Positions 1-44,508 of a stretch of 44,508 bases of DNA are shown here, one piece after another; position 1 is the stretch's first letter; every line of letters begins with the position of its first letter. Origin of the DNA: Candidatus Symbiothrix sp. Its GTDB lineage: Bacteria > Bacteroidota > Bacteroidia > Bacteroidales > Azobacteroidaceae. Under the pieces are notes generated by a model that was not told the DNA's origin, made no database searches, and worked only from the letters and a program-made list of their open reading frames with translations. Where the stretch lies: positions 1-44,508 of the forward strand of contig JAISKT010000027.1 of NCBI GenBank assembly GCA_031261295.1, given 5' to 3'. Position numbers and translations under genes: made by a program.

Positions 1-1275
1 ATGGAATTGTATGATATCAGTGCCAAAATGTCACAATCCGTTGTGAATGGGCAAATAGTGGAAACACCTAATAATACGTTTGTTTTATCACAAAGGGAAG
101 CTAAAGACATCCGTTGGGAAGCTCAGACTTCTTTTGGCTTGGCTTTGGACGGACGTGTGTTTGACAGAGTGAATTTTTCTTTGGAATATTTTGATAAACG
201 CTCACGCGACTTGCTGTTTCAAGTGCCTTTGCCGCAATCGGCCGGTGCTATCGGCGCCAGCTCGAAATCCCCGCTTGACTGGAAAAATATAGGTACCCTA
301 TCCAATTATGGATTTGAATTGAGTTTGAACGTTGATTTATACCGTACAAAGGATTTTCATTGGCATGCCGACCTTAATGCTACAGCTCTCAAGAATAAAA
401 TCTTGTCGTTGCCGCCAAAAGAGGGAGGAGACAACAGTATTTACCCTGCCTATAGCCGTAAATCGAATGGTGATATTGATAGTCGTACAAATCAGAAATA
501 TGCGGAAGGTCACAGCATCTATGAATTCTACATCTATCAGTATAAAGGCGTTGACCAAATGGACGGTCGTGCTTTGTATAAATTGGATACGGACGCTTGG
601 TACATTGCTGAGCAACCACCGGCTGATGTTACAGGAAAAGATTTATTAGCAAAGAAAGATGATTCCGGAGAAAATAATTATGTAATCATCAATGGTGTGG
701 CTTATGCTTACAAAGCAGCCAATGCGAAACGTGAATTTTCCGGTTCACCTATTCCCAAAGTGATGGGTAGTTTTTCAACAGGTATCACTTATAAAGGATT
801 GGCGTTGGATGTACTGTTCTCTTATGGTTTGGGCGGCAAGGTCTTGGATTCTCCTTATGAAAAATTGATGAGTCTGGGAACTGCTGGAACTCTCCATTCT
901 CTCCATCCTGACCTGTTGAAATCATGGACGGGCATGCCGGAAGGAATGACGGAAACTTCTGCCAATCGAATTGACCCGAATGGAATACCGGGTGTTAATT
1001 ACCAATACAACTCATACAACAATATTACCTCCACACGGTGGTTGGTTAATGCTTCTTACCTGATGTTCAAAAATATCAACGTGAGTTATGCTTTGCCCAA
1101 ACAGTGGATACAAGGTTTGGAATTGTCTAACGTGCGCTTGAATGCAACCGTAGAGAACCTCCATTTATTTTCGGCTCGGAAAGGCTTGAATCCGCAAACG
1201 GATTTTGATGGAGAAATGGGTGACGTTGCTTCTATGCCGCGTACCATTTCTTTAGGTCTTAAAGTTGATTTTTAA
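1..1275 (+). CDS. SusC/RagA-type TonB-linked outer membrane receptor, C-terminal part (5' end outside window)
   Basis: The frame is open from the first base, and only about 424 residues are present, against about 1000 in a complete SusC. This is therefore the C-terminal half of the beta-barrel, and the Met at position 1 is unlikely to be the true start. The sequence shows typical SusC barrel features: a 'VNFSLEYFDKRSRDLL' strand, an 'NIGTLSNYGFELSLNVDLYRTKDFHWHADLN' region, a late 'ASYLMFKNINVSYALPK' strand, and a final strand ending in aromatic F (GLKVDF). By family, SusC proteins are 22-strand TonB-dependent channels that import oligomers delivered by a SusD lid. The SusD partner starts 23 nt downstream. 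The equivalent protein of the second module is at 17877-20960. The substrate cannot be read from the sequence. Confidence 0.93.
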   Translation: MELYDISAKMSQSVVNGQIVETPNNTFVLSQREAKDIRWEAQTSFGLALDGRVFDRVNFSLEYFDKRSRDLLFQVPLPQSAGAIGASSKSPLDWKNIGTLSNYGFELSLNVDLYRTKDFHWHADLNATALKNKILSLPPKEGGDNSIYPAYSRKSNGDIDSRTNQKYAEGHSIYEFYIYQYKGVDQMDGRALYKLDTDAWYIAEQPPADVTGKDLLAKKDDSGENNYVIINGVAYAYKAANAKREFSGSPIPKVMGSFSTGITYKGLALDVLFSYGLGGKVLDSPYEKLMSLGTAGTLHSLHPDLLKSWTGMPEGMTETSANRIDPNGIPGVNYQYNSYNNITSTRWLVNASYLMFKNINVSYALPKQWIQGLELSNVRLNATVENLHLFSARKGLNPQTDFDGEMGDVASMPRTISLGLKVDF

Positions 1276-1298
1276 TTAAAATAAAAAATAGAAATAGT

Positions 1299-3035
1299 AT
1301 GAAAAATAGATTAAGTTATATAATTTTAATTGCATTGTTCGCCGGTTTTTCGGGATGCGCCGATGATTATATGGACACTGTGCCAACATCCTCTGTTAAT
1401 GCAGACGTATTGTTTGCCGACCCGGGTAATCTCAGTGATATCATCAATGGCATAGCCTTAATAATGGACAGTCATGTTGGCTCTACCGAAGTGTATCAAC
1501 AAGGCTTGGGTGGCGAATCCGGTATTAAAATATGGTATGGTAATTTTGTGGGGAACGCTTTCACTTCTCCTGCCGAAACCAATTATGGCGCCGGTAAATC
1601 ACGTGCCAACGGAGATTATCATACTGACCCTACGAATGCTAACACGTCTTTCCCTTGGTATTATTATTATCGGGTTATCGCCTCTGCTAATAATGTGCTA
1701 CCTTATATTAATATTGAAGAAGGGCAGGTTAATGAAATGAAACGATTGAAAGCTGCAACACTTACTTTTCGGGCGTATGCCTACTCTATGCTAATACAAC
1801 TCTATGGCTGGCGCTGGGAAGATTCAGACAATGGAACTAATCCGAATGCCGGTGGCGTTGTGCTGCGTCTTAGTCCGGATGACCCGGACAATATGCCTTT
1901 GTCCACCATAGCGAAAACTTATGCGCAGATTTATAAAGACTTGGATGAAGCCATTGGTTTGTTCAAAGAATCGGGCTGGGTAAGACCTGCCTCCGACTTC
2001 TGGACACCCAACATCAATGTGGCTTATGCAACTTATGCGCGTGCTGCCATTAATCGGTGCGATTATGAAACAGCCAAAACAATGGCTCAGAAAGCACGTG
2101 AAGGCTATGGTTTGATGTCTGTGCCGGAATACAAATCCGGCTTCAACAGTCCCAATTCGGAATGGATTTGGGGCAGTTATGCCGATGTGTCGCGCAACCA
2201 ACTTTACTATGGTTTTCATTCGAATATGGCTTACGATGGTCAAGCATCAACGAGAACAACCGCAACTAAGGTGATGGTCAAAAGGTATTATCAAAAGATT
2301 CCGGCAACAGACATTCGTAAAAAAATGTTCTTGGGTCCTGATGTAACCGGCACAATGCTTCCGGAATCTACGACTACAACTTATACTGTTCCGGATTCTG
2401 ATCCGGCAAGAGATACGACCATTGTGACCTATACTTTCAACGGGACAACAGGAGCTGTGATTCCGGCGCAGTCAGTAGGAAAGAGACCCAATGTGACTAT
2501 TATTCAGAATGGACAGCCGTTAATAGACTATGCTCAAGGAATATATCCCGATTTACCCACTGATCACATCTCCGCCTATATGCACTTTAAGTTTGCTTCC
2601 GCTGATGCTACCCATTCACATTCATCGGGATATGGCAGCCTCAATCATTTCCGTTCATCCGAAATGTATTTGATTGAAGCGGAAGTAGCATATAAATTAG
2701 GGCAAGAAAGCGAAACGAAGCGGTTGTTGACCGAATTGACGAAGGGTTCCGGTCGCGACCCTGAATATAACAATAGTTCGTTATCCGGTGCGGCTCTGTT
2801 TGAACATCTCAAAGATTTGGCTCAAATCGAACTTTGGGGCGAAGGGCATGATTGGTTTATGGTCAAACGCTGGGGCGATGACATCGTGCGCATCCCGTTT
2901 GCCGATGGAGGCAATCACAAGGAAGGCTTGCGCGGCGGTCCATATACAAAAGACAGTCAAAATCACCAAACGTGGATGATTCCGAATTTGGAAACAGACA
3001 ATAACAAGTTGGCGAATGGTCCCGCACAACCCTAA
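1299..3035 (+). CDS. SusD/RagB family surface lipoprotein
   Basis: A 578-aa SusD-like protein. The N-terminus has a lipoprotein signal with lipobox FSGC (Cys20), followed by ADDYMD; acidic residues right after the Cys fit the Bacteroidota lipoprotein export signal for surface display. The body has the alpha-helical TPR-like fold signature of SusD (LKAATLTFRAYAYSMLIQLYG, NVAYATYARAAINRCDYETAK) and the C-terminal 'SSEMYLIEAEVAYKLG' and 'ELWGEGHDWFMVKRWGDD' segments typical of the family. It lies 23 nt after the SusC gene, so the two are almost certainly co-transcribed and form an outer membrane uptake complex. A palindromic hairpin begins 10 nt after the stop. The ligand is unknown; the GLUG protease genes nearby hint at peptides or glycoproteins, which is inference. 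Confidence 0.95.
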   Translation: MKNRLSYIILIALFAGFSGCADDYMDTVPTSSVNADVLFADPGNLSDIINGIALIMDSHVGSTEVYQQGLGGESGIKIWYGNFVGNAFTSPAETNYGAGKSRANGDYHTDPTNANTSFPWYYYYRVIASANNVLPYINIEEGQVNEMKRLKAATLTFRAYAYSMLIQLYGWRWEDSDNGTNPNAGGVVLRLSPDDPDNMPLSTIAKTYAQIYKDLDEAIGLFKESGWVRPASDFWTPNINVAYATYARAAINRCDYETAKTMAQKAREGYGLMSVPEYKSGFNSPNSEWIWGSYADVSRNQLYYGFHSNMAYDGQASTRTTATKVMVKRYYQKIPATDIRKKMFLGPDVTGTMLPESTTTTYTVPDSDPARDTTIVTYTFNGTTGAVIPAQSVGKRPNVTIIQNGQPLIDYAQGIYPDLPTDHISAYMHFKFASADATHSHSSGYGSLNHFRSSEMYLIEAEVAYKLGQESETKRLLTELTKGSGRDPEYNNSSLSGAALFEHLKDLAQIELWGEGHDWFMVKRWGDDIVRIPFADGGNHKEGLRGGPYTKDSQNHQTWMIPNLETDNNKLANGPAQP

Positions 3036-3044
3036 TGATAAATC

Positions 3045-3072
3045 GTAGGGCGACCCTTGCGGTCGCCCTGAT
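3045..3072. repeat. 28-nt palindromic element, intergenic copy 1 (likely terminator)
   Basis: The arms AGGGCGACC and GGTCGCCCT form a perfect 9-bp stem around loop CTTGC, starting 10 nt after the SusD stop codon. It belongs to the GTAGRGRCG palindrome family seen at most gene ends between 3 and 29.6 kb. A T-rich stretch follows about 15 nt later, so it may act as a terminator or 3' stabiliser (inference). Confidence 0.75.
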
Positions 3073-3121
3073 ACAAAATAGTTCATTTTTTAATTTTAAT
3101 TAATTGTAAATTATTATTCTC

Positions 3122-4693
3122 ATGAAAAAAATTACTCTTCTTTTTGTAGCAATCGTGCTACTGTTTTCTGCGCAAACAATGAAAGCGCAATTCGCCGGTG
3201 GTGACGGTTCGGAAGCAAATCCGTACCAAATTTCAAACAGAGCCGAATTAAGGGCTTTGGACGACTATATTAATGATGCCGGTGCGGGCAAGCACTTTGT
3301 CTTAACCGCAGATATTGATTTGGCGGGTGAATTATGGGTGCCAATCGCAACGGATACACTAGGCTCTGAAGCTGCTCCAACCATCGCAACAACGGATACT
3401 TTGTTCCGTGGCAAGTTGCATGGTCAAGGATACAAAATCCAAAACATGACTACCAAAGCCAAAGGACCGTGGTTGACTGGTCTGTTTGGACAAATTGGCG
3501 CAGGCGCACTTATTGAAGATGTACACATTGTAGGGGGAGCAGCCGGAACTAACGATGCCTCAGGTGTTAAAGCTTATAATAAAATTGGTTCTCTTGTCGG
3601 TCGCGTTTATCTTAATAAAGATGCAACAGAAGGTATAACCATTACGAAGTGCAGTAATAATGTATCGGTTACCGACCCTGCGCGTAATTCCAATACCGGT
3701 AATTCGGCAGGCGGCTTGATTGGAGAAATTATTAATGAGAATTTAGCACAAGATGTGATTCTTTCTTTAAGTTATAACACTGGCGATGTGGCTGGTGGAA
3801 TGCATGCTGCCGGTCTTGTCGGTAGAATTGTTGGTTACGCCGAAATTAAAAATTGCTATTTCAATGGAACCGTAAACAGAAATTACTTTACTCTAAATGA
3901 TGAAATTAATAGTACAACCGGAGAAGTGACCAACCCTGCCGGAAGCGAGGTTGGTATGAATGGTGGTGTTTTCAGAGGCGGACTTGTCGGCTACTTTAAT
4001 AGCGGTGAAAACCCTGGCTTTATAGAAAATTGCTATGCCGCAGGTGTTGTTAATAATAATAGCCGTTTATTTGTTCAGCAACAAACCTCTGTGATGTATG
4101 CCGGTGGAATCACAGCTCGCAAGGATGCATCAACAGAAATTAGAAATTCAGTGGCTCTACAAACCGTCGTTTCCGGTATACGCCCGGGAATTTCAACATT
4201 TCGCGTATCAGGCTATACAGCTACAACCGGAAGTACATTATTGACAAATAATTATGCAATCAGCACTTTGGCTCTTACGGATTCAGCGAATGTGGTTGTA
4301 ACTCCAACGGTTGCGACGGTGACAGGTCAAAATGGCGCCGATGTAACTCCGGCTGCTGCAAAAACGAAAGCTTTTTACGAAGGTTTAGGTTGGAATTTCA
4401 CCGACATCTGGACAATCGCAGAAGGCGCTTCTTTCCCTACGTTGAAAAGTGTTGCTACCGGTATTCAATCACCTAAATCCGGAGCTAAAACGTTGAAAGC
4501 ATCTGTTTCCAATGGCGCTTTGACTGTTACAGGACTTACAGCAGGCGAATCGGTTCGCATATATACCGTAGTGGGACAAACTGTCGCCAACGTGACAGCC
4601 ACCGGTACCAGAACAACCATCAACTTGCCTACTTCCGGAATCTATATTGTTTCCGCCGGTAATCAAGCCGTGAAAGTGGTAGCAGGAAAATAA
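3122..4693 (+). CDS. Secreted GLUG-repeat protein with T9SS-like C-terminal tail
   Basis: A 523-aa protein with a signal peptide (MKKITLLFVAIVLLFSAQ, probable cleavage after AQ near residue 23). The mature part opens with 'FAGGDGSEANPYQISNRAELRALDDYI...FVLTADIDLAGELWVPI', the usual lead-in to GLUG domains, then carries several GLUG repeats (SAGGLIGEI, AAGLVGRIVG, RGGLVGYF, YAGGITARK). GLUG repeats form extended beta-rich structures in bacterial surface proteins. The last 70 residues (LKASVSNGALTVTGLTAGES...SGIYIVSAGNQAVKVVAGK) match the tails of the phosphatase and of proteases 1 and 2, and look like a T9SS sorting domain (possibly what databases call DUF6383; not checked). It is closest in layout to the 446-aa protein at 22542-23882. 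No catalytic motif was seen; a binding or adhesin role is inferred. Confidence 0.88.
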   Translation: MKKITLLFVAIVLLFSAQTMKAQFAGGDGSEANPYQISNRAELRALDDYINDAGAGKHFVLTADIDLAGELWVPIATDTLGSEAAPTIATTDTLFRGKLHGQGYKIQNMTTKAKGPWLTGLFGQIGAGALIEDVHIVGGAAGTNDASGVKAYNKIGSLVGRVYLNKDATEGITITKCSNNVSVTDPARNSNTGNSAGGLIGEIINENLAQDVILSLSYNTGDVAGGMHAAGLVGRIVGYAEIKNCYFNGTVNRNYFTLNDEINSTTGEVTNPAGSEVGMNGGVFRGGLVGYFNSGENPGFIENCYAAGVVNNNSRLFVQQQTSVMYAGGITARKDASTEIRNSVALQTVVSGIRPGISTFRVSGYTATTGSTLLTNNYAISTLALTDSANVVVTPTVATVTGQNGADVTPAAAKTKAFYEGLGWNFTDIWTIAEGASFPTLKSVATGIQSPKSGAKTLKASVSNGALTVTGLTAGESVRIYTVVGQTVANVTATGTRTTINLPTSGIYIVSAGNQAVKVVAGK

Positions 4694-4705
4694 ATCCGTA
4701 ATTGC

Positions 4706-4733
4706 GTAGGGGCGAATAATTATTTGCCCCTAT
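4706..4733. repeat. 28-nt palindromic element, intergenic copy 2 (likely terminator)
   Basis: The arms GTAGGGGCGAATAA and TTATTTGCCCCTAT form a near-perfect palindrome, starting 13 nt after a stop codon and followed by a run of seven T, so a rho-independent terminator is plausible. Same 28-nt length and arm pattern as the copies inside the metalloprotease genes. Confidence 0.8.
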
Positions 4734-4757
4734 CATTTTTTTATTAACTATCTTAAA

Positions 4758-4776
4758 AAACACAAATTTAAATTCC
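4758..4776 (+). promoter_or_regulatory. Shared AT-rich leader directly before a start codon
   Basis: The leader AAACACAAATTTAAATTCC runs directly into the ATG at 4777. Nearly the same string occurs at 10760-10777 before the phosphatase gene, and a shorter version (AACACAATTTAAATTTT, from 22519) precedes the 446-aa GLUG gene. There is no Shine-Dalgarno sequence, as is usual in Bacteroidota. The function is unknown; an unstructured translation-enhancing leader is inferred. Confidence 0.5.
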
Positions 4777-7700
4777 ATGAAAAAACTGACACAATTTTTA
4801 GTAGCATTCATGCTACTGTTGGGCGGGACACAGAGTGTATCCGCTTATGACTATGCGGTGGGGGCAGGTACTGATACCAGTCCTTACGAGGTCGCAACCG
4901 CCGCAGATTTGGCAGGGATTAAAGACAATCTGACGGCTGTCTATAAACTGACAGCAGACATTGATTTGACGGATGTAACTTGGACGCCAATAGCGCCATC
5001 AGCAGCTTATGGATCGGCATATCCTATTCCTGCTGCAAACACCACCTTTACAGGTAAAGTATATGGAGAAGGACACAAAATTTCTAATATCACTTATAGC
5101 GCACGTGTGGGTGCTGTAGGTCTATTCGGAATACTTGGTCCGGGAGCCTCTATTGACAATCTTCACATTGCGAGTGGCGCTTTTACCAGTTCTACTCAAT
5201 CCGGAACTACTTATTCGCGTGTCGGATCTATTGCAGCTCGTATTTATATTCCGGCAGACGCAACGGCAGGCGTAAGTATCACCAATTGCAGTAATGCGGC
5301 AACGGTTACTTCAGCTGTCGCCATGGGAAATTCCGGAAATGCAACCGGTGGATTAGTTGGAGAAATTGGTATATTAAGCACAACACAAGCGGTTAACATT
5401 TCTAATTGCGTAAATACCGGTAATGTATCGGGAGCTTTACACAGTGGCGGTCTTGTAGGTCGTATCGGACAAAACAGTACTACGGCAATTGCAGCAACCG
5501 TAAATATTACCAATAGTTATTCAAACGCAACTTTATCTCGAAATGATGTTGTTAATATCGGTACTTATATCGGAGGAATAGTAGGGATTAATTATGCTAA
5601 ACTTACCATAAATAATTGTTTTGCAGCAGGCGCTATTGAGAATATTACTTCTAAAACAGACAGAAATTATACCAATATAACCGGTGGAATAGTCGGCTCA
5701 ATAGGAGTAAATGGAACGGTTACTAATTCTGTGGCTCTTCAAACTGCTATTTCCGCTCAACGTCCCGGCAATTATGGTGGAAATCCTGATCAAACAGCTT
5801 TCCGCATTAGAGGCAGTTCAACCGGCACTCTGACTAACAATTATGCAAGTGATGCTATTGTAATTACAGATTCTGTTGGTACTGTTGTGCCGGTAACGAG
5901 TACAGATGCCGCAAGTCCTCAAGGCGCCGATGTTACCCTTGCCGACGCTCAAACCGCAGCATTCTATACCGGTTTGGGTTGGGATTTCACCAATATTTGG
6001 GAAATCACCGCAGGAGGCTTTCCTACTCTAAAACCTGTTACTGCCAGTGGACCCGTACCCACAACCTATACCGTTACTTTTACGGTAAAAGATGCAAGTG
6101 CAACAGCCATTACCGATGCTGTGGTAACATTTAACAGTGTTGCTAATGCGGCAGGTAATTATGTATTTGCAGACATCGCTGCCGGCGAATACGCTTATTC
6201 GGTAACAAAAGCAGGTTATGTAACGGCTACGGGCAACGTAACGGTCAGTGATGCCAATGTTACAAAAGACATCACATTAGAACTTGAACCGGTAGTCGGA
6301 GGTCCTATCCTGATCGCAACAAGAGCCGCTTTGGCAGCTATCGCTACCGATCTGACAGCAGAATACAAACTGACCGCCGATATCGACTTGGCCGGTGAAG
6401 ATTGGACGCCGCTGGGAACTTTTACCGGAACTTTGGATGGTAACGGTTATGCAATTAAAAACATTTCAATTAACAGTTCTGCTGCTAATGTAGGTTTATT
6501 TAGTGAGTTAGGTAATGGTGCAACAATTACAGGTGTAAACATCGTAGGTGGAAGCATTACTGCTACTGCTGCTGTTACAAAAGTTGGTGGTATTGCAGGT
6601 AATATTAGTGGTACAAATGTAACTATTACCAACAGTGGCAATAGTGCAAATATTACTGCAACCGCAACAACCGGTACTTCCGGAACAACTGCTCCTCATG
6701 TAGGTGGTATTGTTGGTTCTATTGCAGGGTCGCTTACTATCACCTCTTCTTTCAATAAAGGAACTATTTCAGGAGGTTTATATACAGGAGGTATTATAGG
6801 TGGTAGCGTAAGTACTGCTACAGGCTTATCCATCAGCAATTGCTATAGCCAAGCAGCTATTTCTTCTAACTATGCTAGTGCGTATGTGGCTCAAATAGCC
6901 GGATATGCATATCAAGGTGGTCCTTATGTTATTGAAAATTGTTATGCAACAGGCACTGTTAATTCAAAATATGCTACCGGATTGGTTGGAAGAATCAAGA
7001 ATGCTGCCAGTTCAAATATTAGAAATAATGTGGCTTTAATGGATGACATCACAGGAGATGCTTCTCATGCGCATCCTACTCTTGGATATGATGCTAATAC
7101 TATCGCATATAGTAATAATTACTATAATAGTGCTATGACAGGGATAAGCGGTACTGTTGTTTTGGCAGCAAGACAAAATGGAACTGCTACAACAACTCTT
7201 GATGATGCTAAAACAGCGGCATGGTATGCTACAAATCTTTCAGCTTGGGATTTCACTAACATTTGGTCTATTGAAGAGGGATCTCTTCCTATTCTCAAAT
7301 GGGAAGTCACAACTACACCACCGGCGCCCACAACTTATACCGTTACTTTTACGGTAAAAGATGAAAGTGCAGCCGACATTACGGATGCCGTAGTTACGTT
7401 TGGTGGAACAACCAAGGCTGTAGGCGAATACGTATTTACAGATGTTGCTGCAGGAACAGAAATTGCTTATTCTGTGTCCAAAGACGGCTATATCACTCAA
7501 TCGGGAACATTGGATGTTGTTGACGGAAATGTAACGAAAGATATAATCTTGATTGCGACACCTGCAACCACCTACACGGTGACTTTTACCGTAGCAGATG
7601 CCGGTGCAACAGCGATTACCGATGCTGTGGTAACATTCAACGAGGTAGCTAACGCAGCCGGTAATTATGTATTTACGGAAATCGCAGCCGGTACTTACGC

Positions 7701-10689
7701 TTATTCGGTAGCGAAAACAGGTTATGACACAGCTACAGGTAGTGTAACGGTAACGGATGCTAATGTAACCGAACCGGTGATATTGACGGAAACCCCCGCC
7801 CCCACAAGTTCAATTAAATATGTTGTACCGAATGGTACAGGCGATGGATCAAGTTGGGAAAATGCATTGGGAAGCATCAAAGATGCTTATGACTTGGTTT
7901 CTGCGCCCGACGATGAAGTACGTGTCAAAATAGGTTCGTATCCTTTCGAGGCGATTACGTTGAAATCGGGTGTACACCTGAAAGGTGGATACACCGGTGT
8001 TGGTGATACACGCGTATCAGACCCGTCACAAACGGTTTGGAATGGATCGGCTACTGCTACAACTCCTTTCTTGACCAATACGGCCGGATTAAGTGCAAGT
8101 ACGGAAGTAAGCGGCTTGACCTTTACAGGCACGAAAAGCACTACGCAAGCCGTCCTTCGCGTGGCCTTGACAGGTACCACAAGTATCGACCTCAAGTTTT
8201 TAAACAATATCTTTCAGGCAAACGAATCTGTTGAAGGCACCTTAGTGATCGGTGGAGCCGCAGGCAATACCGGTAGGGTTAGTTTTGAAAATTGCGTTGT
8301 AAGCAAAAACACAGCCACAAAGACTAGTTTATGTAATGGAGGTATTTACTTAGGCAGTGGTACCGCTATAAATGTTTCCGTAATCAATAGCACCATCGTA
8401 GGAAATTCCGTTCCCAATTATGCCGGAGGTTCCGGAACAGCCGGACTTTCCATGCGTAGTGGAACAACAAATAAAGTTAGCAATACTTTATTTTATGGTA
8501 ACACTACCAGTGCAGGTATAGGCAACTACTACAAAGGCGGTTCTGCAACCGTAGCATTAACAAATAATGTGAATGCCGGCGCTACAAACGTGACTATAGA
8601 TTTTGTTGATTATGCCAACAATGATTACCGCTTGGCTGCGACAGCAACCAATGCGATTGATGCGGGAAGTGATGTGGCAGGCGAATTTACAGCGACCGAT
8701 ATACTCGGCAATGCCATTACCGGTACTAAACGCGACATTGGAGCCTACGAATGGCAAGGAGGCGGAGTAGTAACCTATACCGTTACTTTTACGGTAAAAG
8801 ATGCAAGCGAAGTAGCCATTACGGATGCCGTAGTAACATTTAATGAAGTGGCGAATGCTGCCGGTGACTATGTATTTGCAAATATCGCTGCAGGCGCCTA
8901 CGCCTATTCGGTAGCAAAAACAGGTTATGTAACTGCTACAGGAAGTGTAACGGTAACAGATGCCGATGTTACAACAGACATCACACTACAACTTACACCG
9001 GTAACCGGAGATCCTATCCTGATCGCAACGAAAACCGATTTGATAGCTATCGCTACTGATCTTACGGCAGAGTACAAACTGACGGCCGACATTGACTTGG
9101 CCGGCGATGACTGGACTCCAATAGGAACAAGTGATGATCCTTTCACAGGAAAATTGTATGGAGACGGTCATTCCATTCAAAACATCAGCATTACATCAGG
9201 GAACTATGTCGGCTTGTTCGGAGCTTTGGCTTCCGGAGCCATCATTGATGATGTGCATATTGACGGCGGATCAATCACCGGTACGGATTATGTGGGTGGT
9301 ATTACGGCTTATGTAAAAGGCTCTGTAGCCGGTGGCGCAGGTGTCATTATTCGTAATAGCAGCAATAGCGCAACAATCACAGCAACAGGAAGCGCCTCTC
9401 ATACAGGTGGTTTGGTTGGTGGTGTAGGTCTGACAACAGCCGGAAGTGTTTTCACTCTCTCTACAAGCTACAATACCGGAAATGTTCAGGCCGGCGGATT
9501 ATATGCAGGTGGTTTGGTCGGTTGGATAAATGGTAATGGTACTGCTACGATTACCGATTGTTATAACAGCTCTACGGTTGCTACTTCAAGTACCGGCTCT
9601 TCATACATCGGTGCAATAGTAGGATATATGTATCAGGTTAATTCTACCGCCGATTGCAAATACACTGTAACAAATTGTTATGCAACAGGTGTTCTTACTA
9701 CAACGAATGCTTCCGGGCTAATCGGACGTATTGCCAATGCAGCAACTACACATGTAGAAAATAATGCGGCTTTAATGGAAAGCATTTCGGGAACGGCTTC
9801 CTATGCAAATGCCATTTTGGGCTATAACGCAGCCAATGCAGTATTGACTAACAATCAAGTCAGTTCAAGTATGCTTGTAAGAGGTACGGTTATATCGGCT
9901 GAAGATAGCAGACAAGGCGGCATACGTATTCCGCTTGAGAATGCTAAAACAGCAGCATTCTACGCCGCTACTCTTCCAACCTGGGATTTCACCAATATAT
10001 GGACAATCGATGAAGGTGTAAGCTATCCGTATTTCAAATATCAAGGCGCACCAATTGCAACCTATACCGTTACTTTTACGGTAAAGGATGAAAGTGCAAC
10101 AGCCATTACGGATGCAGTAGTAACTTTCAACAATAAAGCTAACGCGGCAGGTAATTATGAATTTGCCAATATCGCTGCAGGCGCCTACGCTTATTCGGTA
10201 GTAAAAGAAGGTTATGAAGCAGCTACAGGCAATGTAACCGTAACGGATGCCAATGTCGTAGTAGATGTCACACTACAACTTATACCGGTAATTCCAACAT
10301 ACAGTGTCACTTTTGTGATAACAGATGCAAGTGGAGCAGCCATTACCGATGCGGTGGTAACATTTGACAATGTAGAATATCCTGAAGGTAATTATATCGT
10401 TGCAGACCTCGTTGCCGGTACTTATACGTATATGGTAGAAAAAGAAGGTTATGAAGCCGCTACAGGTAACGTAACAGTAACGGATGCCAATGTAACAGTA
10501 CCTGTAACATTAGCAACAGTTGTTGGTATCGGGTCGGTCAATGCCAATGATGCGATTGTTTCTACTAAATACTACAACTTGCAAGGTATAGAAGTAGCTC
10601 CGAAAGCAAAAGGTATTTATATTGTAAGAAATACTCACGCTTCAGGCAAAGTTACTTCTTCTAAAGAACTGGTGGTAAAATTGAAATAA
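4777..10689 (+). CDS. Giant secreted multi-module GLUG / carboxypeptidase-regulatory-like repeat protein
   Basis: A 1970-aa protein with a signal peptide (MKKLTQFLVAFMLLLGGTQS, cleaved near VSA at residues 21-23). Modules in order: GLUG block 1 (about 30-425); beta-sandwich repeat R1 (from 430); GLUG block 2 (about 510-845); R2 (853) and R3 (931); a right-handed beta-helix-like region opening 'YVVPNGTGDGSSWENALGSI' (about 1010-1325); R4 (1332); GLUG block 3 (about 1410-1755); R5 (1761) and R6 (1841); and a C-terminal tail with 'YYNLQGIEV' and 'GIYIVRNTHASG'. The R units are about 77 aa, read TYTVTFTVKD...ITDAVVTFN...GNYVF..IAAG.Y.YSV.K.GY..ATG.VTVTDANV, and resemble PEGA/carboxypeptidase regulatory-like domains. 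The tail matches those of the 446-aa protein and protease 3. No enzyme motif is visible. The likely role is a long surface-anchored or secreted adhesin or scaffold (inference). Confidence 0.85.
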   Translation: MKKLTQFLVAFMLLLGGTQSVSAYDYAVGAGTDTSPYEVATAADLAGIKDNLTAVYKLTADIDLTDVTWTPIAPSAAYGSAYPIPAANTTFTGKVYGEGHKISNITYSARVGAVGLFGILGPGASIDNLHIASGAFTSSTQSGTTYSRVGSIAARIYIPADATAGVSITNCSNAATVTSAVAMGNSGNATGGLVGEIGILSTTQAVNISNCVNTGNVSGALHSGGLVGRIGQNSTTAIAATVNITNSYSNATLSRNDVVNIGTYIGGIVGINYAKLTINNCFAAGAIENITSKTDRNYTNITGGIVGSIGVNGTVTNSVALQTAISAQRPGNYGGNPDQTAFRIRGSSTGTLTNNYASDAIVITDSVGTVVPVTSTDAASPQGADVTLADAQTAAFYTGLGWDFTNIWEITAGGFPTLKPVTASGPVPTTYTVTFTVKDASATAITDAVVTFNSVANAAGNYVFADIAAGEYAYSVTKAGYVTATGNVTVSDANVTKDITLELEPVVGGPILIATRAALAAIATDLTAEYKLTADIDLAGEDWTPLGTFTGTLDGNGYAIKNISINSSAANVGLFSELGNGATITGVNIVGGSITATAAVTKVGGIAGNISGTNVTITNSGNSANITATATTGTSGTTAPHVGGIVGSIAGSLTITSSFNKGTISGGLYTGGIIGGSVSTATGLSISNCYSQAAISSNYASAYVAQIAGYAYQGGPYVIENCYATGTVNSKYATGLVGRIKNAASSNIRNNVALMDDITGDASHAHPTLGYDANTIAYSNNYYNSAMTGISGTVVLAARQNGTATTTLDDAKTAAWYATNLSAWDFTNIWSIEEGSLPILKWEVTTTPPAPTTYTVTFTVKDESAADITDAVVTFGGTTKAVGEYVFTDVAAGTEIAYSVSKDGYITQSGTLDVVDGNVTKDIILIATPATTYTVTFTVADAGATAITDAVVTFNEVANAAGNYVFTEIAAGTYAYSVAKTGYDTATGSVTVTDANVTEPVILTETPAPTSSIKYVVPNGTGDGSSWENALGSIKDAYDLVSAPDDEVRVKIGSYPFEAITLKSGVHLKGGYTGVGDTRVSDPSQTVWNGSATATTPFLTNTAGLSASTEVSGLTFTGTKSTTQAVLRVALTGTTSIDLKFLNNIFQANESVEGTLVIGGAAGNTGRVSFENCVVSKNTATKTSLCNGGIYLGSGTAINVSVINSTIVGNSVPNYAGGSGTAGLSMRSGTTNKVSNTLFYGNTTSAGIGNYYKGGSATVALTNNVNAGATNVTIDFVDYANNDYRLAATATNAIDAGSDVAGEFTATDILGNAITGTKRDIGAYEWQGGGVVTYTVTFTVKDASEVAITDAVVTFNEVANAAGDYVFANIAAGAYAYSVAKTGYVTATGSVTVTDADVTTDITLQLTPVTGDPILIATKTDLIAIATDLTAEYKLTADIDLAGDDWTPIGTSDDPFTGKLYGDGHSIQNISITSGNYVGLFGALASGAIIDDVHIDGGSITGTDYVGGITAYVKGSVAGGAGVIIRNSSNSATITATGSASHTGGLVGGVGLTTAGSVFTLSTSYNTGNVQAGGLYAGGLVGWINGNGTATITDCYNSSTVATSSTGSSYIGAIVGYMYQVNSTADCKYTVTNCYATGVLTTTNASGLIGRIANAATTHVENNAALMESISGTASYANAILGYNAANAVLTNNQVSSSMLVRGTVISAEDSRQGGIRIPLENAKTAAFYAATLPTWDFTNIWTIDEGVSYPYFKYQGAPIATYTVTFTVKDESATAITDAVVTFNNKANAAGNYEFANIAAGAYAYSVVKEGYEAATGNVTVTDANVVVDVTLQLIPVIPTYSVTFVITDASGAAITDAVVTFDNVEYPEGNYIVADLVAGTYTYMVEKEGYEAATGNVTVTDANVTVPVTLATVVGIGSVNANDAIVSTKYYNLQGIEVAPKAKGIYIVRNTHASGKVTSSKELVVKLK

Positions 10690-10710
10690 AGCTTTCCAAA
10701 AGGACTCTCA

Positions 10711-10740
10711 ACAAATCCCTGCCGGAAGGTAGGGATTTGT
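10711..10740. terminator. Hairpin with GGAA tetraloop (rho-independent terminator-like)
   Basis: ACAAATCCCT pairs perfectly with AGGGATTTGT around GCC-GGAA-GGT, giving a 13-bp stem with a GGAA tetraloop, 21 nt after the stop of the giant GLUG gene and followed by T-rich sequence. A variant copy with pairing-preserving changes is at 14840-14869. Confidence 0.8.
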
Positions 10741-10759
10741 TTCTGCTATTTTTATTAAT

Positions 10760-10777
10760 AACACAAATTTAAATTCC
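10760..10777 (+). promoter_or_regulatory. Shared AT-rich leader upstream of the phosphatase gene
   Basis: AACACAAATTTAAATTCC lies 8 nt before the ATG at 10786 and is identical to 18 nt of the leader at 4759-4776. Confidence 0.5.
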
Positions 10778-10785
10778 TATTTTAC

Positions 10786-13700
10786 ATGAAAAAGACACAA
10801 TTGTTTTTTAGTCTTTTACTTACATTTATGTTCTTTGCAGCATCTGCATTTGCACAGACATCAACAACGAATTGGGGTTCTACTACTTCCGGTCAGCCGG
10901 ATGGACCTTACATTTTTTACACTGCAGAAGGAGTTAAAGTTATTGAGGTAAGTGAAACTGGAGTGGTTACTCAAAAATTGTGGGCAGGAGCCACACAATT
11001 GCCTTCAGGAACTTCTTTTGACGTCACTTCAACAGTAAACGACCCGACTACCGGCGCTCGTTCTAAGTTTAAAGTAACGATACAAGACGAATTGTCCCGT
11101 CCTCCCGGAGTAGCTCCGGCGCCGGATTCTTTGATCGTGTTGAGTGATGTTCACGCCAAATGGGCTCCATTCATTAGTATTTTGAAATCACAAAAAGTGG
11201 TAGATAATAATTTGAATTGGGCTTTTGGAAAAAATGCCTTGATGATCATTGGCGATGTTTCCGACCGTGGTGATGATGCCACTACTTGTTATTGGTTTAT
11301 TTATGAAATGCAACGTCAAGCAAGATTGAAAGGAGGTCAAGTGTATTTCAATATGGGAAATCATGACGAGTGGCGTGTTAAAGGTACAACTACTGATTTA
11401 AATGCAAAATATCCGAGAATTGCCACTTTTGTGGGTACTGCAGCTAGATTAGGTACCTCTTTCAGTACTTTCGGCACCGCTTGGTTCAGTGCAAATAGTG
11501 AATTGGGCCGTTTTTTCCGCGATGGTTGTGAAGTGATTCAAATCGTAGGCAGGGATATGTATATGCACGGTGGAATCTCTCCTTCTGTTGCTAATTTGAA
11601 CTTGACTATCGACCAGATGAATACGCAAGTTGCCGCCCAGTTCTTGGGTACGGGCAGAACCGGTAATGTGGCTACGATATTGAATACAGGTACAGGTACT
11701 TCTAATATTAATACCGGAGGAGTACTGTGGTACCGCGCTATGGTGCAGACTGCAGCTTATGACAACACCGTTTTAGAGCCTATTTTGACGAAGTTTAATG
11801 TAAAGCGCGTTATTATCGGGCATTGCGAAATACAGGCAAGTAGTGGTATTCAAACGGGTACCAATGCTGCTTTGGCTTACACGCGATATGATTATCGGGT
11901 AGTGAATGTAAATGTACCTACGCAGACTGCTTATGATAATAATGCCGGACGTGGAGCCTTAATACTAAAAGACGGTCGTACTTTTAGAATTTTTGATAAC
12001 AAGGGTACCGCTAAGCCAAACGAAGCCATACCGACACCTGCAGGATTCGTAATCACAGGACCGGATTCGGATGGTGACGGCGTTCCCGATGACGTGGATC
12101 AATGTCCGGATACTCCTGCCGGCACTCCGGTGGACGCTACCGGTTGCCCGATAGTGGATTCGGATGGTGATGGCGTTCCGGATTCTATCGACCAATGTCC
12201 GGATACTCCGGCGGGCGTTCCGGTGGATGCCAACGGTTGCCCGTTGAATGGGGATACTCCGTCCGTACCTCCTACATACAGTACGGCAGGGAACGACATC
12301 TGGTATTATATCCAATTCAATTACAATAAATTGGTTATTCAAAATGATGGAGCAGAAGCAATAACGACCATTCAAACGGCTGTAGAGAACAATGACGCTC
12401 AGTTGTGGAAAGTGGAAGGAACAGGAACGGCAGTAACGAGAGGAGAGTGCGTTGTTATCAGTAACAAGGCAAATCCGGATCTTAAACTCCGGTTTAAAAG
12501 TGTTACTGGTGGACAAAGTGGATTCTATGCTACAGCCGGCGCCGGTTCTTATCCCGGTGATGGTACGGATGCGAATGGTAATCCTGCTCTGGAATTAAAT
12601 TACCAAGGTAGTGGTTATGTTACTATCAATGCCCGCAACACGCATTACTATATCCGGCCGCTGGCTGATGCTGCCGGTTCTATGATTGGTAGAGATGGAA
12701 CAGATAATCCGAATCCGGACAAATGTAAACTGAACTTTATTTTACCGGAAGATATGTTCAAAACAGAACCTCCGACACCACCCTCGGAATTTGCAGGTGG
12801 CGACGGATCGGTAACAAGTCCATGGCTGATTTCAACTCCGGCTCAACTGAATGCAATACGGAATCACTATACTACCGGTAACTCTTATGAATTGACGCAG
12901 GATATAGATCTTACGGAATATTTAGCTTCCGGCGCAGGTTTCACGGCTTGGGGTGCATCCGGTTGGTTGCCGATAGGTCAGGCTGAAACCGACTATTTTT
13001 CGGGGACATTAGACGGCAAGGGATATACGATTAAAGGGCTTTGGATTAATAGCGCTGCTAATAATGTAGGACTTTTCGGATCTATTCGAGGAGCGGTTCA
13101 AAATTTGACCATTGAAACAGACGATGCCAAAGGGGGTGTCAAAGGGGGTACCATGGTAGGTATTTTAACCGGCGAAACAACCAATGATGTTTCTATTATA
13201 GAAAGTGTTTATACCAAGGGAACTGTATCCGGAGTTGCTTCTGTGGGTGGTCTCATTGGATATTCACAGTCTTATGGCAGCGCTCCGACCATTCGGAAAA
13301 GCTATTCTTCCGCTACGGTAACTGCAAGTACTTCACGTGCCGGTGGCTTGATTGGCTATATTAATGCCGGTCATGTTTACGATAGTTATGCTACCGGAAA
13401 TGTAACTGCAGGAAAAGGCACAAGCGACGATTACTCTCACGCAGGTGGTTTAGTGGGCTGGTTGGCTCTCGGCGCTACCAACAGTAGTATTGATAACAGC
13501 TATGCTACCGGAAATGCATCCGGAACAGGCATTAGAGTAGGCGGATTAATTGGAGCGCACAATGGTATTGTTACCAATAGTTATGCTTCAGGAACTGCAA
13601 CAACTACCAGTACTGCCGCGGAAACATTCATAGGTGGTTTAGTTGGAAGTACCGGTGGACCTATCTCCGGCGGAGGTTACAACAGTGCAACCGGTTTACC

Positions 13701-14787
13701 GGCTTACGGTGGTGTAGGAACAGATAAAACGCCGAACCTGACGAATGTAAATCCTTATACCGTGGCTGAGTTGAAAAAACAAGCTACCTATGTGGATTGG
13801 GATTTCACCAACATTTGGAAAATAGATGAAGACGCTTCTTATCCTTATTTTAAAACCGGACAAGTAGCGCCGACAACCTATACCGTTACTTTTGTGGTAA
13901 ATGACGGCGCCGCTGCAATCACAGATGCTGTGGTTAAATTGGGCGCTACAACTAACGCAGCAGGTAATTATGTGTTTACAGGCTTGGCAGCAGGTACATA
14001 CAACTATACAGTAACTAAAGCAGGTTTTGTTACAGCTACCGGTAGTGTAACAGTGACAGGAGCTAATGTTACAAAAACGGTTACTCTAACAGTATCTGGT
14101 GATTACTATTACATTCAGTTTGTTTCCACCGGTTTGGTTATTCAAAGCAATGGAGCGGAGCAAGCTACAACAGTAGAAGTTGCCGACGGCAGCGATGCTC
14201 AATTATGGGCGATAGACTATCCGGGTACAGCTCCTGTAACTAATGCAAGCGGTCAAATAGCGCTAATTACCAACAAAGCCAATCCGGCGCTTAATTTGCG
14301 TTATCTGAGTACAACCGCTGGCGTTGGTTCCGCTTTCTATGCAACTACTTCAAATGGCGCTTATCCTTCTGATACGGATGTAAATGGCAATAGTTTTATT
14401 TATCAATCAGGAGATTACACTTTTTTGAGCGCTCGTAATACGCTTTACAAAGCTTATCCTAAAAATGGCGGTGGTGCAGGATCAATTGTTTACCGGAGTT
14501 CATCAACCGCGCCTGAAGTAGATTGTAACATTGTTTTAGAGAAAGTGGGAGGTGTCGGTATCCATACTCCGAACACTAATAAGACGTTGAAAGCCTCTGC
14601 TTCCAATGGTATCTTGAAAGTGCAAGGTACAATTGCCGGCGAATCGGTTCGTGTATATACGGTAACCGGACAAACCGTTGCCAGTCAAACGGCAACCGGT
14701 TCGGAACAAACCATTCAATTACCTGCTTACGGCGTGTATATCGTTGTGGCAGGGACTCAAGCCGTCAAAGTGCTTGCAGGGAAGTAA
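10786..14787 (+). CDS. Secreted PPP-family (calcineurin-like) phosphatase fused to thrombospondin type 3, lectin-like and GLUG modules
   Basis: A 1333-aa protein. After a signal peptide (ending near SAFAQ, residue 24), residues about 110-370 carry PPP metallophosphatase motifs: D121-V-H123, G156-D-V-S-D160-R-G162, G191-N-H-D-E195, H261-G-G-I and G345-H-C-E348. These are the metal-binding and catalytic positions of the Shewanella-like/calcineurin-like group. Residues 427-488 hold two 31-aa thrombospondin type 3 repeats (DSDGDGVPD..DQCPDTPAG.PVDA.GCP), expected to bind Ca2+. Two paralogous segments of about 150 aa (about 500-660 and 1104-1255; YYIQF..LVIQ...DAQLW) look like ricin-B-type lectin domains. 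GLUG repeats span about 668-1025, and one carboxypeptidase-regulatory-like repeat starts at 1030. The C-terminal tail (from 1265) matches the 523-aa GLUG protein and proteases 1 and 2. The likely role is dephosphorylation of an extracellular phosphoprotein or phospho-sugar; the substrate is unknown. Confidence 0.85.
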   Translation: MKKTQLFFSLLLTFMFFAASAFAQTSTTNWGSTTSGQPDGPYIFYTAEGVKVIEVSETGVVTQKLWAGATQLPSGTSFDVTSTVNDPTTGARSKFKVTIQDELSRPPGVAPAPDSLIVLSDVHAKWAPFISILKSQKVVDNNLNWAFGKNALMIIGDVSDRGDDATTCYWFIYEMQRQARLKGGQVYFNMGNHDEWRVKGTTTDLNAKYPRIATFVGTAARLGTSFSTFGTAWFSANSELGRFFRDGCEVIQIVGRDMYMHGGISPSVANLNLTIDQMNTQVAAQFLGTGRTGNVATILNTGTGTSNINTGGVLWYRAMVQTAAYDNTVLEPILTKFNVKRVIIGHCEIQASSGIQTGTNAALAYTRYDYRVVNVNVPTQTAYDNNAGRGALILKDGRTFRIFDNKGTAKPNEAIPTPAGFVITGPDSDGDGVPDDVDQCPDTPAGTPVDATGCPIVDSDGDGVPDSIDQCPDTPAGVPVDANGCPLNGDTPSVPPTYSTAGNDIWYYIQFNYNKLVIQNDGAEAITTIQTAVENNDAQLWKVEGTGTAVTRGECVVISNKANPDLKLRFKSVTGGQSGFYATAGAGSYPGDGTDANGNPALELNYQGSGYVTINARNTHYYIRPLADAAGSMIGRDGTDNPNPDKCKLNFILPEDMFKTEPPTPPSEFAGGDGSVTSPWLISTPAQLNAIRNHYTTGNSYELTQDIDLTEYLASGAGFTAWGASGWLPIGQAETDYFSGTLDGKGYTIKGLWINSAANNVGLFGSIRGAVQNLTIETDDAKGGVKGGTMVGILTGETTNDVSIIESVYTKGTVSGVASVGGLIGYSQSYGSAPTIRKSYSSATVTASTSRAGGLIGYINAGHVYDSYATGNVTAGKGTSDDYSHAGGLVGWLALGATNSSIDNSYATGNASGTGIRVGGLIGAHNGIVTNSYASGTATTTSTAAETFIGGLVGSTGGPISGGGYNSATGLPAYGGVGTDKTPNLTNVNPYTVAELKKQATYVDWDFTNIWKIDEDASYPYFKTGQVAPTTYTVTFVVNDGAAAITDAVVKLGATTNAAGNYVFTGLAAGTYNYTVTKAGFVTATGSVTVTGANVTKTVTLTVSGDYYYIQFVSTGLVIQSNGAEQATTVEVADGSDAQLWAIDYPGTAPVTNASGQIALITNKANPALNLRYLSTTAGVGSAFYATTSNGAYPSDTDVNGNSFIYQSGDYTFLSARNTLYKAYPKNGGGAGSIVYRSSSTAPEVDCNIVLEKVGGVGIHTPNTNKTLKASASNGILKVQGTIAGESVRVYTVTGQTVASQTATGSEQTIQLPAYGVYIVVAGTQAVKVLAGK

Positions 14788-14803
14788 ATTTTAGAAAAAC
14801 GAT

Positions 14804-14833
14804 GTATGGGGCGACCGCAAGGCTCGCCCCTGC
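14804..14833. repeat. Palindromic element, intergenic copy 3
   Basis: The arms GGGGCGACC and GG(C)TCGCCCC pair around loop GCAA with one bulged C, starting 17 nt after the phosphatase stop. It is a 30-nt member of the same family as the copies at 3045 and 4706, and it lies immediately before a second terminator-like hairpin. Confidence 0.7.
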
Positions 14834-14839
14834 GAAACC

Positions 14840-14869
14840 AAAAATCCCTGCCGGAAGGTGGGGGTTTTT
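14840..14869. terminator. Hairpin with GGAA tetraloop, second copy
   Basis: AAAAATCCCTGCC-GGAA-GGTGGGGGTTTTT folds like the hairpin at 10711-10740. The core CCCTGCCGGAAGGT is shared, while outer pairs differ yet remain paired (A-T, G-T wobble). It ends in five T, so it is a convincing intrinsic terminator for the phosphatase gene. Confidence 0.8.
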
Positions 14870-14885
14870 ATCGAAAAATAATTTG

Positions 14886-14893
14886 TATCTTTG
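14886..14893 (+). promoter_or_regulatory. Bacteroidota -7 promoter box before protease 1
   Basis: TATCTTTG matches the TAnnTTTG consensus, 26 nt before the ATG at 14920 and just downstream of two hairpins, so protease 1 probably has its own promoter. No clear TTTG -33 box is visible. Confidence 0.6.
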
Positions 14894-14919
14894 CAGCAGA
14901 AAAATAATCACTAAATATC

Positions 14920-17790
14920 ATGAAAAAAACATTTTTAATAACACTACTCATAGCGTGTGCATTGCAAATGCAGGCGCAGTTTTTAATTGGATCGCCCGAT
15001 AGTAGAGACGTGGCGCGCCACGTCTCTACCGAAGAATGGGCTGCGGCAAAAGCGGTACATGGCGATATGTTTGTGCGTGCAGGAATTGTAGTACTGAACC
15101 GTGCCGATATCAATGATCAACGTATTCAAACCGCTTTACGTACACAAGATTTGCTTTCTATTCAACTATTTGATGATGTATCTGTTACAGCAAAGAAAAC
15201 CAATGTTCGCACCACCGGATCCGGTGGAATTTATTGGACGGGAACCATCGTCGAGACGCAATTTATTGCGTCTATACCGAACGGCGAATTAACGCTATTT
15301 ATGAAAAACAATTATTTAGCCGGAACTTTGCGGCAGGGGGATCAAGTGTTTGACATCACATCCGATGAAAACGGCAATCTCAAAGTCGTAGAATTGGATC
15401 AAAATAATAATCCTGCACCTAATGAAGATTGCTATTTCCACGAAGAAGTAGAGACGGCCACGTCTCTACAACAATCAACATCCGGATTACGGGCAGCAAC
15501 CGCTGATCCATCTACCGATGCAGAGGGGCATTACATCATTGATATTTTAGTTCTTTATCCAACTGCTACTGCTACACTAATGGGAGCGAATGCGGAGGCG
15601 CGAACAACAAAAGCGATGGCAATACTTGAAGAAGCCAACGAATGTTTTGAAAACAGCCACATGAATCTGCGCTTTCGTTTAGCACACGACGAAATCAATA
15701 ATGATATTGCGGCCAATGCTACATCAGCAGATGCTGTCAGATTATCTTCTATCACCGCTATGCGAAATGATTATGGCGCCGACATCGTGACTCACTGGAA
15801 TAGTAGCGGAAGCGATGGCACAGCATTTGTGTATGGTGGAAATGCCGGTCAAAGTGGTTACAATACCAGCAAATACAGCGAAGTTATTTCCCGTTATACC
15901 TTTGTCCACGAAGCCGGACACAATCTGGGTGGACGCCACGACCGTTATGAATACCGAGATCAGACATCCTACTTGACAAATAATCCCGGTGATAATTTTG
16001 GAAAATGTTTCCTTACCTATCGCACGATTATGGCCTATGATAATAGCAAACAATTACCCGGAGCGGCAAACGTGGGAAGAAGCAGGATCAAAGCTTTCTC
16101 CAACCCTGATGTTTCCTATAATCCGGACAGTAAGATTTTTGGCACCGGCAGTGCGAATGGATTTGTTCCAACCGGGATTGCAATAACATCAGAGACTCCA
16201 ATATCTGCTATTATCGATGGAGGTCCTGCTAATAATGCGCGATACATGAGTGCAAACGCATCGGCAGTTTCCGCAGTCAATAATCCAATCACAACTCAAC
16301 CTACATTCACATTGAAAGTGACTGATGGAACACCGGCAACAGTAGTTGTAACAGCCGGTACATCCGTTGAAATTACAGCCAATGCCGCACCGGAAGGACA
16401 AGTATTTGCAGGCTGGGTCAGTGGCGACAGAGGAAGTATTGCCGGAATACTGGATGACCCAACCAAATCAACGACAAATGTCAATATGTTGTCAAAAGAT
16501 CTATGGGTGAAGGCAACTTACATCGTAGCAGAACCCGGAACTGAAACAAAACCTTTCCCGGTTGCCAATAGAGCCGATCTGGAAAAAATCAAAGACGATT
16601 TATCATCTTATTATATACTAACTGATGACATAGACTTAGCCGGTAGCGATTGGACTCCCATCGCAGGAATTTTTACGGGTACGCTGTGGGGAGAGGGTCA
16701 TGCCATTAAAAATATCTCCATTAATACTTCTGTCGCTAAAGTTGGACTTTTTGCCGATTTAGGTAATGGCGCATTCATTGAAGGTGTAAACATCGTGGGC
16801 GGAAATATTACTTCTTCTGCAGCGGGCGCACAAGTAGGCGCTATTGCCGGATATATTAGTAATGCGAATGTCATTATTACAAAATGTAGTAATACAGCAA
16901 CTATTACAGCCACCGGCGCTACGGCTCAAGTAGGTGGTCTCGTGGGTAGTATCAAAGGCGCTTTTGCCACTATTTCTTCCAGCTTCAATAAAGGGAACGT
17001 TACGGGAGGACAATATGTCGGAGGGATTGTCGGTCGTGGAGCTGACGGGCAAAATACCGTTACGATTAGCAACTGTTATAGTCAGGCAACCGTATCTTCT
17101 GCTGTGGCTTCTGCGTATGTGGCCGGAATAGCCGGATATCTGTATAGTGGTCGGGGTATTTATACTGTGGAAAATTGCTATGCCACAGGAAGTGTTGAGA
17201 ATACCGGCAATGGTTCGGCCGTAGGAATAGTGGGTCGCGCGTGGGATAACGCCGGCACGATTATTCAACACAATGTAGCTTTACAAGACAATCTTACCGG
17301 TAGCGATGCCAATACGGTAGCCATTTTGGGAAGTGAAGTAAATACGGGAACGAAAGAAAATTATTCCAATGCCGCCATGCTTTTAAATGGTGTCGCAAAA
17401 ACCGATGAAAGCGCGAAAAACGGTACAGCAGTTTCTCTTAACGACGCTAAAACGGTAGCATTCTATACGACTGCTCCTTTGGCTTGGGATTTTACCGATA
17501 CATGGACAATCACAGACGGATCTTTCCCTTATTTCCAATGGGAAAAGGCTGGCAACGTAGGGATTGAGTTACCCAAAGTTGTCAACCCGTTGAAAGCCTC
17601 TGCTTCCAATGGTATTTTGACAGTGAAAGGGCTGGTTGCCGGCGAATTCGTTCGCGTATATACCCTGCTCGGACAAACGGTTTCCAGCTGGACAGCCACC
17701 AGTACGGAAAAAACCATTTCTTTGCCTGCTTCCGGAATCTATATCGTTGCCGCAGGCAATAAAGCCGTGAAAGTGTTGGCAGAAAAATAA
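14920..17790 (+). CDS. Secreted metzincin (M12/reprolysin-like) metalloprotease with GLUG repeats, protease 1
   Basis: A 956-aa protein with a signal peptide ending in MQAQ (about residue 22) and a pro-region to about residue 200. The catalytic domain (about 202-440) has the zinc motif HEAGHNLGGRHD (H330, E331, H334, H340) and Met-turn residue M371 in TIMAYDN, which define a metzincin. A divergent InlB-type beta repeat (about 465-545, 'GQVFAGWVSG...LWVKATY') and GLUG repeats (about 545-870) follow. The C-terminal tail (885-956, ending GIYIVAAGNKAVKVLAEK) is T9SS-like. The pro-region contains three in-frame palindromes (15002, 15250, 15448). It has its own -7 box and a hairpin 7 nt after its stop. 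It is closely similar to protease 3 in the pro-region and to protease 2 throughout. It is expected to act at the cell surface or outside the cell on proteins. Confidence 0.93.
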   Translation: MKKTFLITLLIACALQMQAQFLIGSPDSRDVARHVSTEEWAAAKAVHGDMFVRAGIVVLNRADINDQRIQTALRTQDLLSIQLFDDVSVTAKKTNVRTTGSGGIYWTGTIVETQFIASIPNGELTLFMKNNYLAGTLRQGDQVFDITSDENGNLKVVELDQNNNPAPNEDCYFHEEVETATSLQQSTSGLRAATADPSTDAEGHYIIDILVLYPTATATLMGANAEARTTKAMAILEEANECFENSHMNLRFRLAHDEINNDIAANATSADAVRLSSITAMRNDYGADIVTHWNSSGSDGTAFVYGGNAGQSGYNTSKYSEVISRYTFVHEAGHNLGGRHDRYEYRDQTSYLTNNPGDNFGKCFLTYRTIMAYDNSKQLPGAANVGRSRIKAFSNPDVSYNPDSKIFGTGSANGFVPTGIAITSETPISAIIDGGPANNARYMSANASAVSAVNNPITTQPTFTLKVTDGTPATVVVTAGTSVEITANAAPEGQVFAGWVSGDRGSIAGILDDPTKSTTNVNMLSKDLWVKATYIVAEPGTETKPFPVANRADLEKIKDDLSSYYILTDDIDLAGSDWTPIAGIFTGTLWGEGHAIKNISINTSVAKVGLFADLGNGAFIEGVNIVGGNITSSAAGAQVGAIAGYISNANVIITKCSNTATITATGATAQVGGLVGSIKGAFATISSSFNKGNVTGGQYVGGIVGRGADGQNTVTISNCYSQATVSSAVASAYVAGIAGYLYSGRGIYTVENCYATGSVENTGNGSAVGIVGRAWDNAGTIIQHNVALQDNLTGSDANTVAILGSEVNTGTKENYSNAAMLLNGVAKTDESAKNGTAVSLNDAKTVAFYTTAPLAWDFTDTWTITDGSFPYFQWEKAGNVGIELPKVVNPLKASASNGILTVKGLVAGEFVRVYTLLGQTVSSWTATSTEKTISLPASGIYIVAAGNKAVKVLAEK
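15002..15029. repeat. In-frame palindromic element, site A, protease 1
   Basis: A perfect 28-nt palindrome: GTAGAGACGTGGCG followed by its exact reverse complement, inside the coding sequence at codons 28-37. It is read in the frame that gives S-RDVARHV-ST. The same site is filled in proteases 2 (24050) and 3 (26885). Confidence 0.85.
15250..15277. repeat. In-frame palindromic element, site B, protease 1
   Basis: The arms GTCGAGACGCAATT and TATTGCGTCTATAC span 28 nt with few mismatches. It is read as VETQFIASI at about codons 111-119. The site is empty in protease 2, whose gene is 27 nt shorter here. Confidence 0.8.
15448..15469. repeat. In-frame palindromic element, site C, protease 1 (short form)
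   Basis: GTAGAGACG-GCCA-CGTCTCTAC: perfect 9-nt arms with a 4-nt centre (22 nt), read as VETATSL at about codons 177-183. The equivalent in protease 3 is the full 28 nt, so the centre here has lost 6 nt (two codons). Confidence 0.8.
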
Positions 17791-17796
17791 AAAACC

Positions 17797-17824
17797 GTAA
17801 GGGCGAATCCTTATTCGCCCTTGC
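17797..17824. repeat. 28-nt palindromic element, intergenic copy 4
   Basis: The arms GTAAGGGCGAAT and ATTCGCCCTTGC surround CCTT, starting 7 nt after the protease 1 stop. It separates protease 1 from the second SusCD pair. No T run follows directly. Confidence 0.75.
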
Positions 17825-17876
17825 CGGAAAAGTTAAATTTTATACTATTTGAAATTTTAAATTATAACGTAAGTTT

Positions 17877-20800
17877 ATGAAGAAACTATGCATTTTTTTA
17901 TTTTGCCTGTTTTTAGGCATAGGATGGGTTTCAGCTCAAACTACGAAGGTAACAGGAACAGTTACTTACGCAGATGACGGAGAGCCTATTATTGGAGCGT
18001 CTGTACTTGTAAAAGGTACAAAAATTGCCGCTGTTACGGATATTGACGGTAAGTTCGCACTGGATGTACCCGGTGACGCAAAGACGCTTTTCATTACGTA
18101 TCTGGGAATGATTTCCCGTGAAATAGCCGTAGCGCCTATGGTCAATGTAGCGATGAAAACGGACAATCAGCTCCTTGACGAAGTAGTGGTGACAGGATAT
18201 GGTACTACGAAAAAATCGGTTTATTCGGGTGCTGCCTCTGTGATTGACGCAAAAAAATTGGCGGATATACCGGCTATGTCGATGAATGCCATGTTGCAAG
18301 GGAATGCTTCCGGTGTAATGGTCACTTCGGGTACCAACCAACCGGGTGCAGTGGCTGACGTGCGCATCCGTGGTATGGGTTCTATCAATGCAAGCAAAAG
18401 TCCGCTCTATGTAATAGATGGTGTGCCGGTAATGTCCGGTGATATTGGCGTAACTTTCGATAATGCTCCGGGATTTGACGTTATGAGTACATTGAGTACT
18501 TCGGATATTGAAAACATTACCGTGATCAAGGACGCTGCCGCTGCTGCTTTGTATGGTTCTCGTGCCGCTAATGGGGTAATTGTGATTACAACCAAATCCG
18601 GTAAAAAAGGAAAGACCGTATTTAATGTAAAAGCAGATATGGGATTCTCTGATTTTGCTATGCCTTATCGTACCATGATGAGCGGACAAGAACGTCGTGA
18701 TAAACAAATCGAAGGCTATCGTAATTATTGGGATGCAACCGGTGGCGTTTTCTCAGGTTCAACAAATTATACGGATGTAGATGATTATATTACTCAAAAT
18801 ATTAATGGCACAGCCCCAATTCCCTGGATGGGCTATTTTGAAGATTGGGACAAAGTATTATTCAAAACAGGATCTTACAGCAATTATGAAGCATCCGCTT
18901 CAGGAGGGAATGAAACCATGCGTACCTACGCTTCGTTAGGCTATGCAAATCAAGAAGGTTCCACCATAAATTCCGGTTTGGAACGTATCTCCGGTAAATT
19001 CAATTTGGATTGGGATGCTACTAAGAAAATGACCGTTGGAATTAAATCCTTGGTGTCGCAAGTGGAGCAAGATGTCTTCTCGGAAGGACAGGCCTATACT
19101 TCGCCTTTCTATTCTTCTCGCAGAGCGGTGACTCCTTCCGATCCTGTTTACAATGAAGACGGTACTTGGAACACCTCTATTATTGGTAGTGCTGCTACTC
19201 GTAATCCGAAATTGGCTCAAACCTATAATACAAAAACACAAAAAGTGATCCGTGCCAATAATGTGCTGTACGCGCAATATGCGATTTTGCCCGAATTAAA
19301 ATACAAGGCCTCTTTTAGTTATGATTTCAACTACAGTAGAACTGATTCTTGGACGGATCCGCGCACTTCGGATGGAGCCTCTAAAAATGGGGTAAAGAGT
19401 GTGTATATCTATGATTATAATAAATGGCAACTGTCTAATTCTGCTTCCTATGTAAAAACATTTGCAGAAAAACATAATTTGGATGCTCTTGTGGCATTTG
19501 AGGTGGAAGACTACTACCGCGATTATCTTTATGGTTCGCAGTCAGGCTTTCTTGATCCCGAACTAAACGCCATTGCCAATGGAGAATTGAAGGAGGGCAT
19601 TTCGGGTAGTCCGAATGGATGGCGCATGGTATCTTTGGTCTCACGTGCTAATTATGACTATATGGGAAAATACTATGCGGGCGTTTCTTTCCGTTATGAC
19701 GGTTCTTCTAAATTGTCGAAAACAGACAACAAAAATTGGGCTCCCTTTTGGTCTGTTTCCGGTTCTTGGCGTGTAACCGAGGAAGATTTTATGGAAGATT
19801 ATAAACAGACCCTTTCCGATTTGCGTATCAGAGCTTCTTATGGTACCAGTGGTACTTTGCCGTCCGATTTATACGGTTTTTATGGTTTGAGTAGCTTGAG
19901 TGCCGACTATAAATATATGAACAAAGGAGGTATCGCTTCTTCTCAGGTGGCAAACACTAATTTGACTTGGGAAAAGAATGCCGCTTTTAATCTTGGCTTG
20001 GATGTTCAGTTGTTTAAGCGGGTCAATGTATCGTTAGAATATTACAATCGTGTAACGAAAGATTTGTTATATCCTTTCCCTATTTCTTATACCACCGGAT
20101 ACAGCACTTACTTCCGTAATATCGGACAGTTGCAAAATCGTGGTTTTGAAGTGGATATTAACTCTACTAACATTACTACGAAAGATTTCACTTGGAGCAC
20201 CCGTTTGAATTTGGGTCAAAACCGCAATAAAGTTTTGAAATTGGACGGTGATATTACCGAATTGGTGAGCGGACATTTTATTCATAAAATAGGTGCCAAT
20301 TACTATACTTTCTATTTGGTTGAATTTGCAGGGATAGACCCCGAAGATGGAGAACCGATGTTTGTGAAAAACAAAAAAGTAACGGATGAAAATGGAAATG
20401 TAACGATAGATAAGAGTACGACTAAAACATACAGTGAAGCCTCTCGAACTGAACATAAAGGACTTGAACCTACATTATCCGGTGGTTTGACGAATACTTT
20501 GTCTTACAAAATGTTCGATTTGAGTTTTCAGGTAAACTTTAATTACGGTGGTTATAGTTATGATGATGCGGCACAAAAAGTAGAACATGGGGGAGCAGAT
20601 ATGAGAACGACTATTCCGGTATATTATGCCGACAGTTGGAAAAAACCGGGAGATAAGACAGATATTGAACGTTTTATATACGGTCGTCCGAATGCCATGA
20701 GTGGTTACACCACTACCCGTCGTATGCACTCTACCGATTATGTGCGTTTGCAAAACTTGACTTTTGGTGTGAATGCTCCGAAAACATGGTTGAAACATAC

Positions 20801-20960
20801 CGGTTTGTCTAACGTGCGTTTATATACCTCCGGAACCAACTTGTTGACTTGGGCAAAATTCGACTGGTACGATCCGACAGGTTTGGAACAAGATGGTAAT
20901 TCCGATTGGTCGCAACCACCTTTGAAGACTTGGACATTTGGTATTGATATTAAATTTTAA
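17877..20960 (+). CDS. SusC/RagA-type TonB-linked outer membrane receptor (complete)
   Basis: A 1027-aa protein with a signal peptide (to about residue 20, GWVSAQ), a carboxypeptidase-like regulatory domain (about 24-95, 'VTGTVTYADDGEPIIGASVLVKGT'), and the TonB-box-like segment LDEVVVTGYG. The plug domain carries the SusC-type motifs 'VRIRGMGSINASKSPLYVIDGVP' and 'IENITVIKDAAAAALYGSRAANGVIVITTKSGK'. The rest is a 22-strand barrel ending GIDIKF. By family it imports oligomers across the outer membrane using TonB energy. It is followed after 34 nt by its SusD partner. It is the full-length counterpart of the truncated receptor at the left edge and probably arose with it by module duplication. 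No associated anti-sigma or hybrid regulator was seen in the window. Confidence 0.97.
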   Translation: MKKLCIFLFCLFLGIGWVSAQTTKVTGTVTYADDGEPIIGASVLVKGTKIAAVTDIDGKFALDVPGDAKTLFITYLGMISREIAVAPMVNVAMKTDNQLLDEVVVTGYGTTKKSVYSGAASVIDAKKLADIPAMSMNAMLQGNASGVMVTSGTNQPGAVADVRIRGMGSINASKSPLYVIDGVPVMSGDIGVTFDNAPGFDVMSTLSTSDIENITVIKDAAAAALYGSRAANGVIVITTKSGKKGKTVFNVKADMGFSDFAMPYRTMMSGQERRDKQIEGYRNYWDATGGVFSGSTNYTDVDDYITQNINGTAPIPWMGYFEDWDKVLFKTGSYSNYEASASGGNETMRTYASLGYANQEGSTINSGLERISGKFNLDWDATKKMTVGIKSLVSQVEQDVFSEGQAYTSPFYSSRRAVTPSDPVYNEDGTWNTSIIGSAATRNPKLAQTYNTKTQKVIRANNVLYAQYAILPELKYKASFSYDFNYSRTDSWTDPRTSDGASKNGVKSVYIYDYNKWQLSNSASYVKTFAEKHNLDALVAFEVEDYYRDYLYGSQSGFLDPELNAIANGELKEGISGSPNGWRMVSLVSRANYDYMGKYYAGVSFRYDGSSKLSKTDNKNWAPFWSVSGSWRVTEEDFMEDYKQTLSDLRIRASYGTSGTLPSDLYGFYGLSSLSADYKYMNKGGIASSQVANTNLTWEKNAAFNLGLDVQLFKRVNVSLEYYNRVTKDLLYPFPISYTTGYSTYFRNIGQLQNRGFEVDINSTNITTKDFTWSTRLNLGQNRNKVLKLDGDITELVSGHFIHKIGANYYTFYLVEFAGIDPEDGEPMFVKNKKVTDENGNVTIDKSTTKTYSEASRTEHKGLEPTLSGGLTNTLSYKMFDLSFQVNFNYGGYSYDDAAQKVEHGGADMRTTIPVYYADSWKKPGDKTDIERFIYGRPNAMSGYTTTRRMHSTDYVRLQNLTFGVNAPKTWLKHTGLSNVRLYTSGTNLLTWAKFDWYDPTGLEQDGNSDWSQPPLKTWTFGIDIKF

Positions 20961-20994
20961 TGGCTGAAAAAATAATTATATAATAAAGATTTTC

Positions 20995-22476
20995 ATGAAA
21001 AAATATATAAATATAGTTTTGTCCTGCTTTATTTTGTTGTTAGCAACGGCTTGCAACGATTATCTGGACTTAAAACCTTCTACATCTGTAATAGATGAGG
21101 GAGTGAGTATGAAATCGCTGACGGATGTCAATGCGCGTTTGAATGGCGTTTACAGCCAAATGCGTACTTTTGAGTATTATGGCGCACGTATGACCTATTA
21201 TGGAGATGTGTGTGGTGATGATATGCAATCTGTAGCTACCGGCAAACGAACAACGGATTTTTATCAGTTTACCTTCAACAAAACAAATGCACCCAGCAAT
21301 TTTTGGAGTAAATGTTATTCCATTATTAAAAATGCGAATATTATTTTAGCGGGTATAGATCTCGTTCCTACAACTACGGATGCAGAGAAAGCAACATTGG
21401 CGGACTACAAAGGGCAGGCTTTAACCCTGCGTGCGTTAGCTCATTTTGATTTGACCCGTCTATACGGTTATCCGTATGCGAAAGACCATGGCGCATCTTA
21501 TGGGGTGCCCATTATTGACACTCCCGTAGAAGCGTATTACGTTCCCTCACGTAACACAGTAGCTGAATGTTATGCCTTTGTTATCAAGGATTTGGATGAT
21601 GCTTCAAAATTGATGAAAGGAACGAAAAACAATGGCCATTTTACCAAATGGGCTACGTTGTCTTTGTTGAGCCGTGCTTATCTTTACAGAGGAGACGATG
21701 CTCTGGGAGATAATACCAATGCTTTACAAACAGCCAAAGAGGCTATTGCCGGTGCAGAATCTAATGGCGTAAAATTATGGACAGCCGCAGAATATAAAAC
21801 GGCTTGGGCAGCTGAATTTAGCGGTGAAGTGTTGTTTGAATTACCGGTAATAACAGGTGAAGGTCCAGGTAATGATGGAATTGCTTATCTCGTGGCTCCC
21901 AGAGGATACGACGACCTTGTAATCAGTGATGATTGGATCGTAAAATTAATGGGTGATCAAAAAACGGATATACGTTACACTTGCATGATCAAAACCCCGC
22001 TTCCAACCAGTAAAGCCGGTACCCGCTATGTGTGGAAATATCCGGTGCAACCGGATGAAAGTGCAGATGCACTCAATCTGGGTAATATCAAGGTACTTCG
22101 TTTGTCTGAAACTTATTTGATTGCAGCAGAAGCGGCAGCAAAATTGGGCGCAAATGACGATGCGGTGAAATATCTGAATGCAATATCTACACGTGGTTTG
22201 GCTGCTAATAACTTTACAGGTAAGACCGTTACGCTGGATGATGTATTGACGGAACGTCGCAAAGAGTTGATCGGTGAAGGACATCGTTTCTTTGATGCCA
22301 TTCGTAATCACAAACACATAGTGCGTTCTAAAGACAATAAATACGCACATTTGGTCGGCATTGATCCGGGCGCATGGGATTTCGATTGGGACTATTTCAA
22401 AGTAGTATTGGCTGTGCCTGTACACGAAACCGATTTGGCAGGTATAGTATCGGAACAACAAAACCCCGGTTATTGA
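20995..22476 (+). CDS. SusD/RagB family surface lipoprotein
   Basis: A 493-aa protein with lipobox ATAC (Cys20) followed by NDYLDLKPS, the classic SusD N-terminus. Internal signatures include 'LADYKGQALTLRALAHFDLTRLYGYPY', 'KWATLSLLSRAYLYRGD', 'LSETYLIAAEAAAKLG' and 'ERRKELIGEGHRFFDAIRN', all characteristic of the SusD TPR-like fold and its C-terminal region. It is 34 nt downstream of the SusC gene and forms its lid lipoprotein. A palindromic hairpin starts 8 nt after the stop, so the SusC-SusD unit probably ends here. The protein is shorter than the SusD of the first module (578 aa) and not closely similar to it, so the two uptake systems may differ in ligand (inference). Confidence 0.96.
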   Translation: MKKYINIVLSCFILLLATACNDYLDLKPSTSVIDEGVSMKSLTDVNARLNGVYSQMRTFEYYGARMTYYGDVCGDDMQSVATGKRTTDFYQFTFNKTNAPSNFWSKCYSIIKNANIILAGIDLVPTTTDAEKATLADYKGQALTLRALAHFDLTRLYGYPYAKDHGASYGVPIIDTPVEAYYVPSRNTVAECYAFVIKDLDDASKLMKGTKNNGHFTKWATLSLLSRAYLYRGDDALGDNTNALQTAKEAIAGAESNGVKLWTAAEYKTAWAAEFSGEVLFELPVITGEGPGNDGIAYLVAPRGYDDLVISDDWIVKLMGDQKTDIRYTCMIKTPLPTSKAGTRYVWKYPVQPDESADALNLGNIKVLRLSETYLIAAEAAAKLGANDDAVKYLNAISTRGLAANNFTGKTVTLDDVLTERRKELIGEGHRFFDAIRNHKHIVRSKDNKYAHLVGIDPGAWDFDWDYFKVVLAVPVHETDLAGIVSEQQNPGY

Positions 22477-22483
22477 AAATTCA

Positions 22484-22511
22484 TCAGGGCGCACGGGTGT
22501 GTGCGCCCTGA
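22484..22511. repeat. 28-nt palindromic element, intergenic copy 5
   Basis: The arms TCAGGGCGCAC and GTGCGCCCTGA form a perfect 11-bp stem around GGGTGT, starting 8 nt after the SusD stop. Likely 3' end structure or terminator. Confidence 0.75.
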
Positions 22512-22518
22512 ATATATA

Positions 22519-22541
22519 AACACAATTTAAATTTTATTTTT
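22519..22541 (+). promoter_or_regulatory. AT-rich leader, third version
   Basis: AACACAATTTAAATTTT followed by a T-rich stretch precedes the ATG at 22542. It is a one-base-shorter relative of the leaders at 4758 and 10760. Confidence 0.4.
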
Positions 22542-23882
22542 ATGAAAAAGATTACTCTTATTTTGGCAGCATTCGCGCTGTTGTTCTCTGCGCAAACAAT
22601 GAGCGCTCAATTTTCGGGTGGTAACGGAACGGAAGCTAATCCGTATTTAATCTCAACGAAAGCTGATTTGGAAGCTATTGGTAACTCAGCTTTCTTGGAA
22701 GCAGGTACAGCAGGTTTGTATTTTGAACAAACAGCTGATATTGATTTAGGTGGCGAGGCTACACCTTGGGAACCCATATCACACTTTAGTGACAGTTCTT
22801 TTAAAGGAACTTATAATGGAAATGGAAAGAAAATTACCAATATTTACATCAATACTACCGGCGCTTCGGACGGTCAACAGGAATATTTCGGACTTTTTGG
22901 TGTAGTAGGTGTCGGTGCAGTTATTCAAGATGTACATATTGTAGGCGGATCAATTACCGTAACAGAAAACGGAGGAAGTGTTTACGCTGCCGGCGTTGTA
23001 GGACGTGTGAATGGTAATGATGTTTGGATACTTAATTGTAGCAATAGTGCAAATGTTACTTCAACTGCCAACTCCGGAGCTGCCGGAGGTATTGTCGGTC
23101 GTATTGATGGCGATGGAGGCATTGTTTTTTCAAGTTACAATACAGGTAATGTTTCTTCCGGACAATATACCGGTGGTATTGTTGGTCGTGGCTATGCAGG
23201 GTCTGCTACCATTCAAGATTGCTACAGTGTAGGAAATATTTCTTCTACAGGTTCGGATTCTCCTTATGCAGGTGGAATCGCCGGATATGTTTATACCAGC
23301 GGCACATCTACTGCTCCTTCTTTCTATACCGTGGAAAAGTGCTATGCAGCAGGTACGGTTGCTTGTCCTGCAGGAACAGCAGCAGGCATTGTTGGTCGTG
23401 CAACAAATGACGCTCAAGTAATCGTTCTTCACAATGTGGCTTTACAAACTTCATTGGATGGTAAAGGCAAAGGCATTATTGGCGGTAACGTAAACACTGG
23501 AACTACTGACAATTATTCTATCTCTACTATCCTTATAGATGGAGCGGCTAAGTCTGCTACAACCGCAGCGCATGGTTTGGATGTAACTCCGGAAGATGCA
23601 AAAACAAAGTTGTTCTACGAAACTATCCTGGATTGGGATTTTACCGATGACTGGACGATCGTAGAAGGTGTTTCTTATCCTACATTGCAAGCAAATCCTG
23701 TTATATCAGCCGGTACCGGCATCAACCGGGTGAATGTTGAAAACGGAGCAATTGTAGCTCAAAAATACTACAACTTGCAAGGCATAGAAGTATCAGCAAG
23801 CGCTACCGGTGTGATTATCGTAAAAAATATCCATGCTTCAGGCGCTGTTTCTTCTACTAAAGAATTGAAATTAGCAAAATAA
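22542..23882 (+). CDS. Secreted GLUG-repeat protein with C-terminal sorting-type tail
   Basis: A 446-aa protein. The signal peptide (MKKITLILAAFALLFSAQ, cleaved near MSAQ) is nearly the same as in the 523-aa protein at 3122. The mature N-terminus 'FSGGNGTEANPYLISTKADLEAIG...FEQTADIDLGG' leads into GLUG repeats (AAGVVGRVNG, AAGGIVGRIDG, YTGGIVGRG, YAGGIAGYV, AAGIVGRAT), with NCYS/KCYAAGTV strands between them. The C-terminus (VENGAIVAQKYYNLQGIEV...VIIVKNIHASGAVSSTKELKLAK) is of the second tail type, shared with the 1970-aa protein and protease 3 rather than with the 523-aa protein. Its place after SusCD mirrors that of the 523-aa protein in the first module. A non-enzymatic surface binding role is inferred. 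Confidence 0.87.
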   Translation: MKKITLILAAFALLFSAQTMSAQFSGGNGTEANPYLISTKADLEAIGNSAFLEAGTAGLYFEQTADIDLGGEATPWEPISHFSDSSFKGTYNGNGKKITNIYINTTGASDGQQEYFGLFGVVGVGAVIQDVHIVGGSITVTENGGSVYAAGVVGRVNGNDVWILNCSNSANVTSTANSGAAGGIVGRIDGDGGIVFSSYNTGNVSSGQYTGGIVGRGYAGSATIQDCYSVGNISSTGSDSPYAGGIAGYVYTSGTSTAPSFYTVEKCYAAGTVACPAGTAAGIVGRATNDAQVIVLHNVALQTSLDGKGKGIIGGNVNTGTTDNYSISTILIDGAAKSATTAAHGLDVTPEDAKTKLFYETILDWDFTDDWTIVEGVSYPTLQANPVISAGTGINRVNVENGAIVAQKYYNLQGIEVSASATGVIIVKNIHASGAVSSTKELKLAK

Positions 23883-23885
23883 ATC

Positions 23886-23944
23886 GTAGGGGCGCACCTG
23901 CGTGTGCGCCCTCCTATCGGGCGAACACATAGTTCGCCCCTATA
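23886..23944. repeat. Two tandem palindromic elements (intergenic copies 6 and 7)
   Basis: Hairpin 1 has arms GGGCGCAC and GTGCGCCC around CTGCGT, beginning 4 nt after the GLUG gene stop. Hairpin 2 (23917-23944) has arms GGGCGAAC and GTTCGCCC around ACATA and ends 5 nt before the ATG of protease 2. The second hairpin would therefore sit in the ribosome-binding region of that gene. Confidence 0.75.
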
Positions 23945-23949
23945 ATATT

Positions 23950-26796
23950 ATGAAAAAGACATTATTCTTAATAACATTAACACTTGCGTGCGCCTGGCAA
24001 ATGCAGGCACAGTTTTTGATTGGTTCTCCCGCAAAAACGCAATTACGGAGTACGGATGCGGCATGCCTCGTCTCTACGGAATGGGCAGATGCAAAAGCCG
24101 TTCACGGCGATATGTTCGTGCGCGCAGGTGTAGTGGAATTAAATCGCACCAATGTTAATGATCCAAGTATTCAAAACGCTTTATTGACCCGGGATTTGCT
24201 GACTATCCAACTATTTGCTGATGTAACTGTTACGGCAAATAAAACCGGTGTGCGCACCACGACATCCGGAGGCATTTATTGGACAGGAAATGTATCGAAC
24301 GGTGAATTAACATTGTTTATGCAAAACAATTGTTTGTCGGGAACCTTACGCCAAGGAAATCAAGTATTTGACATTACATCCGATGAAACCGGCAATGTGA
24401 AAGTGGTGGAATTGAACACGGAAAAAAATCCAATGCCGGCTGAAGATTGCTTTTTTAATGAGGATGATACCGTAGGGACGAATGGCATTCACCCGGACGA
24501 AACGGTTGCCCAATCCGAATGGCGGGCAGCTGCCGATTTTCCAACTCCATCTACCGATGTGGATGGCAATTATATAGTAGATATTTTAGTGCTTTACCCG
24601 AATGAAGTGGCCGCATTGATGGGAGCAACTCCGGAATTGCGCACGGCTAAAGTGGATTATTATATTGAGCAAGCCAACGAAATTTTCATCAACAGCCGGA
24701 TTAACGTCCGGTTTCGTTTAGCGCACGACGAAATTAATAATGCTATTCCTAAAGGGGCGACTACTACTTCAGAAGTAAGTGGAACACCGAGGGTTACCGC
24801 ATTGCGTGACTTGTATGGTGCGGATATTATCTCTCATTGGAATTTCAATGGCGCTGCCGGAATAGGATCTGTTTTTTCCGGCACCGGAAGAAGCGCTATG
24901 TATAATAGCAGTAAATACAGCGATGTAATCTCCCGCTATACTTTTGTTCATGAATGTGGACACAATATGGGAGGACAACACGATCGCTACGAATACTCCA
25001 AACCGGGAGGAGAGCAGAAACACTTAACACAAGCGCCCGGAGATAATTTTGGAAAATCTTTCCCCGGATATCATACTATTATGTCGTATGGTAACGATCC
25101 GACTATATCCGGCGGTAGTAGTACCCGGGTGAAATACTTCTCAAATCCGGATGTTATATTCAATGGACAGCCGACCGGAATTGCATTAATTCCCGGCGCT
25201 CCCTTAACTGCAGAAGGCAATGGAGGACCCGCCGATAATGCAAGATACATTAATATAGAATCACAATATGTTTCAGCATATAATGATCCGATTACAACGA
25301 TTCCAAGTTTTAACGTAACCGTTATTAACGGACAATCCAATATCTCGAATGCGGTAGCGAATACAGTTATTGAACTTACGGCCGATACACCTCAGGAAGG
25401 GCAAGTTTTTTCGCATTGGCTTGGTGGTAATGGTGTCTTTGGAGATCCCGATCAAGCGAATACAACGTATGTTATGGCATCTGAAAATGTAACACTCACA
25501 GCCATTTTCAAAATACCATCGACTGAAGAAAATCCGTGGCTTATCGCCAACAGAGCTGATTTGGAAAAAATCATTGATTTTCCGGGCGAAATATATAAAC
25601 TGACTGCCGACATTGATATGGCCGGTAAAACGTGGACGCCGATTCCCTCTTTTTCAGGTAAACTATATGGCGAAGGACACAAACTGAACAACGCCACAAT
25701 TGCATCAAGCGCCAATTATGTCGGATTGTTTGCCGAATTGGCTACCGGCGCCTATGTCAAAGGAGTCAACATGGTAGGCGGAAACGTGATCGCCACTTCG
25801 GCGGGTGCATACGTGGGTGCGATTACAGGATATATCAGCGGAGACAATGTGACAATTACAGAATGTGGTAATACTGCAAATATTAGAGGAACAGGAGCTA
25901 CGGCACGTGTAGGTGGTCTCGTGGGTAGTATTAAAGGAAATTTTGCCACCATTACTTCCAGTTTTAATAAAGGGAATGTTACCGGCGGGCTTTATGCCGG
26001 AGGTATTGTCGGGCGTCCGGCTGATGCACAAAATACTGTTACTATTCGCGATTGTTATAGTCAATCAACAATAACGACTTCAATAACTACTACCTCTTCT
26101 TCTTATCTGGGAGGAATAGTGGGGTATATGTATAATGGCGGTAGTGGTCAATATACTGTGGAGAATTGCTACGCAACAGGAACTGTTGTGAACGCTGCTT
26201 CTGCCATAGGATCAGCAGTCGGAATTGTTGGTCGTGCATGGAATAGTTCCAACTCAATCGTCCAACACAACGTGGCATTACAAACCAACCTTCAAGGTAG
26301 TACATCCAATACGGTAGCTATTTTGGGAAGTAACCTGTCTTCGGGTACGAAAGAAAACTTCTCTAATTCCGAAATGCTTTTGAATGGTGTGCAAATTACA
26401 TATCCGGATCCGATTAATGAAAAGAATGGAGCAGCAGTCACTTTAGTTGATGCTAAAACAGCAGCATGGTATGCTGCTAATCTGCCAAGTTGGAATTTTA
26501 CCAATACATGGGCAATTACTGACGGTAGTTTGCCGATTCTCAAATGGGAAACCACCGGTGATGTGGCTATCGAGTCACCCAAAGTTATCTACACATTGAG
26601 AGCATCTGCTTCCAACGGTATTTTGACAGTGAAAGGCCTGGTTACAGGCGAATCGGTTCGCGTATATACGGTAACGGGACAAACTGTTGCAAATCAGATG
26701 GCAAAGAATTCGGAACAAACCATTCAATTACCTGCTTATGGCGTATATATCGTTGTCGCTGGGAATAAAGCTGTGAAAGTTTTTGCAGGAAAATAA
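23950..26796 (+). CDS. Secreted metzincin (M12/reprolysin-like) metalloprotease with GLUG repeats, protease 2
   Basis: 948 aa from the ATG at 23950. This start is chosen because MKKTLFLITLTLACAWQMQAQ is a proper signal peptide like those of proteases 1 and 3; an in-frame ATG at 23902 would add 16 residues encoded by the palindromic repeat and is unlikely. It has a pro-region to about 200 and a catalytic domain with HECGHNMGGQHD (H334, E335, H338, H344) and Met-turn TIMSYGND. An InlB-type repeat (GQVFSHWLGG...ENVTLTAIFK), GLUG repeats and a tail ending GVYIVVAGNKAVKVFAGK follow. It carries palindromes at sites A (24050, decayed left arm) and C (24472, decayed right arm) but none at site B. The stop is 6 nt before the protease 3 start, so the two are co-transcribed. 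Confidence 0.92.
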   Translation: MKKTLFLITLTLACAWQMQAQFLIGSPAKTQLRSTDAACLVSTEWADAKAVHGDMFVRAGVVELNRTNVNDPSIQNALLTRDLLTIQLFADVTVTANKTGVRTTTSGGIYWTGNVSNGELTLFMQNNCLSGTLRQGNQVFDITSDETGNVKVVELNTEKNPMPAEDCFFNEDDTVGTNGIHPDETVAQSEWRAAADFPTPSTDVDGNYIVDILVLYPNEVAALMGATPELRTAKVDYYIEQANEIFINSRINVRFRLAHDEINNAIPKGATTTSEVSGTPRVTALRDLYGADIISHWNFNGAAGIGSVFSGTGRSAMYNSSKYSDVISRYTFVHECGHNMGGQHDRYEYSKPGGEQKHLTQAPGDNFGKSFPGYHTIMSYGNDPTISGGSSTRVKYFSNPDVIFNGQPTGIALIPGAPLTAEGNGGPADNARYINIESQYVSAYNDPITTIPSFNVTVINGQSNISNAVANTVIELTADTPQEGQVFSHWLGGNGVFGDPDQANTTYVMASENVTLTAIFKIPSTEENPWLIANRADLEKIIDFPGEIYKLTADIDMAGKTWTPIPSFSGKLYGEGHKLNNATIASSANYVGLFAELATGAYVKGVNMVGGNVIATSAGAYVGAITGYISGDNVTITECGNTANIRGTGATARVGGLVGSIKGNFATITSSFNKGNVTGGLYAGGIVGRPADAQNTVTIRDCYSQSTITTSITTTSSSYLGGIVGYMYNGGSGQYTVENCYATGTVVNAASAIGSAVGIVGRAWNSSNSIVQHNVALQTNLQGSTSNTVAILGSNLSSGTKENFSNSEMLLNGVQITYPDPINEKNGAAVTLVDAKTAAWYAANLPSWNFTNTWAITDGSLPILKWETTGDVAIESPKVIYTLRASASNGILTVKGLVTGESVRVYTVTGQTVANQMAKNSEQTIQLPAYGVYIVVAGNKAVKVFAGK
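24050..24077. repeat. In-frame palindromic element, site A, protease 2 (decayed)
   Basis: GTACGGATG...CGTCTCTAC over 28 nt: the right arm matches the family exactly and the left arm has diverged. It is at the same codon position as 15002 and 26885. Confidence 0.65.
24472..24499. repeat. In-frame palindromic element, site C, protease 2 (decayed)
   Basis: The left arm GTAGGGACG is intact, with inner pairing AATGGCATT. The right arm (ACCCGGACG) is degenerate. It lies at the equivalent of site C in proteases 1 and 3. Confidence 0.5.
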
Positions 26797-26802
26797 AAAA
26801 TA

Positions 26803-29586
26803 ATGAAGAAAACACTTTTATTATTCACTCTGATAATTACGTATGCGTTGCAAATACAGGCGCAGTTTTTAATTGGCACGCCCGATAGAGACGTGGCGCG
26901 CCGCGTCTCTACTGAAGAATGGAGGGCAGCAAAAGCTGTACATGGCAATATGTTTGTGCGTGAAGGAATTGTAGCGTTGAATCGTGCCAATATCAATGAC
27001 CAAAGTATTCAAACCGCTTTGCTTACGGAAAATTTACTTTCCATCCAACTATTCGAGGATGTGACAGTTACCGCAAAGAAAACCAATGTTCGCACTACCG
27101 CATCCGGTGGAATTTATTGGACGGGAACCATCGTAGAAACGCAATTTATTGCATCTCTACCAAACGGCGAATTAACCCTGTTTATGAAAAACAATTATTT
27201 AGCCGGAACTTTGCGGCAGGGAGATCAAGTTTTCGACATCACTCCCGGTGCAAACGGTACTGTCAAAGTAGTGGAATTGGATCTTCTAAATAATCCGAAT
27301 CCCGATGAAGATTGCTATTTTCACGAAGAGGTAGAGACGCAGCATGCCATGTCTTTACCACAATCAACAGCCGAATTGCGCGCAGCAACAGCATCACCTA
27401 CAATGGATGAGGAAGGACATTACATTGTCGATATTTTAGTACTTTATCCGGCAGCCGTGGCAAGTCTATTGGGTTCTACAGCGGCAGAACGAACGGCATC
27501 CGTTGAGTATCGAATTGTTGAAGCCAATGAGATTTTTGAAAACAGTGAAATCAATGTACGTTTCCGCTTGGCGCATCATGAAATAAACGATATTGTTCCC
27601 GCCAATGCACCGAGCGCGGTAGATGTCCGAATAAAAAGTGTTACCGCATTGCGCGCCCAATACGGTGCGGACATTGCATCGCATTGGAATATGAACGGAT
27701 CAGCAGGAAGCGGATATGTATTGACAGACAATTCGAAGATAGAGGAGACAGGATACAACACCAGTAAATACAGCGATATCATTTCCCGCTTTACTTTTGT
27801 TCACGAATGCGGACACAATCTGGGTGCACTGCATGACCGGTATGATTACCGGGAGAGAACCGAATTAACAAATAGCAGGCCCTATTATCAATTTGGAAAA
27901 GTATTTCCAACTTATCGAACCATTATGGCATATACAAACTGTGTAACGGTAGGCGGAGAAAGCGGCTCGGCAAATTGTCCGCGTATCAAGCATTTCTCTA
28001 ATCCGAATGTTTTGTATAATGGCGTTCCAACCGGAGTGGAAGGTACAGAACCCTCCTCATTGATTGACGGAGGCCCGGCGGATAATGCCAGACAAATCAA
28101 CAGACTGGCGGAAAAAGCTTCGAGCTGCAACAATCCGGTGACAGTCACGCCTCCACCGACGGAAGAGACGATCCCAATCTCCACCCGGGCGGAATTGGAA
28201 AGCATTAAAGACAATCTTTCCGGTAGATTTCAACTGACACAAGATATTGACTTGAGTGAGGGGGGCGATTGGATACCCATAGCAGGTGTCTTTACCGGTA
28301 AGTTATATGGTGATAATCATTCGATTAAAAATATTTCAATTAATAGCGATGCTGCTAAGGCCGGACTTTTTGAAGAATTGGGCGCCAAAGCATTCATTGA
28401 AGGCGTAAACATAGTCGGCGGTAGTATTATTTCTTTAGCAGCAAACGCACAAGTGGGAGGCATTGCCGGATACATCAGTGGTGCAGAGGCGACGGTTACA
28501 AAGTGTAGCAATAGTGCATCCATTCGTGCAACCGGCGCTACGGCACAAGCCGGTGGTATTGTGGGTAGCATTGAAGGAAAATTTGCTGCTATTACGTCTA
28601 ATTTCAATAAAGGCGCTATTACAGGGGGTATCTATGCGGGAGGGATTGTTGGCCGTGCGGCTGATGAGCAACTGACCGTTACTATTCGCAATTGCTATAG
28701 CCAAGCGACAATATCCTCTGCGGTAGAGTCTTCGTACGTAGCCGGAATCGTTGGGTACATGTATAATGTCCCTATTGACGGTTATTATACGGTGGAAAAT
28801 TGTTATGCGACCGGAAGTGTCGTGAATACAGGCAATGGCACTGCAGCAGGTATCGTTGGCCGTGTCTGGGATAGCGCCAATACGATGATTCAACACAACG
28901 TGGCATTGCAGGACCTGCTTACGGGTAATCCATCCAATACTTTCCCCATTTTGGTAAGTGACATAAGCATTGGAACGAAAGAAAATTACTCCAATTCCGA
29001 AATGCTTTTGAATGGAGAACAAAATACAAATGAAACAGAGTGGACCGGTGCGGCAGTTACCCTTGCCGATGCTAAAACAAAAGTATTCTACACGACCGCT
29101 CCCCTCGCCTGGAATTTTACCGATACATGGACAATTGAAGAGGGAACTTTCCCGATTCTCAAATGGGAAGTTGTAATGGACCCCGTAGTAACAACCTATA
29201 CGGTTACTTTTGCAGTAGAAGATACAAATGGAATAGCAATTACGGATGCGGTAGTAACATTTGACGATATAGTTAATGCAGCCGGCAATTATGTATTTAC
29301 AGACATCGCGGCCGATACATACGATTATTTGGTAGCAAAAGAAGATTACGAAACAGTTTCAGGCAACGTAACTGTAACGGATGCGAATGTAACAGTACCT
29401 GTAACTTTAGCAGAACTCGTTAGTATTCAATCTGTAGATGCTGATGCTATTGTGGCTACTAAATATTACAACTTGCAAGGTGTAGAAGTAGTTCCGACAA
29501 CAACAGGTGTTTATATTGTAAAAAACACCCATGCTTCAGGCAAAATCAGCTCTTCTAAAGAACTGAAAGGGATTGCAGGAAAATAA
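26803..29586 (+). CDS. Secreted metzincin (M12/reprolysin-like) metalloprotease with GLUG repeats, protease 3
   Basis: A 927-aa protein starting 6 nt after protease 2. It has a signal peptide ending IQAQ, then a pro-region very similar to protease 1 (AQFLIGTPDRDVARRVSTEE). The catalytic motif is HECGHNLGALHD (H334, E335, H338, H344), with Met-turn TIMAYTN. Unlike proteases 1 and 2 it lacks the InlB-type repeat and passes through a PPPTEET linker straight into GLUG repeats. It ends with one carboxypeptidase-regulatory-like repeat (from about residue 797, TYTVTFAVEDTNG) plus the YYNLQGVEV/NTHASG tail also found on the 1970-aa protein. It thus combines a protease front end like protease 1 with a back end like the giant protein, evidence of module exchange. 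Palindromes lie at sites A, B and C. Likely co-transcribed with protease 2. Confidence 0.92.
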   Translation: MKKTLLLFTLIITYALQIQAQFLIGTPDRDVARRVSTEEWRAAKAVHGNMFVREGIVALNRANINDQSIQTALLTENLLSIQLFEDVTVTAKKTNVRTTASGGIYWTGTIVETQFIASLPNGELTLFMKNNYLAGTLRQGDQVFDITPGANGTVKVVELDLLNNPNPDEDCYFHEEVETQHAMSLPQSTAELRAATASPTMDEEGHYIVDILVLYPAAVASLLGSTAAERTASVEYRIVEANEIFENSEINVRFRLAHHEINDIVPANAPSAVDVRIKSVTALRAQYGADIASHWNMNGSAGSGYVLTDNSKIEETGYNTSKYSDIISRFTFVHECGHNLGALHDRYDYRERTELTNSRPYYQFGKVFPTYRTIMAYTNCVTVGGESGSANCPRIKHFSNPNVLYNGVPTGVEGTEPSSLIDGGPADNARQINRLAEKASSCNNPVTVTPPPTEETIPISTRAELESIKDNLSGRFQLTQDIDLSEGGDWIPIAGVFTGKLYGDNHSIKNISINSDAAKAGLFEELGAKAFIEGVNIVGGSIISLAANAQVGGIAGYISGAEATVTKCSNSASIRATGATAQAGGIVGSIEGKFAAITSNFNKGAITGGIYAGGIVGRAADEQLTVTIRNCYSQATISSAVESSYVAGIVGYMYNVPIDGYYTVENCYATGSVVNTGNGTAAGIVGRVWDSANTMIQHNVALQDLLTGNPSNTFPILVSDISIGTKENYSNSEMLLNGEQNTNETEWTGAAVTLADAKTKVFYTTAPLAWNFTDTWTIEEGTFPILKWEVVMDPVVTTYTVTFAVEDTNGIAITDAVVTFDDIVNAAGNYVFTDIAADTYDYLVAKEDYETVSGNVTVTDANVTVPVTLAELVSIQSVDADAIVATKYYNLQGVEVVPTTTGVYIVKNTHASGKISSSKELKGIAGK
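26885..26912. repeat. In-frame palindromic element, site A, protease 3
   Basis: ATAGAGACGTGGCG then CGCCGCGTCTCTAC: 28 nt with two mismatches from perfect symmetry. It is read as RDVARRVST, in the same frame as site A in protease 1. Confidence 0.8.
27133..27160. repeat. In-frame palindromic element, site B, protease 3
   Basis: GTAGAAACGCAATT then TATTGCATCTCTAC, 28 nt, read as VETQFIASL. It is orthologous in position to 15250 and absent from protease 2. Confidence 0.8.
27331..27358. repeat. In-frame palindromic element, site C, protease 3
   Basis: GTAGAGACGCAGCA then TGCCATGTCTTTAC, 28 nt, read as VETQHAMSL. It is two codons longer than the copy in protease 1. Confidence 0.75.
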
Positions 29587-29591
29587 AAATC

Positions 29592-29622
29592 GAAAGGGGG
29601 AGGAGTTTAATCCTGCCCCTAC
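29592..29622. repeat. Palindromic element, intergenic copy 8
   Basis: GGGGGAGGA and TCCTGCCCC pair (one G-G mismatch) around GTTTAA, 6 nt after the protease 3 stop. It is the last recognisable member of the family in the window and marks the right end of the secreted-protein block. Confidence 0.65.
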
Positions 29623-29633
29623 AAATCAAAAAT

Positions 29634-30890
29634 TTAGTTATTTATAGATTCTAATGCAGATGCCAACTCTATTTGCCACTTTATAAAATCTCTAAGAGAG
29701 GTTTCATCAAGGGCATAAGGATAATAAATAATAAACGGTTTTTCCGGATGCTTTTCAGATATGTTTGTTACCTTGTAAGGTTTAAATCGATTATTCTTCG
29801 CATGCGCCTCCATATCTGATAAAACGGCTTTGAATTTAGTCACTAAATTATCCTCAATATCGCGACTATTCCAATCCTTTGGCTTGATCGTCCGACTCAA
29901 AGCATAACATTCTGCAAGCGTACAATACTCGGATAGAGTAAATTTCATTTCGTTACTGACATTGGAATTATCAATATAGGTACGTAGTTCGGCAACTTCA
30001 TCAATCATGCGTTTTAATTTCAGTGAAGATGCCGAACGAATCTTAACAAGGCATTTTTGTATTTCTGCTGGTATTACCGGATTTTCATCTTTGGTAAAAT
30101 AAATTTGCATCATTCCATTATAATCAATCCTTTGATCGGAAATATCGTTTTGGGTAACTCCTACGCCTTTTATTACAGCCGCCACCTTTTTGAAAACTCC
30201 TTTTAGAAGTCCACCTTTTAGAATGCTGACCTGTATGTCGGAAGAAATTGGGATTCCAATTCTTTCATTATTTTTCAAAAGACGGAGTGAATCCGTTTCT
30301 CGTAATTTTTCATACTGTAAAAAATTCAAAGGTATCGTAAAATCTCTACGAAATGCAAGAATGTCTGTTGAATCATCTGAAGCATTGCTTTCTAATAACC
30401 TGTTTATCAATCCTAACCCGATATTTTCGGTAATAGTCTTTTCTATCACTGTTGATAATACGTTTGTGATATTATCTTCTTTTTGAGGTATTCTCCTTAA
30501 TTTAACTTCAACTTCAATGTGATTAATATCGTTTAATGTTACATTGGGAGATAATCTAAGATCTGTCAAGTATCCGATATTGTCTCCTTTTAAAATTATT
30601 TTTTTAAACAAACATCCTATTTGATATACAGGTTCACCTTTGGGGTTATTGTCCAACCAACTATAATAGCGAATGTTTAGATTGACAAAATATTCGTTTT
30701 GTGGGTTGCTTGTTTTGAAAAACAAAGTATCAACAAAAAAGGATATAGAATTATACCTTGTTATTATTTCTTCATTGGAATCTCCCAACTGCAATAATTC
30801 ATCTTTTGTTTTTGTTTCTATTTCTTGTCCATGAATAAATTGGATGAAAACTATTAAAAATAAGGGCATTAAAAATACTAATTTTTTCAT
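29634..30890 (-). CDS. Hypothetical secreted protein (orphan)
   Basis: A 418-aa protein I do not recognise. It has a clear signal peptide (MKKLVFLMPLFLIVFIQFIH, cleaved near GQ at 21-22) and no lipobox, so it is probably periplasmic or exported. The body is mixed alpha/beta and rich in Lys, Asn and Ile, with no cysteine cluster, catalytic signature or repeat that I can identify. Features that can be described are a short Gly/Lys-rich amphipathic stretch (ILKGGLLKGVFKKVAAVIKG, about residues 226-245), a predicted helical region after about 300, and C-terminal FIIYYPYALDETSLRDFIKWQ. It runs against the secreted-protein block, with its stop close to the last palindrome, and has its own well-formed promoter. 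It is divergent from the TPR gene. Confidence 0.7.
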   Translation of the reverse strand: MKKLVFLMPLFLIVFIQFIHGQEIETKTKDELLQLGDSNEEIITRYNSISFFVDTLFFKTSNPQNEYFVNLNIRYYSWLDNNPKGEPVYQIGCLFKKIILKGDNIGYLTDLRLSPNVTLNDINHIEVEVKLRRIPQKEDNITNVLSTVIEKTITENIGLGLINRLLESNASDDSTDILAFRRDFTIPLNFLQYEKLRETDSLRLLKNNERIGIPISSDIQVSILKGGLLKGVFKKVAAVIKGVGVTQNDISDQRIDYNGMMQIYFTKDENPVIPAEIQKCLVKIRSASSLKLKRMIDEVAELRTYIDNSNVSNEMKFTLSEYCTLAECYALSRTIKPKDWNSRDIEDNLVTKFKAVLSDMEAHAKNNRFKPYKVTNISEKHPEKPFIIYYPYALDETSLRDFIKWQIELASALESINN

Positions 30891-30912
30891 ATCTATAAAT
30901 TTAAATTATTCA

Positions 30913-30943
30913 CAAAAATACAAATAAATCTTAAATATACAAA
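30913..30943 (-). promoter_or_regulatory. Bacteroidota-type promoter for the orphan secreted protein
   Basis: On the minus strand, TTTG (30943-30940) is followed by a 19-nt spacer and TATTTTTG (30920-30913), which fits the TTTG-N19-TAnnTTTG layout. The ATG is at 30890, giving a leader of about 20 nt. Confidence 0.65.
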
Positions 30944-31009
30944 CAATTTGGAAAAAGACAGAATCAGTCGTGTTCATAGTAAAATATTATCCTGGCTATC
31001 GAAAAAGCA

Positions 31010-31040
31010 TTGGCGCAAATAATTATTTTTCATATCTTTG
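31010..31040 (+). promoter_or_regulatory. Bacteroidota-type promoter for the TPR gene (possibly leaderless transcript)
   Basis: TTG at 31010-31012, a 20-nt spacer and TATCTTTG at 31033-31040. The ATG at 31046 is only 5 nt downstream of the box, where transcription would start, so the mRNA may have no leader. Confidence 0.65.
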
Positions 31041-31045
31041 CGGGC

Positions 31046-33088
31046 ATGAAGCTATCCAGGATAAAGAGAATAATAGTTGTATTTGCTTTGCTGTGCGCGG
31101 GTTTTGCCATGCAGGCGCAGGTAAATACCAACCGGGTGCTTGCCATTGGCAAGAATGCCCTGTATTTTGAAGATTATGTCCTTTCGATTCAATATTTTAA
31201 TCAAGTCATCAAATCCAAACCGTATTTGGCGGAGCCTTACCTCTACCGGGCGATGGCTAAATTCAGTCTGGATGATTACAAAGGCGCCGAAGCCGACCTT
31301 ACGTTGTGCATCGAACGGAATCCGTTTTTGGTATCGGCCTATCAATGTCGGGGCGCCGCCCGGCAAAACTTAGGTAATTTTGAAGGAGCCATCGAGGATT
31401 ACAACAAGGGATTGGAGTTTCGTCCCGAAGACAGACAGATGTTGCTCAACAAATCCATTGCGTTCGCGCAATTGAAAGCATACGAACCCGCCATTACGAC
31501 CTTGGATTTGTTGGTGAAATATCAACCGAAATTCACGCAGGCGTACTTGGCCCGGGGTTCGGTATTCAGTGAAAAAGGCGATACAACGCGGGCTTTTGTG
31601 GATTATGATAAAGCCTTGGAATTGGATAAATATTACGCGCCGGCTTATGCCCAACGGGCGATGCTTTATTTTCAAAAAGAAGAATATGCCTCCGCCTTGA
31701 AGGACTTCGATCAGGCTATCCATTTAGAAACCAAGCAACCGGGCTATCATATCAACCGGGGATTGGTGCGCTTTCATTTGAATGACTTGCGGGGTGCGAT
31801 GGACGATTACGACAAGGTAGTCAACCTGGATGCCAACAATCTGATTGCCCGCTTCAACCGGGGACTGCTCCGCTCGCAGGTGGCCGACCTTTACGGCGCG
31901 TTGGAAGATTTTGACAAGGTAATAGAGTTGGAACCGGATAACTTCATGGCCATCTACAACCGGGCTATTTTGAATGAAGAAGCGCGGAACTACCGCAATG
32001 CAGTGGCCGATTTGGATAAGGTGCTCAACGAATATCCCAATTTTGTACCCGCTTATTATTTCCGGGCGGAAATCAAACGGAAAATGAACGACGTGAAAGG
32101 CGCCGACCGGGATTATTGGTACGCCTACGATTTGGAACAAAACCTTCGCAAGCAAAGGGAACAAGGCAAAATCATCACAGGAAAAGAAGTGTTGGATTCC
32201 GATGAAATGGCGGATAATGCGGGGGAAGGAAACAAAACACGGGAGAAATCCGATAAGGATATAGCCAAGTTCAGCCGCTTGGTGGTGTATGATAAAGACG
32301 AAGAATTGCAATCCAAATACAAGAATGAAATCCGCGGACGGGTGCAGGACAAACAGGTGAAAGTGGATTTGGAACCGCAATTCATCATTACCTATTATGA
32401 CAACCTGAATGTGCTTGAAAATTCGATTTCCCATACGGACAAGTTCGTTTCGGATTATAACAATCAACGGATTTTGTATTACCAACTGAAAATTGTTAAT
32501 CACGAAGTACCTCTGACAGATGACCAAGCTGCTTATCATTTCCAATCCATCGACCATTACTCGTTGGTTTTAGACCGCAATCCGGCGGATGTGAATGCGT
32601 ATTTTGGACGGGCATTGGATTTTATGGTGTTGCAGGACTTGTCGGAAGCGATTGACGATTTCGGGCGGGTGGTTACCTATAATCCAAATTTTTTCATGGC
32701 CTATTTCAACCGTGCGGTCGTGCGGCACAAACAAATGGAAATCGCTGAGTATAAGGAGAATAATTCGGATGATGATACGAAAAAAAGTTTCGAATTCAAT
32801 CTAATCATGCGGGATTATGAAACGGTCATCCAATTGAATCCCGATTTTGTGTATGCGTATTACAACCGGGGAAATATCCGTTGCCTGCAAAAAGATTACC
32901 GAGCCGCTCTGGCCGATTACAACGAAGCCATCAAACGGAATCCCGACTTTGCGGAAGCCTATTTCAACCGCGGCTTAACCCGTCTGTACTTAGGAGATAC
33001 CAACAAAGGAATCGAAGATTTGAGCAAAGCCGGAGAATTAGGCATGATAGACGCCTACGGCATCATCAAAAAAATGACAGCCAATTAG
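31046..33088 (+). CDS. Secreted/periplasmic tetratricopeptide repeat (TPR) protein
   Basis: 680 aa from the ATG at 31046. This start is chosen because MKLSRIKRIIVVFALLCAGF is a signal peptide, and the upstream ATG at 31010 overlaps the promoter. It has an N-terminal array of about 10 TPRs (residues about 30-370; recurring A..Y..RA......D..GA..D......E..P.), a charged linker (about 375-465, rich in Lys/Asp/Glu), and a second TPR block (about 500-680; NPDFVYAYYNRGNI, NPDFAEAYFNRGLTRLYLGD). TPR arrays scaffold protein-protein contacts; in Bacteroidota such exported TPR proteins are common and mostly uncharacterised. No enzymatic domain is seen. It converges with argS across a heptamer-rich inverted repeat. 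Confidence 0.88.
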   Translation: MKLSRIKRIIVVFALLCAGFAMQAQVNTNRVLAIGKNALYFEDYVLSIQYFNQVIKSKPYLAEPYLYRAMAKFSLDDYKGAEADLTLCIERNPFLVSAYQCRGAARQNLGNFEGAIEDYNKGLEFRPEDRQMLLNKSIAFAQLKAYEPAITTLDLLVKYQPKFTQAYLARGSVFSEKGDTTRAFVDYDKALELDKYYAPAYAQRAMLYFQKEEYASALKDFDQAIHLETKQPGYHINRGLVRFHLNDLRGAMDDYDKVVNLDANNLIARFNRGLLRSQVADLYGALEDFDKVIELEPDNFMAIYNRAILNEEARNYRNAVADLDKVLNEYPNFVPAYYFRAEIKRKMNDVKGADRDYWYAYDLEQNLRKQREQGKIITGKEVLDSDEMADNAGEGNKTREKSDKDIAKFSRLVVYDKDEELQSKYKNEIRGRVQDKQVKVDLEPQFIITYYDNLNVLENSISHTDKFVSDYNNQRILYYQLKIVNHEVPLTDDQAAYHFQSIDHYSLVLDRNPADVNAYFGRALDFMVLQDLSEAIDDFGRVVTYNPNFFMAYFNRAVVRHKQMEIAEYKENNSDDDTKKSFEFNLIMRDYETVIQLNPDFVYAYYNRGNIRCLQKDYRAALADYNEAIKRNPDFAEAYFNRGLTRLYLGDTNKGIEDLSKAGELGMIDAYGIIKKMTAN

Positions 33089-33196
33089 AGAACTAAAAAC
33101 TAAAAACTAAAAACTAAAAGTTGCGCGAAGCGCGGTAATAAACAGGCGTCAGCCAACTTTTAGGTTTTAGTTCTTAGGTCTTAGTTTTTAGTTCTC
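33088..33196. repeat. Inverted repeat built of CTAARAM heptamers between convergent genes
   Basis: The left arm (33088-33123) holds four 7-nt units (CTAAAAA x3, CTAAAAG). The right arm (33154-33196), read on the other strand, holds five related units (CTAAAAA, CTAAGAC, CTAAGAA, CTAAAAC, CTAAAAG). Outer ends GAGAAC/GTTCTC and inner ends AAAGTTG/CAACTTT match. The arms reach into both stop codons. A small CGC-GAA-GCG hairpin lies in the 30-nt centre. It could act as a bidirectional terminator. Confidence 0.7.
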
Positions 33197-34973
33197 ACAT
33201 GCGTTCGGGGACGTTGATGCCGAGGAGTGAAAAGCCGGTTTGAATGATTCTTCCGATGTTTTGGGACAGCACCAATCGGAATTTCCTCAGTTCTTCGTTT
33301 TCTTCTTTCAAGATAGGATAATCGTGATAGAATTGATTGTATTCTTTTACTAAATCGTAGATATAGTTAGCGATTACCGCGGGGCTGAACGTATCGCCGG
33401 CTTCCTGCACAATAGCCGGAAATTCCGCTATTATTTGAATGAGGTTTTCTTCTTTTTCGCTGATCGGAACACACACATTGATTTGTTCCTGCGCATAAAA
33501 AGTTGCGTCTTTCCGCCTCAAAACCGATTGGATACGCGCGTAAGTATATTGGATGAAAGAGCCGGTATTCCCGTTGAAATCGATAGATTCTTTCGGATTG
33601 AAGACCATATTTTTACGCGGATCGACTTTCAGGATAAAGTATTTCAAGGCGCCCAAACCGACCGTCCGGGATACTTCGTTGGCTTCTTCTTCGGTGTATC
33701 CGTCCAATTTCCCTAACTCTTTGGAAGTGTCCCGCGCCGTTTGAATCATTTCTTCGATTAAATCGTCTGCATCTACGACCGTTCCTTCACGGGATTTCAT
33801 TTTTCCTTCGGGAAGTTCCACCATGCCATACGAGAAATGCACCAAATCTTTTCCGAAGGCAAATCCCAATTTATCCAACAACAAGGAAAGTACCTGGAAA
33901 TGATAATTTTGTTCATTTCCCACTACATAAACCATTTTATCAATGGGATAATCGTCGAAACGCAATTTGGCCGTTCCAATATCCTGAGTCATGTAAACCG
34001 AAGTGCCGTCGCTACGAAGCAACAATTTTTCGTCCAATCCGTCGGCTGTTAAATCGGCCCAGACCGAACCGTCTTCTTTTGAATAGAAAACACCCTTTTT
34101 AAGTCCTTCCAAGACTTTTTCCTTGCCTTCGAGGTAGGTTTTGGATTCGTAATAAATCTTATCGAAATCGACTCCCAATGCTTTGTACGTTTCGTCAAAA
34201 CCGGCATACACCCAGGAATTCATCTTTTCCCACAGGGCAACGGTTTCAAAATCACCGGCTTCCCATTTCCGCAACATTTCCCGCGCTTCGGCCATCAGGG
34301 AAGAACGTTCTTCCGCTTCCTTTCGCGTCAAACCGGAGGCTTCCAGTTCGGCCAGTTCCTTTTTATATTCCTGATCGAATTTTACATAATAATCTCCAAT
34401 CAAATGATCGCCTTTTTTTCCGGTGGAATCGGGTGTTTCGCCGTTTCCCCAGGTTTTCCACGCCAACATGGATTTGCAGATATGAATGCCCCGGTCGTTC
34501 ACGATATTCGTCTTCACTACCCTATTCCCATTGGCTTTCAGGATTTCAGAAATACTGTAACCTAACAGATTGTTGCGGATATGGCCCAAATGAAGCGGTT
34601 TATTGGTATTGGGAGAAGAATATTCAATCATCACGAGAGGCGCATTTTTGCCTGCTTCCCTTGTTCCATACTTCGGAGTCCGATGAATATCATTCAAAAT
34701 ATTGATCCAATACGCCGGAGCAATGGTGAGGTTCAAAAATCCCTTGATGACATTGAACTCCGAGATAGACGGTTGATTAGCAATCAAGTACTCCCCTATT
34801 TCCGTTGCGGTCTGTTCCGGATTTTTCTTAGAAATTTTTAATAAAGGAAAAACCACTAAGGTCAGATGGCCTTTGAATTCTTTCTTTGTTTTCTGTAACT
34901 GGATGGCAGATTCCGGGATTTTCTCGGCATACAAGCGTTCCAAGTCCTGTTGGATGAGTTGTTGAATATTCAT
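33195..34973 (-). CDS. argS: Arginyl-tRNA synthetase
   Basis: 592 aa from the ATG at 34973. This start is chosen because MNIQQLIQQDLERLY begins the usual Arg-tRNA synthetase N-terminal domain, and the 70 codons upstream overlap the preceding gene. It is a class I synthetase: the HIGH motif appears as H128-L-G-H131 within SSPNTNKPLHLGH. The KMSKS region appears as MKSREGTVV, as in many ArgRS. The C-terminal anticodon-binding (DALR) region ends in GFSLLGINVPERM. It charges tRNA-Arg in the cytoplasm. It starts 1 nt after the stop of the purF-like gene, so the two form an operon read leftward. Length is normal for the family. Confidence 0.97.
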   Translation of the reverse strand: MNIQQLIQQDLERLYAEKIPESAIQLQKTKKEFKGHLTLVVFPLLKISKKNPEQTATEIGEYLIANQPSISEFNVIKGFLNLTIAPAYWINILNDIHRTPKYGTREAGKNAPLVMIEYSSPNTNKPLHLGHIRNNLLGYSISEILKANGNRVVKTNIVNDRGIHICKSMLAWKTWGNGETPDSTGKKGDHLIGDYYVKFDQEYKKELAELEASGLTRKEAEERSSLMAEAREMLRKWEAGDFETVALWEKMNSWVYAGFDETYKALGVDFDKIYYESKTYLEGKEKVLEGLKKGVFYSKEDGSVWADLTADGLDEKLLLRSDGTSVYMTQDIGTAKLRFDDYPIDKMVYVVGNEQNYHFQVLSLLLDKLGFAFGKDLVHFSYGMVELPEGKMKSREGTVVDADDLIEEMIQTARDTSKELGKLDGYTEEEANEVSRTVGLGALKYFILKVDPRKNMVFNPKESIDFNGNTGSFIQYTYARIQSVLRRKDATFYAQEQINVCVPISEKEENLIQIIAEFPAIVQEAGDTFSPAVIANYIYDLVKEYNQFYHDYPILKEENEELRKFRLVLSQNIGRIIQTGFSLLGINVPERM

Positions 34974-34974
34974 A

Positions 34975-36837
34975 TTACTGTTCCTTGCTTTCGTAGTATT
35001 TGACAAACGACCGGACGACGATTTTGTTTCCTCCGGGCGTGGGATAATTTCCTGAAAAATACCAATCCCCTTTGTGGTTGGGACAGGCTTCGTGCAGCCC
35101 TTCCAACGATTGATAGACAATCTCAATGGGAGTGGTGATATCCTCGGGCGTGAGTATTTCGGCGATTTTAGCCGAAATTTCATCCGCCGTAAACGGACGG
35201 TAAATATCTTTCACATAATTGACGACTTGCTCTTTGGGCAAATCCACTTGCGCTTTGCATTTTTGGTAGATTTCATCGATGATATGCTGCATTCCGCGTT
35301 CCTTCAATAAGGCAATCGCCGCACGAAAAGCCACAAATTCATCCATCCGGTTCATGTCGATGCCGTAGCAATCGGGGTACCGCACTTGGGGCGAAGAAGA
35401 GACAATGACGATTTTCTTGGGTTCCAGCCGGTCCAGTATCTTGATGATACTCTGTTTCAACGTAGTTCCGCGAACAATACTGTCGTCAATGACCACCAGA
35501 TTGTCGGTTTTGGCTTTGATGGAACCGTAGGTTATATCGTACACGTGAGCGGCCAATTCATCGCGACTGTCGCCTTCGGCAATGAAAGTACGCAACTTAA
35601 TGTCTTGGAGCGCCACTTTTTCCTGACGCACTTTCATCGAAAGAATCCGCTCCAAATCATCTTCCGTCAATTCATGCACGTGTTTTTTTATGAGATGTTT
35701 CTTTTGCTCATCCATATACGATTCAAAGCCTTCCATCATCCCGTAAAACGCCACTTCCGCAGTGTTGGGAATAAAGGAAAAAACCGTATGTTCCAAATCA
35801 TTGTCAATGGATTTAAGAATCGGATCCAGAAGTAGTTTGCCCAACATCTTCCGTTCCTGATAAATATCTTTGTCGGAACCGCGGGAGAAATAAATCCGCT
35901 CAAAAGAACAGGGAGTGACCGTTTCCACTTCCTGAATTTGTTCCAGGACGATTTCGCCGTTTTGTTTCACGATAAAAGCCTGTCCCGGCTGAAGTTCCCG
36001 GACATCTTCCGTTTTTACATTCATCACCGTTTGGATAACCGGCCGTTCGGAAGCGACTACCGCTATTTCGTCATCGTGGTAATAATAAGCCGGACGAATA
36101 CCATGCGGATCGCGAAAAGCAAACATATCCGTATTGCCCGTTGCCCCGCAAATAACGTATCCGCCGTCCCAGGTTTGTGCCGAACGGCGTAGAACATATC
36201 CCAAATCGACATTTTCGGCAATTTTCTTATTCCGGGCCGGACCGTCTTTCAATTTCAATTTGTATAATTCATATAAATGCTGCACTTCCCGGTCCAAGTA
36301 ATTCCCCATCATTTCCAGCATCATCAAGGTGTCGGAATATAAACGCGGATGTTGCCCCTGGTCCACCAATTGCTGGAATATTTCATCTACATTCGTGAGG
36401 TTGAAATTTCCACACAGCATCAAACTGCGGGAACGCCAGTTATTGCGCCGCAAAAAAGGATGAATATAAGCCATCCCGGAACGCCCGGTGGTGCTGTAGC
36501 GCAAATGGCCCATATATACTTCGCCGCAAAAAGGGATATTTTCGTAAGGAGTATCCGGCGGCGTTTGTGAGATTGAGTCGTATGTATTTTCAAAAACTTC
36601 TTTGATGGCGCCGCTGCCCATAGCCCTTTCCCGAAAAATGTATTCGGTTCCGGGAGTGGCTTTTGCGCTCACACAACCGATTCCGGCGCCTTCCTGTCCG
36701 CGATTGTGTTGTTTTTCCATTAAAAGATAAAGCTTGTTCAGACCGTACTGCCAAGTACCATATTTATTCACATAATACTCAATCGGTTTTAACAGGCGGA
36801 CTAACGCTATGCCGCATTCGTGCTTAAGTTGTTCCAT
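34975..36837 (-). CDS. Amidophosphoribosyltransferase-like protein (long PurF form)
   Basis: 620 aa from the ATG at 36837 (MEQLKHECGIALVRL). A TTG start further upstream would fall inside the -7 box. Cys8 in ECGIA corresponds to the N-terminal nucleophile cysteine of class II glutamine amidotransferases after removal of a short propeptide, and KQHNRGQEGAG and MGHLRYSTTG match the glutaminase domain. A PRPP-binding loop, VVIDDSIVRGTT, lies near residue 450. Canonical PurF is about 470-500 aa; the extra length lies in insertions (for example about residues 170-215 and after 330) and a C-terminal extension (GDWYFSGNYPTPGGNKIV). By family it would make 5-phosphoribosylamine from PRPP and glutamine in purine synthesis. 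Long forms like this occur in Bacteroidales, and a separate short purF may exist elsewhere in the genome, so I leave the symbol empty. Confidence 0.88.
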   Translation of the reverse strand: MEQLKHECGIALVRLLKPIEYYVNKYGTWQYGLNKLYLLMEKQHNRGQEGAGIGCVSAKATPGTEYIFRERAMGSGAIKEVFENTYDSISQTPPDTPYENIPFCGEVYMGHLRYSTTGRSGMAYIHPFLRRNNWRSRSLMLCGNFNLTNVDEIFQQLVDQGQHPRLYSDTLMMLEMMGNYLDREVQHLYELYKLKLKDGPARNKKIAENVDLGYVLRRSAQTWDGGYVICGATGNTDMFAFRDPHGIRPAYYYHDDEIAVVASERPVIQTVMNVKTEDVRELQPGQAFIVKQNGEIVLEQIQEVETVTPCSFERIYFSRGSDKDIYQERKMLGKLLLDPILKSIDNDLEHTVFSFIPNTAEVAFYGMMEGFESYMDEQKKHLIKKHVHELTEDDLERILSMKVRQEKVALQDIKLRTFIAEGDSRDELAAHVYDITYGSIKAKTDNLVVIDDSIVRGTTLKQSIIKILDRLEPKKIVIVSSSPQVRYPDCYGIDMNRMDEFVAFRAAIALLKERGMQHIIDEIYQKCKAQVDLPKEQVVNYVKDIYRPFTADEISAKIAEILTPEDITTPIEIVYQSLEGLHEACPNHKGDWYFSGNYPTPGGNKIVVRSFVKYYESKEQ

Positions 36838-36864
36838 ATAATTTTTGCCCCTTCTAAGGAGTTG

Positions 36865-36872
36865 CAAAGATA
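36865..36872 (-). promoter_or_regulatory. -7 box of the purF-like/argS operon
   Basis: TATCTTTG on the minus strand, 27 nt before the ATG at 36837. No strong TTTG -33 box is visible; the region upstream is T-rich. Confidence 0.6.
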
Positions 36873-36907
36873 GTATTTTCTATTGAGAAAAAATGTGTAT
36901 ATTTACC

Positions 36908-36937
36908 AAATATTTTTATTATCCATTTGATATTTAA
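36908..36937. repeat. 30-nt direct repeat, copy 1
   Basis: AAATATTTTTATTATCC followed by ATTTGATATTTAA, identical to 40762-40791. It holds the inverted pair AAATAT/ATATTT 16 nt apart. It lies between the divergent purF-like and response-regulator promoters. Confidence 0.75.
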
Positions 36938-36941
36938 GTAT

Positions 36942-36949
36942 TACCTTTG
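36942..36949 (+). promoter_or_regulatory. -7 box of the two-component operon
   Basis: TACCTTTG matches TAnnTTTG and lies 44 nt before the response regulator ATG, just downstream of the 30-nt repeat. Confidence 0.5.
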
Positions 36950-36993
36950 CGAAAATATTGCAAGCGAAGCGATAAAAGAAACATCTTTACTTC

Positions 36994-37668
36994 ATGAAGA
37001 TTCTTATTATTGAGGACGAATTGGGATTGGCGCAGAGCATTATGGAATACCTCTCGCAGAAAGACTATGTTTGCGAACACGTTTCAACTGTCGATGAGGC
37101 GATTGAGAAAATTTCGCTCTATTCTTACGATTGTATTTTGTTGGATTTGATGCTCCCCGACGGCAACGGATTGACCGTTTTGGAAACGTTGAAAAAGGAA
37201 AATAAACCGACCGGCGTGATTATCATCTCTGCCAAAGACTCGTTGGACGACAAGATAAAAGGCATTCACATCGGCGCGGATGATTATTTGGCCAAGCCGT
37301 TCCATTTGTCCGAATTGAGCGCACGCATTTTTGCCTTGATTCGCCGGACGCAATATGCGAACAACAACAGCGTACAATCCAATGATTTGAAAATCAATTT
37401 GTTGTCGAAAGAAGTATTCGTCAATGATACAGAAATTATCCTGACCAAGAAAGAATTGGATTTGCTCTTGTTTTTAATCGGCAATAAAAACCGTGTCATT
37501 TCCAAAAATGCCTTGGCGGAACATCTTTCCGGAGATATGGCGGATATGTTGGATAATCATGATTTTGTGTATGCACATATCAAAAACCTGAAAGCCAAAT
37601 TGAGCAAAGCGGGAAGTAAAGATTCAATAAAAACCATCTACGGAATGGGTTACAAATGGGTGGAATGA
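36994..37668 (+). CDS. OmpR-family response regulator
   Basis: A 224-aa protein. The receiver domain (1-115) has the acidic pocket E7-D8, phospho-acceptor D51 (LLDLMLPDGNG), and conserved K101 in LAKPF. The C-terminal winged-helix DNA-binding domain (about 128-224) ends in TIYGMGYKWVE, typical of the OmpR/PhoB class. It is a cytoplasmic transcription factor activated by its histidine kinase, whose ATG overlaps the regulator's TGA (ATGA), so translation is coupled. The target genes cannot be read from the sequence; the 30-nt repeat in its own promoter region is one candidate binding site (inference). Confidence 0.96.
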   Translation: MKILIIEDELGLAQSIMEYLSQKDYVCEHVSTVDEAIEKISLYSYDCILLDLMLPDGNGLTVLETLKKENKPTGVIIISAKDSLDDKIKGIHIGADDYLAKPFHLSELSARIFALIRRTQYANNNSVQSNDLKINLLSKEVFVNDTEIILTKKELDLLLFLIGNKNRVISKNALAEHLSGDMADMLDNHDFVYAHIKNLKAKLSKAGSKDSIKTIYGMGYKWVE

Positions 37669-38741
37669 AAACAAGAAAATTATTAAATAAGACATTACTG
37701 TATTACGTGGGGTTTTGCATCCTCTATTTGTTGCTGACGATCCCTTTGTTTTATTATGCTTCCAACCGGTTTTATGAGCACGAACTGAATGAGTATTTAA
37801 CCGAACGGCAAGAAAAAACGGATGGAATAGACATCCCAAAGATTACCCACGAAGCGCAAGAAATTATTGTGGCTGCCACGTGGCTACAAATGCTCTTTTT
37901 TATTGGTTTAATGCTTGGTTTTGTGTTGATTACCCAATTAGTGATGAAAAGGCTGTGGACACCTTTTTATCAAACCTTGAATCTAATCGAACAATTCAAT
38001 ATCCGGAAAAATGAACTCCCGCCTTTCCCGGAAACAACCATCCGGGAGTTTTCGCAATTGAATAAAGCCTTGGAAAAATTGGTTTCCAACAATTTGCAGG
38101 CTTACAAAACGCAAAAGGAATTTACGGAAAATGCCTCGCATGAAATGCAAACGCCTTTGGCTGTTTTTCAATCCAAATTGGATATTTTGTTGCAACAGCC
38201 CAACCTTTCCGAAGAGCAACTATTTATTATTCAATCGCTTTATGATGTAACCTCCCGTTTGGTGCGAATGAATAAAAACCTGCTTTTGTTAGCAAAAATG
38301 GATAATTTACAGTTTTTGGATACGGAGGCCTTAAATGTTCCTCAAATTATAAGTGAATCTTTGTCGTTTTTATCGGAACAAGCCGAAGCCCATTCCATTC
38401 ATATTGAAATGGATATTGCGGCCGAACAACACCTCGTTCAAGCCAACAAAATATTATTGGAAAGTCTGATAAACAATCTGATAGCCAATGCCATAAAGCA
38501 TAATATACCCAACGGGGCCATTACGATTTCCTTTCAGGATAGCAAACTAACCATTAAAAACACAGGCGTTACCAAAGCATTGGATAAAACGGTATTGTTT
38601 CGCCGGTTTGTCCGGATGAATGAAAGGACAAAAGGCAGCGGGCTGGGACTTGCTATTGTACAGCAGATATGCGGGCTTTATCAGTGGCAGATTGCGTATT
38701 GGTATGAGGATGAAATGCATCAATTTACGGTTAAGTTCTAA
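37665..38741 (+). CDS. Sensor histidine kinase
   Basis: 358 aa from the ATG at 37665, which overlaps the regulator stop codon (ATGA); an in-frame ATG 9 nt upstream is also possible. It has two transmembrane helices (about 9-31 and 72-94) around a short periplasmic loop of about 40 residues, then a HisKA domain with phospho-accepting H159 (ASHEMQTPL) and an ATPase domain with an N box (NNLIANAIKHN) and G2 box GSGLGLAI at about 324. The D/G1 box is atypical: NTGV in place of the usual DxGxGI. The periplasmic loop is too small for a known ligand domain, so the signal may be sensed in the membrane. It forms a cognate pair with the upstream response regulator. Confidence 0.94.
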   Translation: MKTRKLLNKTLLYYVGFCILYLLLTIPLFYYASNRFYEHELNEYLTERQEKTDGIDIPKITHEAQEIIVAATWLQMLFFIGLMLGFVLITQLVMKRLWTPFYQTLNLIEQFNIRKNELPPFPETTIREFSQLNKALEKLVSNNLQAYKTQKEFTENASHEMQTPLAVFQSKLDILLQQPNLSEEQLFIIQSLYDVTSRLVRMNKNLLLLAKMDNLQFLDTEALNVPQIISESLSFLSEQAEAHSIHIEMDIAAEQHLVQANKILLESLINNLIANAIKHNIPNGAITISFQDSKLTIKNTGVTKALDKTVLFRRFVRMNERTKGSGLGLAIVQQICGLYQWQIAYWYEDEMHQFTVKF

Positions 38742-38806
38742 ATTCATTTTGTATATTCGACTTTGTATGAGCCGCCGGCTGATGTCCATAAAGATAATAC
38801 AAAAAC

Positions 38807-38838
38807 TCAAAATTTCTTCAAAAAATTCACTATATTTG
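38807..38838 (+). promoter_or_regulatory. Promoter of WG-repeat gene with shared upstream 16-mer
   Basis: The 16-nt string TCAAAATTTCTTCAAA (38807-38822) lies 8 nt upstream of the -7 box TATATTTG (38831-38838). The same 16-mer precedes the TonB receptor's -7 box at 41340. The ATG at 38844 is only 5 nt after the box, so the transcript may be leaderless. Confidence 0.5.
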
Positions 38839-38843
38839 CGACT

Positions 38844-39980
38844 ATGATTTCCAACAAATTCATATTGTTATTCGTATTGGAATTTATTTTTGTCTTTAGT
38901 GTTTTTTCGAAAAATCCTCCTATTGACAATCTCACGCCAATTGCCAATCCACCCGTGTTCAATGGCATTTATCAGAATATTAATAATAAACTTTCGTCCA
39001 TATTAGGGTTGGGTTATAATGCAACCGATTTTTTTATAATTGATTATAATGGAAAAAATTCTTTAACAATATCCTATTATACAGAAAACGGCAAGCAGTG
39101 TATTTCGTACAAAAGCAAATTGAAAGGCAATTGTCTTGAAGTGATGTTGGAAAAGAAACGGCATATCTTTCCGCCGTTATATATTCATTATCTCACACAC
39201 AAAATTTATTTAGGCTCAACTGACACAACTGATTTGGCTATCCACTATTATTATAATAATTTTGGTATGATACCTGTATTCGCAGCAGGTGGCAAAGAAG
39301 AGGAAGATTGTTTTTTTAATAAGTATGAAACAAATCAGGAGGGGAATATAACTCCTGTCATAATCAATAATAAATGGGGATTTATCGACTATTTGGAAAA
39401 TATCGTCGTTGAACCGAAATATGAGTTTGTGAGAGTATTTGAATATGAGGTCTCCAGAGTAAAACTTAACGGCAAATGGGGATTGATTAATAAAGAAGGA
39501 AAAGAGATAGTTCCGGCTATATATGATAATATTTACGCATTTGGAAAGGATTCTCTTGCAATGGTATTAATTGACGACTTTACAAAATACATCAATACGT
39601 CGGGCGAAGAAGTAATAAATATAAAAGAGAATGAGAATCAACTATTCCGGTTTTCTGAGAATGGGAAATTCGGCTATGCGTCTAAAAAAGTACTGCTTTA
39701 TCCGCCTATATTTGAAGAAGCTGACGAATACTTCAATAATGTTATCTATACAACCGAATCGAAAGAGGATATTCCGGAAAATCCGGACTATAAACATACG
39801 GTTAGGTACAGAGATCTGAAATATATAAGCGACACTAATCGTTATGCATTTGTGAAATATAATGGTAAATCCTTTTGTGCTGACGAAGCAGGCTACTTGT
39901 ATCAATATAAGAAAAAGAAAGATAAAACAATATTGATAGAAAACTCTAAAATTACAGTAGCAGAGCTAATTGAAGATTGA
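38844..39980 (+). CDS. Exported WG-repeat protein
   Basis: 378 aa from the ATG at 38844, chosen because a hydrophobic signal segment (ISNKFILLFVLEFIFVFSVF) follows at once. It contains WG (KWG-type) repeats in the second half: NNKWGFIDYLENIVVEPKYEFV, NGKWGLINKEGKEIVPAIYDNI, a degenerate one (TKYINTSGEEV), and NGKFGYASKKVLLYPPIFEEA. WG repeats form beta-structured modules of unknown binding function and are common in exported Bacteroidota proteins. The N-terminal half (about 25-180) has no family I recognise. It follows the histidine kinase by about 100 nt with its own promoter, so membership in that operon is doubtful. Base composition is more AT-rich than the operon. The stop is 1 nt from that of the convergent gene. 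Confidence 0.82.
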   Translation: MISNKFILLFVLEFIFVFSVFSKNPPIDNLTPIANPPVFNGIYQNINNKLSSILGLGYNATDFFIIDYNGKNSLTISYYTENGKQCISYKSKLKGNCLEVMLEKKRHIFPPLYIHYLTHKIYLGSTDTTDLAIHYYYNNFGMIPVFAAGGKEEEDCFFNKYETNQEGNITPVIINNKWGFIDYLENIVVEPKYEFVRVFEYEVSRVKLNGKWGLINKEGKEIVPAIYDNIYAFGKDSLAMVLIDDFTKYINTSGEEVINIKENENQLFRFSENGKFGYASKKVLLYPPIFEEADEYFNNVIYTTESKEDIPENPDYKHTVRYRDLKYISDTNRYAFVKYNGKSFCADEAGYLYQYKKKKDKTILIENSKITVAELIED

Positions 39981-39981
39981 A

Positions 39982-40716
39982 TTATTCTCTTATTACATCC
40001 AATGATTGAATGAATTTCCGAAATTCAATTAATTCATCATCTGTGAACAATTTTTTATCCAAAAAATTGGCAACAATTTTATCTTGATATAAAATAAAAA
40101 ATTCTTTAGTTTCTTTTATCTTGTAATAACGAGTCCATTTTTGTGTTGTATCAATCTCATCGCCTTTAATCCGAATTGATTCATTATTCAAACTATAATT
40201 CAATTGTTCCTGAAATATTTTGTTTATCTTATAAATCTTTTTAGCCTGAGTAAGGGTTAAAATTGGCGTATATAGGAAGATTCCACATAAAATTAGAGGT
40301 ATTATAAAAATGGAATTAGATTGATTCGTTTCGGGATTTTCATTCAACAAAAACCCAGATATAATTATAATCATTATTCCAATAAAAAATAAGTTAAGTG
40401 GTCTTTTCAAACTTGATTTCAAGATAAAATTTTTATAGTCTTTATAAGCTATTCTCCCTGTAAAATTAATATTCAGTTCTCCGGAATATTCAATAATCTC
40501 AATCGGTTTGTCTTCTTTGACTTCCTTTATTTTGCTTATTATTCCAATAATTGAAAGAAAAACAACCACAACAAATACGATTAATAAGTTTAAAATCTCC
40601 TTGACCGATAGTAGATTCATTCTATCATCTGTTACGAGTATAATAAAACCAATTAAAAATATCAATACTAATATGGAACAAAAAATAATCCATAACCATC
40701 CTGAAAGTTTTTTCAT
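39982..40716 (-). CDS. YcxB-like integral membrane protein
   Basis: A 244-aa protein with four hydrophobic segments (about 7-29, 41-62, 107-124, 134-153). A soluble C-terminal domain (about 165-244) reads 'YSLNNESIRIKGDEIDTTQKWTRYYKIKETKEFFILYQDKIVANFLDKKLFTDDELIEFRKFI'. That domain matches the pattern of YcxB-like proteins: a W-x-x-Y/F core, then 'FF/IIY.....ANFL.K..F...E...F'. Function in the family is unknown. It is very AT-rich, like the convergent WG-repeat gene. A -7 box lies upstream. Confidence 0.75.
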   Translation of the reverse strand: MKKLSGWLWIIFCSILVLIFLIGFIILVTDDRMNLLSVKEILNLLIVFVVVVFLSIIGIISKIKEVKEDKPIEIIEYSGELNINFTGRIAYKDYKNFILKSSLKRPLNLFFIGIMIIIISGFLLNENPETNQSNSIFIIPLILCGIFLYTPILTLTQAKKIYKINKIFQEQLNYSLNNESIRIKGDEIDTTQKWTRYYKIKETKEFFILYQDKIVANFLDKKLFTDDELIEFRKFIQSLDVIRE

Positions 40717-40742
40717 TTTTTTCTATCTATAAGATTTACGCA

Positions 40743-40750
40743 CAAAGATA
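40743..40750 (-). promoter_or_regulatory. -7 box of the YcxB-like gene
   Basis: TATCTTTG on the minus strand, 26 nt before the ATG at 40716. The 30-nt repeat copy 2 lies just upstream of it, in the -33 region. Confidence 0.6.
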
Positions 40751-40761
40751 ATTCTTTCTCT

Positions 40762-40791
40762 AAATATTTTTATTATCCATTTGATATTTAA
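40762..40791. repeat. 30-nt direct repeat, copy 2
   Basis: Identical over 30 nt to 36908-36937. Its last base coincides with the first base of the 252-bp MITE-like element, so the element abuts it exactly. Confidence 0.75.
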
Positions 40792-41042
40792 CCTGAGTTC
40801 CGGATAAGAAAACCTCATTTATACCTAATTTTCCGAACAGAACAACCTCAGTAGCAATAAGTTTACAGATACACGACACGAACCACATTACCTCATTAAA
40901 AGCAAGCGCAATTGAGGTAATGAGGTCTGGTTTGTGGGAGAATTATTTGCTACTGAGGTTGTTCTGTTCGGAAAATTAGGTATAAATGAGGTTTATTATT
41001 GAATATCAATTACTTATTCTTTTTCTTATCCGGAACTCAGGT
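40791..41042. mobile_element. MITE-like element, 252 bp, with nested inverted repeats
   Basis: Perfect 22-bp terminal inverted repeats begin ACCTGAGTTCCGGATAAG (40791-40812) and end CTTATCCGGAACTCAGGT (41021-41042). Immediately inside, 40812-40860 is repeated inverted at 40943-40992, identical except for one inserted A. A third inverted pair near the centre uses ATTACCTCA/TGAGGTAAT. CCTCA recurs at the start of several segments. The right side has an extra unpaired 28 nt. There is no reading frame for a transposase, so it is a non-autonomous element or a long structured hairpin. The insertion sequence family was not identified and no clear target duplication is visible. Confidence 0.8.
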
Positions 41043-41207
41043 CACTATATCAAAGGCTTCATCAACAGTATAGGTTTTCTCGGTTATACTTTCCGATGCC
41101 GGATAGTTTAATCTTACAGACCTGTTATGTTGTTCAAATTCCTTGATAATTCGCCCACCCGTAGGGGTAGCCATATCAATTTCAGCAGTTGTGATTGTAT
41201 TATTCAT
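41037..41207 (-). pseudogene. Truncated small gene interrupted by the MITE-like element
   Basis: The minus strand reads 56 codons from the ATG at 41207: MNNTITTAEIDMATPTGGRI... then IIKEFEQHNRSVRLNYPASE and SITEKTYTVDEAFDIVT. The stop codon and the final Thr codon are supplied by the terminal repeat of the MITE-like element. A -7 box (TACCTTTG, 41244-41237) lies upstream. The 'TPTGGRIIKEFEQH' pattern recalls small antitoxin-like proteins common in Bacteroidales, but I cannot name the family with certainty. No continuation of the gene is found beyond the element, so the 3' part has been lost. Confidence 0.6.
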
Positions 41208-41236
41208 ATTGTCAAAATTTTAAGTTGTTTCGATGT

Positions 41237-41244
41237 CAAAGGTA
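41237..41244 (-). promoter_or_regulatory. -7 box of the truncated small gene
   Basis: TACCTTTG on the minus strand, 29 nt before the ATG at 41207. Confidence 0.45.
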
Positions 41245-41314
41245 CATCTTTTATTTCAATGAAAAAAGATTTTTTATCAAAAATACATTCATAAAGATAG
41301 AATCGAACCCAAAT

Positions 41315-41347
41315 TCAAAATTTCTTCAAATTCCCCTTCTATCTTTG
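41315..41347 (+). promoter_or_regulatory. Promoter of TonB-dependent receptor with shared upstream 16-mer
   Basis: TCAAAATTTCTTCAAA (41315-41330), then TATCTTTG (41340-41347), 23 nt before the ATG at 41371. The 16-mer also occurs before the WG-repeat gene. Confidence 0.55.
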
Positions 41348-41370
41348 CCTAAATTTAATATCCAAATTTG

Positions 41371-43536
41371 ATGAAATCATTTGTTATCCTTTTTATCGGC
41401 TTATTTCAAACACTTGTTCTGTTCGGACAAGCGCCCCAAACGTCCCTCGAAGACGACAGTCTAAGTTTTTATCTGAATGAATTGGTAGTTACGGGACGAA
41501 AATCAACTTATGTCACGAAAATCGACAAAAAAATCTTCAATGTGGGCGAAGATTTGATGAGTTCTTCCGGTTCGGTCAGCGATTTATTGGAAAATATTCC
41601 GTCGGTGCAGGTGGATATAGACGGAAATGTCAGCCTGCGCGGGTCGGAAAACGTGCAGATACTCATCAACGGGAAAGTTTCCAGCTTGATGGGCGGCGCC
41701 ACGCGGGCAACGGTTTTGCAACAAATTCCGGCTCAAACAATTGAGCGGATTGAAGTGATTACGAATCCATCCGCCAAATACAAACCCGACGGCACCTCCG
41801 GCATCATCAATATCGTACTGAAAAAAGAACGCCGGCCGGGTGTAAATGGCGTTATTGCCGCCAATGCCGGAAATTACGATCGTTACAACAGTACCTTGTC
41901 TTTGAATTACAATCCGGGAAAAATCAATTTTTCGGGCAGCTACGGCATCCGTTACGACAATCGCTACCGTTTTACTTATAATAACCGGATAAAAACGGAT
42001 ACGATCAGCGGAGAAAATACCTACATTGATCAAAATACCAGCGGACCTGCGCGACCGCTTGATCATCTTCTGCGAGGTGGAATGGATTGGAAAATGAGCA
42101 AAAAGGATAATTTTCAGGTGTCCGGAGCTTATACTAACATGAGTTTTATTCGCACCGAAAATACAATTAATCTTTATCGGGACAATAATAAGGATGTAAC
42201 GAACGAGTATTCCCGGCTCCGTATTGCCGATGAGTGTGAGACGGAATCGGAAATAAGCGCCGCTTATGAGCATAAATTTGGAGAAGAGCACTCTTTGACA
42301 GTCGATTATATGTATTCTGCGGCCAAGGAGTTGGAGGATAATCAATATACGAATAACTATTTCTTCCCGGTAAGTCCCGAAACAAAGGACAAAACAAGGA
42401 TATGGCAAGATGAAACGAAACACCTGATTCGCGCCGATTATGCCCGCCCTTTGGGTGAAGATGCCAAGTCAGACTTCGGTACGGAAATAGAATTGAATCG
42501 GGATAATTTTGATTATAGGGCTGATAATAAATTGGATAATGTCTGGATTCCGGATACCGAAAAAACAAATCATTTTAAGTTCGACGAAAATATTTACGCC
42601 TTGTATGCCACGTATGAAGCGGAGTTCGGAAAATTTGGCGTCATGGGCGGAATCCGGGGGGAGTTGGTTCGCGCCCAATCACGATTGATTTATACCGATA
42701 GTGTTATTCCGAATAATTATGCCAATATTTTTCCAACCCTGCATACCGCTTACCACATCAACGAGAAGCATGAACTGCAACTGAATTACAGCCTCCGCAT
42801 CAACCGTCCGGAAGGCGATGATTTGAATCCGTTTCCCGAATACAAAGACCCGTTCAATGTCAAGAGCGGAAATCCCAATCTACAACCGGAAAAAATTCAT
42901 TCTTTTGAATTTGGCTATCTGCTGAAAAGTAATTCAACGACTTTTTTAACAACGGTTTATCACCGGCAAATTTTGAACCGGATGACGGAAATAACGAAAT
43001 ATGTAAACGACTCGGTTTTGTGGACCACCAAGGAAAATATGTCATCGAGCCAATCGAGCGGTTTGGAATTTATTCTCAATTCGACAGTAAGTAAATGGTT
43101 GACTCTCAATCTCAATTCCAATATTTATTACAATGTGATTGATGCGAGCGAATTGGGTTTTAGCAAAAATAAATCAGCCGTTGCCTGGAATGTTTCGTTG
43201 AACGGGAATTTCAACATTACCAAAAATCTGATGACGCAGGTAAATACCCGTTACACAGCGAAATCGCTCACGCCGCAAGGGTATCGCGAACCTTCGTATA
43301 TCTTGAATGCGGGCGCGCGTTACAGTTTATTCCACAACAAAGCATCCATCCTTTTCACAGTATCCGACTTGCTGAATACGTACAGCAGTGTAACAAAAGT
43401 AGATACGCCCGAATTGAAAGCACGCATGGAAAGGAAACGCGCCTCGCAGATATTTTACATAGGTTTTACCTGCAATTTCGGAAATTCACAGAAGAAACAG
43501 AAAGAAGCCGCATTAAAATATGATGAACAATTATAG
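41371..43536 (+). CDS. TonB-dependent outer membrane receptor (OMP_b-brl_3 type)
   Basis: 721 aa from the ATG at 41371; a TTG one codon upstream is less likely. It has a signal peptide (MKSFVILFIGLFQTLVLFGQ). A TonB-box-like segment (LNELVVTGRKS) is followed by a plug domain (about 45-150) with 'SSGSVSDLLENIPSVQVDIDGNVSLRGSENVQILINGK' and 'IERIEVITNPSAKYKPDGTSGIINIVLKK'. The barrel includes 'GNPNLQPEKIHSFEFGYLLKS' and ends in 'FYIGFTCNFG' plus a short basic tail. Unlike the SusC proteins it lacks a carboxypeptidase-like N-terminal domain and has no SusD partner. Proteins of this type occur widely in Bacteroidota and the substrate is usually unknown (metal chelates or small molecules are possible). 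Confidence 0.93.
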   Translation: MKSFVILFIGLFQTLVLFGQAPQTSLEDDSLSFYLNELVVTGRKSTYVTKIDKKIFNVGEDLMSSSGSVSDLLENIPSVQVDIDGNVSLRGSENVQILINGKVSSLMGGATRATVLQQIPAQTIERIEVITNPSAKYKPDGTSGIINIVLKKERRPGVNGVIAANAGNYDRYNSTLSLNYNPGKINFSGSYGIRYDNRYRFTYNNRIKTDTISGENTYIDQNTSGPARPLDHLLRGGMDWKMSKKDNFQVSGAYTNMSFIRTENTINLYRDNNKDVTNEYSRLRIADECETESEISAAYEHKFGEEHSLTVDYMYSAAKELEDNQYTNNYFFPVSPETKDKTRIWQDETKHLIRADYARPLGEDAKSDFGTEIELNRDNFDYRADNKLDNVWIPDTEKTNHFKFDENIYALYATYEAEFGKFGVMGGIRGELVRAQSRLIYTDSVIPNNYANIFPTLHTAYHINEKHELQLNYSLRINRPEGDDLNPFPEYKDPFNVKSGNPNLQPEKIHSFEFGYLLKSNSTTFLTTVYHRQILNRMTEITKYVNDSVLWTTKENMSSSQSSGLEFILNSTVSKWLTLNLNSNIYYNVIDASELGFSKNKSAVAWNVSLNGNFNITKNLMTQVNTRYTAKSLTPQGYREPSYILNAGARYSLFHNKASILFTVSDLLNTYSSVTKVDTPELKARMERKRASQIFYIGFTCNFGNSQKKQKEAALKYDEQL

Positions 43537-43543
43537 ACGTTCC

Positions 43544-44485
43544 TTATTTTTTCCAAAAGGGAGACCAATCCAGGTATTTAACATAACTTATTTGAAAATC
43601 AATTGAATTTAAAGTGATTGGTTTTGCATCCGAAAAGGTAAAAGAGTTTAGATGTTCCAAAAATGAGAAAGAGGCTGCCCAGTCGGGTTTGTTATAGCCT
43701 ATGGCCATCCGCGAAAAAACAGCGGGTGATACTTCGATTTTTCCTTTTTTCAACCGGCTTTGCTCATTGCCCAGATGAACTCCCGCAGTGACCATTCCGG
43801 ACAACATCCAGTTTTTGTTGATTACATACGAATAGGCATAGCCCAGTTTGACTCCAAATTGTAAATTATTGATGGCATCTTTCTCTGTTGCGGCGAATAA
43901 ACTTTCTTCCCATTCAATGTGATTTCGATAAATACCTCCCCCTAAGGCAAAACTGCCTGCCGATTTGAGTTGTTTTTCGCTTTGAGCAAATGCCGATTTG
44001 GCCGAGAATCTTTTCCCATTAAACAGATAGGTCGCCTCTGCACCAATTTGTGCGACTTTTAGATCGGAATAAAGTTCGACTGCCGTATTCTCTCTACCCA
44101 AACGGTTATCGTCGCTTTGGTAATAAAAACCTTTATAGCTTTGGTAGGATATATCAAATAAAAAATTTCTCCCATAATTGTGAAGCTGAAAATCAAACGA
44201 TTCTGTTTTTCCCCATTTAGGATTCGTTGTAAAATTGAGGCCAAAACTATATCCCAGATTCACAACCGTATTTCTTACCGATAATCCGACACCCAATTTC
44301 ATCGGATTGTTTGGCATATAATTTTTGTCGTCCTTTTGTATTTCTATGAAATTTTTTGAAAGATAGGCTTTAACGGTTATTTTTTGATTGTAAGGCTCAA
44401 TGTAAGTTGTATCAACCTGAGCGAAACAAACAGGCAGAAAACCAAAAATGGCTGAAAATATTAAATAAACTCTTATTTTCTTCAT
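43544..44485 (-). CDS. DUF4421 family exported protein
   Basis: A 313-aa protein with a signal peptide (MKKIRVYLIFSAIFGFLPVC, cleaved near FAQ at 21-23). The region after it, 'VDTTYIEPYNQKITVKAYLSKNFIEIQ', and the body of alternating aromatic beta strands ('KLGVGLSVRNTVVNLGYSFGLNF', 'FLFDISYQSYKGFYYQSDD') fit the DUF4421 family of outer membrane beta-barrel-like proteins. It ends WSPFWKK. The function is unknown in the family; an outer membrane location is inferred from strand pattern. It is convergent with the TonB receptor, 7 nt apart; its promoter would lie at the window edge and is not visible. Confidence 0.8.
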   Translation of the reverse strand: MKKIRVYLIFSAIFGFLPVCFAQVDTTYIEPYNQKITVKAYLSKNFIEIQKDDKNYMPNNPMKLGVGLSVRNTVVNLGYSFGLNFTTNPKWGKTESFDFQLHNYGRNFLFDISYQSYKGFYYQSDDNRLGRENTAVELYSDLKVAQIGAEATYLFNGKRFSAKSAFAQSEKQLKSAGSFALGGGIYRNHIEWEESLFAATEKDAINNLQFGVKLGYAYSYVINKNWMLSGMVTAGVHLGNEQSRLKKGKIEVSPAVFSRMAIGYNKPDWAASFSFLEHLNSFTFSDAKPITLNSIDFQISYVKYLDWSPFWKK

Positions 44486-44508
44486 GGAATAAACTATCGG
44501 AAGAGGCT

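Follow-up and report, generated by a model that had tools for sequence, protein, structure and literature searches.

The window analysed here is a stretch of 44,508 nt from Candidatus Symbiothrix sp. (assembly GCA_031261295.1, contig JAISKT010000027.1, forward strand). It contains three genes for reprolysin-type metalloproteases with palindromes at sites named A, B and C (Table 1). The paralogues show 62-69% identity to protease 1. The match to the catalytic domain begins at residue 208-249, varying with the protein and the Pfam model, so that all three sites lie between the signal peptide and the catalytic domain.

Table 1. Protease genes and palindromic sites in the window.
Feature	Position	Strand	Description
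Protease 1	14920..17790	+	reprolysin-type metalloprotease, C-terminal GLUG and DUF6383 parts (Pfam)
Site A, protease 1	15002..15029		perfect 28-nt palindrome, reads SRDVARHVST, phase 1
Site B, protease 1	15250..15277		28-nt copy, 2 arm mismatches, reads VETQFIASIP, phase 0
Site C, protease 1	15448..15469		22-nt copy, 9-nt arms and 4-nt core, reads VETATSL
Protease 2	23950..26796 (ATG start; GTG-start ORF from 23902)	+	reprolysin-type metalloprotease; site B without element, A degenerate, C remnant
Site A, protease 2	24050..24077		degenerate copy, 3 arm mismatches, reads STDAACLVST
Site C, protease 2	24472..24498 (end approximate)		remnant starting GTAGGGACG, palindromy lost
Protease 3	26803..29586	+	reprolysin-type metalloprotease (Pfam)
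Site A, protease 3	26885..26912		28-nt copy, 1 arm mismatch, reads DRDVARRVST
Site B, protease 3	27133..27160		28-nt copy, 2 arm mismatches, reads VETQFIASLP
Site C, protease 3	27331..27358		28-nt copy, 2 arm mismatches, weak hairpin, reads VETQHAMSLP

The site A copy of protease 1 had been described as symmetric over its full 28 nt, and this was borne out: 15002-15029 is the only perfect palindrome of at least 18 nt in the window, and 20 Markov shuffles of the window gave on average 0.35 perfect palindromes at 18 nt, 0.05 at 22 and 0.00 at 28. On folding, 12 bases a side are paired, GTAG included. The site C hairpin of protease 3 is weak (z -1.26; equal folding in 21/200 shuffles), and the corresponding copy of protease 1 is 6 nt shorter. 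The preliminary description placed palindromes at three sites of all three proteases, read through without a stop. No copy has a stop, but recognisable copies occupy only seven of the nine slots (one of 22 nt, one degenerate), since protease 2 has no element at site B, where it is nine residues shorter, and keeps a non-palindromic remnant at site C. The eight copies counted in that description reduce to about three insertion events, because the copies are common to the paralogues and thus not independent.

A dispersed 28-nt element in and between genes

A pattern search of the whole genome, as the preliminary description had proposed, returned 57 matches with up to three mismatches, compared to one for the reversed control. 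The matches define an element GTAGAGACG-N10-CGTCTCTAC of 28 nt with conserved arms, a variable yet self-complementary core and sharp borders. When only the inner arms were required, the outer G, T and A were present in 199, 207 and 206 of the 210 arm ends from 105 cellular sites, while the base just outside is not conserved (T in 80 of 210). In the 56 distinct cellular cores a mean of 3.98 of the 5 possible pairs are self-complementary, versus 1.78 after shuffling (maximum of 2000 shuffles 2.30), and 48 cores from viral contigs form 4.13 versus 1.93, in a statistic that ignores kinship among cores. The idea that the 28-mer marks one end of some longer insertion sequence found little support in the cellular loci examined, where half sites were few: five distinct sequences among the matches listed, two of them the 22-nt copy. 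The element or its pattern is also found in many other Bacteroidota and in viral contigs. At five viral loci ORFs lie between palindromes.

The arms are free of stops in two of three phases on both strands and contain TAG in the third; the encoded peptide is VETxxxxxSL or RDxxxxxVST. We inspected 52 places among the 57 matches, the 22-nt copy standing outside this set. Judged by open frames and Pfam, 25 of them fall, in frame, within ORFs of 200 aa or longer (14 in phase 0, 11 in phase 1), a number that takes in six non-independent copies of the window and a copy at C78:29991 that is probably upstream of the true gene start. A GC-centred core was seen in 12 of the 19 in-ORF copies outside the window (one of the 12 borderline) and in 1 of the 27 others (p 1.4e-5); the copies contrasted are not independent, as a single longer repeat is common to 19 of the 27.

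Nine copies reside in frame within Pfam domain ranges, namely in GH92, GH94, two GH2, AroB, IlvD, P-type ATPase, TonB receptor and DUF5074 proteins, a count that leaves out the C142 protein. The earlier view that insertions are confined to pro-regions and never hit a catalytic domain is thus true for these protease paralogues alone. It survives in a weaker form: copies sit where relatives differ in length.

Insert-free relatives and net length

Comparison with relatives showed that several carrier genes exist without the insert. In the GH94 cellobiose phosphorylase it is absent from 10 of 11 aligned relatives, one of them 95% identical, with a net difference of +27 nt (the comparison leaves out G028, whose match misses the site); the solved structure 3qde also lacks the nine residues. 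IlvD carries the insert in 4 of 30 aligned genomes (37 with a match), with a net +21 relative to most others, and AroB in 3 of 30 (32 with a match), two of the three having +27 relative to most others. LacZ has +27 in the genome of the window and +9 in G007, GlpK +9 and the P-type ATPase -12. Aligning proteases without the element, suggested at the outset for defining the borders, gave +27 nt at site B and +6 to +21 at site A, but no gain at site C of protease 1 compared to the C260 paralogue. A difference of +24 was also seen against single or distant relatives (IlvD of G024, the second LacZ-type gene of G044 and that of G006). Length differences of one codon are uncertain, given the small number of comparisons and the 50-90% identity of most relatives.

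The insert-free relatives of GH94, IlvD, AroB, LacZ and protease site B demonstrate that the element was inserted and is not conserved coding sequence. Accidental symmetry within coding sequence that the duplicated proteases conserve could appeal to the fact that these are paralogues with non-independent copies; set against the 57 matches versus one for the control, and against the insert-free relatives of several carrier genes, its probability is close to nil. The preliminary description had named as refutation the same residues in homologues from distant genera without palindromes. As far as this could be run, in-frame insertion was not refuted: of the 43 genomes of the family nine, the genome of the window among them, have protease matches, and these nine belong to one genus; there the residues of site B differ in the aligning relatives G023, G026 and G030, and those of site A in G023 and G026. 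We consider it likely, with a probability of roughly 0.78, that the palindromes are a dispersed 28-bp element, inserted both within genes and in the intervals between them, in this Bacteroidales genus and in many further Bacteroidota.

The element might be copied by a RAYT (REP-associated tyrosine transposase), as a REP-like family straying into genes. The genome has seven Y1_Tnp matches, that of C261 having a copy of the intergenic subtype some 145 bp away, the element shares its initial GTAG with the GTAG REPs (PMC3733652, available text), and over 43 genomes copy number shows a weak positive correlation with RAYT number (Spearman 0.29, p 0.06). The correlation of densities is 0.22 (p 0.15), however, and five genomes with a RAYT match hold at most three copies. 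Nine of the 43 genomes have 12-48 copies and zero Y1_Tnp match at E 0.001, e.g., 48 copies in G001 (Symbiothrix dinenymphae), although in these incomplete genomes a RAYT may be lost or missed. GTAG is, moreover, paired at both ends of the element and not unpaired at one, and we regard copying by RAYT as rather unlikely.

The ends GTA...TAC recall a miniature inverted-repeat transposon, which would produce a TA or GTAC target duplication and a net insert of 24 nt; the element does have terminal inverted repeats, though the whole unit is an inverted repeat. Insert-free forms of protease site B have GTAT and GTGC at the spot, and a few single relatives give +24. GTAC is absent, however, from the nearest insert-free sites of GH94, IlvD and AroB, and the commonest net lengths differ from +24; the TA/GTAC duplication, a candidate prompted by protease site A, is thus unsupported, and such a transposon is improbable. 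No target-site duplication was seen at the insert-free sites compared, which were not near-identical to the occupied ones. Since net length is inconstant and neither a target duplication nor a common target was found, simple transposition is not demonstrated.

Alternatively, copies could stem from template switching or patch repair, with a hairpin-forming fragment captured at a break and some native bases lost. The net gains relative to the commonest insert-free form equal 28 minus 1, 7, 19 or 40, and the AroB and LacZ loops of relatives hold other, unrelated palindromes or hairpins at the same place. Selection for frame together with later indels would yield the same lengths, however, and no insert-free site is similar enough in sequence to reveal the joint. 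We consider this origin conceivable, with the odds somewhat against it. A flank search among 109 viral stretches, all from pattern-carrying contigs, gave no close empty counterpart among the matches listed, and two non-coding viral candidates for empty sites were too diverged; automatic flank matching over all loci mostly retrieved, in the matches listed, further copies or the orthologue sets already described.

On the tree the four IlvD inserts have a scattered distribution that forces at least four gains or losses, yet they are alike in core type and borders. Four insertions would explain this pattern, but recombination between species or losses would do so equally. For AroB three changes are needed, only one of which is forced by well-supported branches. 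In favour of a retained peptide, pS exceeds pN in five of six IlvD pairs, and protease site B shows four synonymous changes and one nonsynonymous change; against it, the IlvD pair G000-G023 has pS 0.12 and pN 0.14, and protease site A shows no synonymous and one nonsynonymous change.

For the dispersed element we propose the following course. It may spread as a hairpin, by single-stranded or repair-templated copying, and persist where a change in length is tolerated. Since three does not divide 28, a copy can survive only together with an alteration of its flanks, and present-day inserts both add to a loop and replace part of it. After insertion the palindrome would decay by mutation while the protein retains the peptide. 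The carrier sites are presumably surface loops, in which the peptides would be tolerated. Going further, and tentatively, a 28-bp element that is self-complementary throughout and ranks with the smallest mobile DNAs might spread by both replacing and adding sequence, so that the same few loops, in AroB, LacZ, a GH2 junction and IlvD, were repeatedly rewritten across species, with unrelated palindromes also involved in AroB and LacZ. Hairpin capture could then keep supplying bacterial housekeeping enzymes with new loop sequence, a possibility that we hold to be doubtful.

Ordinary metabolic enzymes of Bacteroidales carry these palindromes and have insert-free relatives, which opens two questions to testing: by what route elements of this size are mobilised, and whether enzymes only tolerate the peptides that repeats encode or come to incorporate them. 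Annotators should bear in mind that a VETxxxxxSL or RDxxxxxVST stretch in a protein from Bacteroidota may be of repeat origin.

Comparison with known palindromic repeats

A literature search by motif letters and subject gave no description of the 28-nt element among the matches listed, most subscription journals lying outside the search. By description the element resembles the small dispersed repeats (SDR) of cyanobacteria, which Elhai reportedly presented in 2008 as tiny mobile hairpins found in diverse settings. In our best reading the 28-mer is a protein-coding palindrome akin to the Rickettsia elements, in a new form from Bacteroidota.

Palindromes of this kind have been described in Rickettsia, in Wolbachia and in certain genomes rich in REPs, and Rickettsia palindromic elements (RPEs) lie in frame within conserved genes, one RPE-bearing enzyme being translated and active (PMC2229807, PMC3733652, available text). 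Like the RPEs and the Wolbachia palindromes, the 28-mer is found in frame inside conserved protein genes; the likeness to RPEs was part of the preliminary description and is supported by the orthologues of other carrier genes that lack the insert. By description the two are set apart in length, 105-146 bp for the RPEs covered by PMC2229807 (available text) versus 28 bp here.

TnpAREP genes of subclass 2.6 belong mostly, and those of 2.4 often, to Bacteroidetes, and REP insertions inside tnpAREP genes are reported for 2.4 (PMC6006769, available text). The Y1_Tnp ORF of C269 contains an in-frame palindrome of another family, and the 28-mer does not consistently adjoin genes of this kind. GTAG/CGTC REPs are 20-40 bp long, form several families per genome and in part lie in ORFs of known proteins, e.g., in Opitutus terrae and Rickettsia conorii; loops and linkers have been proposed as sites of intragenic REPs, and the short RPE-4 and RPE-6 are equated with CGTC REPs. 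For Bacteroidetes the available text of this source lists CGTC and not GTAG repeats (all PMC3733652). The element agrees with the GTAG REP super-family in being a palindrome of 20-40 bp with many copies. REPs leave GTAG or CGTC unpaired at one end, those of the CGTC super-family with a short unpaired tail at the other (PMC3733652, available text), whereas in the 28-mer GTAG pairs with CTAC at both ends, with the outer GTA and TAC conserved, and CGTC lies within the stem, paired with GACG. Compared to the RPEs, it is the fixed arms, the covarying core and the host phylum Bacteroidota that characterise the 28-mer.

The 28-nt unit and its distribution

The pattern GTAGAGACG-N10-CGTCTCTAC was matched at 57 places in the genome that holds the window (4.15 Mb, 388 contigs; at most three mismatches), compared to one place for the reversed pattern. 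With the inner arms (GAGACG, CGTCTC) as the sole requirement (105 cellular sites, 210 arm ends), the three outer positions were G in 199, T in 207 and A in 206 of the ends, while the next base beyond was not conserved (T in 80 of 210), and the unit is therefore 28 nt long. The ten core bases are variable (56 distinct cores). Their self-complementarity amounted to 3.98 of 5 pairs versus 1.78 with shuffled partners (highest of 2000 shuffles 2.30; the shuffle ignores relatedness of the cores), with several pair types at each pair position. It is the symmetry of the core that is maintained or renewed, rather than one single sequence.

Within the family, 35 of 45 genomes contained a match (at most two mismatches) and the control matched in one genome; for the phylum these values were 66 of 395 (at most one mismatch) and one, the own genome being included in both searches. 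One exact variant of the 28-mer was present in named genomes (39 stretches, with titles that all point to Bacteroidia), among them Candidatus Azobacteroides sp. and Candidatus Symbiothrix dinenymphae, which belongs to the window's genus by genome placement. Only one of the 12 exact-variant copies of S. dinenymphae lies in an ORF of at least 200 aa, thus gene residence is no fixed property of the variant. The pattern also occurs in 109 stretches of viral contigs, with 30 of 107 distinct-flank copies in predicted ORFs of at least 150 aa. Two loci (L083, 1459-1570, and L345) hold tandem arrays of a 42-nt unit, made up of the 28-mer and a 14-nt spacer in alternation.

Placement and insertion in genes

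At 25 of 52 inspected places the element is read in frame in ORFs of at least 200 aa (19 of 46 outside the window contig); 14 copies encode VETxxxxxSL and 11 RDxxxxxVST, and the third phase brings TAG. Of 18 carrier ORFs outside the window, 17 were scanned (C142 was left out) and 16 had a Pfam match. Comparison of insert residue positions with the Pfam ranges placed nine inserts within a range (GH92, LacZ, a second GH2 enzyme, AroB, GH94, IlvD, P-type ATPase, TonB receptor, DUF5074). The remaining inserts fall between domains in the fucosyltransferase and the sigma factor, at a domain edge in Cas1, or outside. The preliminary description had placed the palindromes of the three proteases in the pro-regions and not in the catalytic domain; this does not hold as a rule, and pro-region placement is thus a property of related proteases. 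A second population lies between genes: 19 copies have outer flanks in common (GAGCGGTTGCATAAC ... ATCCGAATGCAACA type), and no ORF of 200 aa or more contains any of them. Their cores are AT-centred and those of in-ORF copies tend to be GC-centred, a comparison that is not independent, since these 19 copies have one longer repeat in common.

As judged from alignments with insert-free relatives, insertion of the 28-mer into genes is shown. In the GH94 cellobiose phosphorylase (+27 nt), exactly nine residues are missing in 10 of 11 site-spanning relatives, one of them 95% identical, and likewise in the solved enzyme 3qde; the eleventh, from the family genome G023, has MNYRAS at the site, perhaps a worn copy. 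LacZ is +27 here and +9 in G007 relative to most relatives (distant relatives give other values), the P-type ATPase is -12 relative to its three close relatives, and of two GlpK carriers G023 is +9 relative to two insert-free orthologues. In the glycerol kinase of G008 (L393) the element adjoins an apparently incomplete second copy (GTAGGGACGCACGAT), with four residues more than in G023. Since 28 leaves a remainder of 1 when divided by 3, a surviving in-gene copy needs accompanying changes. The varied net lengths are compatible both with hairpin capture at the cost of native bases and with insertion followed by frame repair.

IlvD carries the insert in 4 of 30 aligned genomes, as ten residues instead of three in most others (+21 nt; +24 versus G024). 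The carriers are scattered on the tree, where four gains or losses are required by well-supported branches. As core type and borders are common to the carriers, this scatter could reflect recombination between species instead of repeated insertion. In AroB the element occupies one loop in 3 of 30 genomes, in three perfectly palindromic copies with different cores, and in two carriers the gain over most others is +27. Three changes are needed on the AroB tree, of which strong branches force only one.

The AroB loop holds different inverted repeats in three other genomes (G031, z -5.2; G023, z -3.1; G022, z -2.1); the insert of G030, a fourth genome, forms no hairpin (z -0.85). At the LacZ loop, G011 and G023 have an in-frame GTAGGGGCGACC-family palindrome instead of the 28-mer, which the MS499-82 genome carries at the same spot as G007. 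Close to one GH2 junction, ahead of LWSNETPN or the equivalent residues, copies lie in this genome and also in two loci from relatives. The TonB receptor on contig C294 (L031) contains, besides the 28-mer, an in-frame palindrome of another family (TAAACCTGTTAAGTTTTGAAAACTTAACAGGTTTA, C294:1966-2000), whose relatives on other contigs lie outside long ORFs. From these few genes, length-tolerant loops seem to collect several kinds of hairpin DNA.

Metalloproteases and other repeats of the window

The three reprolysin-type proteases carry copies in their pro-regions at up to three corresponding sites (A, B, C). The perfect symmetry over 28 nt at 15002-15029 was confirmed, and 20 shuffles of the window gave no palindrome of that length. 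Occupation of all three sites, as described before, applies to proteases 1 (site C shortened to 22 nt) and 3 (site C a weak hairpin); protease 2 has a degenerate site A, no element at B and a remnant at C. Proteases 2 and 3 are paralogues of protease 1 (62% and 69% identity), so the copies go back to about three insertions, inherited or lost, rather than to eight separate ones. Contig C260 holds a fourth paralogue, in which site B is occupied by a worn copy. Site B is +27 nt relative to protease 2 and likewise to G023; site A is +9, +21 and +6 relative to G023 in proteases 1, 2 and 3, respectively.

Large ORFs nearby (3122-14787, 22542-23882) have repeated segments in common with the proteases (GLUG, DUF6383, carboxypeptidase-regulatory-like parts), and the cluster has apparently grown by duplication. 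The TonB-type outer-membrane gene at 41368 has two pairs of perfect inverted repeats upstream (40791-41042), which may mark a segment able to invert or the remnant of a mobile element. Short palindromes of other families (GGGCGACC..GGTCGCCC, GGGCGAAT..ATTCGCCC, GTAGGGGCGCACC..GTGCGCCC) lie at gene ends and between genes.

Protease genes and further repeats in the window
Feature	Position	Type
Protease 1	14920-17790	reprolysin-type metalloprotease gene
Protease 2	23950-26796	reprolysin-type metalloprotease gene
Protease 3	26803-29586	reprolysin-type metalloprotease gene
48-nt arms	40810-40857/40947-40994	perfect inverted repeat
22-nt arms	40791-40812/41021-41042	perfect inverted repeat
Other short palindromes	3048-3068, 14809-14829, 4710-4741, 17789-17820, about 23887-23912	

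Copying, fate and known systems

The genome has seven Y1_Tnp matches (RAYT genes, REP-associated tyrosine transposases). Nine of 43 genomes hold 12-48 copies without such a match, and copy number correlates weakly with RAYT number (Spearman 0.29, p 0.06; densities 0.22, p 0.15). After insertion the palindrome wears away, and the peptide tends to persist. In G030 IlvD the palindrome is decayed and the peptide still recognisable. In samples of only eight to ten codons, pS exceeded pN in five of six IlvD pairs (exception G000-G023), and protease sites B and A showed four and zero synonymous changes, respectively, versus one nonsynonymous change each.

One RAYT-like Y1_Tnp ORF itself contains an in-frame GTAGGGGCGGGTTT palindrome (L057, C269:1671-1699); PMC6006769 reports such a placement for TnpAREP subclass 2.4. 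We found no earlier description of the 28-mer in the open-access literature, which does not prove that there is none. GTAG and CGTC REPs are defined by an unpaired end tag, which the 28-mer does not have. The likeness to Rickettsia proposed in the preliminary description is supported by in-frame copies in ORFs and by insert-free relatives of carrier genes: the 28-mer behaves like the protein-coding palindromes of Rickettsia described in PMC2229807 and PMC3733652, a likeness at the level of description.
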